DNA of 64,000 nucleotides from Gemmatimonadaceae bacterium (GTDB lineage: Bacteria; Gemmatimonadota; Gemmatimonadetes; Gemmatimonadales; Gemmatimonadaceae): assembly GCA_025358925.1 (NCBI GenBank), contig JANYHT010000029.1:1-64000 (forward strand), in the 5' to 3' direction. How positions within the stretch are numbered: the stretch's first letter is position 1; every line of letters starts with the position of its first letter. The notes under the pieces are model-generated. The model was not told the DNA's origin and did not search any database. It saw only the letters and a program-made list of their open reading frames with translations. Made by a program: the position numbers and the translations under genes. Shown here piece by piece: positions 1 through 64,000 of the stretch.

Positions 1-53
1 TTCGTTGTTCGACGAGGCTTTCACTTTTCGTACTTCAGTGTCGCGAAACACAT

Positions 54-1205
54 ATGCCTGACGTGCCTCAAACGCGCATTACCGATGTAAACGTCGTTGT
101 GGTCGGCGGTGGCACGGCTGGGTTAAGTATTGCGGGTGCGCTAAAGCACGATGGCATTGATTCGATCATCCTCGACGCGCACGCGGATGTCGGCGATGTC
201 TGGCGAAATCGGTACGACCGACTGCACTTGCACACGATGCGCGCGTTCTCCGGGCTTGCCTACTTTCCGATTGCGCGAACGTATCCCAGATATTTGTCAC
301 GTGATCAATTTGTACAGTATTTGCAGGACTATGTGCATCACTTCAATCTCCAAGTCACTACAGAATGCTCAGTGAGCAGCATTCGACCGGACACCGGACA
401 CTGGCTGATAGAATCGAGCCGCGGCACGTGGCGCGCTAATGTTGTGGTTGTCGCCACGGGGCAGTACAGCGTGCCGCTGACGCCCAGCTATGAAGGGCGG
501 AACGAGTATCGCGGTCAACTGCTACACTCCGTGCAATACAAAAGCGGCCAGGCGTTTGCGGGCCAACGCGCGCTCGTGATCGGGTCTGGAAACAGCGGAA
601 CCGAGATTGCGGTGGATCTCGTAGAGCAAGGTGCAGCGTTTGTCGCGAACAGTATCCGAACCCCGCCGCCGGTTGTGCCACGCGAATTTCTTGGCACGCC
701 GGTGCAGCTCTTTGGTATTGCCATGAGTCCACTGCCAGCGCGCATCGCTGATCGACTCGGCGCCTTCATCGCGCGCCGCGCGACCGGTGATCTGACAGAA
801 TTCGGCGTGCGTCCTGCCGTGTGGCAGCCATTTACTTCGCACAAAGTTCCAATCATTGATGTCGGTTGGCTTTCTGCAGTAAAAGCCCGCCGCATTCACT
901 TGCGAGAGGACATTGCGCGGCTCACGTCGTCCGGAGTCGAATATCACAACGGGACGAACGAAGCGTTCGACGTCATTGTGAGCGCGACGGGATTTACGAC
1001 CGGACTGGCCGCGCTCATCGATGCGCCTGGCTTAATCGATGCGCGAGGATACCCGCGTTATCACTCAGGCGTTCCGACCAATCAGCACGGGCTGTATTTG
1101 ATGGGATATACTGAGAGCACACGCGGGCATCTCTTTGAAGCGAATCGCGATTCGAAGCGATTGGCGAAGCATATCAAACAGTCCGTGCCGAACCGGTTAG
1201 GGTAG
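54..1205 (+). CDS. Flavin-containing monooxygenase-like NAD(P)/FAD oxidoreductase
   Basis: A 383-residue cytosolic protein expected to oxygenate a small organic substrate using FAD and NADPH. The N-terminal Rossmann motif GGGTAG (residues 18-23) should bind FAD. A second dinucleotide motif, GSGNSG (about 177-182), should bind NADPH. Between them, YRGQLLHSVQY (about 152-162) resembles the FMO fingerprint FxGxxxHxxxY with Phe replaced by Tyr. ATGQYSVP and a C-terminal SATGF give the two ATG-like motifs of the FMO/YUCCA group. The ATG at 54 directly precedes the Rossmann fold. The gene converges on the PQQ dehydrogenase, overlapping it by 9 bp. Substrate unknown. Confidence 0.85.
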   Translation: MPDVPQTRITDVNVVVVGGGTAGLSIAGALKHDGIDSIILDAHADVGDVWRNRYDRLHLHTMRAFSGLAYFPIARTYPRYLSRDQFVQYLQDYVHHFNLQVTTECSVSSIRPDTGHWLIESSRGTWRANVVVVATGQYSVPLTPSYEGRNEYRGQLLHSVQYKSGQAFAGQRALVIGSGNSGTEIAVDLVEQGAAFVANSIRTPPPVVPREFLGTPVQLFGIAMSPLPARIADRLGAFIARRATGDLTEFGVRPAVWQPFTSHKVPIIDVGWLSAVKARRIHLREDIARLTSSGVEYHNGTNEAFDVIVSATGFTTGLAALIDAPGLIDARGYPRYHSGVPTNQHGLYLMGYTESTRGHLFEANRDSKRLAKHIKQSVPNRLG

Positions 1206-3125
1206 CGCGAGCGCGATCAGTTCGGATGGATGTTGCGTGCGCGGATCGTCGACCCAGAATGCGACGTACTGCTTGCCCGCGTGGCGGAACGTCATCGGTG
1301 AACTGCTCACCGACCCCGGCAGCGTCATGCGCCAAATTTCTTCACCCGTGCGCTTGTTCAGCGCACGCAACACCGGCGCACCACCCCATCCTTCGGCAGT
1401 AAACAATAACGTTTTTGTGGCGACCATCACGGGACGCGCGATGCCGCCGGTGTTTGGAATATTCACACCGCGCAGCGCCGGATTATCTCGGATCGTTGCC
1501 GGCGTATCGCCACTCGGACGCATCCAGAGGTGGTTACCGGTGTGCAAATCAATGGCGGTAATGCGACTGTAAGGCGGCTTAACGAGTGGGAGACCATCAA
1601 CGGTTGGTGCGCTGCCGCGATCAAGGATAAAATCCATGTCAGATCGCTTCGCGTCGTGTACGAGCGAGATCATCGCGGCTTCGGTGTGCGAGCCGACATA
1701 TACGATGCCGTTCTCCGGATCGAATGCACCGTGTTCCCAATTGGCGCCGCCCAGAGACCCAGGAATGATGAGCGTGCCGCGCGTTCCATCGGCCGCCTGC
1801 GAAAGTGAGGCTGGCGTAAATAATTTGCCGAGTCGATATGGTTTTACAAGTTCGAGGGCTTTGGCACGCAGCGAGGGTGTGAAGTCGATGAGGTCGTCGA
1901 CGGAAATGCCTTGTCGATCAAATGCGGCGGGCTTGGTGGGAAACGGTTGTGTTGGAGACGCGTGCTCGCCAGGTGCATCGGATGCGGGTACCGCGCGTTC
2001 AACTATCGGCCAAACGGGCTTTCCAGTGACGCGATTAAGCACGTAGGCGAACGACTGTTTCGTGAGCTGCACCACCATTGGGACGAGCTTGCCGTCTACA
2101 CGAACGTCCGCGAGAATGGGCGCCGTTGTAACATCAAGATCCCAAATGTCGTGATGCACAATTTGATAATGCCACTGACGTTTTCCCGTACGAATATCGA
2201 GACAGACAAGGGTTGACGAAAAAAGGTTATCACCGGGCCGATGGCCGCCGTAGTAGTCGCCGGTGGCTGCTTCGACGGGCAAGTACAGCAGTCCGCGCGT
2301 CGCATCGAGCGACAATGGTGCCCACGCACCCGTGTTGCCCGTGTACGACCACGAGCTGTCTTTCCATGTGTCGTTGCCGAATTCTCCAGCTTGCGGAATG
2401 GTATTGAAGCGCCATCGCACCGTGCCCGTTTTTGCGTCGATGGCCAAAATACGACCAGGCACATTCCGTTTGGATGTTGGACGCAATCCAACTTCCAGCG
2501 CGGGTCCGATCACGATGGTGTTTTCGAATACGAGCGGTGGCGAGCTAGAGCCGATTGCCGCCGTATTTACATCGAGTGGGACGCCGAGCAGTGCTTTGAG
2601 ATCAACGACACCGTTCAAACCGAAGCTGGAGATCGGCTTGCCGGTCGCCGCGTCAAGCGCAACGAGTTGAAAGCCAGGCGTGACATAAAAAATGCGCCGC
2701 GTGTTACCGCTGCCCCACGTTGCTACGCCTCGACCTGAGCCACGTCGCGGCGCCACGGCAGCACGCAGGTGTTCATCGAGTTCGTAGCGCCACACACTTT
2801 TGCCGGTGGCTGGATTGGCACGCACCACAGCGCGATTCGTACCGGTGGTGAAATACAACGCGCCGTCGACCATGAGCGGCGTACTTTCGTTTTTGTATTC
2901 GGGCGGAGCGGAACCGCTGTCGGGACGCCACGTCCACGCGATGCGCAAACTCTTCACATTACTTGCCGTGATGTCGGCGAGCGGAGAATAGCGTGTGCCC
3001 GCGAGGTCACGATGATACGCGGGCCACTCGCCGTCAGCTGCTGCGCTTTGCGCGCGTGCCGACGGCAGTGCAGTGCCGATAAGCACAGCGACACACGTTG
3101 TGGTGCGAAACAATACGGACGTCAT
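1197..3125 (-). CDS. Secreted PQQ-dependent dehydrogenase (quinoprotein glucose/alcohol dehydrogenase type)
   Basis: A 642-residue periplasmic quinoprotein that should oxidise a sugar or alcohol and pass electrons to the respiratory chain. The chosen ATG (3125) gives a clean signal peptide (TSVLFRTTTCVAVLIGTALP, then ARAQ). The next residues, WPAYHRDLAGTRYSPL, are the typical start of the eight-bladed PQQ propeller. Blades carry repeated ALDAATGK, AIDAKTGTVRW and ALNKRTGEEIW tryptophan-docking type segments. A longer in-frame extension upstream is rejected because it overlaps the previous gene and lacks a signal peptide. The ATG overlaps the upstream DUF1697 stop as ATGA, so the pair is probably translationally coupled. 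No cytochrome c CxxCH is present, so an external electron acceptor is needed. Confidence 0.85.
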   Translation of the reverse strand: MTSVLFRTTTCVAVLIGTALPSARAQSAAADGEWPAYHRDLAGTRYSPLADITASNVKSLRIAWTWRPDSGSAPPEYKNESTPLMVDGALYFTTGTNRAVVRANPATGKSVWRYELDEHLRAAVAPRRGSGRGVATWGSGNTRRIFYVTPGFQLVALDAATGKPISSFGLNGVVDLKALLGVPLDVNTAAIGSSSPPLVFENTIVIGPALEVGLRPTSKRNVPGRILAIDAKTGTVRWRFNTIPQAGEFGNDTWKDSSWSYTGNTGAWAPLSLDATRGLLYLPVEAATGDYYGGHRPGDNLFSSTLVCLDIRTGKRQWHYQIVHHDIWDLDVTTAPILADVRVDGKLVPMVVQLTKQSFAYVLNRVTGKPVWPIVERAVPASDAPGEHASPTQPFPTKPAAFDRQGISVDDLIDFTPSLRAKALELVKPYRLGKLFTPASLSQAADGTRGTLIIPGSLGGANWEHGAFDPENGIVYVGSHTEAAMISLVHDAKRSDMDFILDRGSAPTVDGLPLVKPPYSRITAIDLHTGNHLWMRPSGDTPATIRDNPALRGVNIPNTGGIARPVMVATKTLLFTAEGWGGAPVLRALNKRTGEEIWRMTLPGSVSSSPMTFRHAGKQYVAFWVDDPRTQHPSELIALALP

Positions 3126-3691
3126 GCATTCTCCGAGCAGAGCAGGGCGAGTTTTCGCACCGTGGTGATGTTGCGCATCGTTGTGGACATCCCCAACGCT
3201 TTCTCCAACCGCGCGCCGGTAATCGTACTGTCGCTCATGCGCGACGCGGTCCACCAGTAAAAGTCGCGATTGTGAAATTCAAATTCGTTCGTGGTGCCAG
3301 CGAGCGCCAGCACTCGTTGTTGCGCTTCGATCGACAACGGGAATTTCAAAAAACCCACGGTCAGTGCGGACGCGCCCGCGACAGGCTCTGCGCCACCAAA
3401 CACTCTACGTGCAGCGGCCGTCATCACTTCGGCGCTCGTGCGGATGAACGTGTCCACCGCATACCCCAAGTGTGCAGCGAGCCGTGTTTCGATCTGCGCT
3501 TCCAGTGCCGCAGAATCTTCAGTGCCACTCGAGAATCGCACATTACCGCTGGCGATAAATGTTTCGACGTTGCTGAAACCGAGTAAGGCAAACTGCTCGC
3601 GCACGTCAGCCATTTTCACATTGTGTCCGCCCACATTGATGGCGCGAAGCAACGCGACGTAGCGCGTTCCATCAAGGCGTTGGCGCGGCAT
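3122..3691 (-). CDS. DUF1697 family protein (intact copy)
   Basis: A 189-residue cytosolic protein of the DUF1697 family, whose function is unknown. The family hallmark near the N-terminus is visible: YVALLRAINVGGHNVKMADV, followed by FIASGNVRFSS. The ATG at 3691 matches the start of the second copy at 7408 (both begin MPRQR), so longer upstream starts are not used. It overlaps the end of the upstream nitrilase by 20 bp and the start of the PQQ dehydrogenase by 4 bp, suggesting one transcript. A truncated paralogue lies at 7100-7408. Confidence 0.8.
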   Translation of the reverse strand: MPRQRLDGTRYVALLRAINVGGHNVKMADVREQFALLGFSNVETFIASGNVRFSSGTEDSAALEAQIETRLAAHLGYAVDTFIRTSAEVMTAAARRVFGGAEPVAGASALTVGFLKFPLSIEAQQRVLALAGTTNEFEFHNRDFYWWTASRMSDSTITGARLEKALGMSTTMRNITTVRKLALLCSENA

Positions 3692-4619
3692 CACGAGTCG
3701 CGGCATCAGTGCGCACGGCAAAGGTGAAGCAATCCGGTCGACTATAGTGACCCGTCACGTCGAGCGTCATGCTTTCAGCGCGAACCATTGCGAGGTCGAG
3801 CTCCGCATGCAAAATGGTTGGTTGCTCGTACACTGGACTGACGACGTATGAACCGTCGGGCGCGATGATGGCGCTGCCACCGCGCAGCACCCACGTCTCC
3901 GCGTCGGGCACGCGCGACTCGTGCGCTTCAAGCTCTGGCGGTAGAGCACGGGCGCGCATTAATGATCCCGCCGCCAACACAAAACACCGCCCCTCGAACG
4001 CATATTGGCGACTCGCAACGTGATGCATTTCATGCACGGTCGGCCACACTGCGATGTGCACGTCTTCGCCGGATTCGTGCAGGGCTTGCCGACTGAGCGG
4101 CATCCAATGTTCCCAACATATCAACCCACCGATGCGCGCATGCGCCGTCTGCACGGCGCGAAGTCCGGCTGTATCACCGTTGCCCCACACCATGCGTTCG
4201 GTGTACGTCGGCACGAGCTTTCGATGATGGTTGCACAACGCGCCGTCAGGACCGAACGTGAGCAGCGCATTGTACAGTGTCCCGCGGCCAGGTCCCGAGT
4301 CAACGCGCTCGCTGATGCCGACCACGAGTGTGATTTGCAATTCTGCGGCGAGTTTACTCAACGCGTGTGTTGTTGGCCCCCCCACAACAACACTTTGTTC
4401 TGCATAACGGGTAAAGACGGACTTCGTGGGCGCGTGATTCCACAGCGCAACATCTCGACATACATCGAGCCAGATCGGATAGCCAGGCAGCCATGTTTCC
4501 GGAAAGACAACAAGCCGTGCGCCATCACGATGTGCTGCTCGAGCCAAGACGCATGTTTGCTCTACGGTTTCAGCGAGCGTTGGCGCGACCTCCGCCTGTA
4601 CAACGGCAACACGCAGCAT
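3672..4619 (-). CDS. Nitrilase (carbon-nitrogen hydrolase family)
   Basis: A 315-residue cytosolic nitrilase that hydrolyses a C-N bond, probably a nitrile to acid and ammonia. The Glu-Lys-Cys triad is visible: E41 in VVFPETWLPGYP, K134 in HHRKLVPT and C168 in GGLICWEHWMPL. The CWEH context is that of true aliphatic/aromatic nitrilases rather than amidases. Length is normal. The ATG at 4619 is preferred over a TTG two codons upstream. The gene sits exactly between a leftover 3' end of an mmcQ gene and DUF1697, which are adjacent without a nitrilase at 7.4 kb. Its last codons run into the DUF1697 5' end, consistent with insertion. Confidence 0.88.
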   Translation of the reverse strand: MLRVAVVQAEVAPTLAETVEQTCVLARAAHRDGARLVVFPETWLPGYPIWLDVCRDVALWNHAPTKSVFTRYAEQSVVVGGPTTHALSKLAAELQITLVVGISERVDSGPGRGTLYNALLTFGPDGALCNHHRKLVPTYTERMVWGNGDTAGLRAVQTAHARIGGLICWEHWMPLSRQALHESGEDVHIAVWPTVHEMHHVASRQYAFEGRCFVLAAGSLMRARALPPELEAHESRVPDAETWVLRGGSAIIAPDGSYVVSPVYEQPTILHAELDLAMVRAESMTLDVTGHYSRPDCFTFAVRTDAATRDAAPTP

Positions 4620-4621
4620 GA

Positions 4622-4697
4622 TCAAGGGGTGAGGAGAGCGGACAATCGTTTGGGCGCCACTTGCCCATACCCATCGCGCAACAGCTCGGCGCTGCAG
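4622..4697 (-). pseudogene. Remnant of the 3' end of an mmcQ/yjbR-like gene
   Basis: About 20 codons ending AELLRDGYGQVAPKRLSALL match the C-terminus of the intact MmcQ protein encoded at 7408-7782 (AELLRDGYGQVAPKRLSLLL). Similarity stops at about 4692-4697. Upstream the reading frame stays open but no longer resembles MmcQ. The remnant abuts the nitrilase start. It is best read as what is left of a duplicated mmcQ-DUF1697 pair. Confidence 0.65.
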
Positions 4698-4699
4698 TT

Positions 4700-5405
4700 A
4701 CATGGGTACACACCAACGCGATGACGTGCGGCGAAAGCACTCGGTCCTTCAAGCAGTGGCGCGAGGCCCGCGGGACTGGCCTTCAACGATACTTCCTGCA
4801 TCACGAGCCAGCCAAGTCTCGGCACTCTCCGTACACTGCGGCCACACAACGGCAGAAGTCTCCGAGAGAAGAGAGGAAGCCAGTTAGGTCTAGCGTAGTC
4901 TTGGACGGGCACCCGTCGAATTCTCTTTTGATGAATGGTTCGCCTTTCGCGCGCTTAGCGTAAACGATCGTCGCGAGTGTCTTCGCGGTCAGAGCGGGCC
5001 CAGTCATTCTGCGCAAGGGCTTTTTCCAGCGCCGGCAACTAGTGAGGTCACAATGGTAGCGTATCGATATTTCGCGAAACCATTGGATGTCGTCGTCATG
5101 TGACCAGGTGATTTGGTCCGGGGGGCGAGTGTGTCCGCCTAGCGCAACTGGTACGCAATCTGCTCGTCGCCAAATTTCTACTTCTTGAGTTATTCGCGTC
5201 CATTCTCCGAGTGGTTCTATCACAGAGAGATTACCGCTCGAAAGTTTAGCTACGACCTGCAGTCTCGCACGGTACGTCGCACTTTGGGCGTACGTCACAT
5301 GAGACGATGATCTGAGGCTAGCTACTGGTTGTTTGTTAGATATATTTAACCTGCGTAATCAATTGCATGTACTTGTTTTCATAGTCCAAAAAACAGGAAA
5401 CTATT
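4700..5405. other. Long region with no convincing gene
   Basis: About 700 bp lie between the mmcQ remnant and the protease remnant. The only sizeable frame is 4801-5298 on the minus strand (165 codons). Its product is Cys/Trp/Arg-rich, without recognisable motif, signal peptide or ribosome binding site. It may be a decayed gene. The stretch 5320-5400 is AT-rich compared with its surroundings and could hold the promoter of the downstream protease remnant, but no clear -35/-10 pair is seen. Confidence 0.35.
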
Positions 5406-6139
5406 ATGCTGCTGTCATTGCTGAATCGCCATCGTCATACTTTTCTCAGTGTGCTAGCGATGTGCGCTATATCTGTTATATCTGGCTGCCGTGACACGCT
5501 CCAACCTACTGTCCCAACCGTTGATCGCCGCGCTACTTTGGTCAAACCTGCGTCGACTACTTCGTAACGTACAACTTGACAATGCATCAAATTCGCTGTG
5601 GAGCCCAAGGTGGCTATAACGCCAATGGAGGCGACAGCGGAGCTCCCATTTTTATCCGTGTCCCGGGCCATCCTCAGATTCAGGGGTCCGAACTCCCGGG
5701 TGCGCCATTCTGGACCGATGAGTTTGTGTCACTGGTCGGCATCCATAGCGCCCGTGCCTTTGGCGAACATTTCTTTTCCAAACTCGGACGCATCAAGAGC
5801 GACTTAGGCGGATCGTGGGTTGTCACCGCCCCCGTTCCGCCGTTACCACCAGCGCCATTGTCGGTGTACATCACCGGCGCGACCGATGTGTTGTCCTCGC
5901 CGTCGTGCCACCTTCCGTATGTCGCAAACGCAACCGGCGGCCTATGGAACACGTATTCGTACAGCTTCACTACAGATGGCACCGTCCTCACGCAGAGTGA
6001 TCGCGAACTCATTCTCGCGTTTCCAACAGCGGGATCGCACAATGTGAATGTGACCGTAACGGACGCGAACGGCGCGACGGCCACACACTTTTTGGAACTT
6101 GTTGCAGCGCCCAGCGGCATGGATTGCAACACGATTTAG
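5406..6139 (+). pseudogene. Trypsin-like secreted serine protease remnant with PKD/Ig-like tail (internal deletion)
   Basis: The ATG at 5406 opens a 53-codon frame encoding a lipoprotein signal peptide with lipobox ISGC, ending at TAA 5565-5567. A second frame, open from 5525, encodes CVDYFVTYNLTMHQIRCGAQ. It continues to GGDSGAPIF, the S1-family catalytic serine motif, then SLVGIHS, a proline linker and a PKD/Ig-like domain. The two frames do not join. The part of an S1 protease that should carry the catalytic His and Asp is missing. An internal deletion with frame mismatch near 5525-5540 explains this. Expression of the downstream part alone would give an inactive protein. Confidence 0.6.
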
Positions 6140-6344
6140 GTGACAGAGCAAATGTCGTATTGGATCCTCGCACCAGCGCGGGACCAGTACGGCAGCCTCT
6201 CTCGAATAGCGGCCCCGTGTCTCCGCACCACGCTCTGATCATCGCACTTAGTGAGACGTCGTCGACACGAAAACACCGCAGACTGCGTCACATTACGAAT
6301 TCATCCTCACCCCAAATACACGACTCCCACGTTTGAGGTGCCTT

Positions 6345-6884
6345 ATGCGACTCCGTCGTTTCAGTGCAGCGTTGGTAATTGTCTTCCTGTTGCCGTCAGT
6401 CGCGTTCGCTCAGCCGAAGCGTGGACGCGACATTACTCTCACGTTAGGACGTCACGACATTCGGGGTTCGAAGGTCGACTATCGTCATGGCCTATTGATT
6501 GATGGACTCGTTACGGGACATGTTCACCCGTCTGCGGCATGGTCGCCGTTGGTCGCGGGTGGCATCGGTATCGTGCGCGGCAACATGCCCGAGTGCGCCG
6601 TTCAACCGGACGGGCGGTGCGCGCCATCGGGCAATTTTTTAGCGCTGAATACATTGGTTGGCGTGGAGAGGTCAGCGGGTCGCATGCTCGCGCGCTTGTT
6701 CGTGGGGCCCGCCCTCCATTCCGGCAATGACGCGACGTCCATTGGTCTTCAGGGCCGGGTGGCGTTGACTGTGCCGTTGGATGAATCGGTAGGCTTGGGC
6801 ATCATGATGCGCGCGACTCGCCTACCGTCACATCATGGTGAAGCGCTGACACTGTGGGCGTTCGGCGGCAGCGTGACGTTCTAA
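6345..6884 (+). CDS. Exported hypothetical protein, probably outer-membrane
   Basis: A 179-residue protein with a good signal peptide (RLRRFSAALVIVFLLPSVAF, cleavage after AFA-Q). The mature part has alternating hydrophobic/polar segments (DITLTLGRH, LVAGGIGIVRG, LFVGPALHS, GLQGRVALTV, LWAFGGSVTF). It ends in Phe, as small outer-membrane beta-barrels often do. The ATG at 6345 is chosen because GAGGTG lies 4-9 bases upstream. A TTG four codons earlier is less likely. No known family was recognised. Confidence 0.6.
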   Translation: MRLRRFSAALVIVFLLPSVAFAQPKRGRDITLTLGRHDIRGSKVDYRHGLLIDGLVTGHVHPSAAWSPLVAGGIGIVRGNMPECAVQPDGRCAPSGNFLALNTLVGVERSAGRMLARLFVGPALHSGNDATSIGLQGRVALTVPLDESVGLGIMMRATRLPSHHGEALTLWAFGGSVTF

Positions 6885-7099
6885 TAATTCGCATTGACGC
6901 GTGCGCCGCCTGATTGCCGCGCGCGTTGTGGACTAGCATTTTCGCAATGTTGCGTGCTGTCGCGCTGCCTCTCGAACGTTGTCAATTACGTCGGTGTGGG
7001 GAACGGCGTGAACAGCACGCGCATCGAGACATGAAACAGCGAGAATATAGTCACCAGATTCGGCGCGCGCAGCCAGAAAATCCTGCTGCGTTTAAACAG
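6885..7099. other. Intergenic scar region without a gene
   Basis: No frame with protein-like character occurs on either strand. The segment lies between a plus-strand exported protein and the truncated end of the second DUF1697 copy. It contains the sequence that replaced the missing DUF1697 3' half, with the breakpoint at about 7155. No terminal repeats or transposase traces are visible. Confidence 0.4.
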
Positions 7100-7408
7100 C
7101 TATGTTGTGAAGATGGCGACGACATCGCCGGGGCAAAAAAGGTTAACAAAGGCACAGCGGATGACCGTATCCACCGCAAAACCCAAGTGTGCAGCGAGGT
7201 GTGTTTCGATTTGCGCTTCAAGCGCCGTGGTATTTTCAGCGCGACTTGAGAATCGTACATTACCGCTGGCAATAAATGTTTTGACGTTGGTAAAACCGAG
7301 CACGGTAAACGGCTCACGCAAGTCAGCCATTTTTACATTGTGTCCACCCACATTGATTGCACCAACAAACGCGACGTAGCGCGTTGGCTCAGGGCGTTGA
7401 CGTGGCAT
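7100..7408 (-). pseudogene. Truncated second copy of DUF1697 gene
   Basis: The first 80-odd codons are clearly homologous to the intact DUF1697 gene at 3122-3691 (both contain AINVGGHNVKMAD and FIASGNVRFSS). Similarity ends abruptly at about 7155, after AVDTVIR. The last roughly 20 codons are unrelated. About half of the usual 190 residues are missing, so the product is probably non-functional. The ATG at 7408 overlaps the mmcQ stop as TGATG, preserving the ancestral coupling. Confidence 0.7.
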
Positions 7409-7782
7409 CACGAGTTGCGCGCTGTGAGGAGAAGGGACAATCGCTTCGGTGCCACTTGCCCATACCCATCGCGCAACAACTCGGCGACGACCGTCCACTC
7501 GGGCGACGCATCAAGCCACACACCGATCCAACCGCTCGGACCCATGTACGGCGGTTTGAAAAACCGTTCTCGCGCGTCGTGAATCATCAACTGTTGATTG
7601 GTCGACGTCGCCTTAATCCACACAGTGGGACGGCCACCACCATGATGCGTCTCGGCACTCGCGTACATCGCGAACATCTTATTGCGCACGCGAAATGTCG
7701 GTGCACTCCACGCCTCAACTTCGTGCGCCTCCGGCAACGCTAAGCACACCTTGCGGAGCCGAAGGAGCGGACGTGGTGTCAT
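7408..7782 (-). CDS. MmcQ/YjbR-like (DUF419) protein
   Basis: A 124-residue cytosolic protein of the MmcQ/YjbR family, small proteins with a CyaY-like fold and proposed DNA binding. Typical features are the start LRKVCLALPEAHEVEAW, FRVRNKMFAMY, the central VWIKAT, the PPYMGPSGWIGVWLD segment, and the C-terminal ELLRDGYGQVAPKRL. It is 3 bp downstream of a membrane-protein gene and overlaps the truncated DUF1697 start. Actual function unknown. Confidence 0.8.
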   Translation of the reverse strand: MTPRPLLRLRKVCLALPEAHEVEAWSAPTFRVRNKMFAMYASAETHHGGGRPTVWIKATSTNQQLMIHDARERFFKPPYMGPSGWIGVWLDASPEWTVVAELLRDGYGQVAPKRLSLLLTARNS

Positions 7783-7785
7783 TGC

Positions 7786-8337
7786 TCAGCGCGCTCCACG
7801 AAATACGCCACTCAGGGCACCCCGAAGTTGCGCCGCGATCAGAAAGACAACAGCGCCGAACACCAGCGCGAACTTGATGGTTGCAGCGATGCCCGCAATG
7901 CGAGTCGAGCTGCTACTCGCGCCCACATCCAACATGCGCAGCAGCGCCAGATTCTCGGTGGCATCCAGCGGAATGCAAGCAAACACTGCGTACGAAAGTT
8001 GTTGACCGACGCGATCAAACCATCCGGCATTGCGTCGCGCCAGCATGCGACAACCGAGTCCCAAGCTGACGGGATACAACGCCAAGAACGCAAAGTCGAG
8101 GTGCAAACTTTCACGCGCCGATGCAAGCGCACCGTTTTCCGTCCACGCGTGCAACATCGCCGCCGCACGCTCGCGCGTGAACGCGAGTTCGAAGCCCACA
8201 ATACCTGCGGGCGTACTCGGCGATTTTAAAAACCCATCAATGTGTCGGAGTTTCACCATGAGAATCAGCGACGCGATCGATGCGACGAGCCATAGGACTA
8301 CCAGTGCTGGCCGTACCGGCGTGCTCGAGACGCTCAA
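7786..8337 (-). CDS. Small integral membrane protein, unknown function
   Basis: A 183-residue protein with several likely membrane segments: PALVVLWLVASIASLILMV near the N-terminus, a middle segment FLALYPVSLGLGC, then LSYAVFACIPL, and the C-terminal FALVFGAVVFLIAAQL. The TTG start at 8337 is chosen because it overlaps the transketolase stop (TTGA), giving translational coupling. Longer starts would lie wholly inside transketolase. No family was recognised. The pairing with transketolase may be accidental. Confidence 0.6.
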   Translation of the reverse strand: MSVSSTPVRPALVVLWLVASIASLILMVKLRHIDGFLKSPSTPAGIVGFELAFTRERAAAMLHAWTENGALASARESLHLDFAFLALYPVSLGLGCRMLARRNAGWFDRVGQQLSYAVFACIPLDATENLALLRMLDVGASSSSTRIAGIAATIKFALVFGAVVFLIAAQLRGALSGVFRGAR

Positions 8338-10358
8338 CTGCCGAGCAAGCCGACCGCAACTTCGACGACATGCTCCGCGGTGATGCCGTACTCCGTGTAT
8401 AGCGTTTGATACGGCGCACTCGCGCCAAACTTCTCGATGCCGACCACTGCACCGCGGTCTCCGACCCAGCGATACCACGACATCGGATGTGCCGCTTCAA
8501 CGGCAACCTTCGCGACACCCGCAGGCAACAAGAAGTCGCGATACTCGGCACTTTGCGCCGCGAAGAGTTCGAGCGACGGACAGCTGACGACACGTGCCGA
8601 GATACCGCGCACCGCGAGATGGCCGCGAGCCGCGAGTGCGATCTCCACTTCAGAGCCCGATGCCATCAACACGACATCTGGTACACCGCTGGTTCCATCG
8701 GCAAGCATATACGCGCCGCGTGCAACGCCAACTTTCACGCGCTCGGTCTCGTTAAAGTACGAAAGTTTTTGGCGCGTCAGCACAAGCGCAACGGGACCAG
8801 TGTTGTGATGCAGCGCGACCCGCCACGCCTCCGCCACTTCATCGGCATCGGCCGGACGCAACACCACAAGATTTGGAATGCATCGCAACGCCGTGAGCTG
8901 CTCCACCGGTTGATGCGTTGGCCCGTCTTCACCCAATCCGATCGAATCGTGCGTGAACACGTAAATGACATGCACTCCCATCAGTGCAGCGAGACGAATA
9001 GCTGGGCGCATATAGTCGGCGAACACGAGGAACGTGCCACCGTACGGCACAATGCCCCCATGCAACGCCATGCCGTTCATAATTGCGCCCATGCCGTGCT
9101 CACGAATCCCAAAACGAAAGTCACGACCACCCGGTGAGACCGCCGTAAACATCTCGGCACCTTTCACGTTGGTCAAATTTGACGGGGTGAGGTCTGCCGA
9201 ACCGCCAACCAATTCGGGCATGAACGGTGCGATCGCATTGAGTACGACACCGGAGGCGGCACGCGTCGCAACGTTACCACTCTTCGCGTCGAACGATGGA
9301 AACGCGGTACTCACACCGACATGTAATTCGCCACGTAATCGACGCTGCAATTCTGTGGCGAGTTCGGGATGCGCGGCCGTGTACGCGATCCATCGCGTAT
9401 TCCAATCGGCATGCGACATAGCGCGCTCTGCTACTCCTTCGCGCCAGTGCGCCAACGCCTCGTCGGGCACATGAAACGCATCCGGATATTCCCATCCGTA
9501 TACTGCTTTGGTGAGCGCGACCTCTTCGACGCCAAGTGGCTCGCCGTGTGCTTTGGAAGTGTCTTGCTTGTGCGGTGATCCAAATCCAATGTGCGTGCGC
9601 GTGATGATGAGTGTGGGACGCGTGGCGTCGGCTTTTGCTTCGGCGATGGCATCATCAATCGCGTCAAGGTCATTCACATCGCCGATGTGCAACACCTGCC
9701 AACCGTACGCACCAAAGCGCGCCGCGGCGTCATCGCTACAGCTGAGGCTCGTGCTACCGTCAATGGTGATGTGATTGTCGTCGAAAAAGCCAATCAACTT
9801 GCCCAGCTTGTGATGTCCGGCGTAGCTCGCGGCCTCGTGCGAGATGCCTTCCATCAAGTCGCCATCACCCGCGATAAAGTATGTGTAGTGATTGACGATG
9901 TGATGTGCGTCGCGATTGAATTCAGCGGACAAATGTGCTTCGGCAACGGCAAATCCAACGGCGTTCGCTAGGCCCTGTCCCAATGGACCCGTGGTGGTTT
10001 CGACACCCGGCGTGTGATGCACCTCGGGATGCCCAGGTGTCATGCTTTTCCATTGACGAAAGAGCTTGAGCTGCTCGAGCGGCAACGCATACCCCGACAT
10101 GAACAATGACCCATACAACACCATCGAGGCATGTCCGACCGAGAGCACGAAACGATCACGATCTGCCCACTGTGGATTGGCCGGATCGTGGCGCAAATGC
10201 CGTGTGTAGAGCGAGTACGCAAGCGGCGCGAGCGCCATCGGCGTACCCGGATGCCCGGACTCGGCTTTTTGTACCGCGTCCATAGCGAGCGTGCGCACCG
10301 TGTTGATGGCGAGCAGCGCGAGATCAGGCGTTGTGGAAACAGAAGGTGCAGCGGACAC
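8334..10358 (-). CDS. tkt: Transketolase
   Basis: A 674-residue cytosolic enzyme that transfers two-carbon ketol units in the non-oxidative pentose phosphate pathway. The thiamine pyrophosphate/Mg motif GDGDLMEG begins near residue 164. Also visible are the conserved AESGHPGTPM (about 32-41), TTTGPLGQGLANAVG, and DSIGLGEDGPTHQPVEQL, which carries the catalytic Glu region. The GTG at 10358 is chosen because GGAG lies five bases upstream and it gives the usual family length. A longer frame upstream has no transketolase features. The stop overlaps the next gene's TTG start. Confidence 0.95.
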   Translation of the reverse strand: MSAAPSVSTTPDLALLAINTVRTLAMDAVQKAESGHPGTPMALAPLAYSLYTRHLRHDPANPQWADRDRFVLSVGHASMVLYGSLFMSGYALPLEQLKLFRQWKSMTPGHPEVHHTPGVETTTGPLGQGLANAVGFAVAEAHLSAEFNRDAHHIVNHYTYFIAGDGDLMEGISHEAASYAGHHKLGKLIGFFDDNHITIDGSTSLSCSDDAAARFGAYGWQVLHIGDVNDLDAIDDAIAEAKADATRPTLIITRTHIGFGSPHKQDTSKAHGEPLGVEEVALTKAVYGWEYPDAFHVPDEALAHWREGVAERAMSHADWNTRWIAYTAAHPELATELQRRLRGELHVGVSTAFPSFDAKSGNVATRAASGVVLNAIAPFMPELVGGSADLTPSNLTNVKGAEMFTAVSPGGRDFRFGIREHGMGAIMNGMALHGGIVPYGGTFLVFADYMRPAIRLAALMGVHVIYVFTHDSIGLGEDGPTHQPVEQLTALRCIPNLVVLRPADADEVAEAWRVALHHNTGPVALVLTRQKLSYFNETERVKVGVARGAYMLADGTSGVPDVVLMASGSEVEIALAARGHLAVRGISARVVSCPSLELFAAQSAEYRDFLLPAGVAKVAVEAAHPMSWYRWVGDRGAVVGIEKFGASAPYQTLYTEYGITAEHVVEVAVGLLGS

Positions 10359-10429
10359 GAAAACTCCGGGGACGTCGGTCGTGAGGGCAGGCGCGCCCGA
10401 ACCGACGGGGTGCCAAAGCCGAAGGAAAG

Positions 10430-10984
10430 TTAGCGCGCGTTCGCGGCGCTGAGGTACAGCGTTTTTGTGAGCGCGAGATGATGCGCAAAATGGCCGGCAA
10501 TGATCCACGTCAGCGCACGCGCTGATAGCGGATTGTTGTTCGACGTTCCGATCTGTGCGAGGCCCGTATCATCGAGCGAGCGGACGAAGGCGATCGTCGA
10601 GGCGCGCACCGCTTCACTCTCGCCGACAATGTCCCACAGCGTGCGCTGACCAGCCCGACTCTCCGGCACCCAATCATTTTGTTCGAAGCCTGGCAGCGGC
10701 GTTTTGTCGCCTCGTGCAATCCACGTCAGTCGATACGAAAATACACGCTCGGTATCGGCGACGTGCAGCAGTGATTCGGCCAACGTCCATTTGCCTGGCG
10801 CGTATGCAAACGACGCGAGACTTGGCTCGATACCAGACAGCAGTGCGCGCAGCTGTGCAGGTTGCTCCTCAAGTACGGCGAGCAGATTGTTATCGCCGCG
10901 CGCCGCCAATAGCTGCTCGGTGGTATTGACGTACAACGACATGTACGGCGAATGCTCTGAGGCATCGGGTTTCGCAAAATGCAT
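10430..10984 (-). CDS. DinB-family metalloprotein
   Basis: A 184-residue four-helix-bundle protein of the DinB superfamily. Evidence is the pattern GKWTLAESLLHVADTERVFSYRL, with a first metal His in LLHVADTE, and a C-terminal GHFAHHLALTKTLYL helix supplying further His ligands. WIARGDKTPLPGFEQ between them is typical of DinB_2 members. Such proteins include putative thiol transferases and damage-inducible proteins. The precise role is unknown. It lies 6 bp after the alanyl-tRNA editing gene, suggesting co-transcription. Confidence 0.8.
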   Translation of the reverse strand: MHFAKPDASEHSPYMSLYVNTTEQLLAARGDNNLLAVLEEQPAQLRALLSGIEPSLASFAYAPGKWTLAESLLHVADTERVFSYRLTWIARGDKTPLPGFEQNDWVPESRAGQRTLWDIVGESEAVRASTIAFVRSLDDTGLAQIGTSNNNPLSARALTWIIAGHFAHHLALTKTLYLSAANAR

Positions 10985-10990
10985 GGCTGG

Positions 10991-12196
10991 TTACGGAGAA
11001 AGTGAGGATGACGAAGACGTGACCACGCCCAACCGTCCTGCGACGTTTGCGAGTGCGCTCGCGTCAGGTACGCTGCCTTGCGCGAGGCGTGCCGACCCAC
11101 CGCCGCGACCACCAACGACTGCCAACGCGGTACGCAGTGTTTGACCAGCATCAATGCGAGAGCCATCGGCAGTCGCAAACAACACACCGAGCGGTGATGC
11201 ACTGGTTATTAGTACCACGCAGGGGCCGAGTGCAGTGAGTGCTTGTGCCAATGGTTCGTGCTCACGCACCGCGCCTTCGGTGAGTACCACATGAAATCGC
11301 CGCAGGCCATTGGTATCGGGCGTTGTGTTGTCCCATCGTGCGCGTGCATCAAGCAGCGCGAGATCGGTAACAAGACGCTTGCGATCACGCTCCAACTCCG
11401 CCACGCGCGCCTGCAATTGCTCGGCCAACACTGGCACGTCGTCCACTGCTGCGCTAAACAAGCGCGCGGTGTTACTGAGCAGTGTTGCGTCGTGTCGTGC
11501 GCGTGAGACGGCGCGAACGCCGCACAGAAATTCGATGCGCGTGTGCTGCTTTGTCCGCTCTGCACCACGCAACTGGATGCTGCCGATTTCGCCGGTGCGG
11601 TGGACATGCGTACCACCGCACGCACTGCGATCGAGTTCAGCGATTGAGACAATGCGTAACATGCCACGTCGATCACTTGCTCTGCGCAGCCCGGTCGCGC
11701 GTGCAGCGTCTTCAAACGTGACGGTGATTTCGTGATTCGCGGTCACCAGCGCATTCGCACGTTGCTCTGCGTCGCGCAATGTGTTTGCGGACACACTCGA
11801 CGCGGCAACGTCGAGCGTCGACGTCTCATCACCAAAATGCACACTGACCGTCGGCCATCCGTAGTGATCGGCAAACATAGCAGACAACAAATGCTGTCCG
11901 GTGTGCTGCTGCATGAGATCGAAACGACGCGTCCACTGTACCTGCCCGGTCAGCGATTGTCCCACGTTCAGTGTGCTGGGCTCGGCCAGCACGTGCGCCA
12001 CTTGATCGTCTTCGTCGACAACATCGACGACGGAAGCACCGCCGAGTTGGCCGAGGTCGTGCGGTTGCCCGCCGGAGGTGGGATAGAACGCGGTGCGGTC
12101 GAGATAGACGCGACGCGCATCGTCGGAGACGGCACGAACGGTGGCCGTGAAGTCGCGGAGGTACGCGTCGGAGTAGTAGAGTCGGTCAGTCATCAT
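10991..12196 (-). CDS. Alanyl-tRNA editing protein AlaX (long form with DHHA1)
   Basis: A 401-residue cytosolic trans-editing enzyme that should deacylate mischarged tRNA-Ala (Ser or Gly). The zinc-binding editing motifs are HTGQH (about residues 98-102) and CGGTH (about 193-197). The N-terminal FYPTSGGQPHDLG is the AlaRS-type GGQP loop. The C-terminal part has a coiled segment and a DHHA1-like end with GGRGGGSARLAQG. Two adjacent ATG codons (12196, 12193) are possible starts. An upstream in-frame ATG gives non-homologous residues. It is the first gene of a minus-strand run towards transketolase. Confidence 0.88.
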   Translation of the reverse strand: MMTDRLYYSDAYLRDFTATVRAVSDDARRVYLDRTAFYPTSGGQPHDLGQLGGASVVDVVDEDDQVAHVLAEPSTLNVGQSLTGQVQWTRRFDLMQQHTGQHLLSAMFADHYGWPTVSVHFGDETSTLDVAASSVSANTLRDAEQRANALVTANHEITVTFEDAARATGLRRASDRRGMLRIVSIAELDRSACGGTHVHRTGEIGSIQLRGAERTKQHTRIEFLCGVRAVSRARHDATLLSNTARLFSAAVDDVPVLAEQLQARVAELERDRKRLVTDLALLDARARWDNTTPDTNGLRRFHVVLTEGAVREHEPLAQALTALGPCVVLITSASPLGVLFATADGSRIDAGQTLRTALAVVGGRGGGSARLAQGSVPDASALANVAGRLGVVTSSSSSLSP

Positions 12197-12345
12197 GGGC
12201 GAGTGATAGCGTAGCAATATGTAGCCCAATCCTGCGTTGGACTACGTGAGAGCACTGAATCCGCGCTCGTGGAGGCGTTCGCAACTGGTCGACCGCGTCG
12301 AGTTCACTATTTGGGGTCAATGCTGCACGGTGGTTTTGCTCATGA

Positions 12346-12372
12346 TTGTCTAGCATATGCGGGGTGTATACT
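12346..12372 (+). promoter_or_regulatory. Weak candidate promoter for the S41-like gene
   Basis: TTGTCT (12346-12351) and TATACT (12367-12372) resemble -35 and -10 boxes, but the spacer is 15 bp, shorter than ideal. It lies about 115 bp upstream of the S41-like start in the 290-bp divergent gap with the AlaX gene, which otherwise holds no gene. This is pattern matching only. Confidence 0.25.
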
Positions 12373-12486
12373 TTACTCCTGCGTTCGGACCGCCATGCGC
12401 AACATGGCTACCCGCTTCGACTGGAGCGCGGGAAACGCGAAAAAAGCGTTCGCGATCAGAAGCGTAACGGACATTGTAACTTCGTC

Positions 12487-15042
12487 ATGAGATTCGATAC
12501 GCTGCGCACGATGGTTATTGCATCGCTGGCCCTGACGGTTGGGTGCAGCAGCTTCTTCAAGGTGTCGCCCGACGGCGCGACCGTGCCACCGTCGCCGAAG
12601 GCCGTGCCGCCAACGATTGAGAGGCAGCCCAAACAGGCACCCGCTAAAACGCCGTCTACGCCGAAAGCGACGGCGCCAAAGGCGGACGCGAAGAGAGCAG
12701 AAGCGAAAAAGCCTGACCCGAAACGAGTCGACGCACCGAAGCCCGTGCCCGCAGCGCTGCAGAACGCGCCAATCGTTGCAATACCGCCCGAGCCCGATCC
12801 GCCACCAGTCGCGTCCGATTCGGCCGGTGTGGCTCGTCTAGCGACGCTCGCCGCGGTGTGGCAGGCGGTCGCGTTATTTCACCCTGCCGTGGTTGCTCGG
12901 GGTGCAACGTGGGACTCGGCGCTCGTGCGCGCGGTGCCAGCCATTCGTTCGGCGCGAGATGTTGAACGATTAACACTGGCGTACACATCACTATTGTCGG
13001 TACTTGGCGATTCCGCCACACGTGTTGAGCGCGACACGCTTGCACGAGTACGTCGCGCAGGAGCAGTACGCGCAACACAAACAGTCGATAGCGTGCTCGT
13101 GTTGCAAATGCCGGCTGATGCAGCGTTCGATTCGGTTGATGCCGCAACAATTGCCAACGCGCTCGCACAACGATCGGCACGTATCGTTGTTGACGTGCGC
13201 ACGACGGAGCGCGCGCGTGACGGTGACGCTGATCGCGTGAACACCTTTGTTGAACAGACTGGGTTAGCACGCGCCCTGACACCGGTGTCGTTGCCCGCAC
13301 CGGCCGAACGTGTGCGGCGCGTTGGCGGTGTGCTGCAAGATCCGCTTGATGAAACACGTGTACGATTTGGTGGCGCGTGGATGCGGCGCGACGTGCCGTT
13401 CGTACGCGGCGCCGCAACGGTGCCGCATCGGGTGCTGGTATTGGCCAATCGCCAATCGGTGATACCGCGTGGCCTCGCCGCATTGTTGTCGGCCGGTAAC
13501 GCAACACTCGTTGGCGACAGTGCACTCGACGACGAATCACTTGTTTCGAGCGTGCGTGTTACGCTGGCGCCGGGGCTTTCGGTGCGCGTGCGAACGGGCG
13601 AACTTGTGCACCCAGACGGCACGTTTGGATTGCAAGCCGACACGGTGTTTCCGCGCAACAAAGCGTTGGGTGACAGTGCAGCGCTGCGAGCCGCACTGAC
13701 GATAGTGCGCGCCGTACGAATGCCACACCTGTCGCATATCCCTGGCATCGCGTCGACACCGGCGCTACTCCCCGCAGACTTTGATACCGCGAGCTATCCA
13801 GTTATGGGGGCCCGCGTGCTCGCGGGATTTCGGCTGTGGAGTGCGATGCGCAGTCGACACGCGCATCGCGATCAGTACGATGACGATGCGGACGCCGTAT
13901 TCATTCGCGTGTTGCCTCGACTCGAAGCCGCGCGTGATGCCATGCAATACGTCATCGCCATCAGTGATCTTGCGGCGACCTTTGACGATGCGCAGAGTAC
14001 GATCTCAGGACCGTGGCGCGAGACGATGTTAGGTACCAGCAGTGCGCCGTTTCGCGCTCGCGTTGCCGAAGGACGCGTCATTATCACGGATGTAGTGCGT
14101 GATTCGTCGACGCTCGCGCTTGGGCTTACGGTAGGCATGGAGATTGTCGCCGCTGACGGATTTCCGTTGGCGGCGTGGTTGAGCGAGCACCGTCGTGTTG
14201 CATCCGCATCAAACGACTGGACACGGACGCGCGATCTTATGCGTGTGCTGCCACGGGGGCCGGAAGGAAACGCCTTGTTCAAGTTACGGGATGTCGCTGG
14301 GAAGGAGCGCACGGTGTACATGCCGCGACGTGCGACTTACGCCGCGCTGTTGCCGCGCGAAGAGCGAGCGAATGCAATCGCGGCGCGTCGTCTCACGACA
14401 AGCATCTTGTATCTCGACTTAGAACGGTTGAATGCACGCGCGATCGATTCGGCATTTACCGCCGCCGCCGACTCACGAGCGGTCGTGCTCGACCTGCGCG
14501 GGACACTGCGTGCTGATGCGTCGACGGTGCTGCGGCACGTTGCGCAGCAGCGGCGTTTCATCGCGTATCGCGCACTCAGTCGCGTTGCATCGGCGCCCTG
14601 TCTCGCACCAACGTTGCGTGAGGCCGCGACACTCTGCAGTGAAGAACACGCGGAGCGCATGGTGTGGGCGGCGGTCGACACGAGTGGACACTTTCGTGGT
14701 CGTGTGTATGTGCTCATCGACGAGCGGACGCAGGGTGCGTCGGAACGCCTCGCACTCGCAGTTGAGAGCGGCGCAAATGCGGTGTTTATCGGAAGTCCGA
14801 GTGCTGGCGCTGCCGCAATCGCCGTGCCGATCGATCTACCGGGCTGGCTCACCGTCGGTGTTCCCGCGGACGAAATACGCCGGGCCGACGGCGGACTTGT
14901 TCATCGCGTAGGCATCACGCCGTCGGTTGATGTGCGGCTCACTGTGCGCGGCATGCGGAGCGGACCTGACGACGTGCTTGAACGCGCACAACAACTCATC
15001 GTCCAGCAACTCGAGCCGACGCCCGTACGTCGCCGTCGATAG
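12487..15042 (+). CDS. S41 (C-terminal processing protease)-like lipoprotein, catalytic residues apparently lost
   Basis: An 851-residue protein. The ATG at 12487 gives a lipoprotein signal (MVIASLALTVGC). An Ala/Pro/Lys-rich linker follows (about residues 30-110). Then comes a duplicated-looking body with a PDZ-like section (ITDVVRDSSTLALGLTVGME) and an S41 core (AVVLDLRGTL, VYVLIDERTQGASERLALAV, VFIGSPSAGAA). S41 proteases normally have a Ser two residues before the ASE motif; here it is Gly. The partner Lys about 25 residues later aligns with Ala. It may be a binding protein rather than a protease. hrpB follows 9 bp downstream. Confidence 0.7.
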   Translation: MRFDTLRTMVIASLALTVGCSSFFKVSPDGATVPPSPKAVPPTIERQPKQAPAKTPSTPKATAPKADAKRAEAKKPDPKRVDAPKPVPAALQNAPIVAIPPEPDPPPVASDSAGVARLATLAAVWQAVALFHPAVVARGATWDSALVRAVPAIRSARDVERLTLAYTSLLSVLGDSATRVERDTLARVRRAGAVRATQTVDSVLVLQMPADAAFDSVDAATIANALAQRSARIVVDVRTTERARDGDADRVNTFVEQTGLARALTPVSLPAPAERVRRVGGVLQDPLDETRVRFGGAWMRRDVPFVRGAATVPHRVLVLANRQSVIPRGLAALLSAGNATLVGDSALDDESLVSSVRVTLAPGLSVRVRTGELVHPDGTFGLQADTVFPRNKALGDSAALRAALTIVRAVRMPHLSHIPGIASTPALLPADFDTASYPVMGARVLAGFRLWSAMRSRHAHRDQYDDDADAVFIRVLPRLEAARDAMQYVIAISDLAATFDDAQSTISGPWRETMLGTSSAPFRARVAEGRVIITDVVRDSSTLALGLTVGMEIVAADGFPLAAWLSEHRRVASASNDWTRTRDLMRVLPRGPEGNALFKLRDVAGKERTVYMPRRATYAALLPREERANAIAARRLTTSILYLDLERLNARAIDSAFTAAADSRAVVLDLRGTLRADASTVLRHVAQQRRFIAYRALSRVASAPCLAPTLREAATLCSEEHAERMVWAAVDTSGHFRGRVYVLIDERTQGASERLALAVESGANAVFIGSPSAGAAAIAVPIDLPGWLTVGVPADEIRRADGGLVHRVGITPSVDVRLTVRGMRSGPDDVLERAQQLIVQQLEPTPVRRRR

Positions 15043-15051
15043 GGTCGACGC

Positions 15052-17646
15052 GTGCGTTTTACAACAGCGCTGCCAATTGACGACGTGCTTACGCCGCTCA
15101 TGCGCGCGCTCGCCGACCAAACAGCGGCAGTGCTGGAAGCGCCACCGGGTGCCGGAAAGACCACGCGTGTTCCGTTAGCCTTGCTCGACCAACCTTGGTT
15201 GCAGCAGCGGCGTGTGCTACTGCTCGAACCCCGTCGCTTGGCCGCGCGCGCGGCAGCGCAATTCATGGCGTCCACCCTCAATGAACCCGTCGGCGAGACC
15301 ATCGGATATCGGATACGCGGTGAAACGCGCGTTTCGTCGCGCACACGCATTGACGTCGTAACGGAAGGGGTGCTCACGCGCCTGCTCGCGGCCGACCAGT
15401 CGTTGAACGATTACGGCGCAGTACTCTTCGACGAGTTTCATGAGCGCTCGTTGCAGGCAGACCTCGGCCTCGCGTTGGTGCTTGAAACGCAGCAACATTT
15501 GCGCGAAGATTTGCGCATTCTCGTCATGTCCGCAACACTGGATGGCGTAGCCGTCGCGCAATTATTGGGCACGCGCGAGTTGCCAGCGATTGTGATTCGC
15601 AGCGAAGGCGTCGCACATCCCGTCGTGACCTTCTATCGACCGCCGCGCAGTGGTGACCGCGTTGAAGCCACGGTATCGCGCGTCGTTCGTGAAGCCATTG
15701 TCGAATGCGAAGGTGATGTGCTGATATTTCTACCCGGTGCAGCGGAACAGCGTCATGTCGCAGCTCGGCTTCTTGGTGATTCAGTACTCCACGATGCGCG
15801 CGCGACGGTGCACCAGTTGCACGGTACAATGCCGCTCGCTGCGCAAGCCGACGCGATCGCCCCAGCGCCTGCGGGCACACGAAAGATTGTCTTGGCCACG
15901 AGCGTGGCGGAAACGAGTCTCACGGTTGCAGGCATTCGAGTGGTTGTTGATGCAGGTCTCTCGCGACTCCCACGATTTGATGCACGCGCCGGATTGACAC
16001 GATTGGAAACGGTACGCGTGAGTCGCGCTTCTGCGGACCAACGTCGCGGACGCGCAGGTCGAGTAGCCCCAGGGACCTGCTATCGCTTGTGGGATCAGCA
16101 TGAAAACGCTGCGCTCATGCCACGTACGCGACCCGAAATGCTCGACGCTGATTTGTCGTCACTAGCGCTCGAGCTGGCAGATGCGGGTATTCAAGATCCC
16201 ACCACATTGCGTTGGTTAGACGTCCCGAATGCAGGCGCGTATGCTCGTGCGCGCGAACTGCTCGCGCAGCTTGGCGCTGTTGATGCAACAGGTCGCGTGA
16301 CGCCGCACGGGACGCGAATGGCGGTGCTTCCGTTGCAACCACGTCTCGCGCATCTGTTACTCGTTGCGCAGCAGCGTGGACTCACGCGACTAGGCAGCGA
16401 CATTGCAGCGTTGCTCGAAGAGCGCGACATCCTCAGCAGCTACGGAAGTCGTGTCGCTGACGCTGCTCCACCGAGTGATTTGCGGTTGCGCGTGGATGCG
16501 TTGCAACGCGTGCAGACTTCACGCGATGTGGACGACACGTTTGAGTTCACGCTCGGCGGCGCACAAGTGAATCGCGATGCTGCGTGGCGCGTACGTCAAC
16601 TGGCGATTGAGCTCACGCAGCGAGTCACCGATCCGAAGACGACACAGACGACAAAAGCTGCGCCGCATTCAGCCGTCGAACACACCGGAGAACTGCTCGC
16701 GTTGGCGTTTCCTGATCGCATCGCGCACCGGCGCGTTGGTCGTGATCCACGGTACGTGTTGCGAAGTGGCGTAGGCGGAGCACTCCCGGTGCACGACGCA
16801 CTGCATGATGTCGAGTGGTTGGCGGTAGCGGAGCTCGAGGGTGCGCCGCCTGAGTACCGCATTGCACAGGCAGCGCCGATTTCCCTTGCAGAAATTCTCG
16901 AAAACTTTGGTGACCAAGTAGTGAGCGAGCAAGTGGTGGAGTGGCATGCGCCCTCGCGCAGCGTGCGTGCGCGACGCAAGCGTATGCTGGGTGCATTGGT
17001 GCTTGATGACGTCGTCGCCCATGACGTGGATTCGACGCAGGTGGAGCGTGTTTTGCTCGACACAATTGTACGCGAAGGGATTGCAACACTTCCGTGGAGT
17101 TCGGGCGCCACGCAACTGCGCGCGCGCCTGTCGTTTATGCAGATGCATGATGATCGTTGGCCGGATGTCTCAGATGCGACACTGAGTGCAACGATCGCGC
17201 ATTGGCTTGGCCCACACGTGAGCGGCATGCGCAGGTGGTCCGAGTTTTCGGGCGTGGATTGGACAGAAGCGCTGTTGTCGCATCTCCCGTGGGAACAGCG
17301 CGCAATGTTGGATCGACTCGCACCGACGCACATCGAGGTACCGAGCGGTTCTCGGATTGCCATTGATTACTCAGACGCTGCGGCGCCCGTGCTGGCGGTC
17401 AAGTTGCAAGAAGTGTTTGGCTGGACCAGCACACCGTTACTACTTGATGGGCGCGTGCCGCTCACCCTGCATCTGTTGTCGCCCGCACAACGACCCGTGC
17501 AAGTGACACGCGACCTCGCTGGCTTTTGGCGTACCTCGTACTTCGAAGTCCGGAAGGAATTGCGTGGACGATATCCGCGACATCCGTGGCCTGATGATCC
17601 GATCAACGCGACGCCCACTCGGCGCGCCAAGCCGCGAGGAAGTTAG
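15052..17646 (+). CDS. hrpB: ATP-dependent helicase HrpB
   Basis: An 864-residue DEAH-type RNA helicase homologue. Walker A is APPGAGKTT (about 30-38). Walker B is the HrpB-typical DEFHERSLQADLGLAL. Motif III is MSATLDG, and later motifs include ATSVAETSLTV and DQRRGRAGRVAPGTCYRLW. The HrpB C-terminal region is present, ending RYPRHPWPDDP. The start is GTG at 15052, 9 bp after the S41-like gene. Length is usual for bacterial HrpB. The biological role of HrpB is poorly defined in most bacteria. Confidence 0.93.
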   Translation: MRFTTALPIDDVLTPLMRALADQTAAVLEAPPGAGKTTRVPLALLDQPWLQQRRVLLLEPRRLAARAAAQFMASTLNEPVGETIGYRIRGETRVSSRTRIDVVTEGVLTRLLAADQSLNDYGAVLFDEFHERSLQADLGLALVLETQQHLREDLRILVMSATLDGVAVAQLLGTRELPAIVIRSEGVAHPVVTFYRPPRSGDRVEATVSRVVREAIVECEGDVLIFLPGAAEQRHVAARLLGDSVLHDARATVHQLHGTMPLAAQADAIAPAPAGTRKIVLATSVAETSLTVAGIRVVVDAGLSRLPRFDARAGLTRLETVRVSRASADQRRGRAGRVAPGTCYRLWDQHENAALMPRTRPEMLDADLSSLALELADAGIQDPTTLRWLDVPNAGAYARARELLAQLGAVDATGRVTPHGTRMAVLPLQPRLAHLLLVAQQRGLTRLGSDIAALLEERDILSSYGSRVADAAPPSDLRLRVDALQRVQTSRDVDDTFEFTLGGAQVNRDAAWRVRQLAIELTQRVTDPKTTQTTKAAPHSAVEHTGELLALAFPDRIAHRRVGRDPRYVLRSGVGGALPVHDALHDVEWLAVAELEGAPPEYRIAQAAPISLAEILENFGDQVVSEQVVEWHAPSRSVRARRKRMLGALVLDDVVAHDVDSTQVERVLLDTIVREGIATLPWSSGATQLRARLSFMQMHDDRWPDVSDATLSATIAHWLGPHVSGMRRWSEFSGVDWTEALLSHLPWEQRAMLDRLAPTHIEVPSGSRIAIDYSDAAAPVLAVKLQEVFGWTSTPLLLDGRVPLTLHLLSPAQRPVQVTRDLAGFWRTSYFEVRKELRGRYPRHPWPDDPINATPTRRAKPRGS

Positions 17647-17702
17647 CTTTCCGCTCCGCGTGGTTTGCCCCGATCACTGCTCATTGGCATGCGTCAGTCT
17701 CG

Positions 17703-18737
17703 ATGAATCGTTCTCGCTGGGTGATTACCGGTCTGTCATTTGCGTTGATGTTTGGCGCGTCGGTGTGGGTGGTCGCAACCAATTGGCCGACGGGTGGAAT
17801 GCCAACGCTGGCGTGGAGCGCGCACGGCGCGGCGTTGCTTGCGGCCATGCTCGAAGTGATGACGCGCTCGCTCAAAATACAGGCTTCCGCCCACGCGGTC
17901 GGATTGCCGCTGCGATTCGGAACGGCGCTGCGCGTTTGTCTTGGCGGGGATTTTGCGGCGTCAATCACGCCTGCGCGCTCCGGTGCCGAGCCCGCTCGAT
18001 TTCTTGTGCTCGCCGAAAGCGGCATGGGCGCAGCGGGTAGAGTGTTGGTGCTATTTCTTGAGCTGTTTTTAGAAATGTGCTCGCTGGCAATTGTATGCCT
18101 GCTGCTTGCGTGGGCGTTTCACGGACGTGGCGCGTCGATTGGCGGACTACTCGGCCTCGTGGGTGGGTACAGTACGGCGGTGCTTGGCGCGGGCGCGATT
18201 GGATTACTATTGGCGCGACGCAGCGCCAACGGACCACCGCCAGTGTGGGCGTCACGTATTGGACTTGGTGCAGCGCGATGGCGTGGCATTCAGCGTACAC
18301 TGCGTCAATTGCGCAGTTCGGTGAAAGCAGTACGTACAGCCAACCCATGGTTGATGAGCATCGCCGCGGTCGGTTCGATCATGCACGTGCTCTTCAAGGT
18401 GTCTACCTTGCCGTTACTCGTGTACCTCGGCGATCGCTCCTTTGCGTTGACGATGGACTCGCTCGCGCCGCTTGTGCTGTGGCCGCTCGCACTATTTTAC
18501 GGCGGCGTTGTTGTGCCAGCACCTGGCGGCGGCGGTTTTATAGAAGGCGCATTCGCGGCAACACTGAAAGACGCAATTCCATCCGGTATTTTTGCGGCGA
18601 CGTTGATTTGGTGGCGATTTTATACATTTTATTTGTATATCGTCGTGGGTGGTATTGCGGCAGGTAACGCTGCGTTGCGCGCCATTCGTCGCAACGACAA
18701 CGGTGACGAGCAAACGCCGCACGGCGTTGTGTCGTGA
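17703..18737 (+). CDS. Flippase-like / lysylphosphatidylglycerol synthase-type membrane protein (UPF0104)
   Basis: A 344-residue integral membrane protein with seven or eight hydrophobic segments, of the family named for the transmembrane half of MprF. Conserved segments include SLKIQASAHAVG, the LGGDFAASITPARSGAEPAR signature, and the C-terminal FYGGVVVPAPGGGGFIEG. Such proteins are thought to translocate lipids or lipid-linked molecules. It starts 56 bp after hrpB. Its stop overlaps the EamA GTG start by 4 bp, so the two are probably co-translated. Confidence 0.83.
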   Translation: MNRSRWVITGLSFALMFGASVWVVATNWPTGGMPTLAWSAHGAALLAAMLEVMTRSLKIQASAHAVGLPLRFGTALRVCLGGDFAASITPARSGAEPARFLVLAESGMGAAGRVLVLFLELFLEMCSLAIVCLLLAWAFHGRGASIGGLLGLVGGYSTAVLGAGAIGLLLARRSANGPPPVWASRIGLGAARWRGIQRTLRQLRSSVKAVRTANPWLMSIAAVGSIMHVLFKVSTLPLLVYLGDRSFALTMDSLAPLVLWPLALFYGGVVVPAPGGGGFIEGAFAATLKDAIPSGIFAATLIWWRFYTFYLYIVVGGIAAGNAALRAIRRNDNGDEQTPHGVVS

Positions 18738-19681
18738 CGGACGTCGAACGTCTCTCCTTACTCGACGTCGCTCCTCGCAAGGCCACCCGCGTTCAGCTCG
18801 TATTAGGCTTTGCGTGCATCTATGTGGTGTGGGGATCGACCTACCTCGCTATTCGTTTTGGTATTGCCACCATTCCTCCGTTCATCATGGGCGCCGTGCG
18901 GTTTCTCATTGCCGGAATGGCGCTGTATGCATGGAGTCGTACGCGCGGTGCGCCAAAACCGACACGCTTGGAATGGCGTAACTCCGCCATTATTGGCACG
19001 CTCCTGCTCTTTGTCGGCAACGGCGCGGTCTCGTGGGCCGAGCAACGGGTAAGTTCTGGAATGACCTCGTTGTTGGTGTCGACGGTGCCGTTGTGGGTGG
19101 TGCTCTGCGAACTGTGGGAAGGTACGAAGCCTCGTCTGCTGCAAATACTTGGCGTTGGCATTGGACTGGTAGGTGTCGCGTTGTTGGTATTGCCGACTGA
19201 CGGAAAACTTTCCAGTGCCGCTGTCGATCCATTGGGAGCGCTGGTGCTCGCAATCGGTTCGCTCTCGTGGACAATCGGTTCGTTGTATTCACGACGGGCG
19301 GTGCTGGCCAAACCTGCGACGGTAGCGATTGCGATGCAGATGTTGTCCGCCGGTGTTTTGTTGTTTGGCTTGGCCGTTGTGACTGGTGAATTTCACGGTC
19401 TGAAGATGGCGAATATTTCGACGCGTTCGATATGGGCGTTGCTCTATCTCATCGTTCTTGGCTCGCTGGTCGGGTTTAGCACGTATATGTGGTTGCTCCG
19501 TGTGGCGAGTCCAGCGGCAGTGGGTACGTACGCGTATGTGAATCCGGTCGTGGCGGTGCTCTTGGGTGTGGCGTTCGCCGGCGAGCGCCTCCCGCCGCAG
19601 GCGATTGTGGCGATGCTGATCATCGTGGGCGGCGTCGCGATGGTGTCGCTGGCTCCTCGATTTGCACGAGTATTGACGTAG
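18734..19681 (+). CDS. EamA/DMT-superfamily permease
   Basis: A 315-residue inner-membrane transporter with ten predicted helices in two EamA repeats (about 20-150 and 165-305). The start CIYVVWGSTYLAIRFGIATI and the GNGAVSWAEQRVSSGMTSLL segment resemble the YedA-type group of amino acid or metabolite exporters. The C-terminal repeat keeps YAYVNPVVAVLLGVAFAGE. The GTG start overlaps the preceding flippase-like gene. Substrate cannot be deduced. Confidence 0.88.
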   Translation: MTDVERLSLLDVAPRKATRVQLVLGFACIYVVWGSTYLAIRFGIATIPPFIMGAVRFLIAGMALYAWSRTRGAPKPTRLEWRNSAIIGTLLLFVGNGAVSWAEQRVSSGMTSLLVSTVPLWVVLCELWEGTKPRLLQILGVGIGLVGVALLVLPTDGKLSSAAVDPLGALVLAIGSLSWTIGSLYSRRAVLAKPATVAIAMQMLSAGVLLFGLAVVTGEFHGLKMANISTRSIWALLYLIVLGSLVGFSTYMWLLRVASPAAVGTYAYVNPVVAVLLGVAFAGERLPPQAIVAMLIIVGGVAMVSLAPRFARVLT

Positions 19682-19758
19682 ACGAATCCCGGGGCGGGAT
19701 TGTGCGTACGGCAAAGTGGTGACGGGTTGGACTTCATCCATTACGCGGGGACCGCAGC

Positions 19759-20121
19759 ATGCGCACGCATATCAAGATTGTCGCCATCGTAAATATCTTT
19801 TACAGCGCGCTGGGTATTCTTGCGGCTGTGGCGGCGTTATTCAGCGGGATGTTTGGCGGATTGATGTCGCACGGTGTGATAGGCTTGGTGGTTGGCACGG
19901 TGAGCGGTGTTGTGGTCGCGCTGCTGATCGGCGCTCTCAGCGTATTTGGGTTGATTGCGGGCGTTGGCCTGCTCAATTTTCAGCCGTGGGCGCGCAATGT
20001 GGCCATTGTCGTGTCGGCGCTGCGACTTTTTCGTTGGCCGATGGGCACCCTCTTCGGTGGTTACTCATTATGGGTACTGCTCAACGATGAGACGCGTCAG
20101 ATGTTTAGCAATCGTGTGTAG
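19759..20121 (+). CDS. Small four-helix membrane protein, unknown function
   Basis: A 120-residue protein with about four hydrophobic segments (IVAIVNIFYSALGILAAVAA, a Gly-rich middle helix, ALLIGALSVFGLIAGVGLL, NVAIVVSALRLF). It ends in a short soluble tail (LNDETRQMFSNR). The N-terminal MRTHIKIVAIVNI pattern is seen in many small uncharacterised bacterial membrane proteins. It lies 77 bp after the EamA gene. No function is proposed. Confidence 0.65.
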   Translation: MRTHIKIVAIVNIFYSALGILAAVAALFSGMFGGLMSHGVIGLVVGTVSGVVVALLIGALSVFGLIAGVGLLNFQPWARNVAIVVSALRLFRWPMGTLFGGYSLWVLLNDETRQMFSNRV

Positions 20122-20146
20122 TATGGTGTAGCGTGACGGACCATAC
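20121..20146 (+). terminator. Hairpin just after the small membrane protein gene
   Basis: GTATGGT (20121-20127) and ACCATAC (20140-20146) form a 7-bp perfect stem with a 12-nt loop, directly at the stop codon. No T-run follows, so intrinsic termination is doubtful. It may simply stabilise the transcript end. Confidence 0.3.
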
Positions 20147-20188
20147 GGCAGGTAACGGGAAGCATCGCGACGGGCGGTGCTCCCCGTT

Positions 20189-20395
20189 CTGCGTATTATC
20201 TGTTGTCTCCGTTCGTATCCGTGTTTTTTGTTGTGGTTGATTCTGAGAAGAAACAGCCACCACACTGACCGCGAATTACGCGAATGCCGCGAATTTGGAC
20301 GGAGTGCTGACGGGCTGGCGGGGCGTCGTAGGTTTTTAAAAGGGGGCGTATGGGATGGATCTGCACGGTCATTCATCTTTCCCTGTTGGTACCAC
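20189..20395 (+). repeat. Dispersed intergenic repeat, copy A
   Basis: This gap segment contains a TCCGTTCGTATCCGTGTTTT-like core, then TTGTTGTGG, a GAAGAAACAGCCA stretch and CCGCGAATTACGCGAA. The same order recurs at about 27991-28127 in the same orientation. Copy A has about 60 extra bases, including a further CCGCGAATT. Both copies sit upstream of a large gene. No coding capacity is evident. The rest of the 20122-20463 gap shows nothing further. Confidence 0.7.
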
Positions 20396-20463
20396 AATGC
20401 GACCATACTTCCCCGCGAGCGGGGTCGAAGCTAGCCTACTGGTGTGATGATCGTCCTGCCATC

Positions 20464-22563
20464 ATGACTGATTCGGCGCCCGACGCGCCGCACCTCACCG
20501 CCACACAGCATGGCGTGATGGACGCACTCGCGCGCAGTGTCCTCACGGGTGCACCGGCATCGTCGGAAACCTTCAGCGATCTTATCGCACGATGTGATGC
20601 GCGACTTGGCGCACTGCCACCGCATCGACGTGCGGCGTTTCGCTCCGCACTTACGGTGATGGGCAGCCGTATGGGTGTCCTGCTCGCCATCGGACGCGCC
20701 ACCCCGTTCGCAATGCTGTCAGCAAGCGAACAAGCACGCTGCTTTGCGGCGTGGGGTGAAGCACGCATCCCGCAATTGCGTTCCGCACACCAAGCAGTTC
20801 GTCGTCTTGTGTTGGCCGTGCACTATGCGCGCCCCGAAGTTGCCGCAGCAATTGGCTACGCCGGGCCACTGCATCTGCGTGCACCACAGGTTGCGTGGGA
20901 AGGTCCACTCGCTGGCATTACCAGAGATAGTGAACCTGTCGCGCGTGGCGCGCGCGTGCTACCCAGCGTGATTGCACCGTCGCCGCTGCCGCGCGGCGTT
21001 GTAACCGCGCAATCGATGCATGGCGACATCCATCGACGCGCCGATGCCGCGGTGATTGGCAGCGGCGCTGGCGGCGCGGTCACCGCAGCGCGTCTCGCCG
21101 AAGCGGGGTACGATGTCGTCATCGTGGAAGAAGGTGGGTACTACACCAGCGCCGATTTCAACGAGGAGGAAGCGGCGTTAACTGCGCGACTGTATGCCGA
21201 CGGTGCGATGCGCACGACCGATGATCTCTCGATCGCGCTTGTCCAAGGAAGTACCGTCGGCGGTTCGACAACCGTCAATTGGATGATCATGCTACGCACA
21301 CCACCATATGTGCTCGAGGAATGGGCGCGCGACTATGGCGTGTACGGCATGCAGGCCGCGGACATGGCCCCGGTGTTTGCGTGCATCGAAGCAGACGTAC
21401 ATTCGCGCGTGGTGCCCGACGATGCGCATTCGCCAAACAATCGCATTGTGCTTGACGGTGCGGCGGCGCTTGGCTGGCGTGCGTCGTCAGCGGCGATCAA
21501 CGCGAACGGCTGTTTACGTTGCGGCTTTTGCGGTGTTGGATGTCGTCACAATGCCAAACAATCCGCGCTCGTCACCTACGTACCGCGTGCGCTGGACGCG
21601 GGCGCCACGCTCCACGCAAACGCGCTTGTCGCACGGATAGAAATTCGCGAACGCGACACGGGCGGTACCGGCACTCCACCACTCAAACGCGTGCACGCGA
21701 TTGTGCGCGACGGGCGCGCGAATACCACACCGCGCACACTCACCATTGACGCGCCACTCGTCGTCGTCGCCGGTGGCGCGATCGGAACACCGCTCCTGCT
21801 GCAACGCTCGGGATTTGGCGGCGGCGGCGTTGGTCATTGGCTTCGACTGCATCCCACCACGGCCATTGTCGGTACGTACAATCACGATATTGTCACGAGT
21901 ACCGGCATTCCGCTGACGACGATGTGTGACGAGTTTATTCGTTCCGCTAACAGCGACTATGGTTTTTGGATAGAGTGTCCACCCATGCATCCATCATTCA
22001 CTGCTGCCGCGACTCCCGGCTTCGGTCCCGCGCACGCAGAACAAATGCGCATCGCCAATCAAACCGGTGTGCTCATCGCACTCACCCGCGATGGTGCCAG
22101 CACAGGTCACTCAAGCGGTCGTGTCACCACCGATCGTGCCGGCCGTTCACACATCACATATGCACTCAGTACAGCCGACCAAGCGCGCGTGCGGGCCTCG
22201 ATCACCGCATCGGCACGCATGCACTTGGCCGCAGGGGCGACCGAGGTCAGCACCTTTCACACAACGCCGGTGCGTATTCGTCGCGAAGCAGATCTCGCGC
22301 AATTGGAGACCGCCTCGTTGGCGCCAAATCGTATCGGGCTCTTCTCCGCGCACGTCAATGGCACGTGCCGCATGGGCGTGGACCCACGGATCAGCGGCGC
22401 AACACCGGAGGGCGAGCGTCACGGGGTGCGTGGTCTGTACATTGCAGACGGTTCACTGTTGCCGACCGCATTGGGCGTCAATCCGCAGGAGACCATCATG
22501 GCCGTGAGCTCGGTACTCGCCGACCGCATGGCGACTCGACATTTCGGTATTACGCGAGCGTAG
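20464..22563 (+). CDS. GMC oxidoreductase (long-chain alcohol oxidase-like)
   Basis: A 699-residue FAD enzyme, probably oxidising an alcohol to an aldehyde. A roughly 180-residue N-terminal extension resembles that of fatty alcohol oxidases. The Rossmann motif GSGAGGAVTAARLAEAGYDV then begins the FAD domain. QGSTVGGSTTVNWM is the GMC flavin loop. CLRCGFCGVGC is a Cys-rich segment typical of the long-chain alcohol oxidase branch. The C-terminus has GTCRMGVDP and LYIADGSLLPTALGVNPQET. The ATG at 20464 is preferred because upstream in-frame codons fall in the intergenic repeat. It is the first gene of a six-gene operon. Confidence 0.88.
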   Translation: MTDSAPDAPHLTATQHGVMDALARSVLTGAPASSETFSDLIARCDARLGALPPHRRAAFRSALTVMGSRMGVLLAIGRATPFAMLSASEQARCFAAWGEARIPQLRSAHQAVRRLVLAVHYARPEVAAAIGYAGPLHLRAPQVAWEGPLAGITRDSEPVARGARVLPSVIAPSPLPRGVVTAQSMHGDIHRRADAAVIGSGAGGAVTAARLAEAGYDVVIVEEGGYYTSADFNEEEAALTARLYADGAMRTTDDLSIALVQGSTVGGSTTVNWMIMLRTPPYVLEEWARDYGVYGMQAADMAPVFACIEADVHSRVVPDDAHSPNNRIVLDGAAALGWRASSAAINANGCLRCGFCGVGCRHNAKQSALVTYVPRALDAGATLHANALVARIEIRERDTGGTGTPPLKRVHAIVRDGRANTTPRTLTIDAPLVVVAGGAIGTPLLLQRSGFGGGGVGHWLRLHPTTAIVGTYNHDIVTSTGIPLTTMCDEFIRSANSDYGFWIECPPMHPSFTAAATPGFGPAHAEQMRIANQTGVLIALTRDGASTGHSSGRVTTDRAGRSHITYALSTADQARVRASITASARMHLAAGATEVSTFHTTPVRIRREADLAQLETASLAPNRIGLFSAHVNGTCRMGVDPRISGATPEGERHGVRGLYIADGSLLPTALGVNPQETIMAVSSVLADRMATRHFGITRA

Positions 22564-22576
22564 GTCTGGAGACACG

Positions 22577-23146
22577 ATGAGCGGGAAGGGTGATAAAAAG
22601 CGACGTCGCGCACTCGATGCATACAGTCGACTACAACGGGCTGCTGCGCTGTCCGCCGCGCGTGTTGAACATGCCGTACATCCCTTTGGTCTTTCCGCGT
22701 CGCAGTTTGGCGTGCTCGACACCTTAGCCACGCGCGGCTCGGTGCATCAGCAGGAACTAGCCGAAGCACTTGGTCGCAGCAAAGCGCAAATGACGGCGAT
22801 TATCGATGCACTCGAAGCGCGCACGTTGGTGCGTCGGGAACGACATGCGACCGATCGTCGATTCATCACCATCCATCTCACGTCGGCTGGTCGCGATCTA
22901 CTCACGGACGCGACGCCCGTGCGATCGGCCGCGATTGTCACGCTCATGTCGGAACTGAGCGGCGATCAACGCGCACGTCTCGCGCGTTTGTGTCGACGAT
23001 TGCTGCGAGTTCTCGATCCGAAAAATGACGAGCAAGACACCGATGATGCGGACGAACCTGAGGCACACGCGGCGACCTCAGTAGTAATCGTACCAGCAAC
23101 GATCATCACGCCCTCCACCGAACTTCCTTCACCTTCGACGATTTGA
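22577..23146 (+). CDS. MarR-family transcriptional regulator
   Basis: A 189-residue winged-helix DNA-binding protein. The helix-turn-helix lies in LATRGSVHQQELAEALGRSK. The wing follows in LVRRERHATDRRFITIHLTS. The first 40 residues form the usual dimerisation helix. A Glu/Asp/Thr-rich tail of about 40 residues is longer than usual. The start is supported by GGAG a few bases upstream. Lying 13 bp after the GMC gene and 2 bp before the aminotransferase, it probably controls this operon in response to a small ligand. Confidence 0.9.
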   Translation: MSGKGDKKRRRALDAYSRLQRAAALSAARVEHAVHPFGLSASQFGVLDTLATRGSVHQQELAEALGRSKAQMTAIIDALEARTLVRRERHATDRRFITIHLTSAGRDLLTDATPVRSAAIVTLMSELSGDQRARLARLCRRLLRVLDPKNDEQDTDDADEPEAHAATSVVIVPATIITPSTELPSPSTI

Positions 23147-23148
23147 TC

Positions 23149-24312
23149 ATGGCCGGACGGCACTTCCTGCAGATTCCGGGGCCAACCCCCGTACCTGATC
23201 GCCTGCTGCGCGCCATGAACCGCCAGCAAGAAGACCATCGTTCCTCCGCCTTTCCGGCACTCACGCGATCAATCCTCTCGCGATTGCCGCACATCATCAA
23301 TCAGACAAACGGCCAGTGTTTCGTGTTCCCCGCTTCGGGTTCGGCCATGTGGGAAGCATCATTGGTCAACACGCTCGACCCCGGCGCGCGACTGTTGGCC
23401 ATACGGTTTGGACAATTCTCACATCTGTACATCCAAACGGCGCGCGCACTTGGGTTCTCGGTTGACGTAATTGAAGTGCCATGGGGTGAAGCGGCACCCA
23501 CGGACACAATTGAAGCGGCATTGCGTGCGGACTCAGGGCACGCATATCAGGGATTGCTGCTCGTGCATAACGAAACCGCGACCGGCGTGACGAATGATGT
23601 TGGTGCAGTACGTGCGGCGATGGATCGAGCGCAACATCCCGCGCTGCTGTACGTGGACGGCGTCAGCTCAATCGCAAGTCTTGAGTTCCAGTTCGATGAG
23701 TGGGGCGTTGACCTCGCCATTACTGGTTCGCAAAAAGGATTTATGCTGCCGGGTGGTCTTGGAATCTTAGCCGTAAGCGCGAAAGCGATGGCGCGTATCG
23801 CAAACGCAAAATCATCACGCTCCTATTTTGATCTTCGTCCGATGCGCGATCAAAACGAGCGCGGATATTTTCCATCAACGCCCGCCATTTCACTGCTGTT
23901 TGGCCTCGACGAATCGCTCACGATGTTGCTTGAAGAAGGGATGTCGGCGGTCGCAGCGCGCCATCGGCGACTCGCCATTGGCGTGCGCGCAGCGGTAGCG
24001 AAGTGGGGACTCGCGCAGTGTGCGCGTCGTCCGGAAATTGCGTCAAATACGCTCACCGCGGTGATCGTGCCCGAGGGCATCGACTCGGCACACATCGTCG
24101 ATATCGCTTTTCGCCGGTACGACATTTCTCTCGGCGCCGGACTCGGCGAAGTCGCTGGCAAAGTTTTTCGCATCGGGCATTTGGGCGACACCAACGCGCT
24201 CACGCTTGCTGGCGCGCTAGCGGGTGTCGAGATGGCGCTGCTCGATGCCGGCGTGCCACTGACATTGGGTGAAGGTGTTGGTGCAGCACTCGCCCATTGG
24301 CGCGTCGCGTGA
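23149..24312 (+). CDS. Serine-glyoxylate / alanine-glyoxylate type aminotransferase
   Basis: A 387-residue PLP enzyme of class V (AGXT/SgaA type). It probably converts serine plus glyoxylate to hydroxypyruvate plus glycine. The start HFLQIPGPTPVPDRLLRAM and RSSAF are typical. The PLP lysine lies in AITGSQKGFMLPGGLG. VDGVSSIASLEFQFDEWGVD holds the cofactor aspartate region. RIGHLGDTNALTLAGALAGV is the C-terminal family signature. The ATG at 23149 is used rather than a TTG two codons upstream. The next gene is a hydroxypyruvate/glyoxylate reductase overlapping by 4 bp, which supports this substrate choice. Confidence 0.9.
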   Translation: MAGRHFLQIPGPTPVPDRLLRAMNRQQEDHRSSAFPALTRSILSRLPHIINQTNGQCFVFPASGSAMWEASLVNTLDPGARLLAIRFGQFSHLYIQTARALGFSVDVIEVPWGEAAPTDTIEAALRADSGHAYQGLLLVHNETATGVTNDVGAVRAAMDRAQHPALLYVDGVSSIASLEFQFDEWGVDLAITGSQKGFMLPGGLGILAVSAKAMARIANAKSSRSYFDLRPMRDQNERGYFPSTPAISLLFGLDESLTMLLEEGMSAVAARHRRLAIGVRAAVAKWGLAQCARRPEIASNTLTAVIVPEGIDSAHIVDIAFRRYDISLGAGLGEVAGKVFRIGHLGDTNALTLAGALAGVEMALLDAGVPLTLGEGVGAALAHWRVA

Positions 24313-25307
24313 GTGCCTCGTCAGAACGTCCCATTGTATTCGTCACGCGGAAGTTGCCCGCGAGCATCGAAACAGAAGTTGTGGCGCACTACGACGCGCG
24401 ACTGAATCGCACGGATGACGCGCTGGCGCCTGAGCAACTCACCGCCGCACTGCGTCAAGCGGATATCATTTTTTGCACTGTCACCGACAACATTCGCGTC
24501 GAACAGTTGGGCGGGAGCGGTATTCGCACGAAACTCATTGCGAATTTTGGCGTTGGCGTGAATCACATCGATCTCGATGCGGCGAAGCGCGCCGGCATCA
24601 CGGTGACGAACACGCCTGATGTGCTCACGGAAGACACGGCAGACCTCGCCATTGGGTTGATGCTGATGATTATGCGGCGCATGGGCGAGGGAGAACGACA
24701 CGTGCGGACTGGCGCGTGGTCGGGATGGCGGCCGACGCATATGGTGGGTCGCAGTCCGCGCGGGAAGACGTTAGGCGTGATTGGCTACGGACGTATCGGA
24801 CGCGCCGTGGCGCGTCACGCGGCAGCCGCGTTCGGCATGCACGTACTCTGGTACGCACCGCGCGATCCACGCATTGAAGATGCCGCCTCCGCGGGACCAA
24901 CGAACGCACAACGTGCCACGTCGCTGGACGAGCTCCTGCAACGCGCGGACGTTGTCTCGCTGCACTGCCCATCCACGGCGGACACGAAGCACCTGATCAA
25001 CGCGGATCGCCTCCGCATGATGAAAGACAGCGCGTATCTCATCAACACCGCGCGCGGTGACATTGTCGATGAGTGGGCGTTGTCCAGCGCACTACGCGAG
25101 CAAGTCATCGCCGGTGCGGGACTCGACGTCTATGAGTTTGAACCGTCGGTGGTCGCCGATTTGAAAGAAATGGAAAACGTGGTGTTGTTACCGCATTTGG
25201 GCAGCGCCACGATGGAAACACGCACGGCGATGGGCGAACGCGCACTGAAAAACATCGCAGCATTCGTCGCTGGTGACGTCCCGCCGGATGTTGTCGTCCG
25301 ACCATAA
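24309..25307 (+). CDS. Hydroxypyruvate/glyoxylate reductase (D-2-hydroxyacid dehydrogenase)
   Basis: A 332-residue NAD(P)H-dependent enzyme, probably reducing hydroxypyruvate to D-glycerate or glyoxylate to glycolate. The substrate loop is ANFGVGVNHIDLDAAKRAGI with NTPDVLTEDTADLAIGLML. The nucleotide motif is LGVIGYGRIGRAVARHAAA. The catalytic Arg lies in INTARGDIVDEWAL, Glu in the YEFEPSV region, and His in LLPHLGSATMETR. The GTG start overlaps the aminotransferase stop, implying coupled translation and consecutive reactions. Confidence 0.9.
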   Translation: MSASSERPIVFVTRKLPASIETEVVAHYDARLNRTDDALAPEQLTAALRQADIIFCTVTDNIRVEQLGGSGIRTKLIANFGVGVNHIDLDAAKRAGITVTNTPDVLTEDTADLAIGLMLMIMRRMGEGERHVRTGAWSGWRPTHMVGRSPRGKTLGVIGYGRIGRAVARHAAAAFGMHVLWYAPRDPRIEDAASAGPTNAQRATSLDELLQRADVVSLHCPSTADTKHLINADRLRMMKDSAYLINTARGDIVDEWALSSALREQVIAGAGLDVYEFEPSVVADLKEMENVVLLPHLGSATMETRTAMGERALKNIAAFVAGDVPPDVVVRP

Positions 25308-26139
25308 CATCGTGCACGGTACGCAACTTCCGGACAACGCGTTGAGCGCGCCGCTCGCACCGCAACACGTCGGATCGCTCGAGCACTATCGTCAAGTACG
25401 GTCGCGCTTTTTGTCGCATGACCACGACCTTGTCGTGTGCCTCCCGCCGGAATATCACACCGAGCCGCAGCGCAGTTACCCCGTGCTCTACTTGCATGAC
25501 GGGCAAAACGTGTTTGACGATTTGCCGATGTCGCCGTTTGGCGTGCAGTGGGGCGTCGATACCACCGCGCGCGCCTTAATGCACGCTGGTGTCATCGAGC
25601 CGGTGATTCTCGTGGCGATCGGCAACGCCGGACGCGACCGCATTGACGAGTACACACCGACGCGCGATTCGTCGCATGACGCCGGTGGTTTGGCTGATCA
25701 ATACGGGCAAATGCTGGTGTACGAAATTAAGCCGTTTATAGATCGTACGTATCGCACGCGACGCAGTGCGCGCGACACGGGACTTGCCGGCAGTTCGCTT
25801 GGCGGACTGCTTACGTTGTACCTCGGGCTGACGCACCCAATGGTTTTTGGCAAGCTTGCCCTGCTTTCGCCATCGGTGTGGTGGGATGATCGATGGATTG
25901 TGCGACAGCTGAGCGCTGACCCTGCACGGCGCTCCGCATTAAAAATTTGGCTAGATGTGGGCACCGGCGAAAAACGAATGCTCAAAGGCACGCAACTGTT
26001 GTATCGCATGCTTGTGCGCAAAGGCTGGCAACCTGGTGTGGATTTGCAGTACATGGAGGCGGATGGCGCGCTGCACGATGAGCGTGCGTGGGGTGAGCGT
26101 ACCGGACTGTTTCTTCGATTTCTTTTTCCAGCGCCATAA
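25288..26139 (+). CDS. Esterase of the Fes/enterochelin esterase-like (PF00756) family
   Basis: A 283-residue alpha/beta hydrolase without signal peptide. The segments VCLPPEYHTEPQRSYPVLYL, then HDGQNVFDD, are typical of this family. The nucleophile Ser is in GLAGSSLGGLLTLYLG. LSPSVWWDDRW follows. A C-terminal GALHDERAW supplies the likely catalytic His. The start is uncertain: ATG 25288 or GTG 25312, both overlapping or abutting the reductase gene. The natural substrate is unknown. Its place in the C2/C3 operon suggests it may release an ester-bound acid, which is inference. Confidence 0.8.
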   Translation: MLSSDHNIVHGTQLPDNALSAPLAPQHVGSLEHYRQVRSRFLSHDHDLVVCLPPEYHTEPQRSYPVLYLHDGQNVFDDLPMSPFGVQWGVDTTARALMHAGVIEPVILVAIGNAGRDRIDEYTPTRDSSHDAGGLADQYGQMLVYEIKPFIDRTYRTRRSARDTGLAGSSLGGLLTLYLGLTHPMVFGKLALLSPSVWWDDRWIVRQLSADPARRSALKIWLDVGTGEKRMLKGTQLLYRMLVRKGWQPGVDLQYMEADGALHDERAWGERTGLFLRFLFPAP

Positions 26140-26141
26140 GC

Positions 26142-26861
26142 ATGGACAGTTTTCGCGGATTTTCGCCGAAGGCGATGACCTTCTTGCGCGGGTTATCCAA
26201 AAACAATCGCAAGGAATGGTTTGAGGAGCATCGCAGCGACTACGAGCAGCAGCTCAAGCTGCCGTTGCAATCGCTCATTGAAGAAGTTGATGTGCATCTG
26301 GCCCGCATCGCGCCGGAAATCATCGGGTCACCAAAAAAATCTTCGTTTCGCATTCATCGGGACGTACGATTCTCAAAAGACAAATCGCCATACAAAACCC
26401 ACATCGCCTGTTGGTTCTTTCATCGCGACGCGGGCCATGGTGTTGGTGGAGAAGCGGCGCACGGTGGCGCGGGTTTTTATTTTCACATGGCGCCTGCAGG
26501 ATCGTTTTGTGGTGGCGGCATTTGGATGCCACCGCGCCCAGCGTTGAATAAAATTCGCGAATCACTCGCTGATGATTCGGAAGGGTTCGAAGACATTGTG
26601 CTCAGTCGCGGTTTCAAGAAGCGCTTTGGCGCATTGGATCCGGAAGCAATGCTCACGCGTACACCGCGCGGATTCGATGCCGACCACAAAGCCGCCGCGT
26701 TGTTGCGTTATCAATCATTTACGGCGGGATGCGCAGTAAGCAATGACGAGGTGCAAAGCGCGAAACTATCGTTACTCTTAGCGAAGCACTATGCGGCGAT
26801 GCTACCCATGATACGCTGGCTGAACGCTGCGTTAGGGCTCAAGCCGTCATCCATGCGATAA
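26142..26861 (+). CDS. DUF2461 (TIGR02453) family protein
   Basis: A 239-residue cytosolic protein of a widespread family of unknown function. The N-terminal signature is FSPKAMTFLRGLSKNNRKEW, then FEEHR. The middle has FRIHRDVRFSKDKSPYKTH. GAGFYFHMAPAGSFCGGGIW follows. Length is usual. It starts 2 bp after the esterase stop and ends the operon. The last codons overlap a strong inverted repeat (26837-26871). Confidence 0.85.
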   Translation: MDSFRGFSPKAMTFLRGLSKNNRKEWFEEHRSDYEQQLKLPLQSLIEEVDVHLARIAPEIIGSPKKSSFRIHRDVRFSKDKSPYKTHIACWFFHRDAGHGVGGEAAHGGAGFYFHMAPAGSFCGGGIWMPPRPALNKIRESLADDSEGFEDIVLSRGFKKRFGALDPEAMLTRTPRGFDADHKAAALLRYQSFTAGCAVSNDEVQSAKLSLLLAKHYAAMLPMIRWLNAALGLKPSSMR

Positions 26862-26871
26862 CGGCTTGAGC
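26837..26871. terminator. Strong inverted repeat between convergent genes
   Basis: GCTCAAGCCGT (26837-26847) pairs perfectly with ACGGCTTGAGC (26861-26871) over a 13-nt loop. It spans the DUF2461 stop codon and lies 11 bp from the stop of the convergent YeaQ-like gene, so it could act for both strands. There is no T-tract on either side, so it may be a transcript-stabilising or Rho-associated structure. Confidence 0.5.
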
Positions 26872-26882
26872 ACCCAAGCGAC

Positions 26883-27137
26883 TTAGACGGTTTTACGTCC
26901 CGCAAACATGCGATACAAGAACAACAGCAGCATCGCGCCGACGACACTCGCGATGAAGCCCGCCTGCGCACCAGCTTGATACCAGCCAACTGCTTGTCCA
27001 ATCCAAGTGCCAACAAATGCACCGGCAATGCCGAGGGCGATCGTGATGATGAACCCACCCGGATCTTTCCCTGGCATCAGAAACTTTGCCACTGCACCTG
27101 CGATTAAACCGATGATCAGCGTGTAGAGAATACCCAT
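26883..27137 (-). CDS. YeaQ/YmgE (GlsB/transglycosylase-associated) small membrane protein
   Basis: An 84-residue protein with three hydrophobic Gly-rich helices: GILYTLIIGLIAGAVAKFLM, GGFIITIALGIAGAFVG and GFIASVVGAMLLLFLY. The AGAVAKFLMPGKDPGGFI signature is diagnostic of this family of stress-associated inner-membrane proteins. The ATG at 27137 is chosen because family members begin MGIL. It is 15 bp downstream of the DUF4126 gene and probably shares its transcript. Confidence 0.85.
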   Translation of the reverse strand: MGILYTLIIGLIAGAVAKFLMPGKDPGGFIITIALGIAGAFVGTWIGQAVGWYQAGAQAGFIASVVGAMLLLFLYRMFAGRKTV

Positions 27138-27152
27138 GCGTGGCACTCCGCG

Positions 27153-27749
27153 TTACGGCATCGCGCGCCCACCCGGCGCGCTGGGATTGGCGCGACGCCC
27201 AAAGAACAGGCGTCCCGCGCGGTGAAAGGCTAACCACAACAGCAAAGTCAGGACCACAATCGCCGCAATCGGCACGAAAATGGCCAATGCGGACAATCCG
27301 ATCGCGCTGGCGAGTTCTGCGATACCAACAATCGGATTGGCGAGGCCACCCGTCAATAGTCCCGATTTCAGGCGCGCCAACACCGTTGCGCCCTGTGTCA
27401 GACCAGCAAGACCGCCCCCGCCTATGATGACGATGCTCCATTTCAGGAGCGGCGGCATATCCACCAGCACCGACGCGGACGCAATCATACCCGCGATCAA
27501 CGCCGCTGGTGTTGCCACGACATCGAGCGCGTGATCCAACCAAGGCACGGCGTATGCGACAACCTCCAACGCCGTCGCCGTAGCGAACGCGACAAGGGCC
27601 GTCGTGCTGCCGAGCCAAGTCCATCCCGGCGCTAATGCTACATGTCCGGTCGCGGATGCCACACTTAACGCGAGCAGCGGTACGAAGACACGCATGCCGC
27701 TCGCCGCTGCCAAGCCGAGGCCTAAAGCGATCGCGAAAACTGATTCCAT
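27153..27749 (-). CDS. DUF4126 membrane protein
   Basis: A 198-residue protein with five or six hydrophobic segments. GLGLAAASGMRVFVPLLALS at the N-terminus and ALEVVAYAVPWLDHALDVVA in the middle are the conserved DUF4126 features. A GGGGLAGLTQGATVLAR loop follows, then a C-terminal FVPIAAIVVLTLLLWLAFHR helix. Function unknown. It forms a pair with the YeaQ-like gene. Confidence 0.8.
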   Translation of the reverse strand: MESVFAIALGLGLAAASGMRVFVPLLALSVASATGHVALAPGWTWLGSTTALVAFATATALEVVAYAVPWLDHALDVVATPAALIAGMIASASVLVDMPPLLKWSIVIIGGGGLAGLTQGATVLARLKSGLLTGGLANPIVGIAELASAIGLSALAIFVPIAAIVVLTLLLWLAFHRAGRLFFGRRANPSAPGGRAMP

Positions 27750-28297
27750 GTGTAGACGCTACAGTCATCCCCCATCGGACGCCACCGGTAACGCCGGCAG
27801 CATTCCGTCGGGACCGAGGCTCACGCGCACAATGAACCGCCCCGCACCGTAACTGGCGCGATAGATCTCTTTGGGTTGGAGAAGTTCGAGCGCAACTGGC
27901 GATCTCGTATGCAACGCGGATACGAACAAACACCAACCGCAACGCACGGACACCACAACAGCAAAATGCTTTTTTGTGGTTCGCTGTATCCTCGCGGGTT
28001 ATCCGTTGTTTCCGTTCATATCCGTGTCCATTGTTGTGGCTGATGCTGGTAAGAAGCAGCCAATACAGCAGACCGCGAATTACGCGAAAATGGATTTGCA
28101 CGTCATTTGCCGTTCGTCCTAGTACCGTCGCGTCGCCACTCTCAAACCGTTGCAATAAATTCGCGTGGTTCGCGAAATTCACGGGGCGTATCGTCCACCC
28201 AGATACTCGCGCCACGGTTGTCACCTTCCAGTCTGGCAACCATTCTATGCGCAGCCATTCACCAGAAACGACGGCGCACCCAGACCGGAGCACACCA
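27750..28297. other. Long leader region with repeat copy B upstream of the S9 peptidase
   Basis: A 548-bp gap between divergent genes. A 63-codon minus-strand frame (27765-27956) has a protein-like end but no start signal or family, so it is not called a gene. Repeat copy B lies at 27991-28127. ATTCGCGTGGTTCGCGAAATT (about 28158-28178) partly reverses the repeat's CCGCGAATTACGCGAA, giving an inverted arrangement. The plus-strand frame stays open through the repeat into the peptidase but lacks protein character there. Confidence 0.45.
27991..28127 (+). repeat. Dispersed intergenic repeat, copy B
   Basis: Matches copy A (20189-20395) in the same orientation: ATCCGTTGTTTCCGTTCATA, then ATCCGTG, TTGTTGTGG, AAGAAGCAGCCAA, GACCGCGAATTACGCGAA. 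It then jumps over about 60 bases present in copy A and resumes with TGGATTTGCACG and TAGTACC. It looks like the same element with an internal deletion. Confidence 0.7.
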
Positions 28298-31200
28298 GTG
28301 AAACATTTCGTACGCGTCGCCCGCATGACCGCCGCATTGCTCGCCGCGCCGCCTCTCGCGCACGCCGCCGCGCAGCCGTCTTCGAAAGCGCAACCAACGG
28401 CGGTCGTGTCATCACGTGCGTCGGCGTCTGTCACGACCACGGCAGCCGCAAAAAAAATCCTCTCCGTGAGCGACTATGCCAAGTGGCGCAATATCGACAA
28501 CGCACTGATTTCGGGCGACGGCAAGTGGGCGATGTACGGACTTCGGTTCACGAACACCACCACCACCGAGGCGAAGCCAGTATTGCATATTCTCAATCTG
28601 GCCACCGATCAGGACGTTGAAATCGCCAACGCCACACAGGGCGCATTCTCGCCGGACTCTCGATGGATTGTCTATCAAATTGATCCACCGGGAGCCGCTC
28701 GCGGTGGACGTGGAGGGCCGGGTACACCGGGAGGTACCGACACCGGTGCCGTTGTCGCTCCACCAATCAATCCATCAACTCCGACCGCGCCAGCCGTAAA
28801 CACGCCGCCGACAGTCGCCGGTCGAGGCGCTGCGCTCAGCCCACCTGCACTGCGTCGCTACGAACTACGTGAACTCGTCACCGGCCGCATTCGCGCGTGG
28901 CAAGACATGCAGTCGGCCACCTTCGCACCAACGTCGAACTACCTCTTGCTTCGCCGACGCGCGACAGGAGCAACGGACGTCGGCGGTCGAGGAGCCGGCC
29001 CCGGCGGCGGCGGTGCACCCGGCGCACCAACGACCGCAGTAAACTCCACCGCCGCACGTGGCGCTGACGTTATCCTCCACGATCTCACCACCAACCGAAG
29101 CCAATTTCTCGGCAGCGTCGGTGACGTGGCATTCAATAAAAAGGGTGACTTGCTTGCATATACCGTTAATGCCGCCGTTCGCGACGGGAATGGTCTATTC
29201 GTGATTGATCTCGCTGCTGGACGCACGGACATTCTCGACAACGATGCACGCTCGTACAATCGACTGACGTGGAATGACGATGGGTCATCGATCGCGGTGC
29301 TCAAAGGTCGTGACGTAGAAAAGATGCGCGAACGCGACAACAAGCTCGCAGTGTTCGACAACGTACGCGCGATTCGCGGCAACGCCGAATTCACACCGGC
29401 GATGCTCGATCCAACGACGGCCGCTGGCTTTCCGAAAGGCTTCGTGCTCAGTGATCGCGCCGCACTCGCATGGAGTGATGACAACAAGCGCGTGTTCGTC
29501 GGCATCATTCCGCAAACGTCAGCGGCTGATACGGGCCGTCGCCGCAGCACCGACTCCATTGCCGACGTCGATGTATGGCGCAGCCAAGACGATCGTATTC
29601 AGTCGGTGCAAATCACACGCATCGATGCCGATAGAAATTTTACGTTTCGCGAAGCGTTTGATATTGCGTCGTCCAAATACATTACGCTCACCGATTCATC
29701 AATGCGCGATCTCGAGCTAGGCCAAACAGGACAATGGGCCGTGGGCCGCGATTCCCGTGCGTACGTGTCAGACTACAAGAGACCTGCGGCAGACATCTAT
29801 CGCGTCAACACCACGACGGGTGAACGCACACGGATGCTGAAAGGTCAGCTCACGGGCAGTGCCGTCTTCGGCATTGCGCCTGATGGGCGGAATTTTCTTT
29901 ATTGGAAGGACGACAAGTATCAGGCGTATGACCTCGACGCTGGGATCTCGAAAACACTCGGCGCTGCTGCGGGGAGCTTCGTGGACGCAGAATATGACCA
30001 TCCGGGTCCCAAACCGTCGTACGGTGTCGCGGGATACACGCCAGATGGCACTGGGGTTGTCGTGCAGAATCGTTTTGACCTGTGGCTTTTCCCGCTTGAT
30101 GGATCAGGCGCCGTTCGCAACATCACCAACGGTGTCGGCGCGAAAAACGACATCGAATTTCGCTACGTTCGTACTGAACCCATCGACTCGTCCGCCTTTC
30201 GCGCCGCGCGCGTTGCTCGAGAGATTGATCTTACCAAACCCATCACGCTTACGGCCTACGGTGCGTACACGAAGAAAGCGGGTTTCTATCAGCTCGCCGA
30301 TGGACAGCTGAAGGAACTCGTGTATGACGATGCGGCCTACAGTGCGCCAACGAAAGCGGCAAAGTCGGATACGTATTTGTTCACCCGTCAAACATTTGTT
30401 GAATTTCCTGATCTGCTGGTGTCCGGCGCTGGCTTCAAAGGCTCGAAGAAAATATCCAACGCGAATCCACAGCAAACCGAGTACGCATGGGGACGTCGCG
30501 TGCTCTTTGAGTTCAGGAACAAGGACGGCAAGCGTCTGCAAGGCATGATCGCACTGCCAGACGATTACAAGGCGGGCGAGAAGCGTCCAATGCTTGTGAA
30601 CTTTTACGAAAAAAATTCGCAAAATCTCAATCGCTATCCAACGCCGTCGTTGCTTACAGGAATGGGATCATCACCAATCGAAGCCGTGAGTCGCGGCTAC
30701 ATCGCGATGATTCCTGACATCTATTTTCATACTGGTTCGTCACACAGCGATATGCTGGATTGCGTCGAAGCCGCGACGCGCAAAGTCATTGAGCTGGGCT
30801 ATGCGGACGCAAAGCATATTGGTCTCAACGGACATAGCTACGGCGGCGAAGGCGCCGCGTTTATCGGCACGCGCTCTCGTCTCTTTGCTGCAGTTGGTAT
30901 GGGTGCAGGGGTCACTGATCTCTTCACCGACTTTAATCAGAGCTGGGGCTGGTCCTATCAGGTGAGCGGTGGAAGCGGTGCGAACGGCAATGACTACTAT
31001 CTCTATGGTCAAGGCCGCTGGGGCATTTCACCGTGGGACAATCCTGAACTGTTTCATTTTGAATCAGCACTCACCCACGTGCGTGAAACCACATCACCGT
31101 TCTTGATCATGCATGGTACGGCCGACCCAACGGTGTCGTTTAGCGAAGGAATGAACTTCTACAACGCCTTGCGTTACAACGGCAAAAGCGCTGTGATGCT

Positions 31201-31369
31201 GGCCTATCCTGGTGAAGGACACGGGTTACGCGGACTTGCCAACCGCCGCGATCTCACCATACGGTACTTTCAGTTCTTCGATCATTATCTGAAAGGTGCA
31301 GCTGCGCCAAAATGGATGTTGGACGGCGTACCATTTATCGCGAAAGACGCACTGCGTGATCCGGGATGA
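28298..31369 (+). CDS. Large secreted S9-family (prolyl oligopeptidase) peptidase
   Basis: A 1023-residue exported serine peptidase. The GTG at 28298 is chosen because GGAG lies upstream and it opens a signal peptide (ARMTAALLAAPPLAHAAA). Residues about 60-650 form the WD-like beta-propeller with two Gly/Arg/Pro-rich inserts (ARGGRGGPGTPGG and GGRGAGPGGGGAPGAP). The C-terminal alpha/beta hydrolase domain has the nucleophile Ser847 in LNGHSYGGEGAAF, an Asp in HGTADPTVSF, and a His in YPGEGHGLRG. It should degrade peptides outside the cytoplasm. The DUF1611 gene follows 31 bp downstream. Confidence 0.88.
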   Translation: MKHFVRVARMTAALLAAPPLAHAAAQPSSKAQPTAVVSSRASASVTTTAAAKKILSVSDYAKWRNIDNALISGDGKWAMYGLRFTNTTTTEAKPVLHILNLATDQDVEIANATQGAFSPDSRWIVYQIDPPGAARGGRGGPGTPGGTDTGAVVAPPINPSTPTAPAVNTPPTVAGRGAALSPPALRRYELRELVTGRIRAWQDMQSATFAPTSNYLLLRRRATGATDVGGRGAGPGGGGAPGAPTTAVNSTAARGADVILHDLTTNRSQFLGSVGDVAFNKKGDLLAYTVNAAVRDGNGLFVIDLAAGRTDILDNDARSYNRLTWNDDGSSIAVLKGRDVEKMRERDNKLAVFDNVRAIRGNAEFTPAMLDPTTAAGFPKGFVLSDRAALAWSDDNKRVFVGIIPQTSAADTGRRRSTDSIADVDVWRSQDDRIQSVQITRIDADRNFTFREAFDIASSKYITLTDSSMRDLELGQTGQWAVGRDSRAYVSDYKRPAADIYRVNTTTGERTRMLKGQLTGSAVFGIAPDGRNFLYWKDDKYQAYDLDAGISKTLGAAAGSFVDAEYDHPGPKPSYGVAGYTPDGTGVVVQNRFDLWLFPLDGSGAVRNITNGVGAKNDIEFRYVRTEPIDSSAFRAARVAREIDLTKPITLTAYGAYTKKAGFYQLADGQLKELVYDDAAYSAPTKAAKSDTYLFTRQTFVEFPDLLVSGAGFKGSKKISNANPQQTEYAWGRRVLFEFRNKDGKRLQGMIALPDDYKAGEKRPMLVNFYEKNSQNLNRYPTPSLLTGMGSSPIEAVSRGYIAMIPDIYFHTGSSHSDMLDCVEAATRKVIELGYADAKHIGLNGHSYGGEGAAFIGTRSRLFAAVGMGAGVTDLFTDFNQSWGWSYQVSGGSGANGNDYYLYGQGRWGISPWDNPELFHFESALTHVRETTSPFLIMHGTADPTVSFSEGMNFYNALRYNGKSAVMLAYPGEGHGLRGLANRRDLTIRYFQFFDHYLKGAAAPKWMLDGVPFIAKDALRDPG

Positions 31370-31400
31370 GCACACAGTACAACGACTAACGGACGCCACC

Positions 31401-32417
31401 ATGCACCAACTCAAAAAGCCCTATCTCCTCTACCTCGGCGATGCACAGGATCCAGTCAACGCGAAGACCGCGTTCGGGTTACGTGATTGGTGTCGCAGCG
31501 ATGTGCTCGGGGAGTGGAGCTTGCCCACCGCTATGGTCAGCGTGGGTGTGCCGAGGCTGTCGCCGAGTGCGGCCGCGGCGCAAGGGGCTGGAAGTTTGGT
31601 GATCGGCATCGCGTCCGTCGGTGGCGCGTTGCCGATGCAGTGGCTGTCTGATATCGAGGCGGCGATTCACGCGGGTCTCGACATTGTGAGTGGCATGCAC
31701 ACGCGACTTACATCATTTCCTTCGCTTGTGCGTGCGGCGCAGCAGTACGATGTGCAGCTCGTGGACGTCCGGCATTCCGATATACCATTCGCGTGTGCAA
31801 CTGGTCGCAAACGGACGGGTAAGCGCGTTGCCACCGTTGGGACAGATTGCGCGCTCGGGAAGAAGTACACAGCGCTTGCACTCACCCGTGCGCTGCGCGC
31901 GCACGGAGCGAACGCGACATTTCGTGCGACGGGTCAGACAGGCATCATGATCGCTGGCGAAGGCATTGCAATAGATGCCGTTGTTGCCGATTTCGTTGCT
32001 GGTGCTGCGGAACAGCTCACGCCAGATAACGCGCCTGACCATTGGGATGTTATTGAAGGGCAAGGCTCGCTGTTTCATCCGGCGTACGCGGGCGTCACGC
32101 TCGGATTGCTGCATGGTTCGCAGGCTGACGCGTTCGTGCTGTGTCACGATCCGTCCCGCAAATTTATCGATGGCTTTCCGGATTTCCCCATACCCGACTT
32201 ACCGGACGCAATTCGGCAATATGTGCAGGCGGGTCGCGTCACAAATTCCGCTATTCGCTGCGTGGGATTGAGTGTGAATTCGTCGTCGATGACGGACGCA
32301 GAATGGCATCGCTACGCGCAGCAAGTGTCGCGAGAGTTAGGACTGTCAGTTGGCGATCCACTGCGCGGGGGCATCAATGAAATCGCACAGGCGTTATTGG
32401 CAACGTCGACTACGTGA
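31401..32417 (+). CDS. DUF1611 / DgcN-type P-loop protein
   Basis: A 338-residue cytosolic protein. An N-terminal Rossmann-like domain (LLYLGDAQDP, LVIGIASVGGALP) precedes a P-loop domain. That domain has the motif ATVGTDCALGKKYTA, then ATGQTGIMIAGEGIAIDAVV and EGQGSLFHPAYAGVTLGLLH, all DUF1611 signatures. The related DgcN protein takes part in D-glutamate metabolism by N-acylation. Whether this homologue does so is inference. It follows a secreted S9 peptidase and converges, with 8 bp overlap, on an amidase gene. Confidence 0.82.
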   Translation: MHQLKKPYLLYLGDAQDPVNAKTAFGLRDWCRSDVLGEWSLPTAMVSVGVPRLSPSAAAAQGAGSLVIGIASVGGALPMQWLSDIEAAIHAGLDIVSGMHTRLTSFPSLVRAAQQYDVQLVDVRHSDIPFACATGRKRTGKRVATVGTDCALGKKYTALALTRALRAHGANATFRATGQTGIMIAGEGIAIDAVVADFVAGAAEQLTPDNAPDHWDVIEGQGSLFHPAYAGVTLGLLHGSQADAFVLCHDPSRKFIDGFPDFPIPDLPDAIRQYVQAGRVTNSAIRCVGLSVNSSSMTDAEWHRYAQQVSRELGLSVGDPLRGGINEIAQALLATSTT

Positions 32418-33582
32418 TTTGACGCGCCACTACGAGCAGCATTTCGTCATTGCCGCGCGCAGCGATAAGCGAGATCCCCAATGGGCATCCGTGGACGCTC
32501 GCCAACGGTAAGCTCACTTGTGGTAACCCACCGAGCCCCGCGATACAGAGCATGCTGATCGCGCGTTCGCGAAACGCGATGGTGTCCGCTGCCGGCGTGT
32601 TGAGTAACGGGGCGATGTCCGGCATCGTGGGCAGCACGAGCATCGCGTTGTTCGCGAGGAGCGCATCCAAGCGAGCCGCAATGTGTCCTCGCGCTGTTTC
32701 CATACGTGACACGTCAGCGGCTTCGACTTTTGCGACCGCGTCAAACCGCGGCTGAATAGACGGACCAAAGTGCGGTTGCACTCGCGTGACCCAGTCGTGA
32801 TGTGTCGCCCAAATATCGCCAAATTGCAACACGCGAAATACGTCAAACCATGTCGCTAATCCATCGTCGCTCACTGAGAGCTGTTCTGGCGCGCCAAGTA
32901 TGTCGACGATGCGCGCGAGTGCGGGCTGCAAGGCAGTTGCCGCATCGGGCATCGCCAACGCGAAGGCATCGCGAGCAAGCAGCAAACGTCCCGGCAAGGA
33001 TGCCGTACCGCCGAGCAAGACGTCGCCAATACGCGCAAGGGTGTGCGGATCGCGTGCAAACCATCCGCAGGTGTCGAATATGGGAGCCAACGGACACGCC
33101 CCAGCAAGGGAGATACGTCCGTGCGTTGGTCGAATGCCATAGATGCCGCAGAAACTCGCGGGGCCGCGTACCGAGCCACCGGTATCGCTGCCAATCGCGA
33201 AATCCACGAGCCCTGCAGCCACGGCAGCGGCGGAACCGCTTGACGATCCACCTGGAACGCGACCCGGCGCTGCAACATTGATTGGCGTGCCGTAGTGCGC
33301 GTTTTCCCCCGTGAGACTGAACGCCATTTCTTCGGTGTGCGTCTTGCCCATGAGTGTCGCGCCTGCCGCAAGCAATTGTGCGGTCACATCAGCATGCGTT
33401 GCTGCCGCATCGTGCGTTGCAAGCCAATCCGGGCTGCCGAATCCCGTTTTGTATCCTGCGACGTCATAAATATCTTTCAACCCGAACGTCAAACCGACGA
33501 GCGGTCCAGTGGGCGCACCCGCCACTTCCACGTGCGTATGTCGGCAAAACGCGCCAAGTTGATCGCGCTCAAGCATGTTCAT
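32410..33582 (-). CDS. Amidase (amidase-signature family)
   Basis: A 390-residue cytosolic amidase. The Ser-cisSer-Lys triad is visible: Lys in FGLKDIYDVAG, the cis-Ser in PGGSSSGSAAAVAAG, and the nucleophile Ser in SDTGGSVRGPASFCG. It is shorter than glutamyl-tRNA amidotransferase subunit A and resembles AtzF/plant AMI1-like amidases. The ATG at 33582 has GGGAGG seven bases upstream. It is divergent from the EVE gene. The substrate is unknown. It may act on amino acid amides or on products of the adjacent DUF1611 pathway. Confidence 0.87.
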   Translation of the reverse strand: MNMLERDQLGAFCRHTHVEVAGAPTGPLVGLTFGLKDIYDVAGYKTGFGSPDWLATHDAAATHADVTAQLLAAGATLMGKTHTEEMAFSLTGENAHYGTPINVAAPGRVPGGSSSGSAAAVAAGLVDFAIGSDTGGSVRGPASFCGIYGIRPTHGRISLAGACPLAPIFDTCGWFARDPHTLARIGDVLLGGTASLPGRLLLARDAFALAMPDAATALQPALARIVDILGAPEQLSVSDDGLATWFDVFRVLQFGDIWATHHDWVTRVQPHFGPSIQPRFDAVAKVEAADVSRMETARGHIAARLDALLANNAMLVLPTMPDIAPLLNTPAADTIAFRERAISMLCIAGLGGLPQVSLPLASVHGCPLGISLIAARGNDEMLLVVARQIT

Positions 33583-33638
33583 GATGTAACCTCCCGTGGC
33601 ATCGACCAAGCGATGTCCAATCGTAAAACCCGAGGGCG

Positions 33639-34181
33639 ATGCCAACAAAGAAAGCTCCGCAGTCGATGCCGTACGAACAAGGCAAGTGGGCAGCGGTGTA
33701 CACGCGCGCGGTTGGCGAGCGACGATACTGGTTGATCAAATCGGAGCCTGACGTCTTCTCGTTCGACGACCTCAGTGCTGCACCCAAGCAGACAACATGT
33801 TGGGACAGCATCCGAAACACGGGGGCTCGCAACTTCTTGCGTGACGCAATGAAAGTTGGCGATCTCGCGTTCTACTATCACTCCAACGCTGAGCCGTCGG
33901 CGATTGTTGGCATCGCGGAAGTGGTGCGCGAAGGCTATCCCGATCCCACGGCCCTTGATCCAACGCATCCATATTTCGACCCCGCCTCTGATCCTGCGAC
34001 ACCCACGTGGTTTGTAGTGGACGTACGCGCCGTGTCGAAGCTTGAGAAGCCGGTCTCGTTAGCAGACATCAAAGCGCGCGCGGATCTCGCCGACATGGCA
34101 CTTATCAAAGTGAGTCGACTGTCGGTGGTGCCGGTCACGGAACGCGAATGGAATATCGTGCTGGCGATGAGTCGGAGCTAG
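33639..34181 (+). CDS. EVE-domain protein
   Basis: A 180-residue protein whose EVE domain starts at about residue 29 with RYWLIKSEPDVFSFDDL. It continues with WDSIRNTGARNFLRDAMKVGDLAFYYHSN, typical of this PUA-like fold that recognises modified bases. The domain ends with ALIKVSRLSVVPVTEREW. The first 28 residues are unusual and the true start could be the ATG at 33666. In other genomes EVE proteins can be linked to modified-DNA restriction, but no restriction genes adjoin it here. Confidence 0.85.
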   Translation: MPTKKAPQSMPYEQGKWAAVYTRAVGERRYWLIKSEPDVFSFDDLSAAPKQTTCWDSIRNTGARNFLRDAMKVGDLAFYYHSNAEPSAIVGIAEVVREGYPDPTALDPTHPYFDPASDPATPTWFVVDVRAVSKLEKPVSLADIKARADLADMALIKVSRLSVVPVTEREWNIVLAMSRS

Positions 34182-34193
34182 TAACGCACCGGG

Positions 34194-35333
34194 TCATGGC
34201 GCGAGGCTTTCCACGACTGCCAGCTGCCCGCATCCAGCGGCGATGTCGATGCCTCGACGTTGACGTACGGTACTCGCCAATTTGAATTCGTCGGCGAGTA
34301 CGTGTTGGAACGCTCTGGCGGCGGCGCTCTGCGTAGGAGCGCCAACGTATCCGGCCGTCGGATTGAGCGGAATGAGATTCACCTGCGCGTTCAAACCGCG
34401 CAATAATTCACCAACGGCACGCGCGTGATCAGGCGTGTCGTTCTTTCCTTCGATGAGTGTCCATTCGTAAAAAATGCGACGCCCCGTGAGCGCGCTGTAG
34501 GTGCGGCACGCCGCCATCAATTCATCAAGCGGCCACTTTTTCGCGACGGGAACGAGTGCCGCGCGCTCCGCTTGCGTGGCCGCGTGCAACGAAACCGCCA
34601 AATTCAGCGGACGCCGCTCCTGCGCGAGACGGAGAATGCCCGGCACTACGCCAACAGTACTGAGCGTAATGCGTTCGGCACCGAGTGCCAGACCAGCGTC
34701 ATCGCGCAAAATGTCGATGGCATGCATGACTGCATCGTAGTTATGCAATGGCTCGCCCATGCCCATGAGGACAACGTTGCGCAAACGTATCGCATGTCGA
34801 CGCGTTGGCGCGTGCGCAATCCCTGCGGCGTGCTTGAGCGCACGTGCAACGTGTACCGCTTGCGCGACAATCTCTCCGGCCGTGAGGTGGCGCGTATACC
34901 CCATCTGTCCAGTGGCACAAAACACGCAGCCCATTGCACATCCCACCTGCGAACTGACGCAAGCCGTCACTCGCCCGGTATAGCGCATCAGCACGGTCTC
35001 AATGCGCTCATCATCGGCGAGGCGCAATAAATATTTCCGAGTGAATCCGTCAGACGAATCGGTTTCAATGGATGTGTCAAGCACACCGAGAAATGCTTCT
35101 TCGTGAAGTCGAGCGCGAAGTTTGGGCGGCAACTCCACCATTGCATCGAGCGATGATGCGAGCTCGATATATAAGTAGTTCCACAACCGACCCGCATGGA
35201 TCGGATTCAACCCCCACTGCACCAGCTGTGCGCGGAGTTGGTCGCGTGTGATCGCGTACAGATTGAGAGGCGCGATAGTATCCGTCAAAACAGAGCTGTC
35301 GGGGCAGATAGTCGAGGTGGGACGAGAGAACAC
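34194..35333 (-). CDS. rlmN: 23S rRNA (adenine-2503-C2)-methyltransferase RlmN
   Basis: A 379-residue radical-SAM enzyme methylating A2503 of 23S rRNA and A37 of some tRNAs. The cluster motif CAMGCVFCATG is visible. The N-terminal HARGLW-like box appears as HAGRLWNYLY. NVVLMGMGEPLHNYD and the C-terminal GCGQL cysteine complete the family pattern. GTG at 35333 and TTG at 35288 are both possible starts. It is divergent from the S9 peptidase gene at 35483. Confidence 0.93.
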   Translation of the reverse strand: MFSRPTSTICPDSSVLTDTIAPLNLYAITRDQLRAQLVQWGLNPIHAGRLWNYLYIELASSLDAMVELPPKLRARLHEEAFLGVLDTSIETDSSDGFTRKYLLRLADDERIETVLMRYTGRVTACVSSQVGCAMGCVFCATGQMGYTRHLTAGEIVAQAVHVARALKHAAGIAHAPTRRHAIRLRNVVLMGMGEPLHNYDAVMHAIDILRDDAGLALGAERITLSTVGVVPGILRLAQERRPLNLAVSLHAATQAERAALVPVAKKWPLDELMAACRTYSALTGRRIFYEWTLIEGKNDTPDHARAVGELLRGLNAQVNLIPLNPTAGYVGAPTQSAAARAFQHVLADEFKLASTVRQRRGIDIAAGCGQLAVVESLAP

Positions 35334-35482
35334 CGCATGTCACGCAGCGGTACTGTGCAGTATACGCCGTCCGTCCCATCGGCGCGCATTCGCGTCGCCC
35401 GGATCCTCGCAGTACACTGTGCAAGGCTCACTCTGCGCTGTGTGTGCCATCACAAGCGCTAGGTCTTCTCGAGGACACATTC

Positions 35483-37702
35483 ATGAAACTATCATCGCGT
35501 TCGCGCATTGCGACCATGCTGCCGTTGGTCGCCGCGCTTTCGTCCATCGTCACCGTTGCCGTCGGCGCACAGACACCGCGTGTGTACACCGCGGTTGACT
35601 ACGATCGCGCAGCCGCGCAGCTGGCACCCAGCCTTTCGGGATTGGTCGTTGGCGGCGCAGTGACCGCCAATTGGCTGCCGGAAGATCGGTTTTGGTATCG
35701 TACAACAGACGTTGGCGCCGCACAGGTGGTGCTGGTCGATCCATCGAGAAAAACACGCGTGGTGTGTCATGTGACACGAAGCAACTGTGCTGGCGTTCCG
35801 GTCAATGTGGATTCAGCCGGTGGCCGTGGAGGTCGCGGGGGCGCTGGTGGACGTGGTGGTGGGGCAGGCAATGCGGTGCTGTCTCCTGATGGCAGACGTG
35901 CGGCGTTCATTCGCGATTGGAATTTGTGGGTGCGTGATGTGTCGAACGGACAAGAGACGCCACTCACGACCGACGGCGTGAAGGATTTTGGATACGCCAC
36001 CGATAACGCAGGCTGGGTCACGAGTGATCGAGCGATTTTGCTGTGGTCACCTGACTCGAAAAAGATCGCGACGCAGCAGCAGGACGAACGTAAAGTCGGC
36101 GACATGTTTCTCGTTGAAATGAAAGCGGGTCATCCAAATCTCAAGTCATGGAAGTATCCGCTGCCGGGTGATAGCGCGGTACAGATGCTCACGCGGGTCA
36201 TCATCGACGTTGACGCCGCAAGAGTGACGCGCTTGCAATTGCCGCCCGAATTTCATCGCGGGACAATCGGTGACAACATCACGATGGCGGACTACAACTG
36301 GAGCCCTGATGGCACACAGTTGGCGCTCGCGTCGACGTCGCGCGATCACAAGCAAGCGATCATTCGCGTGGCGGATGCGGCGACAGGTGCGGTACGCACG
36401 GTGTTTGACGAAACGGTTCCCACGCATTTTGAATCACGCACGGGCTGGCGTGTGCTGTGGACGACGAAAGAGATCGTGTGGTATTCGCAACGGGACGATT
36501 GGGGTCAGTTGTATCTCTATGACCTCACGACGGGAAAACTCAAAAGCAAGATTACGAGCGGCGAAGGACCGGTCACGCAGATCGTGCGCATTGATGAAAC
36601 GTCGCGCACGGTCTGGTATGCGGCATTCGGACGCGAGAAGGGGCAAGATCCGTATTTCGCGCACTATTACAAGACTGGACTTGATGGCAAAGTGCCGATG
36701 TCGCTGACGCCTGATGTTGGTGATCACACAATGCAATTGTCGCCGAGTGGGAAGTATTTTGTGGATACGTATTCGTCGCCGGATGTGCCGCCGGTTGTCG
36801 TGTTGCGTGATGCTACGGGCAAGCTGCTGATGCCGCTTGAGAAGGCGGACATTTCGAAGCTTGTGGCCACCGGCTGGCAGCCACCGATTCCGATCAAAGT
36901 GAAAGCGGCGGATGGCACCACGGATTTGTACGGCATGATGTTCCGTCCAACCACATTTGATCCGAGTAAAAAATATCCGGTCATTAACAACGCCTATCCT
37001 GGTCCACAGAGTGGCAGTGTTGGATCACGCGCGTTTACGGCGGCCCGCGGCGACAAGCAAGCATTGGCAGAGTTGGGATTTATTGTTGTATCACTGGATG
37101 GACGTGGCACACCGGGCCGGTCGAAATCTTTTCATGATGCGTATTACGGACGGATGGGTCGCGATAACACGATTCCTGATCAGATCGCCGGCATGAAAGA
37201 TTTAGCGAAGCAGTATCCGATGATTGATATTGAGAAAGCAGCAATCTGGGGACATTCCGGCGGTGGATTCATTACGGCGGACGCGCTGTTCCGCTTTCCT
37301 GATTTCTTCAAGGTGGGCATCGCGGAATCAGGCAATCACGACCAGCGCGTATATGAAGATGACTGGGGCGAGCGGTACCAGGGGTTGATGGAAAAAACGC
37401 CTGATGGAAAGGACAGCTACGACATCGAAGCCAATCAAACGTTCGCAAAGAATTTGAAGGGACATCTGTTATTGGCGCACGGCACAATGGACAACAATGT
37501 GCCACCTTACAACACGTTGCTCGTCGTTGATGCGTTGATCAAAGCCAATAAAGATTTCGATTTGATCATGCTGCCCAATCAACCGCATGGGTATGGCAAC
37601 ATGTCGAATTACATGATGCGTCGGCGGTGGGATTATTTCGTGAAGTATTTGGCGGGCGCGGAAGCACCCAAGGAGTATGAGATCAAAACTCCAAGGTTTT
37701 GA
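35483..37702 (+). CDS. Secreted S9 dipeptidyl peptidase IV-like peptidase
   Basis: A 739-residue exported peptidase with an N-terminal signal (RIATMLPLVAALSSIVTVAVG, cleavage at GAQ). A DPP-IV-type beta-propeller contains a Gly/Arg insert, GGRGGRGGAGGRGGGAG, near residues 113-130. The catalytic domain has Ser592 in WGHSGGGFITADA, Asp in HGTMDNNVPP and His in NQPHGYGN. YPGPQSG and GRGTPGRSKSF are DPP-IV hallmarks. The ATG at 35483 is preceded by GAGGA. It should remove N-terminal dipeptides in the periplasm or outside. Its end overlaps a convergent gene by 20 bp. Confidence 0.9.
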   Translation: MKLSSRSRIATMLPLVAALSSIVTVAVGAQTPRVYTAVDYDRAAAQLAPSLSGLVVGGAVTANWLPEDRFWYRTTDVGAAQVVLVDPSRKTRVVCHVTRSNCAGVPVNVDSAGGRGGRGGAGGRGGGAGNAVLSPDGRRAAFIRDWNLWVRDVSNGQETPLTTDGVKDFGYATDNAGWVTSDRAILLWSPDSKKIATQQQDERKVGDMFLVEMKAGHPNLKSWKYPLPGDSAVQMLTRVIIDVDAARVTRLQLPPEFHRGTIGDNITMADYNWSPDGTQLALASTSRDHKQAIIRVADAATGAVRTVFDETVPTHFESRTGWRVLWTTKEIVWYSQRDDWGQLYLYDLTTGKLKSKITSGEGPVTQIVRIDETSRTVWYAAFGREKGQDPYFAHYYKTGLDGKVPMSLTPDVGDHTMQLSPSGKYFVDTYSSPDVPPVVVLRDATGKLLMPLEKADISKLVATGWQPPIPIKVKAADGTTDLYGMMFRPTTFDPSKKYPVINNAYPGPQSGSVGSRAFTAARGDKQALAELGFIVVSLDGRGTPGRSKSFHDAYYGRMGRDNTIPDQIAGMKDLAKQYPMIDIEKAAIWGHSGGGFITADALFRFPDFFKVGIAESGNHDQRVYEDDWGERYQGLMEKTPDGKDSYDIEANQTFAKNLKGHLLLAHGTMDNNVPPYNTLLVVDALIKANKDFDLIMLPNQPHGYGNMSNYMMRRRWDYFVKYLAGAEAPKEYEIKTPRF

Positions 37703-38513
37703 GGTACGCACAGTTACGACGTGCGCTCGCTAGTTCGTCAACCGGCCCTTCTTGCTCCACGTAACACGGTTTGTTGTGGATGTCGGGCACGGAGTTCAAT
37801 AGCGAGGCGAGTGGTAGCACGCCCGCGCCAAGTTCGGTGTCGCCGGAGTGATCTGCGACCACGTCCTTCACGTGAAAGCTCCAATAGCGATCGCGATACC
37901 GCGTGAGATATTGCGCGGGGTCGCCACCACCCATCACCATGTTGCCGACGTCGAGCTGTAGTCGCACCACTGACGGATCGAGGCGCTCAACGAACACATC
38001 GTATGGCACTTGTCCTTTAATCGGTTTCATGTGATTGGGCTCGTTGTGAAACGCGAGCCAAATTCCTGCTTGGCGGGCCGCTGCACCCGCCGTGTTGAAT
38101 CGATCGGCCCACAAGCGCCATGCATCGAGTGAGGTTGCGGTGTCGGCCGTAAGGCTGGGTACAATGAGATACGTGTGTCCGAGCTGGTTCGCGGTATCGA
38201 GACTGCGGGCCCAATCTGTGAGCATGGTCTCGGGCGCCATGTGCGCTGACGGTGCTTTCAATCCTTCATGATCGAGTGCCGCTCGCACTTGTTGCGTCGT
38301 GCGACCAAAGTTTTTGAACGACCACAGCAGTTCAACATCTGTGTAGCCGGCTGCGCGAACGGCAGCAAGCGTGCGCTCGGGATCGGCACGCATCGCGTTG
38401 CGCACGGAGTACAGTTCGAGGCCGATGCGAGAGAGGCGGGTGCGGTCCTGTGCGAACGACGTCAACGCCGCAACGGCAGCGAGGTGAGTGAGAAATTCTC
38501 GGCGCGTCGACAT
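37683..38513 (-). CDS. Tat-exported sugar phosphate isomerase/epimerase-like TIM-barrel protein
   Basis: A 276-residue protein of the xylose isomerase-like/AP endonuclease 2 superfamily. The N-terminus TRREFLTHLAAVAALTSFA is a twin-arginine-like signal. The barrel contains IGLELYSVRNAMRADPERTL, VELLWSF, FHNEPNHMKP (metal His/Glu), LQLDVGNMVMGGGDP (metal Asp) and SFHVKDVV (metal His). Such exported members are common in bacteria degrading complex carbohydrate. The substrate is unknown. It overlaps the convergent S9 gene end by 20 bp. Confidence 0.83.
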   Translation of the reverse strand: MSTRREFLTHLAAVAALTSFAQDRTRLSRIGLELYSVRNAMRADPERTLAAVRAAGYTDVELLWSFKNFGRTTQQVRAALDHEGLKAPSAHMAPETMLTDWARSLDTANQLGHTYLIVPSLTADTATSLDAWRLWADRFNTAGAAARQAGIWLAFHNEPNHMKPIKGQVPYDVFVERLDPSVVRLQLDVGNMVMGGGDPAQYLTRYRDRYWSFHVKDVVADHSGDTELGAGVLPLASLLNSVPDIHNKPCYVEQEGPVDELASARRNCAYLKTLEF

Positions 38514-38736
38514 GATGGCAGGATTCGAGGATGCGAAGTGGATGGCGAAGATGCTTCGCCAAGTTGGTCGCCGCTACTGCGGCGCCAGTAAATCATTGGG
38601 ATACCATGTTCGAGAATGTCGAGTGTTGCGTCATTTAGTACCTATGATGAACTAGACAGATACATTCATAAGTGCCTACAATATATGCACTTATACAAGC
38701 CGTCTATATAGCCGTCGGCAACGTCATATATGCCTG

Positions 38737-39246
38737 CATCCAGTTGATCCGTGGCTCTCAAGTCACCCGTTTATCACGTTCGAGTTCAACCTGTCGAAGA
38801 TTAAATCAAGTACTTGGGCCTTCCTCGGCGAGTACTACAACGCGCTTCATCGCGCTCGTGAAGATCCGACACGCTTCATCGAGTACGCGGTGAAAGGTAT
38901 TGTTGAAGGGCTTCGAGAACAGTTAGGAGCGGTATTGAAATATCAATTCAATAGTGCATGGGAGAGTCATGCGCACGAACGATTCCACGATCTTCCGCAT
39001 CACGAGTCCAACAAGCGTCGGCGTGATGTCGCGATCGCTCTCGCAGAGCAATTGGGACCAACGCCGATCAAGAGCATTCCGCGAATATCGGTACTCCTCG
39101 CCAAAGCGTACGGATCCGGAGTCCGCAAAGTGCAGCGGGACGTAGTGGCGCTCAACGCGATGGAGCTTATAACGCATGACGGCGAGTTCGTGTCCGCAAA
39201 CACGAATCTCATTCGAGCATCCTTGGCTATTCGTCGCCGCGTATAG
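38737..39246 (+). pseudogene. Fic-family protein remnant lacking the catalytic core
   Basis: The frame begins without a proper start. It reads HPVDPWLSSHPFITFEFNLS then STWAFLGE, as in the N-terminal part of large Fic proteins. It then jumps directly to EYYNALHRAREDPTRFIEYA and GIVEGLREQL, which belong to the region after the Fic domain, and ends with a winged-helix-like C-terminus (YGSGVRKVQRDVVALNAMEL). The HPFxxGNGR AMPylation loop and roughly 200 residues are missing. An ATG-less 5' end and an in-frame stop at 38653 support decay. The AT-richer 38600-38740 upstream has no gene. Confidence 0.6.
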
Positions 39247-39277
39247 TCACTGCGCGATGGAGGAAACACCCGTCCCC

Positions 39278-40240
39278 TTACCGCCCGAACGCCAACTCGC
39301 CCTCGGACGCCAGCACCCCAAACGCACTCCAGCCCACACTCTCATTCAACGTCCGCCAAATGGCCGCCGCCTCGCCGTGCCGTCCGTTTAACAAATGCCA
39401 CATCGACACGCCGTATGCGGTCGTCGCGTCAGCCACGCGGTTCCCGTTCGCGTAGCGCAGCCCAGTCACCGGTGCTAACGCGGCAAACAATCGGAGCAAT
39501 CGTAAATACGCGCCGTTCTCAATCACGATCGGATTATCCGTTGCAATTTGAAGCACGACTTCCGCCTCCGCCTCTCGTCCCATACGTCGCAATGTCAGAT
39601 ACCGCCAATACGCGGTTGCAACGTTTAAATCGGGATTAATTGACACCTTCGCGCATTCATCATACGCCGCCAGCGCGTCCTTCCATTCGCCTTGCACGTA
39701 ATGCGCGAGCCCCAAATGATACCACACATTGAATTGCAGCGTGCTCACCGGCGTGCCGTCCGCATTCGCGACACCATCAGGCTCCATCACATCCGTATGC
39801 CCTCGTAACATCACACCCGCGCGCGATAGATCCGCAATCGCCAGCCCTAGTCGTCGAATGGTGAGATAGCGATGCCCACGATGCCGCAAAAATCTTGCAT
39901 CCTGCGGATATCGCGTCACACCAGCACTGAACGTATCAATCGCCTCACGATATTTGCCGAGATATGCGAGCCGTCGACCTACCCAAATAAGTGCGTCAGC
40001 GCTGGCTGGATGCATGCGCAGCGAATCGGTGGCTCGCGAAAGATCTCGCCGCAAACGCACGTCGGTCGTGTCATCAAAACGCGGTCGCTCCAGCGTGCGG
40101 CCGAGCAGCGAGCCGGCTTCGGTTGTGAGATCGGGGCCGGCGGCGGGCAGTGGTCGCACATGAATGCAGGCAGTGGCCAACGTCAAAACCACAACGGCAC
40201 TGCGCAATAAACGGTACGAAGCAGCATGCATGCGAGTCAC
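39278..40240 (-). CDS. TPR-containing lipoprotein
   Basis: A 320-residue protein with a lipoprotein-type signal (LLRSAVVVLTLATAC). It then carries several tetratricopeptide-like repeats (ADALIWVGRRLAYLGKYREA, QDARFLRHRGHRYLTIRRLG, WYHLGLAHYVQGEWKDALAA). It probably acts as a scaffold at the outer membrane or periplasm. Partner unknown. Its closest neighbour is a divergent membrane-protein gene 128 bp away, which shares the intergenic promoter region. Confidence 0.7.
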   Translation of the reverse strand: MTRMHAASYRLLRSAVVVLTLATACIHVRPLPAAGPDLTTEAGSLLGRTLERPRFDDTTDVRLRRDLSRATDSLRMHPASADALIWVGRRLAYLGKYREAIDTFSAGVTRYPQDARFLRHRGHRYLTIRRLGLAIADLSRAGVMLRGHTDVMEPDGVANADGTPVSTLQFNVWYHLGLAHYVQGEWKDALAAYDECAKVSINPDLNVATAYWRYLTLRRMGREAEAEVVLQIATDNPIVIENGAYLRLLRLFAALAPVTGLRYANGNRVADATTAYGVSMWHLLNGRHGEAAAIWRTLNESVGWSAFGVLASEGELAFGR

Positions 40241-40368
40241 GGCCCGGGACGGAAAGTAGGTGTCGAGTCCAAGTCATGAATACATTGAACCACGTCTCAA
40301 CGGTATCGGCAATCGGTATTAAACCCTGCGGTCCTACAAGACCTCGGATGCACCCCTCGTCGTCTCAC

Positions 40369-41187
40369 ATGAAGAAGTCGCTTAAGCTCATTCTCGACAT
40401 CCTCCTCGGCGCCGTCGCGCCAGTTGTGATTCTCAAATACGGGACCGCGCCACTCGGCACATTGCCCGCGTATTTGCTTGCGGCACTCGTACCCGTGGCA
40501 TGGGTGTTGCTCGACCTGTTGGTCATCACGCGCCATTTCAATTTCATCTCCAGCTACACGGGCCTCTCCGCGATCATGCGCGGTGCGCTCGCGTTCTGGT
40601 ACGTAAGCGGCGCACTGTTCGCGCTGAAAGACAGTGCGAGCTACGCAGTCGCCGTGTTGGTGTTTGGCGGCTCTGCGTTTCTTGCGCGACCGGTCACACG
40701 CGGCATTGCGTTCCAAGGCTTAGGTCCTGATACGCCCGAGCGTGAGCGCGCACTTGATCGCATCCTCGACGAACCGTCGGTCCGCGTGACGCTGCGCGAT
40801 GCCGCGCTGATTATCGGAGCGACAAATCTTCTGGCCGGCGTCGCGAACTATATCATCAACTATAGAATTGTCGTCGCGCCGTTTAACACGCCGGCCTTCA
40901 ATGATCAGGTGGCCAACGTGAACGCCATTACACGCGTTGTGCTTGCACTGCCGGACATGCTTGCGGTGTTCTGGGCGTTCTCGCTCATGTACAAAGCGAT
41001 GTACGCGTTACTTCCGGCGGACGACGGCACAGACGCCACGGCCGGCGATTTCTGGGAGCTGTTGGCGGTCAGAGAGAAAACCATCGCCTCGGTCAACCCG
41101 ACGGCGGGCATGGAATTGACGGACGTGTCGGAGGCGTCCGTGCACGCGCGAGCGAATCGACAGGCGCGGGAAGAATTTGGTATGTAG
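40369..41187 (+). CDS. VC0807-like polytopic membrane protein
   Basis: A 272-residue protein with about five or six membrane segments (LILDILLGAVAPVVILKYG, LLAALVPVAWVLLDLL, AVAVLVFGGSAFLA and others). It ends with a charged cytosolic tail (about 60 residues, ELLAVREKTIASVNPTAG). The layout resembles VC0807/intracellular septation A-like proteins. The start is uncertain: ATG 40369 begins with MKKSLKLI, and ATG 40348 adds seven residues. Function unknown. Confidence 0.65.
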   Translation: MKKSLKLILDILLGAVAPVVILKYGTAPLGTLPAYLLAALVPVAWVLLDLLVITRHFNFISSYTGLSAIMRGALAFWYVSGALFALKDSASYAVAVLVFGGSAFLARPVTRGIAFQGLGPDTPERERALDRILDEPSVRVTLRDAALIIGATNLLAGVANYIINYRIVVAPFNTPAFNDQVANVNAITRVVLALPDMLAVFWAFSLMYKAMYALLPADDGTDATAGDFWELLAVREKTIASVNPTAGMELTDVSEASVHARANRQAREEFGM

Positions 41188-41316
41188 GGAGTAGGGATTG
41201 ATTCGCGGTACTGGCGTAGCTGATGGGGCGATCGCATTCTCATAGGTGGATGGAGACGATTTGGCGCGTCAGCGAGCAATCGTTTTCCTAATCCCGAGTC
41301 CCTATTCCCTAGTCCG
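41188..41316. repeat. Short GGGATTA-type inverted repeats flanking an intergenic gap
   Basis: GGAGTAGGGATTG follows the membrane-protein stop. AATCCCGAGTCCCTATTCCC and TAGTCC precede the methyltransferase ATG. The second block is a set of inverted copies of the AGGGATT/AGGGACT unit. The two arms could pair over about 90 bases. This looks like a small intergenic repeat, with no gene in the gap. Confidence 0.5.
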
Positions 41317-42411
41317 ATGGCTACCCTCGTCCGCCCCGAAGCAACCACTGTTGCCCTTGCGCCCCGCAGTTTTCCGGTGCCGACTGATCGCGCGTGGGGA
41401 CGTCCGCGCGGCGCGCGACACGCTATCGGTCACGTCGAACGAACGCCGCAATTCACGATCGACGTGCGCGACCAAGCGCCGGATATGTTTGTCGATCTCG
41501 CGGCGACGGATTGGTCGAAGCTCACCTGGAAGGGCGTCGGAAAGCCGTATAAAACCGAGAAGTGGTCGCGCGCACGTCGTGACTACGAATCGTTGCACAA
41601 CGCGCCGCTCCCGGTCATCGAAGGATGGCGACTCTTTAATACGGCGTTCCATCAATTCTTCCTGACTGACGTGCCCGACGCGCAAGTGCAGGCGCGCGCC
41701 CAACTCACGCATGCGTTATCGCACTTCGATGCGCACGAGGCGCAGGAGGCGATGGAAGACATCGTGCGACTCGCGGTGTGGAATAAGATCATGCGCGTTG
41801 AAGACGCCGTGTGGGACCCACGTGGCAAACGCGCGCTCTTCGCGGGCCTCGATGTCAAGAGCCCACGCATTCTGTTCCTCGGCGCGGCCGACGGATACGA
41901 AGCCATGCAACTCGCGGCAATGTATCCGGGCGGTGAAATTGTCCTCGTCGACTATGACGCGTTTTGCGAGACAGATCGCTTCGGAAAATTTCCGCTCAAT
42001 TACCCGTTCTTGGGCGTTGACGCATCTACTGGGCACAAGCGTGTGTGGTATCGCGACGAGATGCCGATCTCATTTGAAGTCGCCGACATTCGCGATCTAA
42101 AATACGGCAAAGAGTTTGACGTTGTCGTATCGATCGGCTTGCTCGAACACTTTCCCGATGCACACAAAGCCGAGTGTGTCGAGATGCATCGTAAATTCTT
42201 GAAGCCTGGTGGATACGTGGTCATGACCACACCACGCAATCAATTCAAGACGCGCATTTACTACAACATCATGGCCGACTTCATGAATCATGGCTATCGT
42301 GAGCTGATGGACGCCATGCAGATGAGCCTTTATTGCTACGAAAACGGTCTCGATATTTTGCGCGCAGGCGTGATCAAGGCCCACAACGGACTGATAATGA
42401 AAGCGCGTTAA
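41317..42411 (+). CDS. SAM-dependent methyltransferase with long N-terminal domain
   Basis: A 364-residue protein. The C-terminal class I methyltransferase fold has the SAM motif ILFLGAADGYEAMQLAAMYP (about 188-207), acidic LVDYDAF, and EFDVVVSIGLLEHFPDAHKA (motif IV/post-II). KFLKPGGYVVMTTPRNQ follows. The first roughly 180 residues are helical and match nothing I recognise; they may bind the substrate. The start ATG lies in the short repeat. Acceptor unknown. Confidence 0.8.
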   Translation: MATLVRPEATTVALAPRSFPVPTDRAWGRPRGARHAIGHVERTPQFTIDVRDQAPDMFVDLAATDWSKLTWKGVGKPYKTEKWSRARRDYESLHNAPLPVIEGWRLFNTAFHQFFLTDVPDAQVQARAQLTHALSHFDAHEAQEAMEDIVRLAVWNKIMRVEDAVWDPRGKRALFAGLDVKSPRILFLGAADGYEAMQLAAMYPGGEIVLVDYDAFCETDRFGKFPLNYPFLGVDASTGHKRVWYRDEMPISFEVADIRDLKYGKEFDVVVSIGLLEHFPDAHKAECVEMHRKFLKPGGYVVMTTPRNQFKTRIYYNIMADFMNHGYRELMDAMQMSLYCYENGLDILRAGVIKAHNGLIMKAR

Positions 42412-43484
42412 CCTTGGCCGAGTAGCACACCTTCGCGTTGCAAGATGTCGCTTTTTCGCTCCACGCCCCACCGATAGCCTGACAGCGCCCCCGATGCGCG
42501 AATGATGCGGTGGCACGGAATCGCCAGCGCGATTTCATTTGCCGCACACGCGCTCGCCACGGCGCGCACCGCCGTTGGCTGTCCGATGGCGGCCGCCAGT
42601 TGTGTGTACGTCATCGTGCGTCCTGCGGGAATGGCTGTGAGTGCTAACCAGACGCGCTCCTGAAACGCAGTGCCTCGAATGTCGAGCGGCAGGTCCAAGC
42701 CAGTGCGCGGCGCTTCGACAAATGCCACCACCGTCGACACGACCCGCGCGAAATTCTCGTCATCACCGACTAATTCGGCACTCGGGAAGCGACGTTCGAG
42801 TGCATGAACGAGATCGTCGGGATCATCACCAAACTGAATGCTGCACACACCCTTGTCGGTGGCAGCCACGAGCACAGAGCCGAGGGATGTTTCGCCCACC
42901 GCAAAGCGCACCGTTTCACCCAGGCCTCCACGCTGTGCTCGGCCTGCAGTCATGCCCATACGTTGCACGGCGCCCTCGTAAAAGCGACTCGACGATGAAT
43001 AGCCGGCATTCACAATTGCTTTGGATACCGTGTCGCCACCGGCCAGTCGCTCCTGCATGCGTCGCGCGCGAATGCCAGCCCCGTACGCGCGCGGAGTGAC
43101 CCCAATCGCCGTTTTGAAGATGCGGTGCAAATGAAAGGGAGAAAAACCGGTCCGTTGTGCGAGGCGATGCAGCGACGGAACGGGTGCATCCAACGCGACG
43201 GCCTCATCAATCCAACGACAGACCGACGTAATCACTTCGACATGCACGCTGACATCAATCGTCGTTGGACGGCAACGCTTGCACGCGCGAAAACCCGCTG
43301 TAATCGCATCATCAATCGCGCCGAAATATGATACGTTTTCGCGCTTCGGTACGCGTGCACCGCATGACGGTTTGCAAAACACACCGGTGGTGCGTACGCC
43401 GTACCAAAATACGCCGTCGAGTGACCCATCCCGCTCCACCACGCCAAGATATCGTGTGTCCTCATCGAGCGTTGTAATTGTCAT
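42408..43484 (-). CDS. ada: Ada: bifunctional methylated-DNA repair protein and regulator
   Basis: A 358-residue protein. The N-terminal Ada zinc domain has CKPSC and CKRC, including the methyl-phosphotriester acceptor Cys in FCKPSCGAR. An AraC-type helix-turn-helix follows (LAQRTGFSPFHLHRIFKTAI). The C-terminal O6-alkylguanine transferase carries GTAFQERVW and the active Cys in IPCHRIIRASG. It should repair alkylated DNA and activate its own gene. Of three consecutive ATG codons the third (43484) has the best spacing from AGGAG. The stop overlaps the convergent methyltransferase stop by 4 bp. Confidence 0.92.
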   Translation of the reverse strand: MTITTLDEDTRYLGVVERDGSLDGVFWYGVRTTGVFCKPSCGARVPKRENVSYFGAIDDAITAGFRACKRCRPTTIDVSVHVEVITSVCRWIDEAVALDAPVPSLHRLAQRTGFSPFHLHRIFKTAIGVTPRAYGAGIRARRMQERLAGGDTVSKAIVNAGYSSSSRFYEGAVQRMGMTAGRAQRGGLGETVRFAVGETSLGSVLVAATDKGVCSIQFGDDPDDLVHALERRFPSAELVGDDENFARVVSTVVAFVEAPRTGLDLPLDIRGTAFQERVWLALTAIPAGRTMTYTQLAAAIGQPTAVRAVASACAANEIALAIPCHRIIRASGALSGYRWGVERKSDILQREGVLLGQG

Positions 43485-43586
43485 CATCATCTCCTGAATG
43501 CGTGTGAGCGGGATGATGGAACGTTATGCAACACGGCGACGAACGCACTCCGTTCCTTGCGGTTGAATTCAACGACGCCGGACTTG

Positions 43587-43958
43587 CTACGATCCTCGGC
43601 GGTAGCCATGATCGATCGCATGTTCGCGCACCGATTCCATGATGCGCGCCATATCGGCCTCGTATCGGGAGCGCTCATCAGTAGTCCACAAATCGACATT
43701 GGCGGCTGCGCGAATGGATGCGAGCATCTCGTCGACCAGTTCGCGAAGTCGTGGATTGCTCCGGCGCTCGGAACCGCCGTACGGATCGTTGGAAGTAGTT
43801 GGCATGAGCACAATGTTCAACTGTTGCACAGCACTCACAAGAGCTCGTGGTACAGCAGCGGCGCCGATGACGTCTTGCGCCTCAACTGCCGACACCCGAC
43901 CCACCGACGCGACCATGCATACACGTGCTACCACCTGCTGAAGCAACGACCGTGCCAC
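43587..43958 (-). CDS. Small exported hypothetical protein
   Basis: A 123-residue product with a plausible signal peptide (SLLQQVVARVCMVASVGRVS, cleavage after VEA-Q). A helical mature part follows (LRELVDEMLASIRAAA, RSRYEADMARIMESVREHA). The start is GTG at 43958; a shorter form from ATG 43916 is possible. No family was recognised and no convincing ribosome binding site was found. It is supported only by signal peptide and amphipathic helices. Confidence 0.4.
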   Translation of the reverse strand: MARSLLQQVVARVCMVASVGRVSAVEAQDVIGAAAVPRALVSAVQQLNIVLMPTTSNDPYGGSERRSNPRLRELVDEMLASIRAAANVDLWTTDERSRYEADMARIMESVREHAIDHGYRRGS

Positions 43959-44057
43959 GATTACCGTTTACCGCACTGATCGCGTCTAAAGCCGGGCGAA
44001 TCTCGCGGATGGTCTGCTGAGCTTCTCGGATGCAATGTCATTAAATTGTGTCCCATC

Positions 44058-44549
44058 ATGACTGATTTCCTTCAATCTCAGCCTCCGCGATCGCGTCGCG
44101 ATTTTCTCCGCGTGTTGGGCATAGCGATAGGCACCAGCGGCCTGCGTGTTCGCACAGCGTCAGCGTTACCAGCAAGTCCGCTGCGCGCGATTACCGTCTA
44201 CAAAGACCCCGACTGCGGTTGCTGCGCTGAATGGGTCAAGCACATCCGGAAGGCGGGGTTCATCACCACGGTCAATGATATGCGCGACATGGAAAGCGTG
44301 AAACGCGCCATGGGCGTTCCGAAGACGCTGGAATCGTGTCATACGGCGCGCATTGGCAGTTATATCATCGAAGGCCATGTGCCGGCCGATGTGATCATCA
44401 AAATGTTAACCGAAAAGCCGGACGCGCTCGGACTCGCCGTGCCCGGCATGCCTATGGGCTCACCCGGCATGGAAGGCGCGCGTCTGGATCGCTACAACGT
44501 GATGCTCTTCGACAAAGCCGGCGCGAGTCGGATCTACGCTTCGCGCTAG
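44058..44549 (+). CDS. DUF411 protein with Tat signal
   Basis: A 163-residue exported protein. The N-terminus SRRDFLRVLGIAIGTSGLRV is a twin-arginine signal. The mature domain is DUF411, with ITVYKDPDCGCCAEWVKHIR (CxCC thiol motif), VPKTLESCHTARIGSYIIEG and HVPADVI. DUF411 proteins are often linked to metal, especially copper, handling. The ATG at 44058 is used rather than a TTG four codons upstream. Its stop overlaps the GTG start of the acetyltransferase. Confidence 0.87.
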   Translation: MTDFLQSQPPRSRRDFLRVLGIAIGTSGLRVRTASALPASPLRAITVYKDPDCGCCAEWVKHIRKAGFITTVNDMRDMESVKRAMGVPKTLESCHTARIGSYIIEGHVPADVIIKMLTEKPDALGLAVPGMPMGSPGMEGARLDRYNVMLFDKAGASRIYASR

Positions 44550-45070
44550 TGACCACCTCGGTATCCAGCGGCGGCGCGGTCGAGCACGCTGACGAAGCGC
44601 ATATCTCGGCCATCGCGGCGTTGAACAATTTGTTCGCGCCCGATGGTCTCACGCTGCATCGCTCGGAAACATTCGTGACGAGCCATTTGCAGGACTATCA
44701 AGTGCTCCGTGATGACAACGGCGTCGTACTCGGTTGCGTCGCGCTCGACGAATATTCGCCGTCGTTAGTCGAACTCGTCTCGCTTGCGGTTTTGCCGACG
44801 GCGCAGGGCCATGGTATCGGCCGACGGCTGATTGCTGCCGCCGAAAAGCTTGCGCGCGAGCGAGGCTATCCAGAGCTGTTTGCGATCTCGTTGGCCGATC
44901 AATTGTTTCTCAGCATGGGATTTTGCGCGTCGAGTATCATCGACTATCCAGAAAAAATCACGCGGTATCAGCAGATATCGCGATCAGAATTGTCCATCGG
45001 TCGCAAGTTCTGCTTTACGCGCGTGCTGCGTGGTGGCGCGAGTGACACTGGAATAGTGAGTGCGGCATAG
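44549..45070 (+). CDS. GNAT-family N-acetyltransferase
   Basis: A 173-residue cytosolic acetyltransferase. The acetyl-CoA signature is LAVLPTAQGHGIGRRLIAAA. It is flanked by VVLGCVALDEYSPSLVELVS and FAISLADQLFLSMGF, a pattern close to the ArgA-type N-acetylglutamate synthase group. The GTG start overlaps the DUF411 stop. An open frame extends upstream inside the DUF411 gene but lacks family features. The substrate could be glutamate or another small amine; this is not determined. Confidence 0.78.
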   Translation: MTTSVSSGGAVEHADEAHISAIAALNNLFAPDGLTLHRSETFVTSHLQDYQVLRDDNGVVLGCVALDEYSPSLVELVSLAVLPTAQGHGIGRRLIAAAEKLARERGYPELFAISLADQLFLSMGFCASSIIDYPEKITRYQQISRSELSIGRKFCFTRVLRGGASDTGIVSAA

Positions 45071-45201
45071 GCGCGATTGGATCGTATCGAACAAATGATG
45101 GACGCCACGCAATTCGAAGTTAAACGGATCCCCGAAGACCAGCGTTTTACAACGAAGCTGTAGACGCAGCGTGCGACTTCGAAGATCGGGGGACGCGCGA
45201 A

Positions 45202-46737
45202 TTAACGTTTGCCGTCGCGAGCGATCTTGACCACATCGTACATCGCCAGCTGCACGCCGTGCCCGATATTTATTGTATCGAGCGGTGTGATGCGTAATGA
45301 GTCTGACTCTAAGGCAGTGGACGCCGGGGTCCACTCCGTCAAGTCGGGTCGCAGGCGCTCCACGAGTACGGCACGTGTCCACGCACGTTCGCTCGTGTCG
45401 CGCCACGCGAGGTGTCGCGAATCTTTACAGAGACAAACCACTCTCGCCCTACGAACACCGAGAGCGACTCCAAGTTGACCGGCCTGCATCCAGTTACGGG
45501 TCAGCAACACGGGCGACGTCGCAGCAAACCGGCCCAATGCGTCGAGTCGACGCACAGCACCATCCCAGGACACGGTGTCACGAGTCGGTTCCGAGGCGCG
45601 CGCGCGGTCCGACAACAGCGCATCGACGATGCCCCAACGCATTTGCGCCAGCAGTACGAGTACGACGACCGACGTGGCGATCACGCTGCTTCGCATCCAC
45701 CGCACGGGCCACGCGGCGCGGCGACTCGTCGCGGCATCAGCCCAGGCGCCAAGCAACGGAAACACAAATAGCCAGCCGGGCGCCTGCCAATGCGGAAGTC
45801 CGCGAACGCCTCCCAGTGTGACGAGTGTGAACAGTGCGATCGGTACGACCGCCAGACACACGCAATACCAGCGCGCGAGGTCTGTCGGCCCGACGCGTAA
45901 CGCTTGCCACAGCGCAATGCACAACGGAACTGCAATCCATGGCAATAACCACAATAATTGACCGGCCACATTTTCGGCGAACGGAGCAAGGGCCACGTGT
46001 TGCGGCACCGCCCGTGCGCCTTGAAATGCGAACGACACCCACTGGTGTGTTGCGTTCCACCACACAATGGGCACCAACGCGAGCGTCGCAATCGCGACTG
46101 CCCTCCACGGTCCTGGAGTGCGCACTACTCGTCGCCCATGTGATGTTGTGAGCACAAAGAGCAACACACCGCACGCAATGAGCACGGCATGGTACTTGGA
46201 CAGCAGCGCGAGACCGAAGGCAACGCCAACCGAAGGCCAACGCCACCATTGTGCCACGCTGTGCGAAGCGCGCGTTGGACTCGTCGGCGCGCGTACGACG
46301 AGCATCGGCGCCATGAGCAGCGCGCCAACGCTGGTGGCGGCGACGAGCGGACCATCTGGTAATACCCACGTTCCCGTCGTGACACCCAGGACACCACTGA
46401 GGGCCAACGCACCTGCAGCGAAGCGACCCGCGCGCTCGGTAAACAAGTACGTCGTCAGCGACGCAATCGCCCACAAGGTAAGCGTGAAGAGCAACACGAA
46501 CGGCAGCCGCATCAACAGCGTGTTCGTGCCGCGCGACATCTCAGTCATTGCGCCCGCAATCCAAAAGTGCAGCGGCGGATGATCGAAGTAACTGAGCGAT
46601 AATGGACGAGCCACTGTGAGAGCGTACGACTCGTCAATACCAAAGCCGGTGAGGTCGGCCACTAGCAGACGGACCACAAAACTCACAAGCAGAATAAATC
46701 CGAGCGATGGAAACGGATGACCAGTGCGGGCCGTCAT
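45202..46737 (-). CDS. GT39/ArnT-like membrane glycosyltransferase
   Basis: A 511-residue polytopic inner-membrane enzyme that should transfer a sugar from a polyprenyl-phosphate donor. The first periplasmic loop has the family's FGIDESYALTVARPLSLSYF, then DHPPLHFW. TGTWVLPDGPLVAAT and about ten hydrophobic helices follow. The C-terminal periplasmic domain is about 110 residues. The ATG at 46737 overlaps the PHP-gene stop as ATGA, so the two are translationally coupled. Acceptor unknown. Confidence 0.82.
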   Translation of the reverse strand: MTARTGHPFPSLGFILLVSFVVRLLVADLTGFGIDESYALTVARPLSLSYFDHPPLHFWIAGAMTEMSRGTNTLLMRLPFVLLFTLTLWAIASLTTYLFTERAGRFAAGALALSGVLGVTTGTWVLPDGPLVAATSVGALLMAPMLVVRAPTSPTRASHSVAQWWRWPSVGVAFGLALLSKYHAVLIACGVLLFVLTTSHGRRVVRTPGPWRAVAIATLALVPIVWWNATHQWVSFAFQGARAVPQHVALAPFAENVAGQLLWLLPWIAVPLCIALWQALRVGPTDLARWYCVCLAVVPIALFTLVTLGGVRGLPHWQAPGWLFVFPLLGAWADAATSRRAAWPVRWMRSSVIATSVVVLVLLAQMRWGIVDALLSDRARASEPTRDTVSWDGAVRRLDALGRFAATSPVLLTRNWMQAGQLGVALGVRRARVVCLCKDSRHLAWRDTSERAWTRAVLVERLRPDLTEWTPASTALESDSLRITPLDTINIGHGVQLAMYDVVKIARDGKR

Positions 46738-47960
46738 CCTCGCAAACGTGCATCGGCGAGGCGTGCGAGGCGACGGCGCCGAAGCCCAACAAACCGCCAA
46801 CCGAGCGAGCCATACGAGAGTACCCAAAAGATGCGCCACCGAATGGTCCGCGGCCAATCGACAATCGGTGCAACGCGCGCTAACTCACGCCCATCCCACC
46901 GAATGACGGGATTCGTCAAGAGCATCGTGCTATCACCTTGCGCAACGACGCGCAAATAGCCGTCACCCTGCGCGGCGACGACCGACAGCCGCCCGCGCCT
47001 CGCCGCAGTACCCGTGGCCCGGGCCCGCACGGTACCATCTTCGCCGACGATACGCAGATCGGTGACCGCGCCCGACACAGCAACGGATACCGTGTCACCA
47101 CGCATTTGCAGCGACTGCAATTGCAGCGGCATCTGACCATTCTCTGTGTGTATCCCGTACGCGCGTCCTGCGCGGAGCGCATCAATGATGTCCTGCGTAT
47201 CAGGGGTACGTGCGTACACTTCCGTCGCGTTGATGCCCGTGACTTCAGCGTCTGTGACATTGTGTGAGTCGTCATCGGCTAACAGCCATACGGGATGGCC
47301 GCTAGACAGCGCGGCATCCCATTCGTCTTCCGCAGGGAGTGAATAGCGGTTGAGCACTTCGAGAAGATCATAGTCGCTGAGGTAACGCAGGTCGTCTGGC
47401 GTGTACGCATTGCGCACACGCGGATGCGCAATGGCGACAAGCGCTGCATTACTACGCAGTTTGGTAAGAATATTCTGCTGCTGATTGCGCGATTGCCAGA
47501 ATGGATAGTCCAACCATGTCACATGTTCAGTGCCCAATACCAATTGATGCGCTTTGAAGATGTTCAATCCGTGTTCGTAGACAGGAAACGTCCCCTCGAC
47601 TCGCGAACGCGGAGACGTGCTGTAGTTGGAAACGCCGATGACGTCGTAATGGAGCTTGCGATACGCCGCAACGACGCTGTCGGCGCTCTGATCGCCGCTC
47701 GTTAAGCCGCCCCACACGCGAGAGTGCGCATGAAAGTTGGCCAGTTGCCATCGACCGGGCGCCGTAGGCAGGTTCGCGTACGGATTGTACCACGACGACC
47801 CCGCGAATGCCCGCGGCGGGACCACGTGAAAAAATGGTGTGCAGGCGTACACGACCGAGACGACGAACAGCATCGCGACGAGTGGCGCAACGAAGAAGGC
47901 ACCAATCCGCTTCGCGTGGGGCAAGCCAGCGCGCGCAGTCTTGTAAAAATCGTTAACCAT
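46734..47960 (-). CDS. Membrane-anchored PHP-domain metal hydrolase-like protein
   Basis: A 408-residue protein. One N-terminal membrane segment (IGAFFVAPLVAMLFVVSVVY) is followed by a PHP-type domain. LANFHAHSRVWGG carries the first His pair. VIGVSNYS, LVAIAHPRV and WLLADDDSHN carry further metal ligands. A beta-rich C-terminal domain (about 300-370) and a last hydrophobic segment (FWVLSYGSLGWRFVGL) follow. It probably acts as a periplasmic phosphodiesterase/phosphatase. The start ATG 47960 is preferred, with ATG 47984 possible. It overlaps the glycosyltransferase start. Confidence 0.75.
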   Translation of the reverse strand: MVNDFYKTARAGLPHAKRIGAFFVAPLVAMLFVVSVVYACTPFFHVVPPRAFAGSSWYNPYANLPTAPGRWQLANFHAHSRVWGGLTSGDQSADSVVAAYRKLHYDVIGVSNYSTSPRSRVEGTFPVYEHGLNIFKAHQLVLGTEHVTWLDYPFWQSRNQQQNILTKLRSNAALVAIAHPRVRNAYTPDDLRYLSDYDLLEVLNRYSLPAEDEWDAALSSGHPVWLLADDDSHNVTDAEVTGINATEVYARTPDTQDIIDALRAGRAYGIHTENGQMPLQLQSLQMRGDTVSVAVSGAVTDLRIVGEDGTVRARATGTAARRGRLSVVAAQGDGYLRVVAQGDSTMLLTNPVIRWDGRELARVAPIVDWPRTIRWRIFWVLSYGSLGWRFVGLRRRRLARLADARLRG

Positions 47961-48069
47961 GAATTCCGCTAGAGCCTGAAGCATCGAAAGGGTGACACGG
48001 CAATTTTCTCGTACCCTACGGCCGACTGCCAGCACTGGCCGCATGCAGGCTCCGCGGCGACCTTTCGCT

Positions 48070-48834
48070 ATGGCCTCACAATTCGTTGATCCCAGACTGC
48101 CTCGCCGCATCGATCGCTGGCGTAGTCCCGCCCTCGGCCTCGAGATGCCGATTGTGACGTACGGATATGCCGGCCAGCCCGTCTTACTCTTTCCGACCGC
48201 CGCTGCAGACTTTCTCGAGAATGAGCGGTTTTGGTTGCTGAAAGCCATCGAGCCCATGCTGATGGCGGGCCGACTCCGCGTATTTTCCATCGACAGCATC
48301 AACCGCATGGCCTGGATGGATCGCAAAATGCCGGTGCCAGAACAAGCGCGACGCCAAGCGTTATACTCGCGCTACGTTGAAGAAGAAGTGGTGCCATTTA
48401 TTCGGCATACTACGGGCGACGATCATGCGCGAGCCCTCACCACCGGTGCAAGTTTTGGATGTTTTCATGCGGCCAACGCATTTTTCCGCCGACCGGATTT
48501 GTTTGGGGGGGTCATCGGCATGAGCGGATTCTACGACTTGTCGCCGAGTTATTTCAAAGGCTATACAGATCAGGATTGCTATTTCAACAATCCGATGTGG
48601 TACGTCACCAACCTCGAAGATGGAACGCTTGATACGCTGCGCCACCATTCACGCATCGCGCTGGTTGCGGGCCAAGGCGCGTACGAAGCGCCGCACGCAA
48701 CGCAAACCTTTCACGATCTGCTTGATCGCAAAAGCATTCCACACATTTTCGATTTGTGGGGACACGACGTGAATCACGACTGGCCATGGTGGCGCAAGAT
48801 GCTACCGCATTATCTCGAACGTCTCGGAGTCTGA
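48070..48834 (+). CDS. Esterase family (PF00756) protein
   Basis: A 254-residue cytosolic alpha/beta hydrolase. The start RRIDRWRSPALGLEMPIVTY, a GQPVLLFPTAAADF segment, and the nucleophile motif TTGASFGCFHAANAF fit the putative-esterase family. SGFYDLSPSYFKGY follows. The likely His is in GHDVNHDWPWW. It is first in a five-gene plus-strand operon and ends 2 bp before the dipeptidase. Substrate unknown. Confidence 0.8.
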   Translation: MASQFVDPRLPRRIDRWRSPALGLEMPIVTYGYAGQPVLLFPTAAADFLENERFWLLKAIEPMLMAGRLRVFSIDSINRMAWMDRKMPVPEQARRQALYSRYVEEEVVPFIRHTTGDDHARALTTGASFGCFHAANAFFRRPDLFGGVIGMSGFYDLSPSYFKGYTDQDCYFNNPMWYVTNLEDGTLDTLRHHSRIALVAGQGAYEAPHATQTFHDLLDRKSIPHIFDLWGHDVNHDWPWWRKMLPHYLERLGV

Positions 48835-48836
48835 CT

Positions 48837-50180
48837 ATGCGCCACTCGTCGCATCACGCACGTTCGATAGTCGCGCGTACATTCGCGTCGGCACTGGTCA
48901 TCACGTCGCTTACCGCCACAGTCGTCGCGGCACAAGTGTTGAAAGCTCCCAGCTTGGCAACACAACGCCTGAAGAACGCCGACCTCGCGACTCGTGTTGC
49001 GCACGTCCGCGCGTTGCTCAAAACCACACCGTTAGTCGATGGGCACAACGATTTGCCATGGGCGATTCGCGAAACAAAGAACAATCCGCGCGACGTCATT
49101 GCGTACGATTTACGCGCGACGCCATCGGGCATGACGGACATTGCGCGCTTACGAACAGGCGGTGTCGGTGGTCAGTTCTGGTCAGTGTACGTGCCGGGCG
49201 AAGTGAAAGACTCCGGTTACGCGCGCATCCAACTCGAGCAGATTGATATTGCGCATCAAGTGATTGCGCGCTATCCCGAGGTGTTCGCAACGGCACTGAC
49301 GGCAGCGGATGTGCGCGCGTCGTACAAGCGAGGGAAAATCGGGTCTTTACTCGGTATGGAAGGCGGGCACGCCATTGAAAATTCGCTTGGCGCCCTGCGC
49401 GCCTACTACGATCTTGGCGTGCGCTATATGACACTCACGCACAACGTCACGCTCGACTGGGCCGACGCGGCGCTCGATGTGCCGAAGCACAACGGACTCA
49501 CCGCCTTCGGCAAAGAAGTAGTTCGTGAAATGAATCGACTCGGCATGCTCGTCGATTTGTCACACGTATCTCCCGGCACGATGAGTGCGGCACTCGACGT
49601 CACGGAGGCGCCAGTCATTTTTTCACATTCTGCCGCTCGTGCGGTAACGGATGTTCCACGCAACGTACCGGATTCTATTCTTGCGCGATTGCCGAAGAAT
49701 GGTGGCGTCGTGATGGTGTATTTCGTGCCGAGCTTTATGTCGCAGACCGTTATTGACTTCGAGAAACTCGCCACGGGTGCGCGTGATTCGATCATCAGAC
49801 TTTCTCCGACCGACAAAGACGCGCAAGTAAACAGTCTGGCGGTGTGGCGCACGCAACATCCCGCTCCACGCGCGACAATTGCCGACATCGCGAATCATAT
49901 GGATCATATCAAGCAGGTGGCTGGGGCCGCGCACGTGGGTATCGGCGGCGACTTCGATGGCATCACCGACACTGTGCTCGGTCTCGAAGACGTGTCGAAG
50001 TATCCGGATTTGTTCGCTGAGTTGGTGCATCGCGGCTGGACGGATGCTGAGCTGCGCGGTGTGGCGTCGGAGAACGTGTTGCGTGTGTTGACACGCGCCG
50101 AAGCTGTTGCTGCACGCTTGCGCAAAGCACGTCCGGCCTCAACTAAAACCATCGAACAACTTGATGGAAAGCGCATGTAG
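48837..50180 (+). CDS. Secreted membrane dipeptidase (peptidase M19)
   Basis: A 447-residue zinc dipeptidase with signal peptide (FASALVITSLTATVVAA-Q). Metal ligands of the renal-dipeptidase family are visible: H70 and D72 in VDGHNDLPW, E175 in LGMEGGHAIE, H243 in LVDLSHVSPG and H264 in VIFSHSAAR. GIGGDFDGI near the end is also conserved. It should cleave dipeptides, possibly including D-amino-acid ones, in the periplasm. It follows the esterase by 2 bp. Confidence 0.92.
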   Translation: MRHSSHHARSIVARTFASALVITSLTATVVAAQVLKAPSLATQRLKNADLATRVAHVRALLKTTPLVDGHNDLPWAIRETKNNPRDVIAYDLRATPSGMTDIARLRTGGVGGQFWSVYVPGEVKDSGYARIQLEQIDIAHQVIARYPEVFATALTAADVRASYKRGKIGSLLGMEGGHAIENSLGALRAYYDLGVRYMTLTHNVTLDWADAALDVPKHNGLTAFGKEVVREMNRLGMLVDLSHVSPGTMSAALDVTEAPVIFSHSAARAVTDVPRNVPDSILARLPKNGGVVMVYFVPSFMSQTVIDFEKLATGARDSIIRLSPTDKDAQVNSLAVWRTQHPAPRATIADIANHMDHIKQVAGAAHVGIGGDFDGITDTVLGLEDVSKYPDLFAELVHRGWTDAELRGVASENVLRVLTRAEAVAARLRKARPASTKTIEQLDGKRM

Positions 50181-50225
50181 TCTGTTGGGCAACCGCGTTT
50201 GTTTTCCTTTCGCCGGAGCTGTCGC

Positions 50226-51377
50226 ATGTCCCTGAATCGTCGCTCGTTTCTCAAATCATCTGCGTTGCTGGGCGGTGCGATCGGGTTTGGTGGTTTACCG
50301 TCGCTCGCGCACGGATTTACTGCGGACGGTATCGATCACTGCGCACGTAACACTGTGCCCACACCGTTGCGCATTCTGATTCTTGGCGGCACCGGGTTTA
50401 TCGGTCCGTATCAAGTGCAGTATGCGCTCGACCGGGGTCACTCCGTGACGCTGTTCAATCGCGGTCAAACCAACTCCTCGCTCTTCCCCAACGTCCCGCG
50501 CTTGATTGGCGATCGCAATCTCCCTGACGGTCACAAGGCGTTGGAGAGTGGCACGTGGGATGTCGTGATTGACAACCCGACCGCGAATCCAAAGTGGGTG
50601 CGCGACGCTGGCAAAGCACTGAAGGGTCGCACCAAACACTACATCTTTGTCTCAACGATCTCGGTATTTTCTACGCTTTCAAAACCGTTTGATGAAAACG
50701 GTCCGCTCAACACACCGGTGGATATCGACGCGCCGTTTGATGTCGCGAAGTATGGCGCGAACAAAGTGCGCAGTGAAATCGAAGCAAAGACGCAATTTGG
50801 GAGTGCGCTCACGATTGTCCGCCCCGGCTTGATTGTCGGTCCGGGAGATTTGTCAGATCGATTTTCGTACTGGCCCGTGCGCATCGATAAGGGCGGAGAA
50901 ATTCTGGCGCCGGGTACACCGAGTGATCCGGTGCAATATGTTGATGCGCATGATCTGAGCGAATGGATCGTGCGACTCGCGGAGCAGCGGACGTTTGGCA
51001 CATTCAACGCGACGGGCCCAAAAACGCCGACTAATATTGCTGAGCTTCTGTATGGCATTAAAGCGGTAACGACGAGTGACGCAAAGTTTATTTGGGTGCC
51101 TGCCGATTTTCTTGCAGAGAAGAAAGTGCGGGCGTGGAGTGAGATGCCGGTGTGGGTGCCGTCCACGGGCGACACGGCCGGTTTCGCTCGCGTGATTTGC
51201 ACGAAAGCTTACGCAGCGGGGCTAACATTTCGTCCGCTCGCCGATACCGCGAAAGACACACTCACGTGGTATCACGGACGACCCGCTGCCGAACAAGAAA
51301 AGGCACGTGCTGGATTGGCCACTGAGAAGGAAGTGGCGGTGTTAGCGGCGTGGAAATCGAAGCAGGGAGCGCTATGA
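50226..51377 (+). CDS. NAD-dependent epimerase/dehydratase-like protein, Tat-exported
   Basis: A 383-residue protein. A twin-arginine signal (NRRSFLKSSALLGGAIGFGG) precedes an extended SDR domain with ILILGGTGFIGPYQV and VTLFNRGQTNSSLFPNV. The region VSTISVF ... YGANKVRSE replaces the classic YxxxK with YGANK. IVRPGLIVGPGDLSDRFSYW is conserved. Export of an NAD-binding enzyme requires folding with cofactor before translocation, consistent with Tat. Its paralogue follows immediately and overlaps by 4 bp. Confidence 0.85.
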   Translation: MSLNRRSFLKSSALLGGAIGFGGLPSLAHGFTADGIDHCARNTVPTPLRILILGGTGFIGPYQVQYALDRGHSVTLFNRGQTNSSLFPNVPRLIGDRNLPDGHKALESGTWDVVIDNPTANPKWVRDAGKALKGRTKHYIFVSTISVFSTLSKPFDENGPLNTPVDIDAPFDVAKYGANKVRSEIEAKTQFGSALTIVRPGLIVGPGDLSDRFSYWPVRIDKGGEILAPGTPSDPVQYVDAHDLSEWIVRLAEQRTFGTFNATGPKTPTNIAELLYGIKAVTTSDAKFIWVPADFLAEKKVRAWSEMPVWVPSTGDTAGFARVICTKAYAAGLTFRPLADTAKDTLTWYHGRPAAEQEKARAGLATEKEVAVLAAWKSKQGAL

Positions 51378-52426
51378 ACACGCCACAGAACGCGTCACAT
51401 GCAACCATAGCGCCACTGCGAATTTTGATTCTTGGCGGTACCGGATTCATTGGACCGCATCAAGTGGAGTACGCAATTGCGCGTGGACATACGGTCACCT
51501 TGTTCAATCGCGGGCAAACAAATCCAGGATTGTTTCCGGGCGTTGAGAAGCTGGTTGGTGATCGGAACGCACCCGATGGCTACAAAACATTGGCTGGACG
51601 CACGTGGGATGTGGTGATCGACAATCCGACACAAATTCCGCGGTGGGTGCGCGAGGCTGGCGCTGCACTGAAAGACAGTGTGTCACGCTACGTGTTTGTC
51701 AGCACGCTCTCGGCGTTCAAGAATCGTGCAGCAGTTGGCATCACCGAAGATGGACCGCTTAATGATCCGGCGCTGGCAGATGCGACACCACCAACGTCAA
51801 CGTATGGCCAACTGAAGGTGCGCTGTGAGATGGATGCGCGCGCAATCTTTGGTGACCGCGCGTTGATTGTGCGACCGGGGCTCATCGTCGGTCCGGGTGA
51901 TTTGTCGGATCGATTTTCGTATTGGCCCGTGCGTATTGAGCAAGGAGGTGAAGTGCTTGCGCCCGGTACACCGGACGATCCCGTTGCGTTTATCGACGCG
52001 CGTGATCTCACCGAATGGATGATTCGTTTGTGTGAGCAGCAGGCCAGCGGCACGTACAATGCTGTTGGTCCGCGCTATGGTCTTACCGTGGCGCAGATGT
52101 TGTACGGTATCAAGGCCGTCACCACGAGCAGTGCGACATTCACGTGGGTTGACGCGGATTTTTTGCTCGCGCGAAAACTTCGCCCGTACACGGAGTTACC
52201 CGTGTGGATGCCACCGCGTGGTGATAGCGCGGGATGGGCGCGCATGAATGTGTCGAAAGCGCTTGCGGCGGGACTCACGTTTCGACCGCTCGCGGAAACG
52301 GCGCGTGATACGCTCACATACTACCACGCGGAATCACCCGAACGTCAGGCCACGTTGAAGGCCGGATTGCCGCCCGAGAAAGAACGCGAGGCGTTGACCG
52401 CATGGCACGCCGCAGGACACGAATAG
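51374..52426 (+). CDS. NAD-dependent epimerase/dehydratase-like protein, cytosolic paralogue
   Basis: A 350-residue protein closely related to the preceding one over its whole length (both carry ILILGGTGFIGP, TLFNRGQTN and IVRPGLIVGPGDLSDRFSYW) but without any signal peptide. The active-site segment is VSTLSAF ... YGQLKVRCE, giving YxxxK. The ATG overlaps the upstream stop as ATGA. The pair clearly arose by tandem duplication. The substrate is probably a sugar derivative but is not identified. Confidence 0.85.
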   Translation: MNTPQNASHATIAPLRILILGGTGFIGPHQVEYAIARGHTVTLFNRGQTNPGLFPGVEKLVGDRNAPDGYKTLAGRTWDVVIDNPTQIPRWVREAGAALKDSVSRYVFVSTLSAFKNRAAVGITEDGPLNDPALADATPPTSTYGQLKVRCEMDARAIFGDRALIVRPGLIVGPGDLSDRFSYWPVRIEQGGEVLAPGTPDDPVAFIDARDLTEWMIRLCEQQASGTYNAVGPRYGLTVAQMLYGIKAVTTSSATFTWVDADFLLARKLRPYTELPVWMPPRGDSAGWARMNVSKALAAGLTFRPLAETARDTLTYYHAESPERQATLKAGLPPEKEREALTAWHAAGHE

Positions 52427-52427
52427 C

Positions 52428-53774
52428 GTGACCGTGTTGGACGTGCGTAAACGAACGCTAACCGATCGATTGGCCCGACTGGTCACGATCGAGCCCGGAG
52501 AGATGCGTGCCACGCTGCTGGCGTTCACGTTTTTCTTCTTCTTGCTGGCCAGTTATTTCATTTTACGCTCCATTCGTGATGCACTCGGTGTGCAGGCGGG
52601 CGTGACCAACTTGCCATGGCTGTTTACAGGTACGTTGTTATCAACACTCACGTTGCAGCCCCTATTTTCGCAGCTGGTGGCGCGCGTGCCAGTGCGTCGG
52701 TTCATCCCGATGGTCTACCGATTTTTTGGCGCGTGTCTTGTGCTCTTTGCGTCGGCGTTAGCATTCTTGCCAACGAGTGACGAACGTTGGATTACCAATA
52801 TTTTCTTTGTGTGGACGAGCGTCTTCAATTTGTTTGTCGTGTCCGTGTTTTGGAGTTTTATGTCCGACACGTTTCGCAGCGAGCAAGGGAAGCGATTATA
52901 CGGGTTCATCAGTGTGGGTGGCACTATTGGTGCGATGGCGGGGTCCGCGATTACGGCGCTGCTCGCCAAGCAGATTGGCACGACGGTGTTACTCGTGGTC
53001 TCGGCGGTGTTGCTCGAGGTATCAGTGCAGTGCATGCGTCGTGTGCCTGCCAGTTTTCGCGCGGATACGCGTGAGCGTGAAGAGGCCCAGCGTCCTATTG
53101 GCGGCAGCAATCTGTCGTGGATCACGCATGTGTTGAAGTCGCCGTATCTCATGGCGATTTGCTTGTTCATGCTGATGTTCACCATTGGAACGACCGTATT
53201 GTACTTCCAACAAGCGGAGATTGTGAAAGCCGCGTTCAGTGATCGCAATGCGCGCACGGCATTCTTGGCGCGGATCGATTTCACCGTGCAAACGTTGACG
53301 GTGCTTGCGCAGCTCGTTCTCACCGGCCGGATTATTAAATGGTTAGGAGTTGGTGTGACATTGGCCATCTTGCCCGTGATGAGCATCATTGGATTTACTG
53401 CGCTCGGCGTTATGCCGACGCTTGGACTCTTTGTCGCCTTTAGCGTGTTGCGTCGTGCGGGGAATTATGCCTTTGCGAGTCCGGGTCGCGAGGTGTTGTT
53501 CACGGTGGTATCACCGGAGGACAAGTACAAGGCCAAGAATTTCATTGACACCTTCATCTATCGCAGCGGTGATCAGATTGGCGCGTGGAGCTACGCAGGC
53601 ATGGCGTCGCTGGGCTTCGCGGTGACGTCGATTTCACTGGTGGCCGCGCCGATGTCGGCAATCTGGTTATTCGTGGCGCTGTGGCTCGGCCGACGACACG
53701 CCCGCCTGCAAGCGGCGGAGGTCTCGGAGACCGTCGCACCAGTGACGTCGAGCGCGTTTACGACGGCGTACTAA
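52428..53774 (+). CDS. Tlc-type NTP/NDP exchange transporter family protein
   Basis: A 448-residue membrane protein with about eleven helices, of the ATP:ADP antiporter (Tlc) family. Diagnostic segments are FFFFLLASYFILRSIRDALG, then NIFFVWTSVFNLFVVSVFWS, SEQGKRLYGFISVGGTIGAM, and near the end SPEDKYKAKNFIDTFIYRSG. GTG at 52428 starts 1 bp after the epimerase stop. In free-living bacteria the substrate is unclear and need not be ATP. The end overlaps the convergent exported protein gene by 17 bp. Confidence 0.85.
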   Translation: MTVLDVRKRTLTDRLARLVTIEPGEMRATLLAFTFFFFLLASYFILRSIRDALGVQAGVTNLPWLFTGTLLSTLTLQPLFSQLVARVPVRRFIPMVYRFFGACLVLFASALAFLPTSDERWITNIFFVWTSVFNLFVVSVFWSFMSDTFRSEQGKRLYGFISVGGTIGAMAGSAITALLAKQIGTTVLLVVSAVLLEVSVQCMRRVPASFRADTREREEAQRPIGGSNLSWITHVLKSPYLMAICLFMLMFTIGTTVLYFQQAEIVKAAFSDRNARTAFLARIDFTVQTLTVLAQLVLTGRIIKWLGVGVTLAILPVMSIIGFTALGVMPTLGLFVAFSVLRRAGNYAFASPGREVLFTVVSPEDKYKAKNFIDTFIYRSGDQIGAWSYAGMASLGFAVTSISLVAAPMSAIWLFVALWLGRRHARLQAAEVSETVAPVTSSAFTTAY

Positions 53775-54405
53775 CCACTCGAATAAATCCATCATACTTC
53801 CACACACCACCGACGCGTAACCAACGTTCACAAAACGCGTAGCTGGCCGATTGCGGCGTGCCGGCGTTTGCCGCAAATGTTGTGGTGTACCACACGTTGA
53901 GTTCGTGCGAGAGGTCACCACGTTCAATGCGCGTCACCGCAAGCCAAAGCGAGTTGACGGGGGCCGGACATCCCTTGCCCTCACACGGCGGCAATTCCAG
54001 CTTGCGCGCGTCAACCCAGCCGTCCACCGCAGTGAATGCGCGCGGCGAAAGTTCGACCGTGCGCCCTAAATACTTTCGCACTGCTTCGATCGTTTCGAGA
54101 CGTCCAAACGCGCGCCGATCATATTTTAGAATCGGCACGGCACCTGGCTTGTCCTGTGTGACAATGCGTGTGATGACGTGTTCGATGAGGTCGCTGGGAT
54201 CGGGCATGGACCATGCACCACCGGAAGCAACCGGAGCGCGACTCACCGGCCGCTTGGCCACCGTGCCGCGCTGTGCGACGAGCAGCGTCGGTGCGACAAG
54301 CAGCGTCGGTGCGACAAGCAGTGCACCGATGAGCATGGAACGACGCATGGAATGGCGCATGGCGCCGCGCGGCAATAGGCCTCGTGTACGTACGTTTCCG
54401 AACAT
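53758..54405 (-). CDS. Exported hypothetical protein with repeat-expanded signal peptide
   Basis: A 215-residue protein. The ATG at 54405 has GAGG upstream and gives a long N-terminal region ending in the hydrophobic MLIGALLVAPTLLVAPTLLV-AQ. The h-region contains tandem LLVAPT repeats. The mature domain (about 90-215) has WVDARKLELPPCEGKGCPAP and DLSHELNVWYTTTFAANAG. No family was recognised. It converges on the antiporter gene. Confidence 0.6.
   Translation of the reverse strand: MFGNVRTRGLLPRGAMRHSMRRSMLIGALLVAPTLLVAPTLLVAQRGTVAKRPVSRAPVASGGAWSMPDPSDLIEHVITRIVTQDKPGAVPILKYDRRAFGRLETIEAVRKYLGRTVELSPRAFTAVDGWVDARKLELPPCEGKGCPAPVNSLWLAVTRIERGDLSHELNVWYTTTFAANAGTPQSASYAFCERWLRVGGVWKYDGFIRVVSTPS
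54273..54326 (-). repeat. 18-bp tandem repeat inside a signal peptide
   Basis: Three consecutive 18-bp units (54273-54290, 54291-54308, and a partly diverged 54309-54326) encode repeated LLVAPT in the hydrophobic core of the exported protein. The first two units differ at one base. The repeat keeps frame, so copy number could vary without breaking the gene. Confidence 0.75.
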
Positions 54406-54594
54406 GACCGTACCTCGCAGACGCGTCAACAAACATCCAGCACCGCCACGGTGGCGATGCGCGACAAACCTCGATGTCACAATGCTAGCGATGGAGCACC
54501 CGTCTCGTAGCTGAGCACGCAAAGATGTACTTCACTCGACAGTATGACGGTGACATCGCGCACAATCCAACTCCGTTCCCACACCTAAGCCCGC

Positions 54595-54951
54595 ATGAAC
54601 GCCGTTCTTTGGAAAACAATCCTGCTGCTCACTGCGTCGAACGTCTTCATGACCTTCGCGTGGTACGCGCATTTGAAAAATCTGAGTGACCGCCCTTGGT
54701 ATATCGCGGCACTCGCGAGCTGGGCCATCGCGCTCTTTGAGTATCTGTTGCAGGTACCGGCCAATCGCGCGGGCTACACCACGCTGTCGCTTCCGCAGCT
54801 CAAAATTCTGCAAGAAGCAATTGCACTCATCGTGTTTGTGCCCTTTTCGGTGTGGTACATGAAGCAGCCGATCAAGCTTGATTACCTCTGGGCATCGCTC
54901 TGCGTGGTTGGCGCGTTGTATTTCATGTTCAGGTCGCACCCGGCAACGTGA
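54595..54951 (+). CDS. DMT-like DUF486 membrane protein
   Basis: A 118-residue inner-membrane protein with four helices. Family features are ASNVFMTFAWYAHLKNL, a FEYLLQVPANRAGY motif, LSLPQLKILQEAI and a C-terminal KLDYLWASLCVVGALYFMFR. The length is normal. Function is unknown; the fold resembles half of a drug/metabolite transporter. A diverged fragment of its 3' end lies at about 55997-56100. Confidence 0.88.
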   Translation: MNAVLWKTILLLTASNVFMTFAWYAHLKNLSDRPWYIAALASWAIALFEYLLQVPANRAGYTTLSLPQLKILQEAIALIVFVPFSVWYMKQPIKLDYLWASLCVVGALYFMFRSHPAT

Positions 54952-55319
54952 CGGATTAGCCCCGTCCTCAATCGATACTTTCTATCTACACGGCGCGGCG
55001 GCTGGGGGCGCGAGTGGCACAAGACGGATTGCGCGATGCCCGTCAAGAGAGCAACTCAGGTCGCCGCGCGGTCTCCTGACAGCGCGCGCGTACCATTGCA
55101 ATCGTGAGAGATCACCATCCTCGCGGTGCCGCGACTAATCGCAGTAGTCGAGCCTCAAACGGCGACGGCACCTCATTCCACGTGAGTTTTCACACAGCCT
55201 CGCCACGCGATTTGGAATGCCAAAGTTGCTGAGTTTGGTCGCTTGTAGCAAATTTTTGATTGCGCCAAAATGACGCGCACGGTACAAAGCGAACGCTACC
55301 CAATGAACCATCGCAGCCG
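54952..55319. other. Gap without a gene between DUF486 and the zinc-ribbon gene
   Basis: About 370 bp with no protein-like frame and no obvious promoter, hairpin or repeat. The first about 50 bases (54950-55000) still resemble the sequence after the DUF486 fragment at 56080-56130, so the duplication extends a little past the stop codon. Confidence 0.4.
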
Positions 55320-55952
55320 ATGACCTTCCAGAACTGTCCAGCATGTAGTGAACGCGTTCTTAATGACGCGGTCTTTTGCTCGAACTGCGGCCATAGGCTC
55401 GAAATAGCTGAGCGATTCTCACCCGCGCAAAAATCCAGTAAGGCGGCCGCCGTACAGTCGAATGCCTGGTTCCGCTGTCCCAAGTGTGCAAGCGAAGATG
55501 TAAAAGCCCTTCCGTTCGTCGCGGCGTCCGGGACTTCGAGCATCGCCTTTAGCACCGTTATAGTCGGCGCGTCCGCGCATGGGATCGCGATTGCGTCGGG
55601 TGCGACGTCGGGCCTGCAGAAAACAGCTCTGGCGGCGGCCGTCGCGGAACCGCAGCCACAGGCCGTCCAAGGGGAACTTCTCACTTGGAGCTTGGGTTGC
55701 GGGGGCGTCTTGGCCACACTTATAGTGGCCGCGATGGCAGGCGCGGCTGGTAGTAATGTTTTAATTGCTGGCGTCGTATTCTCGAGCGGAGCCGCAATCG
55801 TTGCTTCCGCTGCCGCGCAGGCGAAGGCTTCGGACTGGAATAAATTCACTTATCCAAGAATTCACGAGAAGTGGCTGAGATCCCTTATGTGCATGCGTTG
55901 TGGCCGCGTTACGGACGCGAACGAGCTCGGCTACCACAGATCGACGCCATAG
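55320..55952 (+). CDS. Zinc-ribbon membrane protein
   Basis: A 210-residue protein. The first 30 residues hold a zinc ribbon with CPAC and CSNC pairs. A second half-ribbon CPKC (about 53-56) and a last CMRC near the C-terminus could form another. The middle part (about 65-175) is Ala/Gly/Val-rich, with one or two likely membrane segments (LGCGGVLATLIVAAMAGAAG, LIAGVVFSSGAAIVASAAA). The ATG at 55320 starts at the ribbon. It lies between two copies of a DUF486 3' end and looks inserted. Function unknown. Confidence 0.65.
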   Translation: MTFQNCPACSERVLNDAVFCSNCGHRLEIAERFSPAQKSSKAAAVQSNAWFRCPKCASEDVKALPFVAASGTSSIAFSTVIVGASAHGIAIASGATSGLQKTALAAAVAEPQPQAVQGELLTWSLGCGGVLATLIVAAMAGAAGSNVLIAGVVFSSGAAIVASAAAQAKASDWNKFTYPRIHEKWLRSLMCMRCGRVTDANELGYHRSTP

Positions 55953-55996
55953 ACTCGAAACACTTTCGGCGAATGAAAGCATCATCCCGTGCTCGC

Positions 55997-56082
55997 TGCC
56001 AATCAAGCTCGACCACCACTGGGCATCGCTCCGCCTGGTTGGCGCGTTGTACCTCATGTTACGGTCGCACCCAGCAGCATGA
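55997..56082 (+). pseudogene. Diverged 3' fragment of a second DUF486 gene
   Basis: The frame reading LPIKLDHHWASLRLVGALYL then MLRSHPAA matches the C-terminus of the intact DUF486 protein (QPIKLDYLWASLCVVGALYF then MFRSHPAT). The similarity continues a few dozen bases beyond the stop. Upstream sequence is unrelated. It is a remnant without a 5' end. Confidence 0.7.
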
Positions 56083-56147
56083 CGGACTGGCCCCCGCCCC
56101 CAGTCGATCAAGTACGTACTGACAGCGTTAAGCAACCTCACCATCCC

Positions 56148-56810
56148 ATGTCTGTGACCACGACCCTTATCCAATCTGGATCACTCGCCCGACGCGAGCG
56201 TCAAAAAGCCGAAACTCGGCAATCCATCCTGGATGCGGCACGCGATCTCTTCGTCGCAGACGGCATCGAAGCAACCACCATGCGCGCCATCGCCTCAAAG
56301 ATCGGCTACACCGCGACGGCCATCTATCACCACTTTCGCGACAAAGACACACTCATCGAAGAATTATGCGTGGCAGACTTCACCGCACTCGGCAAAGCGA
56401 TGTACAAGATTGGACGAATCGAGGATCCCGTAGAACGGCTGCGCACATTAGGCACAGCATACGCCGAATTCGCACTAGCAAATCCAAGCCAGTATCGATT
56501 CATGTTTATGACACAACAGCGCCATGGGCCGGTGGATTCCGATGGACGTCCAACACACAAGCCGGACGAAGACGCCTACCAGTTCGTATTTCAAACCGTC
56601 AGCGAAGGCATTCAAGCCAAACGCTTTCGACCTGAATTGGAAAATCCACACGAGCTGGCGCAGATGATGTGGGCCGGTGTTCACGGCGTGGTGTCGCTCT
56701 GGTTAACACACGCCGACGATCCGTACATCGATTGGCATCCGCCGCTCGACACCATTCGCAGCATGGTCAACGTCATGATCCGCGGAGCACTGCGCCAGCC
56801 GACGCAGTAA
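56148..56810 (+). CDS. TetR/AcrR-family transcriptional regulator
   Basis: A 220-residue DNA-binding protein. The N-terminal helix-turn-helix is in ILDAARDLFVADGIEATTMR followed by AIASKIGYTATAIYHHF. The C-terminal ligand domain contains LRTLGTAYAEFALANPSQYR and MMWAGVHGVVSLWL, as in the WHG-domain subgroup. The ATG at 56148 fits family length. Targets are not evident; nearby genes are fragments and an ankyrin gene. The roughly 100 bp after it hold no gene. Confidence 0.9.
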   Translation: MSVTTTLIQSGSLARRERQKAETRQSILDAARDLFVADGIEATTMRAIASKIGYTATAIYHHFRDKDTLIEELCVADFTALGKAMYKIGRIEDPVERLRTLGTAYAEFALANPSQYRFMFMTQQRHGPVDSDGRPTHKPDEDAYQFVFQTVSEGIQAKRFRPELENPHELAQMMWAGVHGVVSLWLTHADDPYIDWHPPLDTIRSMVNVMIRGALRQPTQ

Positions 56811-56913
56811 GCATACACGCTTTCACTTTTCACCTAAGCGCCGACGCCTAGGCGCCCACTCAATCAGCTCATTGGCGAGCGCTGGAAGAGGCCGAAATGG
56901 TGCGGGTGTAGCG

Positions 56914-57573
56914 CTAGTTCAACGTCAAGCGCGAAGACAAGTCGACGAACCCGCGCGTGCTCGCTAACTGCGCCGCCGTTGTGTCGTCATCCATTCGCGC
57001 AGTAACATCAGCGCCGTGCGCGATAAGCAGTTCGCAAATCGCGGCATCACCGCGGGACGCAGCGAGATGGAGCGGTGTGATGCCGGCCTCGCCGCGCGCC
57101 CTCACATTGGCACCCGCGTTAACCAGTCGTGCAACCAGCGCCGCGTTTGTTGCGCCAGCAATCGCAGCATGAAGCGCTGTGTTGCGCGTGGAGTTTGTCG
57201 ACAGCAGATCGAGTGGTGCTCCGCGCGCAATGAGCACGTCGGCGATGGCATCGTGGCCAAAAAACGCCGCCAGATGTAACGGCGTCCATCCATCGTTGCT
57301 GTGTCGACTGGCTACATCGGCGTCAGCCGCGAGTGCGTTACGCAACGCATCAACGTCACCGAGTGCTGCTGCTTCGTGCGCATCGAGCGCGCGCGTGTGC
57401 TGCAGCATCGCGATGAGATCGATAGCGCTGACATACCGCGCGTACAGAACGAGCGATTCACCGCCCGGTCCGGTGCTCGCGAGCAATGAGGAGTCGGCGT
57501 CGAGGATTGCGCGAACGCTGGAAGAGTCGCGTTCGCGAATGGCGGTTAACAGCGTATCCGGCGCGGTACTCAT
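56914..57573 (-). CDS. Ankyrin-repeat protein
   Basis: A 219-residue cytosolic protein with four or five ankyrin repeats. Clear ones are GWTPLHLAAFFGHDAIADVL, a NTALHAAIAGATNAALVARL unit and GITPLHLAASRGDAAICELL. The N-terminal 60 residues form less regular repeats. It is a protein-binding scaffold with unknown partner. The ATG is 2 bp after a stop codon of an upstream remnant frame (57576-57578), suggesting it once followed another gene closely. Confidence 0.85.
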   Translation of the reverse strand: MSTAPDTLLTAIRERDSSSVRAILDADSSLLASTGPGGESLVLYARYVSAIDLIAMLQHTRALDAHEAAALGDVDALRNALAADADVASRHSNDGWTPLHLAAFFGHDAIADVLIARGAPLDLLSTNSTRNTALHAAIAGATNAALVARLVNAGANVRARGEAGITPLHLAASRGDAAICELLIAHGADVTARMDDDTTAAQLASTRGFVDLSSRLTLN

Positions 57574-57575
57574 AG

Positions 57576-57836
57576 TCAGGACCCAGATTTTACAGCACCC
57601 TTCACGGGAACGTACGACGCATCACGCAAACGCGCCACAGCTTCGCGCGCTTCGCGAAGCTGCGGTTGCAACGGCGCTTCCGCGTCGTGCCAGAGGCTCA
57701 AGAACCGTACATCTGCGCATGACGGAAACGTCTTGACTTGTTCAACTGGAAAACGTTGAGCACCGCCGCCATCTCTGGCGCGAGAAAACGGCTGGAGTAA
57801 CGCGGGGTGTAGCGCAAACCCCGCGTTTCCGTGATC
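57576..57836 (-). pseudogene. Possible frame-disrupted small gene or remnant
   Basis: One minus-strand frame ends VRFLSLWHDAEAPLQPQLRE then AREAVARLRDASYVPVKGAV, and stops 2 bp before the ankyrin ATG. The ending resembles the C-terminus of TPR/protein-kinase type proteins. A neighbouring frame upstream reads YTPRYSSRFLAPEMAAVLNV. Either could be the ancestral frame, so a frameshift near 57730 is suspected. A perfect stem ACGCGGGG/CCCCGCGT (57800-57807, 57819-57826) lies inside and could instead be a terminator-like structure behind the amidohydrolase operon. No T-run follows. Confidence 0.25.
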
Positions 57837-57841
57837 AACTG

Positions 57842-59188
57842 CTACTTGCGATCCTTGAACTGCTCAAACAACGCCGTGTGTTTCGTATCAAGCGGCACGG
57901 GCCTCCCATCAATAAACAAAAACTTCGTGTTGGTTTTTGCTTCGAGCACATCACCGTCGGTGATAACCAAATTTGCCATCTTGCCGGCTTCGATGGTACC
58001 AAGTTTGTCACCGACGCCTAAAATCTGCGCTGGCCACAACGTCACCGACTTGAGCGCATCGTCCTTACTCAAACCAAACGCTGCGGCCATGCCCGCCGTG
58101 TACGGCAAGTTACGCGCTTCCGCACCGGCATCGCCCGACGTAATGGCGAAGCGCACTCCCGCCTTCGCCAAGATGCCCGGCGCACTGTAATTCACGTCGT
58201 AGTTATCGTCTTCGCGGCTCGGCAAGTCCATCACGCTGCTCAACAACACCGGCACGTCATGCTGCTTGAGATACGCCGCGATCTGCCACGCTTCGCGTCC
58301 ACCAACCACAATGGGCTTGAGTTTCATCTCCTCCGCAAACGCCACCGCCTCGCGAATATCCGTTGTGCGATCCGCGATCAACAACACCGGCGATAGTCCG
58401 CGTACAAACGGCACCATCGACGCCAGCACCACATCCTGCCTGGGGCGCGGCAACAGCTTGTCCTTCGCATACGCATCCATCACCTGCGCATACGCCTCGG
58501 CGTCCTTCAACATCGTGCGCAAGGAATCGAGCTGTCGTTGCCGTGTGCGATTCACGTCTTGCGTATTTGCACCACCGGTGGTTGGAGCAAATCCAAAACC
58601 GCGTCCGCCAAAACCAGAGCGTGGCAGTTCGATCACCAATGCAGCGCGCTGCACTACTACCATTTCTGGAGCGGTGGAGCCTGCCAAATTCATGATCGCG
58701 GCTTGCCCCGACATAATGCCGCCCGTTGGACGCGACAGCACATGCGTAATACCAACCACGCGTGTCACACCAACATGCGCACTGTGCGGATTGATACCGA
58801 AAAATGCCTGCGCGTTAGGATTGAAGCTGCCAGTTTCAGACACATCGACGGTTGCGGCCGCTCCCTGGGACACTTCGGACAAACCAAGTGATGTACCGGC
58901 ATCCATCATACCTGGATACACCACCAATCCCTTTCCGTCGATGACATTTGCACCAGCAGGTACGGTGGCGTTGACGCCGAGCGATTGAATCTTTCCATCG
59001 ACGATGACGACGGTGCCGCTCGCAATTTCAGCGCCGCTCACCGGGACGATGCGCGCACCCTTGATGGCATACGTGCCGCGTGCGCCTGGCGGTGGATTGT
59101 ACGAGCCGAGTTGTGCCGAAGCATCAGGCGCTGTGGCGACGAGCAACGCCACGCACAGTGGTGCACACAAAGTGAATGCGCGAGACAT
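57842..59188 (-). CDS. Secreted amidohydrolase-like protein lacking the HxH metal motif
   Basis: A 448-residue exported protein (signal RAFTLCAPLCVALLVATAPD-ASAQ). The amidohydrolase N-terminal sandwich domain is clear: KGARIVPVSGAEIASGTVVI, DGKIQSLG, DGKGLVVYPGMMD. After PGMMD the family expects HxH, but here AGTSLGL follows. The C-terminal ILGVGDKLGTIEAGKMANLV, then ITDGDVLEAK, is typical. The missing ligands suggest a non-canonical or non-catalytic member. The ATG overlaps the upstream stop (TGATG); it is the last of three coupled genes. Confidence 0.82.
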   Translation of the reverse strand: MSRAFTLCAPLCVALLVATAPDASAQLGSYNPPPGARGTYAIKGARIVPVSGAEIASGTVVIVDGKIQSLGVNATVPAGANVIDGKGLVVYPGMMDAGTSLGLSEVSQGAAATVDVSETGSFNPNAQAFFGINPHSAHVGVTRVVGITHVLSRPTGGIMSGQAAIMNLAGSTAPEMVVVQRAALVIELPRSGFGGRGFGFAPTTGGANTQDVNRTRQRQLDSLRTMLKDAEAYAQVMDAYAKDKLLPRPRQDVVLASMVPFVRGLSPVLLIADRTTDIREAVAFAEEMKLKPIVVGGREAWQIAAYLKQHDVPVLLSSVMDLPSREDDNYDVNYSAPGILAKAGVRFAITSGDAGAEARNLPYTAGMAAAFGLSKDDALKSVTLWPAQILGVGDKLGTIEAGKMANLVITDGDVLEAKTNTKFLFIDGRPVPLDTKHTALFEQFKDRK

Positions 59189-60621
59189 CACGGCTGCATC
59201 TCCGGCAATGGGGTAATGACGCCACGCGCCGGTACAGCGCGCGGTGCTTGATTGGGTTCGGCTTTCTCGAGATCGGCGCGCTCTTTCATCTTGGCGTCGC
59301 GTTGTGCGAGATCTTTCTGGCGATCAAAAAAGAGTTCGCCATCAATGAACGTTTTGTCGACGTTAGCATACACGCTGAGCGGATGCGCACTCCAAATCGC
59401 GATGTCCGCATCTTTCCCCACCTCGATTGAACCCACGCGTTTCTCGACACCCAATTGAATGGCGCCGTTGTACGTGATGGTTTTCAGCGCCTCTTCTTCA
59501 GTCAGACCACCGTACTTCATGAGCTTCGCGGCGTCGATGTTGAGCCGACGCACACGCTCATCACTATCGGAGTTGATCGTCGCGACTACACCGTGCCGCA
59601 TGAGAATGGCCACGTTGTACGGAATAGCATCGTACGCTTCGAGCTTATACGACCAGCTATCGGCAAACGTCGACAGTCCCGCGCCATGCTTTGCAATTTC
59701 CGACGCGATTTTGTACCCCTCAAGTCCGTGCTGCAGCGTCTTTATCTTGAATCCAAAATCGTCAGCCAAGTTGAGCAACATGAGCATCTCGTCCGCGCGA
59801 TAGGAGTGCGCGTGTACAAGGCGCTTACCTTCGAGCACTTCCACCAACGGTTCAAGCTCCAAATCACGACGTGGCGCGAGCAATCCCTTCTCGTTTTTCG
59901 CGACGCGCACTTTGTAATCGTCCCATGACGCCTTGTAGTCACGCGCTCGCGTGAATGCATCGCGCAGCACTTCTTCTTGGCCCATACGAGACGTGGGATA
60001 GCGCTTCGCGACCGCCGGTTGTCCCGGAATGTTGATCGAGTTCTGATTCTTGCGCGTGACATTTTCGCCAAGCGCGAACTTGATGCCTGGCGGTGCACCG
60101 GGGAACATCATTTCATTAACATCTTTGCCAAACTTGAGCTTCACCGTCGCGTTCTGTCCGCCAATGGTATTGGCCGAGCCGTGCAGAATGTTGATGGACG
60201 TGACACCGCCGGCGAGTGCGCGATAGATGTTCACCGCCGTTGGATTGAGCACGTCGTCGATCCGGACCATTGATGTCACCGACAGCGAACCCTCGTTGAT
60301 CGCGTCTGACATCATGTGCGAGTGTGGATCGATGATGCCCGGCATAACGAATTTGCCAGTGGCGTCGACAATCGTTGCGCCTGCCGGTGCCGTAAGATTC
60401 TTGCCGATTTGCGCAATCTTTCCGTTTTGCAGCAGGATATCGGTGTTCTGCATCGTGCCTTTTGTCACCGTCAGCACGGTGGCGTTTTTAATCAGCGTTG
60501 CACCGACAGTGCTCACGCTGGTGGCTGGCGCGGCGCTCGTGCGTTGTGCGCTGGCTGCCGGTGCGATGACGTATGCGGCGGCCAACATGGCGGCGCCAGA
60601 AAATTGGAATACGCGTTTCAT
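59188..60621 (-). CDS. Secreted amidohydrolase (metal motif intact)
   Basis: A 477-residue exported metal-dependent hydrolase (signal FQFSGAAMLAAAYVIAPAAS-AQ). The HxH pair H100/H102 is in PGIIDPHSHMM. Further features are the conserved HAHSYRADEMLMLLNLADDF (metal His), LQHGLEGYK (metal His) and TINSDSDERVRRLN (catalytic Asp region). VGSIEVGKDADIAIWSAHPL follows at the end of the barrel. It resembles imidazolonepropionase/dipeptidase-like amidohydrolases. It is the middle gene of three, 2 bp after the upstream one and overlapping the next. Confidence 0.9.
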   Translation of the reverse strand: MKRVFQFSGAAMLAAAYVIAPAASAQRTSAAPATSVSTVGATLIKNATVLTVTKGTMQNTDILLQNGKIAQIGKNLTAPAGATIVDATGKFVMPGIIDPHSHMMSDAINEGSLSVTSMVRIDDVLNPTAVNIYRALAGGVTSINILHGSANTIGGQNATVKLKFGKDVNEMMFPGAPPGIKFALGENVTRKNQNSINIPGQPAVAKRYPTSRMGQEEVLRDAFTRARDYKASWDDYKVRVAKNEKGLLAPRRDLELEPLVEVLEGKRLVHAHSYRADEMLMLLNLADDFGFKIKTLQHGLEGYKIASEIAKHGAGLSTFADSWSYKLEAYDAIPYNVAILMRHGVVATINSDSDERVRRLNIDAAKLMKYGGLTEEEALKTITYNGAIQLGVEKRVGSIEVGKDADIAIWSAHPLSVYANVDKTFIDGELFFDRQKDLAQRDAKMKERADLEKAEPNQAPRAVPARGVITPLPEMQP

Positions 60622-60623
60622 AA

Positions 60624-62366
60624 TCAGCGTGCTGGCGGAGGTGTACGCGGACGACCAGCAGCGCCATCACGCGCGGGTCGAGTACCGGAAAAAATGCCGG
60701 GTGCATGACCGACAATGGTGAGTCGACCGCGCACCGCGTTGCCGTCAAACGACCCAACAAAGGTGGCTTCTTCCGTGCCTTCTTTGATGGTGACCGATGC
60801 CGAAAATCGAAACGTGCCATCGGCGCCAACAGAACCGTTGTTGATCTCGGCCGAACCCAACATGCCTTGTATCGATCCCAACAAACGTGTGCCCTCTTGT
60901 CGCGCGGACAGGGTGACAGTGCGATCTGTTGCGTCGAGATTGACGCTCATCGTCCAGGTACCGGTGGCGATGTTCGTCTCTGCTGCGTTGTCAGCCGCGC
61001 CCGATGCGCCTGCGGTTGCCGCACGAACGGCGATGGGCTTTCCATCAATGAACAATTGCGTCACACGACCCGTGCGATCAAACAGATCACCACGCGAAAT
61101 CGTGAGGTTTGCAATTTTGCCAGTCTCGATAGTGCCCAAGCGATCGGCCACGCCTAAAATTTCGGCTGGCTGCACCGTCATGGCGCGCAGCGCTTGATCC
61201 GCTGTGAGTCCGTTTTCCATCGCCCGTCGCACATTGGCCATCACGTCGGTCCAATTGCTGATACCACCTGACTGCAACGCATAGCGCACGCCGGCCTGCG
61301 ACAATTTGCCTGGACCCTTCGGTGCTTCGACGCGCTCGCGCAGGACGCGAATGGGATCTGGATCCGCATCCGCCGATGGCGCCGACGTACGACGAGGAAA
61401 ATTGGCTGACAACAGCACTGGCACATTGTCCTGCTTGAGCCGCGCCGCGACGAGATAGGCTTCGCTGCCACCAGCAATGATGGGCTTCAGTCCAAACTCC
61501 TTCGCTAAATCGAGCGCGCGTTCAATCTCCCGTTGCGATGATGCGAACATGACGACGGGTTGTTTGCCCGCGATGGCGCTCTGCAGCGCGTCGAGCGACG
61601 GATCGAAATCCGGCCGCTTCATGCCGCGCGGACTCTTTGCATATGCGGCCTGTTCGTCGCGATAGTGCTGCGCATCAAGCAACTCTTGTCGCAGCGCGGC
61701 AAACACACCCATGAGCGAATTCGGAAAGCCACCATTGCGGAGCGGCGTGAAACCAATGTGCTGCGCCACGTTGGCGCGGATCACCATCGCGTTAACATCA
61801 GCGCCCGCAAGATTGATAACGGCCGACGTACCCTGAAAAATGCCGCTGCTCTGCGCCGTCAACGCCGACGTGTACCCTGCGCTCTGTGGACCGCTGAGCG
61901 TTTCTGCATCAGGCTGCAACAGTTCGAGCGCCGTCATCTCCGGTTGTAAGCCGGGCGGATATGCCGAGTTTGCCGCGCCAACGCGCACGCCGGTGGCTGC
62001 TGCAGGCGCACCGCGTCCTCCGCCCGCCCGTGCCGCGGCCGCCGCACCACCGCTCGGCATACCGATTGAACCAAACGCGTCAATGAAACCCGGATACACC
62101 GTGAGGCCGGTGCCGTCGATGATGCGTGCATCACCGGGAATTGTGATCGTCGTCGCACCAACGGCCGCGATGAGACCGTCACGTACGATAATCGTGCCTT
62201 TTTCTATGATCGAGGACGATACCGGCACGATGCGTGCGTTCGTTATCGCATAAGTCGCGGGCACCGCGCGCGGCGAGGACTGCGCGAACACCGGCCAGAG
62301 CAGTGGTGTATACAGATAGAGTCCGACCGCAGTGACAACGCGGACGAGTTGATGCGGCAAAGACAT
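60624..62366 (-). CDS. Secreted amidohydrolase-like protein with C-terminal beta domain, HxH missing
   Basis: A 580-residue exported protein. The ATG at 62366 has GGAG upstream and gives a signal peptide (LVRVVTAVGLYLYTPLLWPV-FAQ). The amidohydrolase start ITNARIVPVSSSIIEKGTII and GTGLTVYPGFID is clear. AFGSIGMP follows where HxH is expected. A Gly/Ala/Arg-rich insert (GGAAAAARAGGGRGAPAAA) comes next. After the usual barrel end (ILGVADRLGTIETGKIANLT), about 130 extra residues form a beta-rich tail (TVTLSARQEGTRLLGSIQGM). It is first in the operon. Confidence 0.82.
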   Translation of the reverse strand: MSLPHQLVRVVTAVGLYLYTPLLWPVFAQSSPRAVPATYAITNARIVPVSSSIIEKGTIIVRDGLIAAVGATTITIPGDARIIDGTGLTVYPGFIDAFGSIGMPSGGAAAAARAGGGRGAPAAATGVRVGAANSAYPPGLQPEMTALELLQPDAETLSGPQSAGYTSALTAQSSGIFQGTSAVINLAGADVNAMVIRANVAQHIGFTPLRNGGFPNSLMGVFAALRQELLDAQHYRDEQAAYAKSPRGMKRPDFDPSLDALQSAIAGKQPVVMFASSQREIERALDLAKEFGLKPIIAGGSEAYLVAARLKQDNVPVLLSANFPRRTSAPSADADPDPIRVLRERVEAPKGPGKLSQAGVRYALQSGGISNWTDVMANVRRAMENGLTADQALRAMTVQPAEILGVADRLGTIETGKIANLTISRGDLFDRTGRVTQLFIDGKPIAVRAATAGASGAADNAAETNIATGTWTMSVNLDATDRTVTLSARQEGTRLLGSIQGMLGSAEINNGSVGADGTFRFSASVTIKEGTEEATFVGSFDGNAVRGRLTIVGHAPGIFSGTRPARDGAAGRPRTPPPAR

Positions 62367-62514
62367 GAGATTCTCCGAAGGGAGCGAACCGACGCACGGC
62401 AGAGTGCGTTGAGTGAAGACGGTACGAGTTTGGTTGTTGCGACGTTGATACGGAAGAGCAGCAACGTCACGGGTTGTCTTGCCACTTCCATCACAGATCC
62501 AATCAGGACATCCC

Positions 62515-63255
62515 GTGGCGCTTTCGTCTCCGAGAACGGTGGTTGTCATTACTGGCGCGTCTAGCGGACCTGGGCGCACCATCGCGCTTGAATTCGCACT
62601 GAGCGGCGCATCGCTGGCGTTGGGCTCTCGGCGGGAGTCGCCGTTGGATGGACTTCGCGGCGAATGTGAAATGTTACAAGCGCGCACGCTGGCGCAGGTC
62701 ACGGACGTGGCTGATCAACAGTCGGTGTACGCGCTGGCGAATGCCGCGCTGGCGCGATTTGGACGCGTGGACATCTGGATCAACTATGCGCCGCCCTCAA
62801 CGAATTCGAAGGACGGCACGCCTGCCGATCCGTTTGTCAGCGGCGTGGACTTCGAAACGTCGGGCTATGAGCACGGCGCGGTTGCGGCGTTGGCGTGTTT
62901 CAAGGCGCTGGGCAGCGGGGTGTTGATCAATGTCGATTCGTTGCTTGGTGGTGCGCCACCGGGACTGACCAGTGAGTATGACGCCGCACGTCGAAAACTT
63001 CGCCTCGTCTTTGACGATATTGCGCGGCGTGCTGGTGAAGTGGATGGTGTGGCGGTGAGTCGCGTACAGCCGCGGCGCGTACCGGTGCCCCCGGAAACGT
63101 TGGCTCCGCGCGTCGTCGCGCTGGCCTATGCGCAAGGGCAACGCGGGTGGGCGGGTCGGCTGAGTGCGGCAGCGGAGCGGTTGCGTTTCTATGTGTGGAG
63201 TCGCACGCTTGCAGTCACTCGCCGTCCAATGTTGCGGTCGGAGCTGTCGGAATAG
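62515..63255 (+). CDS. Degenerate short-chain dehydrogenase/reductase (SDR)
   Basis: A 246-residue protein with the SDR fold. The cofactor motif TGASSGPGR has Pro in place of the usual Ile. The NNAG motif is replaced by NYAP. The catalytic Tyr is present in TSEYDAARRKL, but the Lys four residues on is Arg. The C-terminal 60 residues lack the usual PG motif. The GTG at 62515 has AGGA upstream. These changes suggest it binds a nucleotide weakly or serves another role. It is divergent from the amidohydrolase operon. Confidence 0.72.
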   Translation: MALSSPRTVVVITGASSGPGRTIALEFALSGASLALGSRRESPLDGLRGECEMLQARTLAQVTDVADQQSVYALANAALARFGRVDIWINYAPPSTNSKDGTPADPFVSGVDFETSGYEHGAVAALACFKALGSGVLINVDSLLGGAPPGLTSEYDAARRKLRLVFDDIARRAGEVDGVAVSRVQPRRVPVPPETLAPRVVALAYAQGQRGWAGRLSAAAERLRFYVWSRTLAVTRRPMLRSELSE

Positions 63256-63278
63256 TCCCGAAGCCGGAGACGTAGGCT

Positions 63279-63542
63279 ATGTCGATCGAACGTGTGGACG
63301 CGGAACGTGCGATACAAGCAGCGCTCGCATCGCAATGGCATCCAATCGCCGCACCCGAGGCAAGCAGTTACGTCGCGCACGCGCATGAGGTGTACTCGTT
63401 ACTGGCACGCGGCGCGAGTGATGCACAGGTGGGACGACATTTGCACAAAGTGGAGCGTGAGGAGATGGGGCACGTTGATGCCGATGCGCGCGACTTAACC
63501 GAGGTGTTGAAGACGCTGCGCACGATTGAGCGGACGATGTAG
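63279..63542 (+). CDS. Small hypothetical protein
   Basis: An 87-residue helical protein (RAIQAALASQWHPIAAPEAS, AHEVYSLLARGASDAQVGRH, LHKVEREEMGH). No signal peptide, and no known domain was recognised. It starts 23 bp after the SDR gene and is probably co-transcribed with it. Its amphipathic, charged composition looks like a genuine small protein. Confidence 0.6.
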   Translation: MSIERVDAERAIQAALASQWHPIAAPEASSYVAHAHEVYSLLARGASDAQVGRHLHKVEREEMGHVDADARDLTEVLKTLRTIERTM

Positions 63543-63574
63543 CGTAGGTCATCGCGTGCGCAGCGCTACTCTCC

Positions 63575-64000
63575 CTACTCCATCGAGAATTCCTTCGCAA
63601 ACGCGACCGCAAAGGAAAACGTTTTCGCGCGACTCCGCGTCTCCATCATGTCCGCGACCCGTTCGAGTCGCGCGGGTACGGCCATAATTTTTTCTTGCGC
63701 TTTGCGACCGAACTCGTTTAATGAGTCGAGTTTGTCGATGGCCCAGAAGCGAATAAGCTCTTCGACAATCTTGAGATAGTCGCGCGGACCGTAAATGCCG
63801 GCACGTCGGATGACATCGGCCATCTCGCGAAAGTGCGGCATGTTCAACCCTGGCATGTCAATCGACGGCATGACCTGCGCGGCCGAAATAAGCGCGCGAT
63901 TGGGATCACGCTTAAGCACCTTCTCGAAGATCGCGCGATAGAACACGTAGTGACGTGCCTCTTCTTTCGCGACGTTCGAAAGCACGTCGCCAATGAGTGG
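63575..64000 (-). CDS. Acyl-ACP desaturase (partial, runs off the window)
   Basis: The last 141 residues of a ferritin-like di-iron desaturase that introduces a double bond into acyl carrier protein-bound fatty acids. KEEARHYVFY provides the second EExxH iron-binding helix. PGLNMPHFREMADVIRRAGI and YGPRDYLKIVEELIRFWAI are typical of the plant stearoyl-ACP desaturase-like family. The frame continues in phase to base 64000, so the 5' part lies outside. It converges on the small hypothetical gene with a 32-bp gap. Confidence 0.85.
   Translation of the reverse strand, partial: PLIGDVLSNVAKEEARHYVFYRAIFEKVLKRDPNRALISAAQVMPSIDMPGLNMPHFREMADVIRRAGIYGPRDYLKIVEELIRFWAIDKLDSLNEFGRKAQEKIMAVPARLERVADMMETRSRAKTFSFAVAFAKEFSME

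Follow-up and report, generated by a model that had tools for sequence, protein, structure and literature searches.

In the present study, six genes were found in a row on the plus strand of the window, that is, the whole stretch of 64,000 nucleotides analysed from a Gemmatimonadaceae bacterium.

20464..22563, plus strand: GMC flavoprotein of 699 aa, without a signal peptide (Pfam GMC_oxred_N/C, hydropathy)
22577..23146, plus strand: MarR-family regulator (Pfam MarR), adjoining the aminotransferase gene on its upstream side
23149..24312, plus strand: class V serine-glyoxylate aminotransferase (SGAT), 387 aa from the ATG at 23149
24309..25307, plus strand: hydroxypyruvate/glyoxylate reductase (HPR), a D-2-hydroxyacid dehydrogenase starting with GTG at 24309 (Pfam 2-Hacid_dh/_C)
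25288..26139, plus strand: PF00756 esterase-family hydrolase (Pfam) starting with ATG at 25288, with the nucleophile motif G-S-S-L-G and, by hydropathy, without a signal peptide
26142..26861, plus strand: DUF2461/TIGR02453 protein (family-profile matches)

Recomputed starts and Pfam matches confirmed the six plus-strand reading frames, the families and the spacings of 13, 2, -4, -20 and 2 bp given in the preliminary description. In the neighbourhood count, the six genes were observed in the window order on one contig in 20 of the 29 other same-genus genomes, and insertions of 1.4-3.1 kb are present in three of these intact loci (G002, G012 and G022). The locus is cut or split by contig ends in five further genomes (G001, G007, G009, G023 and G027) and altered in four: GMC is missing from the loci of G020 and G004, the esterase is missing from that of G003, and in G011 the esterase is inverted and DUF2461 is absent at the locus. 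MarR-SGAT-HPR is kept in all 29 genomes, the GMC-less ones included. The operon is also present in genera g37 and g122, which belong to the same family as the window. Conservation of the order beyond close relatives, which the preliminary description made a condition of its reading, was borne out within the family, in three genera only, and was not seen outside the family in the genomes searched. On sequence evidence, the six genes are one conserved operon and more than a chance arrangement.

One candidate regulatory feature was observed upstream of the operon.

20411..20424, plus strand: inverted repeat of 14 nt, CCCCGC-GA-GCGGGG, with perfectly matching arms, 40 nt upstream of the GMC start; a weak candidate operator

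The closest relative (L050) carries this inverted repeat with one mismatch, and in the wider genus it was not seen as a common motif. A comparison of shared 8-mers among 23 GMC upstream sequences revealed no operator. A consensus scan revealed no promoter-like site upstream of GMC, the single match of the region falling within DUF2461. The same signal scan gave 14 terminator-like sites versus 8.1 expected, and two weak plus-strand sites of this kind lie within the operon near 24.1 kb. An Rfam search of 17.5-32.5 kb returned one match, below the gathering score, and a repeat search detected no repeats in 15-45 kb.

Ancestry of the aminotransferase and the reductase

Two enzymes of the serine cycle, SGAT and HPR, were identified by sequence at the locus: the best PDB relative of SGAT is 6pk1 ('Serine--glyoxylate aminotransferase', 412 bits), and those of HPR are glyoxylate reductases. 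As first described, the two enzymes would catalyse consecutive steps, which fits the use of C2 compounds (glyoxylate/glycolate), and the trees and gene neighbourhoods now sharpen the origin of the pair. First, in other Gemmatimonadota, SGAT-lyase-MtkA-MtkB-HPR-PEPC operons contain the nearest relatives of SGAT and HPR; the malate-CoA ligase beta subunit of such operons scores above the cut-off (698.9 versus 604 bits), and beyond the operon clade the SGAT-HPR serine-cycle operons mostly carry a divergent glycerate 2-kinase. Second, in the SGAT tree, built from 40 of 80 named loci picked by hand, 13 other loci and the window, all eight operon rows form one clade (support 100/99), which nests with L120, then with G036 and finally with further serine-cycle rows from Gemmatimonadota (99/91, 99/99). 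Third, all ten operon rows form one clade (100/100) in the final HPR tree of 27 loci and the window, from which L046 and L119 (fragments), L131 and L180 (distant paralogues), L040 (long), L127, L152 and L111 were left out; the branching order is that of the SGAT tree, the position of G036 next to the operon clade having a support of only 81/82. The SGAT-HPR pair is assigned descent from a serine-cycle operon because of both trees and the gene neighbourhoods of the relatives.

The cofactor loop of the operon HPR has changed relative to the serine-cycle enzymes.

24849..24884, plus strand: HPR cofactor loop WYAPRDPRIEDA, which carries an insertion of 3 residues and replaces the NAD-type Asp (comparison of copies)

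APR was present in this loop in 10/10 operon copies compared; the operon HPRs retain the Arg/His motifs and have lost the NAD-type Asp (10/10), which is present in 6/6 Gemmatimonadota serine-cycle HPRs. These residues suggest that the operon HPR probably uses NADPH. The operon HPR branch is long (0.7 in the HPR tree), which could mean an altered substrate instead of the old one. Compared with the serine cycle of methylotrophs and other Gemmatimonadota, SGAT and HPR are related and inherited together and a glycerate 2-kinase is present in the window genome, whereas the window locus has GMC, MarR, the esterase and DUF2461 and not the lyase, malate thiokinase and PEPC. Among open-licence PMC papers, none joining Gemmatimonas with serine-glyoxylate aminotransferase or hydroxypyruvate was found.

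The GMC flavoprotein and its linkage to the pair

The AlphaFold model of GMC (pLDDT 86) matches the folds of GMC enzymes, including the FAD-glucose dehydrogenase (FAD-GDH) alpha subunit, fructose dehydrogenase (FDH) and the spruce alcohol oxidase PaAox1 (Z 30.3), and the catalytic His/Asn pair (H630 and N673) is invariant in 22/22 sequences. Two further features were recognised within the protein.

20500..20853, plus strand: N-terminal helical domain spanning residues 13-130, possibly a fused Gluconate_2-dh3 domain similar to the FAD-GDH gamma subunit (PF13618 in some aligned relatives)
21511..21543, plus strand: predicted Fe-S site Cys350-x2-Cys353-x2-Cys356-x3-Cys360 (row comparison and profile alignment)

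C350, C356 and C360 are invariant in 30/30 aligned rows, and position 353 is Cys in every Gemmatimonas copy and Ser, Thr or Ala in 20/20 other-genus orthologues compared. The four cysteines are all present in more distant Gemmatimonadota homologues, which also have the same domain layout as this GMC; these homologues presumably resemble plant and yeast long-chain alcohol oxidases, the direct comparison being with the PaAox1 fold only. No papers linking long-chain alcohol oxidase with iron-sulfur were found among open-licence PMC papers. In the profile alignment, C356 and C360 align with C218 and C222 of 6a2u_B, and Cys212/218/222 are reported as the 3Fe-4S ligands of BcGDH (PMC6719666). PF13618 was detected in 12 of 24 aligned GMC N-terminal domains and not in that of the window, for which the helical model is confident; a fold search with this domain alone gave no PDB match at E <= 0.001, and the 6a2u gamma subunit was not among the matches listed. 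The window GMC shares the fold and the Cys triad spacing (CX5CX3C) of the FAD-GDH and FDH alpha subunits (6a2u, 7w2j), but it is a single chain whose N-terminal helical domain is a candidate counterpart of the separate gamma subunit, it has the extra Cys353 in Gemmatimonas, and it is without a signal peptide or a multihaem subunit at the locus. Hydropathy revealed no hydrophobic or RR segment at its N-terminus, and no cytochrome that could be a multihaem c subunit was present among the locus neighbours scanned. GMC is probably a cytoplasmic FAD and Fe-S dehydrogenase of an alcohol, sugar or polyol, as predicted from these features. A plasmid search returned only distant GMC proteins (<=34.5% among the matches listed).

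According to the preliminary description, GMC and the esterase feed a C2/C3 alcohol or ester to the pair; that is, the esterase would release an alcohol, GMC would oxidise it, and SGAT and HPR would consume the product, all under MarR. Consistent with this, the same-strand operon includes GMC in 27/29 same-genus genomes and in genera g37 and g122, and HPR and GMC are also associated outside the operon, because a locus in another genus (L202) carries GMC-HPR-transketolase, and both HPR and transketolase act on hydroxypyruvate. However, GMC has been lost in G020 and G004 while MarR-SGAT-HPR remain, 16 of 20 hand-picked orthologue loci in other genera have GMC without SGAT or HPR, and a small-alcohol substrate finds no residue or fold support. 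Transketolase neighbours the GMC orthologue in 11/17 loci outside the genus. Moreover, in a sample of 118 genomes searched for both families, the esterase and DUF2461 are adjacent in 14 and unlinked in 31 of the 45 genomes holding both, and outside genera g1, g37 and g122 they usually lie at other genome sites. Because of these 31 unlinked cases, the presence of the esterase and DUF2461 was not accepted as proof that they are pathway enzymes. GMC is dispensable and not an obvious C2/C3 oxidase, and the feeding role is considered unlikely.

A bolder view is that GMC represents an undescribed single-chain cytoplasmic FAD/Fe-S alcohol dehydrogenase family whose cluster has switched type among orthologues, from [3Fe-4S] with three Cys (Ser, Thr or Ala at position 353) in most genera to [4Fe-4S] with four Cys in Gemmatimonas, or the reverse. 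Here GMC would feed the repurposed, NADPH-linked serine-cycle pair making glycerate, with a hydroxypyruvate node common with transketolase in related genera. This view, with an assimilation route not described before, is highly speculative.

Genome context and a proposed C2-salvage route

Several genes elsewhere in the window genome bear on the function of the pair. First, for malyl-CoA lyase this genome, which is 96% complete, gave no more than a weak and partial match to PF03328 (29.5 bits), compared with 120-132 bits at the lyase gene in five Gemmatimonadota serine-cycle genomes, and a serine cycle in the window genome was rejected on this basis. Stronger PF03328 matches occur in some same-genus genomes (130 bits in G009 and 114 bits in G020); therefore, the loss of the lyase is demonstrated for the window genome only and not for the genus as a whole. 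None of the ten proteins that were scanned between 17.7 and 27.7 kb is a malate thiokinase, a serine-cycle lyase or PEPC, malate thiokinase having been sought at the locus only, since SucCD would match genome-wide. Second, a glycerate 2-kinase (G000:C25:74492) matches PF13660 above the Pfam cut-off and lies far below the NCBIfam GlyK cut-off (92 of 550 bits). Third, a GlcDEF-like operon is present at a separate locus, together with GcvP in the genome. Because the GlcD, GlcE and GlcF matches are all below the NCBIfam equivalog cut-offs, glycolate is not certain as the substrate; nevertheless, this glycolate oxidase-like locus appears a likelier source of glyoxylate than GMC and the esterase. 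Isocitrate lyase is absent in 30/30 genus genomes, and no RuBisCO-family match was found in the window genome.

Herein, starting from the demonstrated ancestry of both enzymes, the gene order and the conservation in three genera, we propose that the serine-cycle SGAT-HPR pair was kept after the loss of the lyase and malate thiokinase and was rebuilt with MarR into an operon, and we infer that it now serves a linear C2-to-C3 salvage; we give this reading a probability of roughly 0.55. Glycolate would be oxidised to glyoxylate by GlcDEF encoded at the other genome site, and SGAT would transfer the amino group of serine to glyoxylate, giving glycine and hydroxypyruvate. Glycine would be returned to serine through glycine cleavage and an assumed SHMT, HPR, probably with NADPH, would reduce hydroxypyruvate to glycerate, and glycerate 2-kinase would convert glycerate to 2-phosphoglycerate. 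For C2 carbon, this salvage would substitute for the isocitrate lyase route, which is missing. A pathway metabolite would be sensed by MarR, and GMC would be an accessory gene, with the esterase and DUF2461 as passengers or accessory genes. The reaction order is like that of the photorespiratory glycolate-glycerate pathway (glyoxylate to glycine, serine to hydroxypyruvate to glycerate), but the window genome is without a RuBisCO-family match and its SGAT is of bacterial serine-cycle ancestry.

Alternatively, the operon might serve serine catabolism as an overflow or detoxification process, in which SGAT would use serine together with a keto acid (glyoxylate or a different one), HPR then converting hydroxypyruvate to glycerate. 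The same two enzymes are required, a dedicated serine-making SerA-SerB-aminotransferase locus lies elsewhere (L111), and the locus is without a serine-cycle lyase or thiokinase gene; however, this explanation leaves the co-occurring GlcDEF-like genes unused, and we consider it doubtful. Membership in the beta-hydroxyaspartate cycle (BHAC), with the aminotransferase as the aspartate-glyoxylate aminotransferase BhcA, is rejected as very improbable: BhcA is the top NCBIfam model, but its 503.9 bits are below the equivalog cut-off of 650 bits, true BHAC loci with BhcB, C and D adjoining (7/7 rows) form a separate clade (100/100) in the SGAT tree, and no BhcB/C/D-type gene is present among the window neighbours scanned.

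The C2-salvage reading, drawn from the trees and gene order, would make this locus a case in which part of a C1 assimilation cycle has been trimmed and rewired, the product probably being an operon for C2 salvage, in a bacterial phylum with a little-known carbon metabolism. Moreover, one predicted Fe-S site occurs naturally with three or with four Cys in the GMC family, and these forms may be useful for examining the determinants of the cluster type and of the use of oxygen versus electron carriers in GMC enzymes.

Organisation and range of the operon

The six plus-strand genes of the operon are present in the window, and their ORF coordinates, Pfam families and all five spacings (13, 2, -4, -20 and 2 bp) agree with the preliminary description, in which the operon was proposed as a route for a C2/C3 alcohol or ester. 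The Pfam cut-offs (GMC, MarR, aminotransferase, dehydrogenase, esterase and DUF2461) were exceeded by all six proteins. The contig comprises 255,384 bases of a 4.0 Mb genome.

Features of the window
8334-10508, minus strand: transketolase, at a distance of 10 kb from the GMC gene (NCBIfam TIGR00232, 863 bits)
20464-22563, plus strand: GMC flavoprotein, followed by the MarR gene
23149-24312, plus strand: serine-glyoxylate aminotransferase (SGAT)
24309-25307, plus strand: hydroxypyruvate reductase (HPR), followed by the esterase and DUF2461 genes, to 26861
50199-52426: two neighbouring similar NAD-epimerase-like ORFs (by eye), likely a tandem duplication
57842-62702, minus strand: tandem run of three amidohydrolase-like ORFs, identified by eye

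Among the 29 other genomes of the genus, the complete order was observed on a single contig in 20 (our count), cut or split by contig ends in five, and altered in four. GMC is missing from the operon in G020 and G004, with no strong GMC match genome-wide in either; the operon of G003 lacks the esterase, and in G011 the esterase is reversed and DUF2461 is absent at the locus. Each of the 29 genomes shows MarR, SGAT and HPR, in some cases as pieces truncated at a contig end. The SGAT-HPR pair and MarR are the conserved core of the operon, and GMC, the esterase and DUF2461 are looser partners.

In a phylum sample of 298 genomes, GMC orthologues at about 49% identity or above were observed in other genera and other families. 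Of 20 such loci outside the genus whose neighbourhoods were examined, three hold the entire operon (all genus g37), 16 have none of SGAT, HPR, esterase and DUF2461, and one (L202 of genome G302, genus g4; locus positions 4918-10138) shows the order GMC-HPR-transketolase, SGAT missing. The operon also occurs at three further loci, L219 (genus g122) and L220 and L221 (g37); the HPR match of L220, identical in sequence to L119 (MAG "Gemmatimonadaceae bacterium Prado130"), is split into two pieces, and the GMC of L221 is truncated at a contig end. The esterase and DUF2461 are both found in 45 genomes of a 118-genome family sample (our count) and are adjacent in 14 of these, all from the window genus (g1), g37 and g122; on this sampling, therefore, the operon of six genes was put together inside one family. 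Literature searches, covering open-licence PMC, returned no paper about the operon.

Ancestry of the aminotransferase and reductase

The best-supported finding of the present study is that two trees and two gene orders agree. First, the closest solved relative of SGAT is 6pk1, annotated as a serine-glyoxylate aminotransferase (412 bits). Five genomes from other genera (G036, G039, G049, G058 and G060) have an SGAT relative beside an HpcH-type lyase, MtkA, MtkB and HPR. PEPC and a divergent glycerate 2-kinase also stand at most of these serine-cycle loci, some ends of which lie past the contig. MtkA is assigned by NCBIfam as malate-CoA ligase beta, above cut-off; the lyase matched HpcH-family models but below cut-off, and thus the name malyl-CoA lyase rests on context. 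Near related SGATs at 80 named loci were Mcl relatives (27), MtkA (30), MtkB (28), HPR (29), the beta-hydroxyaspartate cycle genes BhcB, C and D together (21), and GMC (2, both gemmatimonad). Second, the operon copies form a single clade (100/99) in the SGAT tree (54 rows), sister to the L120 copy (100/98), with the serine-cycle operon of G036, of the same family, next out (99/91), and then the remaining Gemmatimonadota serine-cycle rows (99/99). The HPR tree (28 rows) has the same branching order, with an operon clade at 100/100 on a long branch (0.7) and a grouping with G036 of just 81/82.

The second strand of the HPR nucleotide fold ends in Asp-Pro in all six Gemmatimonadota serine-cycle HPRs, Asp being the NAD-type residue at that position in the D-2-hydroxyacid dehydrogenase family. 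Ala-Pro-Arg plus three additional residues occupy this site in the ten operon copies compared, and Ala/Ser-Pro-Arg in three g37 copies; the active-site Arg-Gly and His motifs are retained. These residues suggest that the operon HPR has moved toward NADPH.

The GMC enzyme and its neighbours

The AlphaFold model of the GMC protein has a pLDDT of 86. Its catalytic part matches the fold of GMC enzymes generally, with cholesterol oxidase ranking first and fructose dehydrogenase and the FAD-glucose dehydrogenase alpha subunit at Z of about 30; in the profile comparison, this alpha subunit provides the top-ranked solved sequences (8hdd, 1.4e-26; 6a2u_B, 1.9e-26). The 3Fe-4S cluster of FAD-glucose dehydrogenase is bound by Cys212, Cys218 and Cys222, according to PMC6719666. 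Cys356 and Cys360 of the window protein align by profile to Cys218 and Cys222, and the spacing of Cys350 equals that of Cys212. These three residues are invariant in 30 aligned rows. At position 353 a further Cys is found in the window protein, in the remaining genus rows, in L119 and in three distant homologues; the 20 other-genus orthologues of that alignment all have Ser, Thr or Ala instead. Every same-genus locus holding GMC has four Cys (27/27 genomes), as does L220; L221 and L219 have three. The N-terminal 130 residues are helical in the predicted model, with no clear match by fold search, and no export signal is visible in the sequence. Gluconate_2-dh3, the family of the FAD-GDH small subunit, was matched by the N-terminal domains of 12 of 24 homologues, the window's own not among them.

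Of the 17 loci without the full operon, 11 have a transketolase within five genes of GMC and on its strand, immediately adjoining it in eight. NCBIfam confirms the assignment for the three transketolases scanned, including the window's own. This neighbourhood could be explained by vertical synteny inside the family, and the association is kept as a lead.

Metabolic context

Several loci were observed beside those discussed here. In the window genome, a run of genes at L111 (4260-9071, contig C12) encodes SerA, an oxidase linked to FAD, a phosphatase resembling SerB and a class V aminotransferase. It is a locus for serine biosynthesis and may also encode a D-2-hydroxyglutarate dehydrogenase. 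L041 of genome G043 (4990-11967) has an SGAT relative together with genes that, by eye, encode a TRAP transporter and an FAD/Fe-S oxidase, and is possibly a different glyoxylate or hydroxyacid locus. For PF03328 the window genome gives only a weak match, of 29.5 bits, but some same-genus genomes give stronger ones (G009, 130 bits; G020, 114 bits). No RuBisCO-family match was found in the window genome; the family is present in 9 of the 29 others.

The window genome carries a GlcD-GlcE-GlcF-like operon (L112, 5004-10682, contig C29; every NCBIfam match under the equivalog cut-off), in which genes for a HAD-like protein, without NCBIfam match, and a YgfZ/GcvT-like protein follow. GcvP and a glycerate 2-kinase exceeding its Pfam cut-off are also present, and no isocitrate lyase was found in the 30 genus genomes. 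Given this gene content, the simplest function of the operon would be the salvage of glyoxylate to glycerate. The SGAT-HPR core is repurposed from the serine cycle, and its present role, as read from sequence, may be this salvage.
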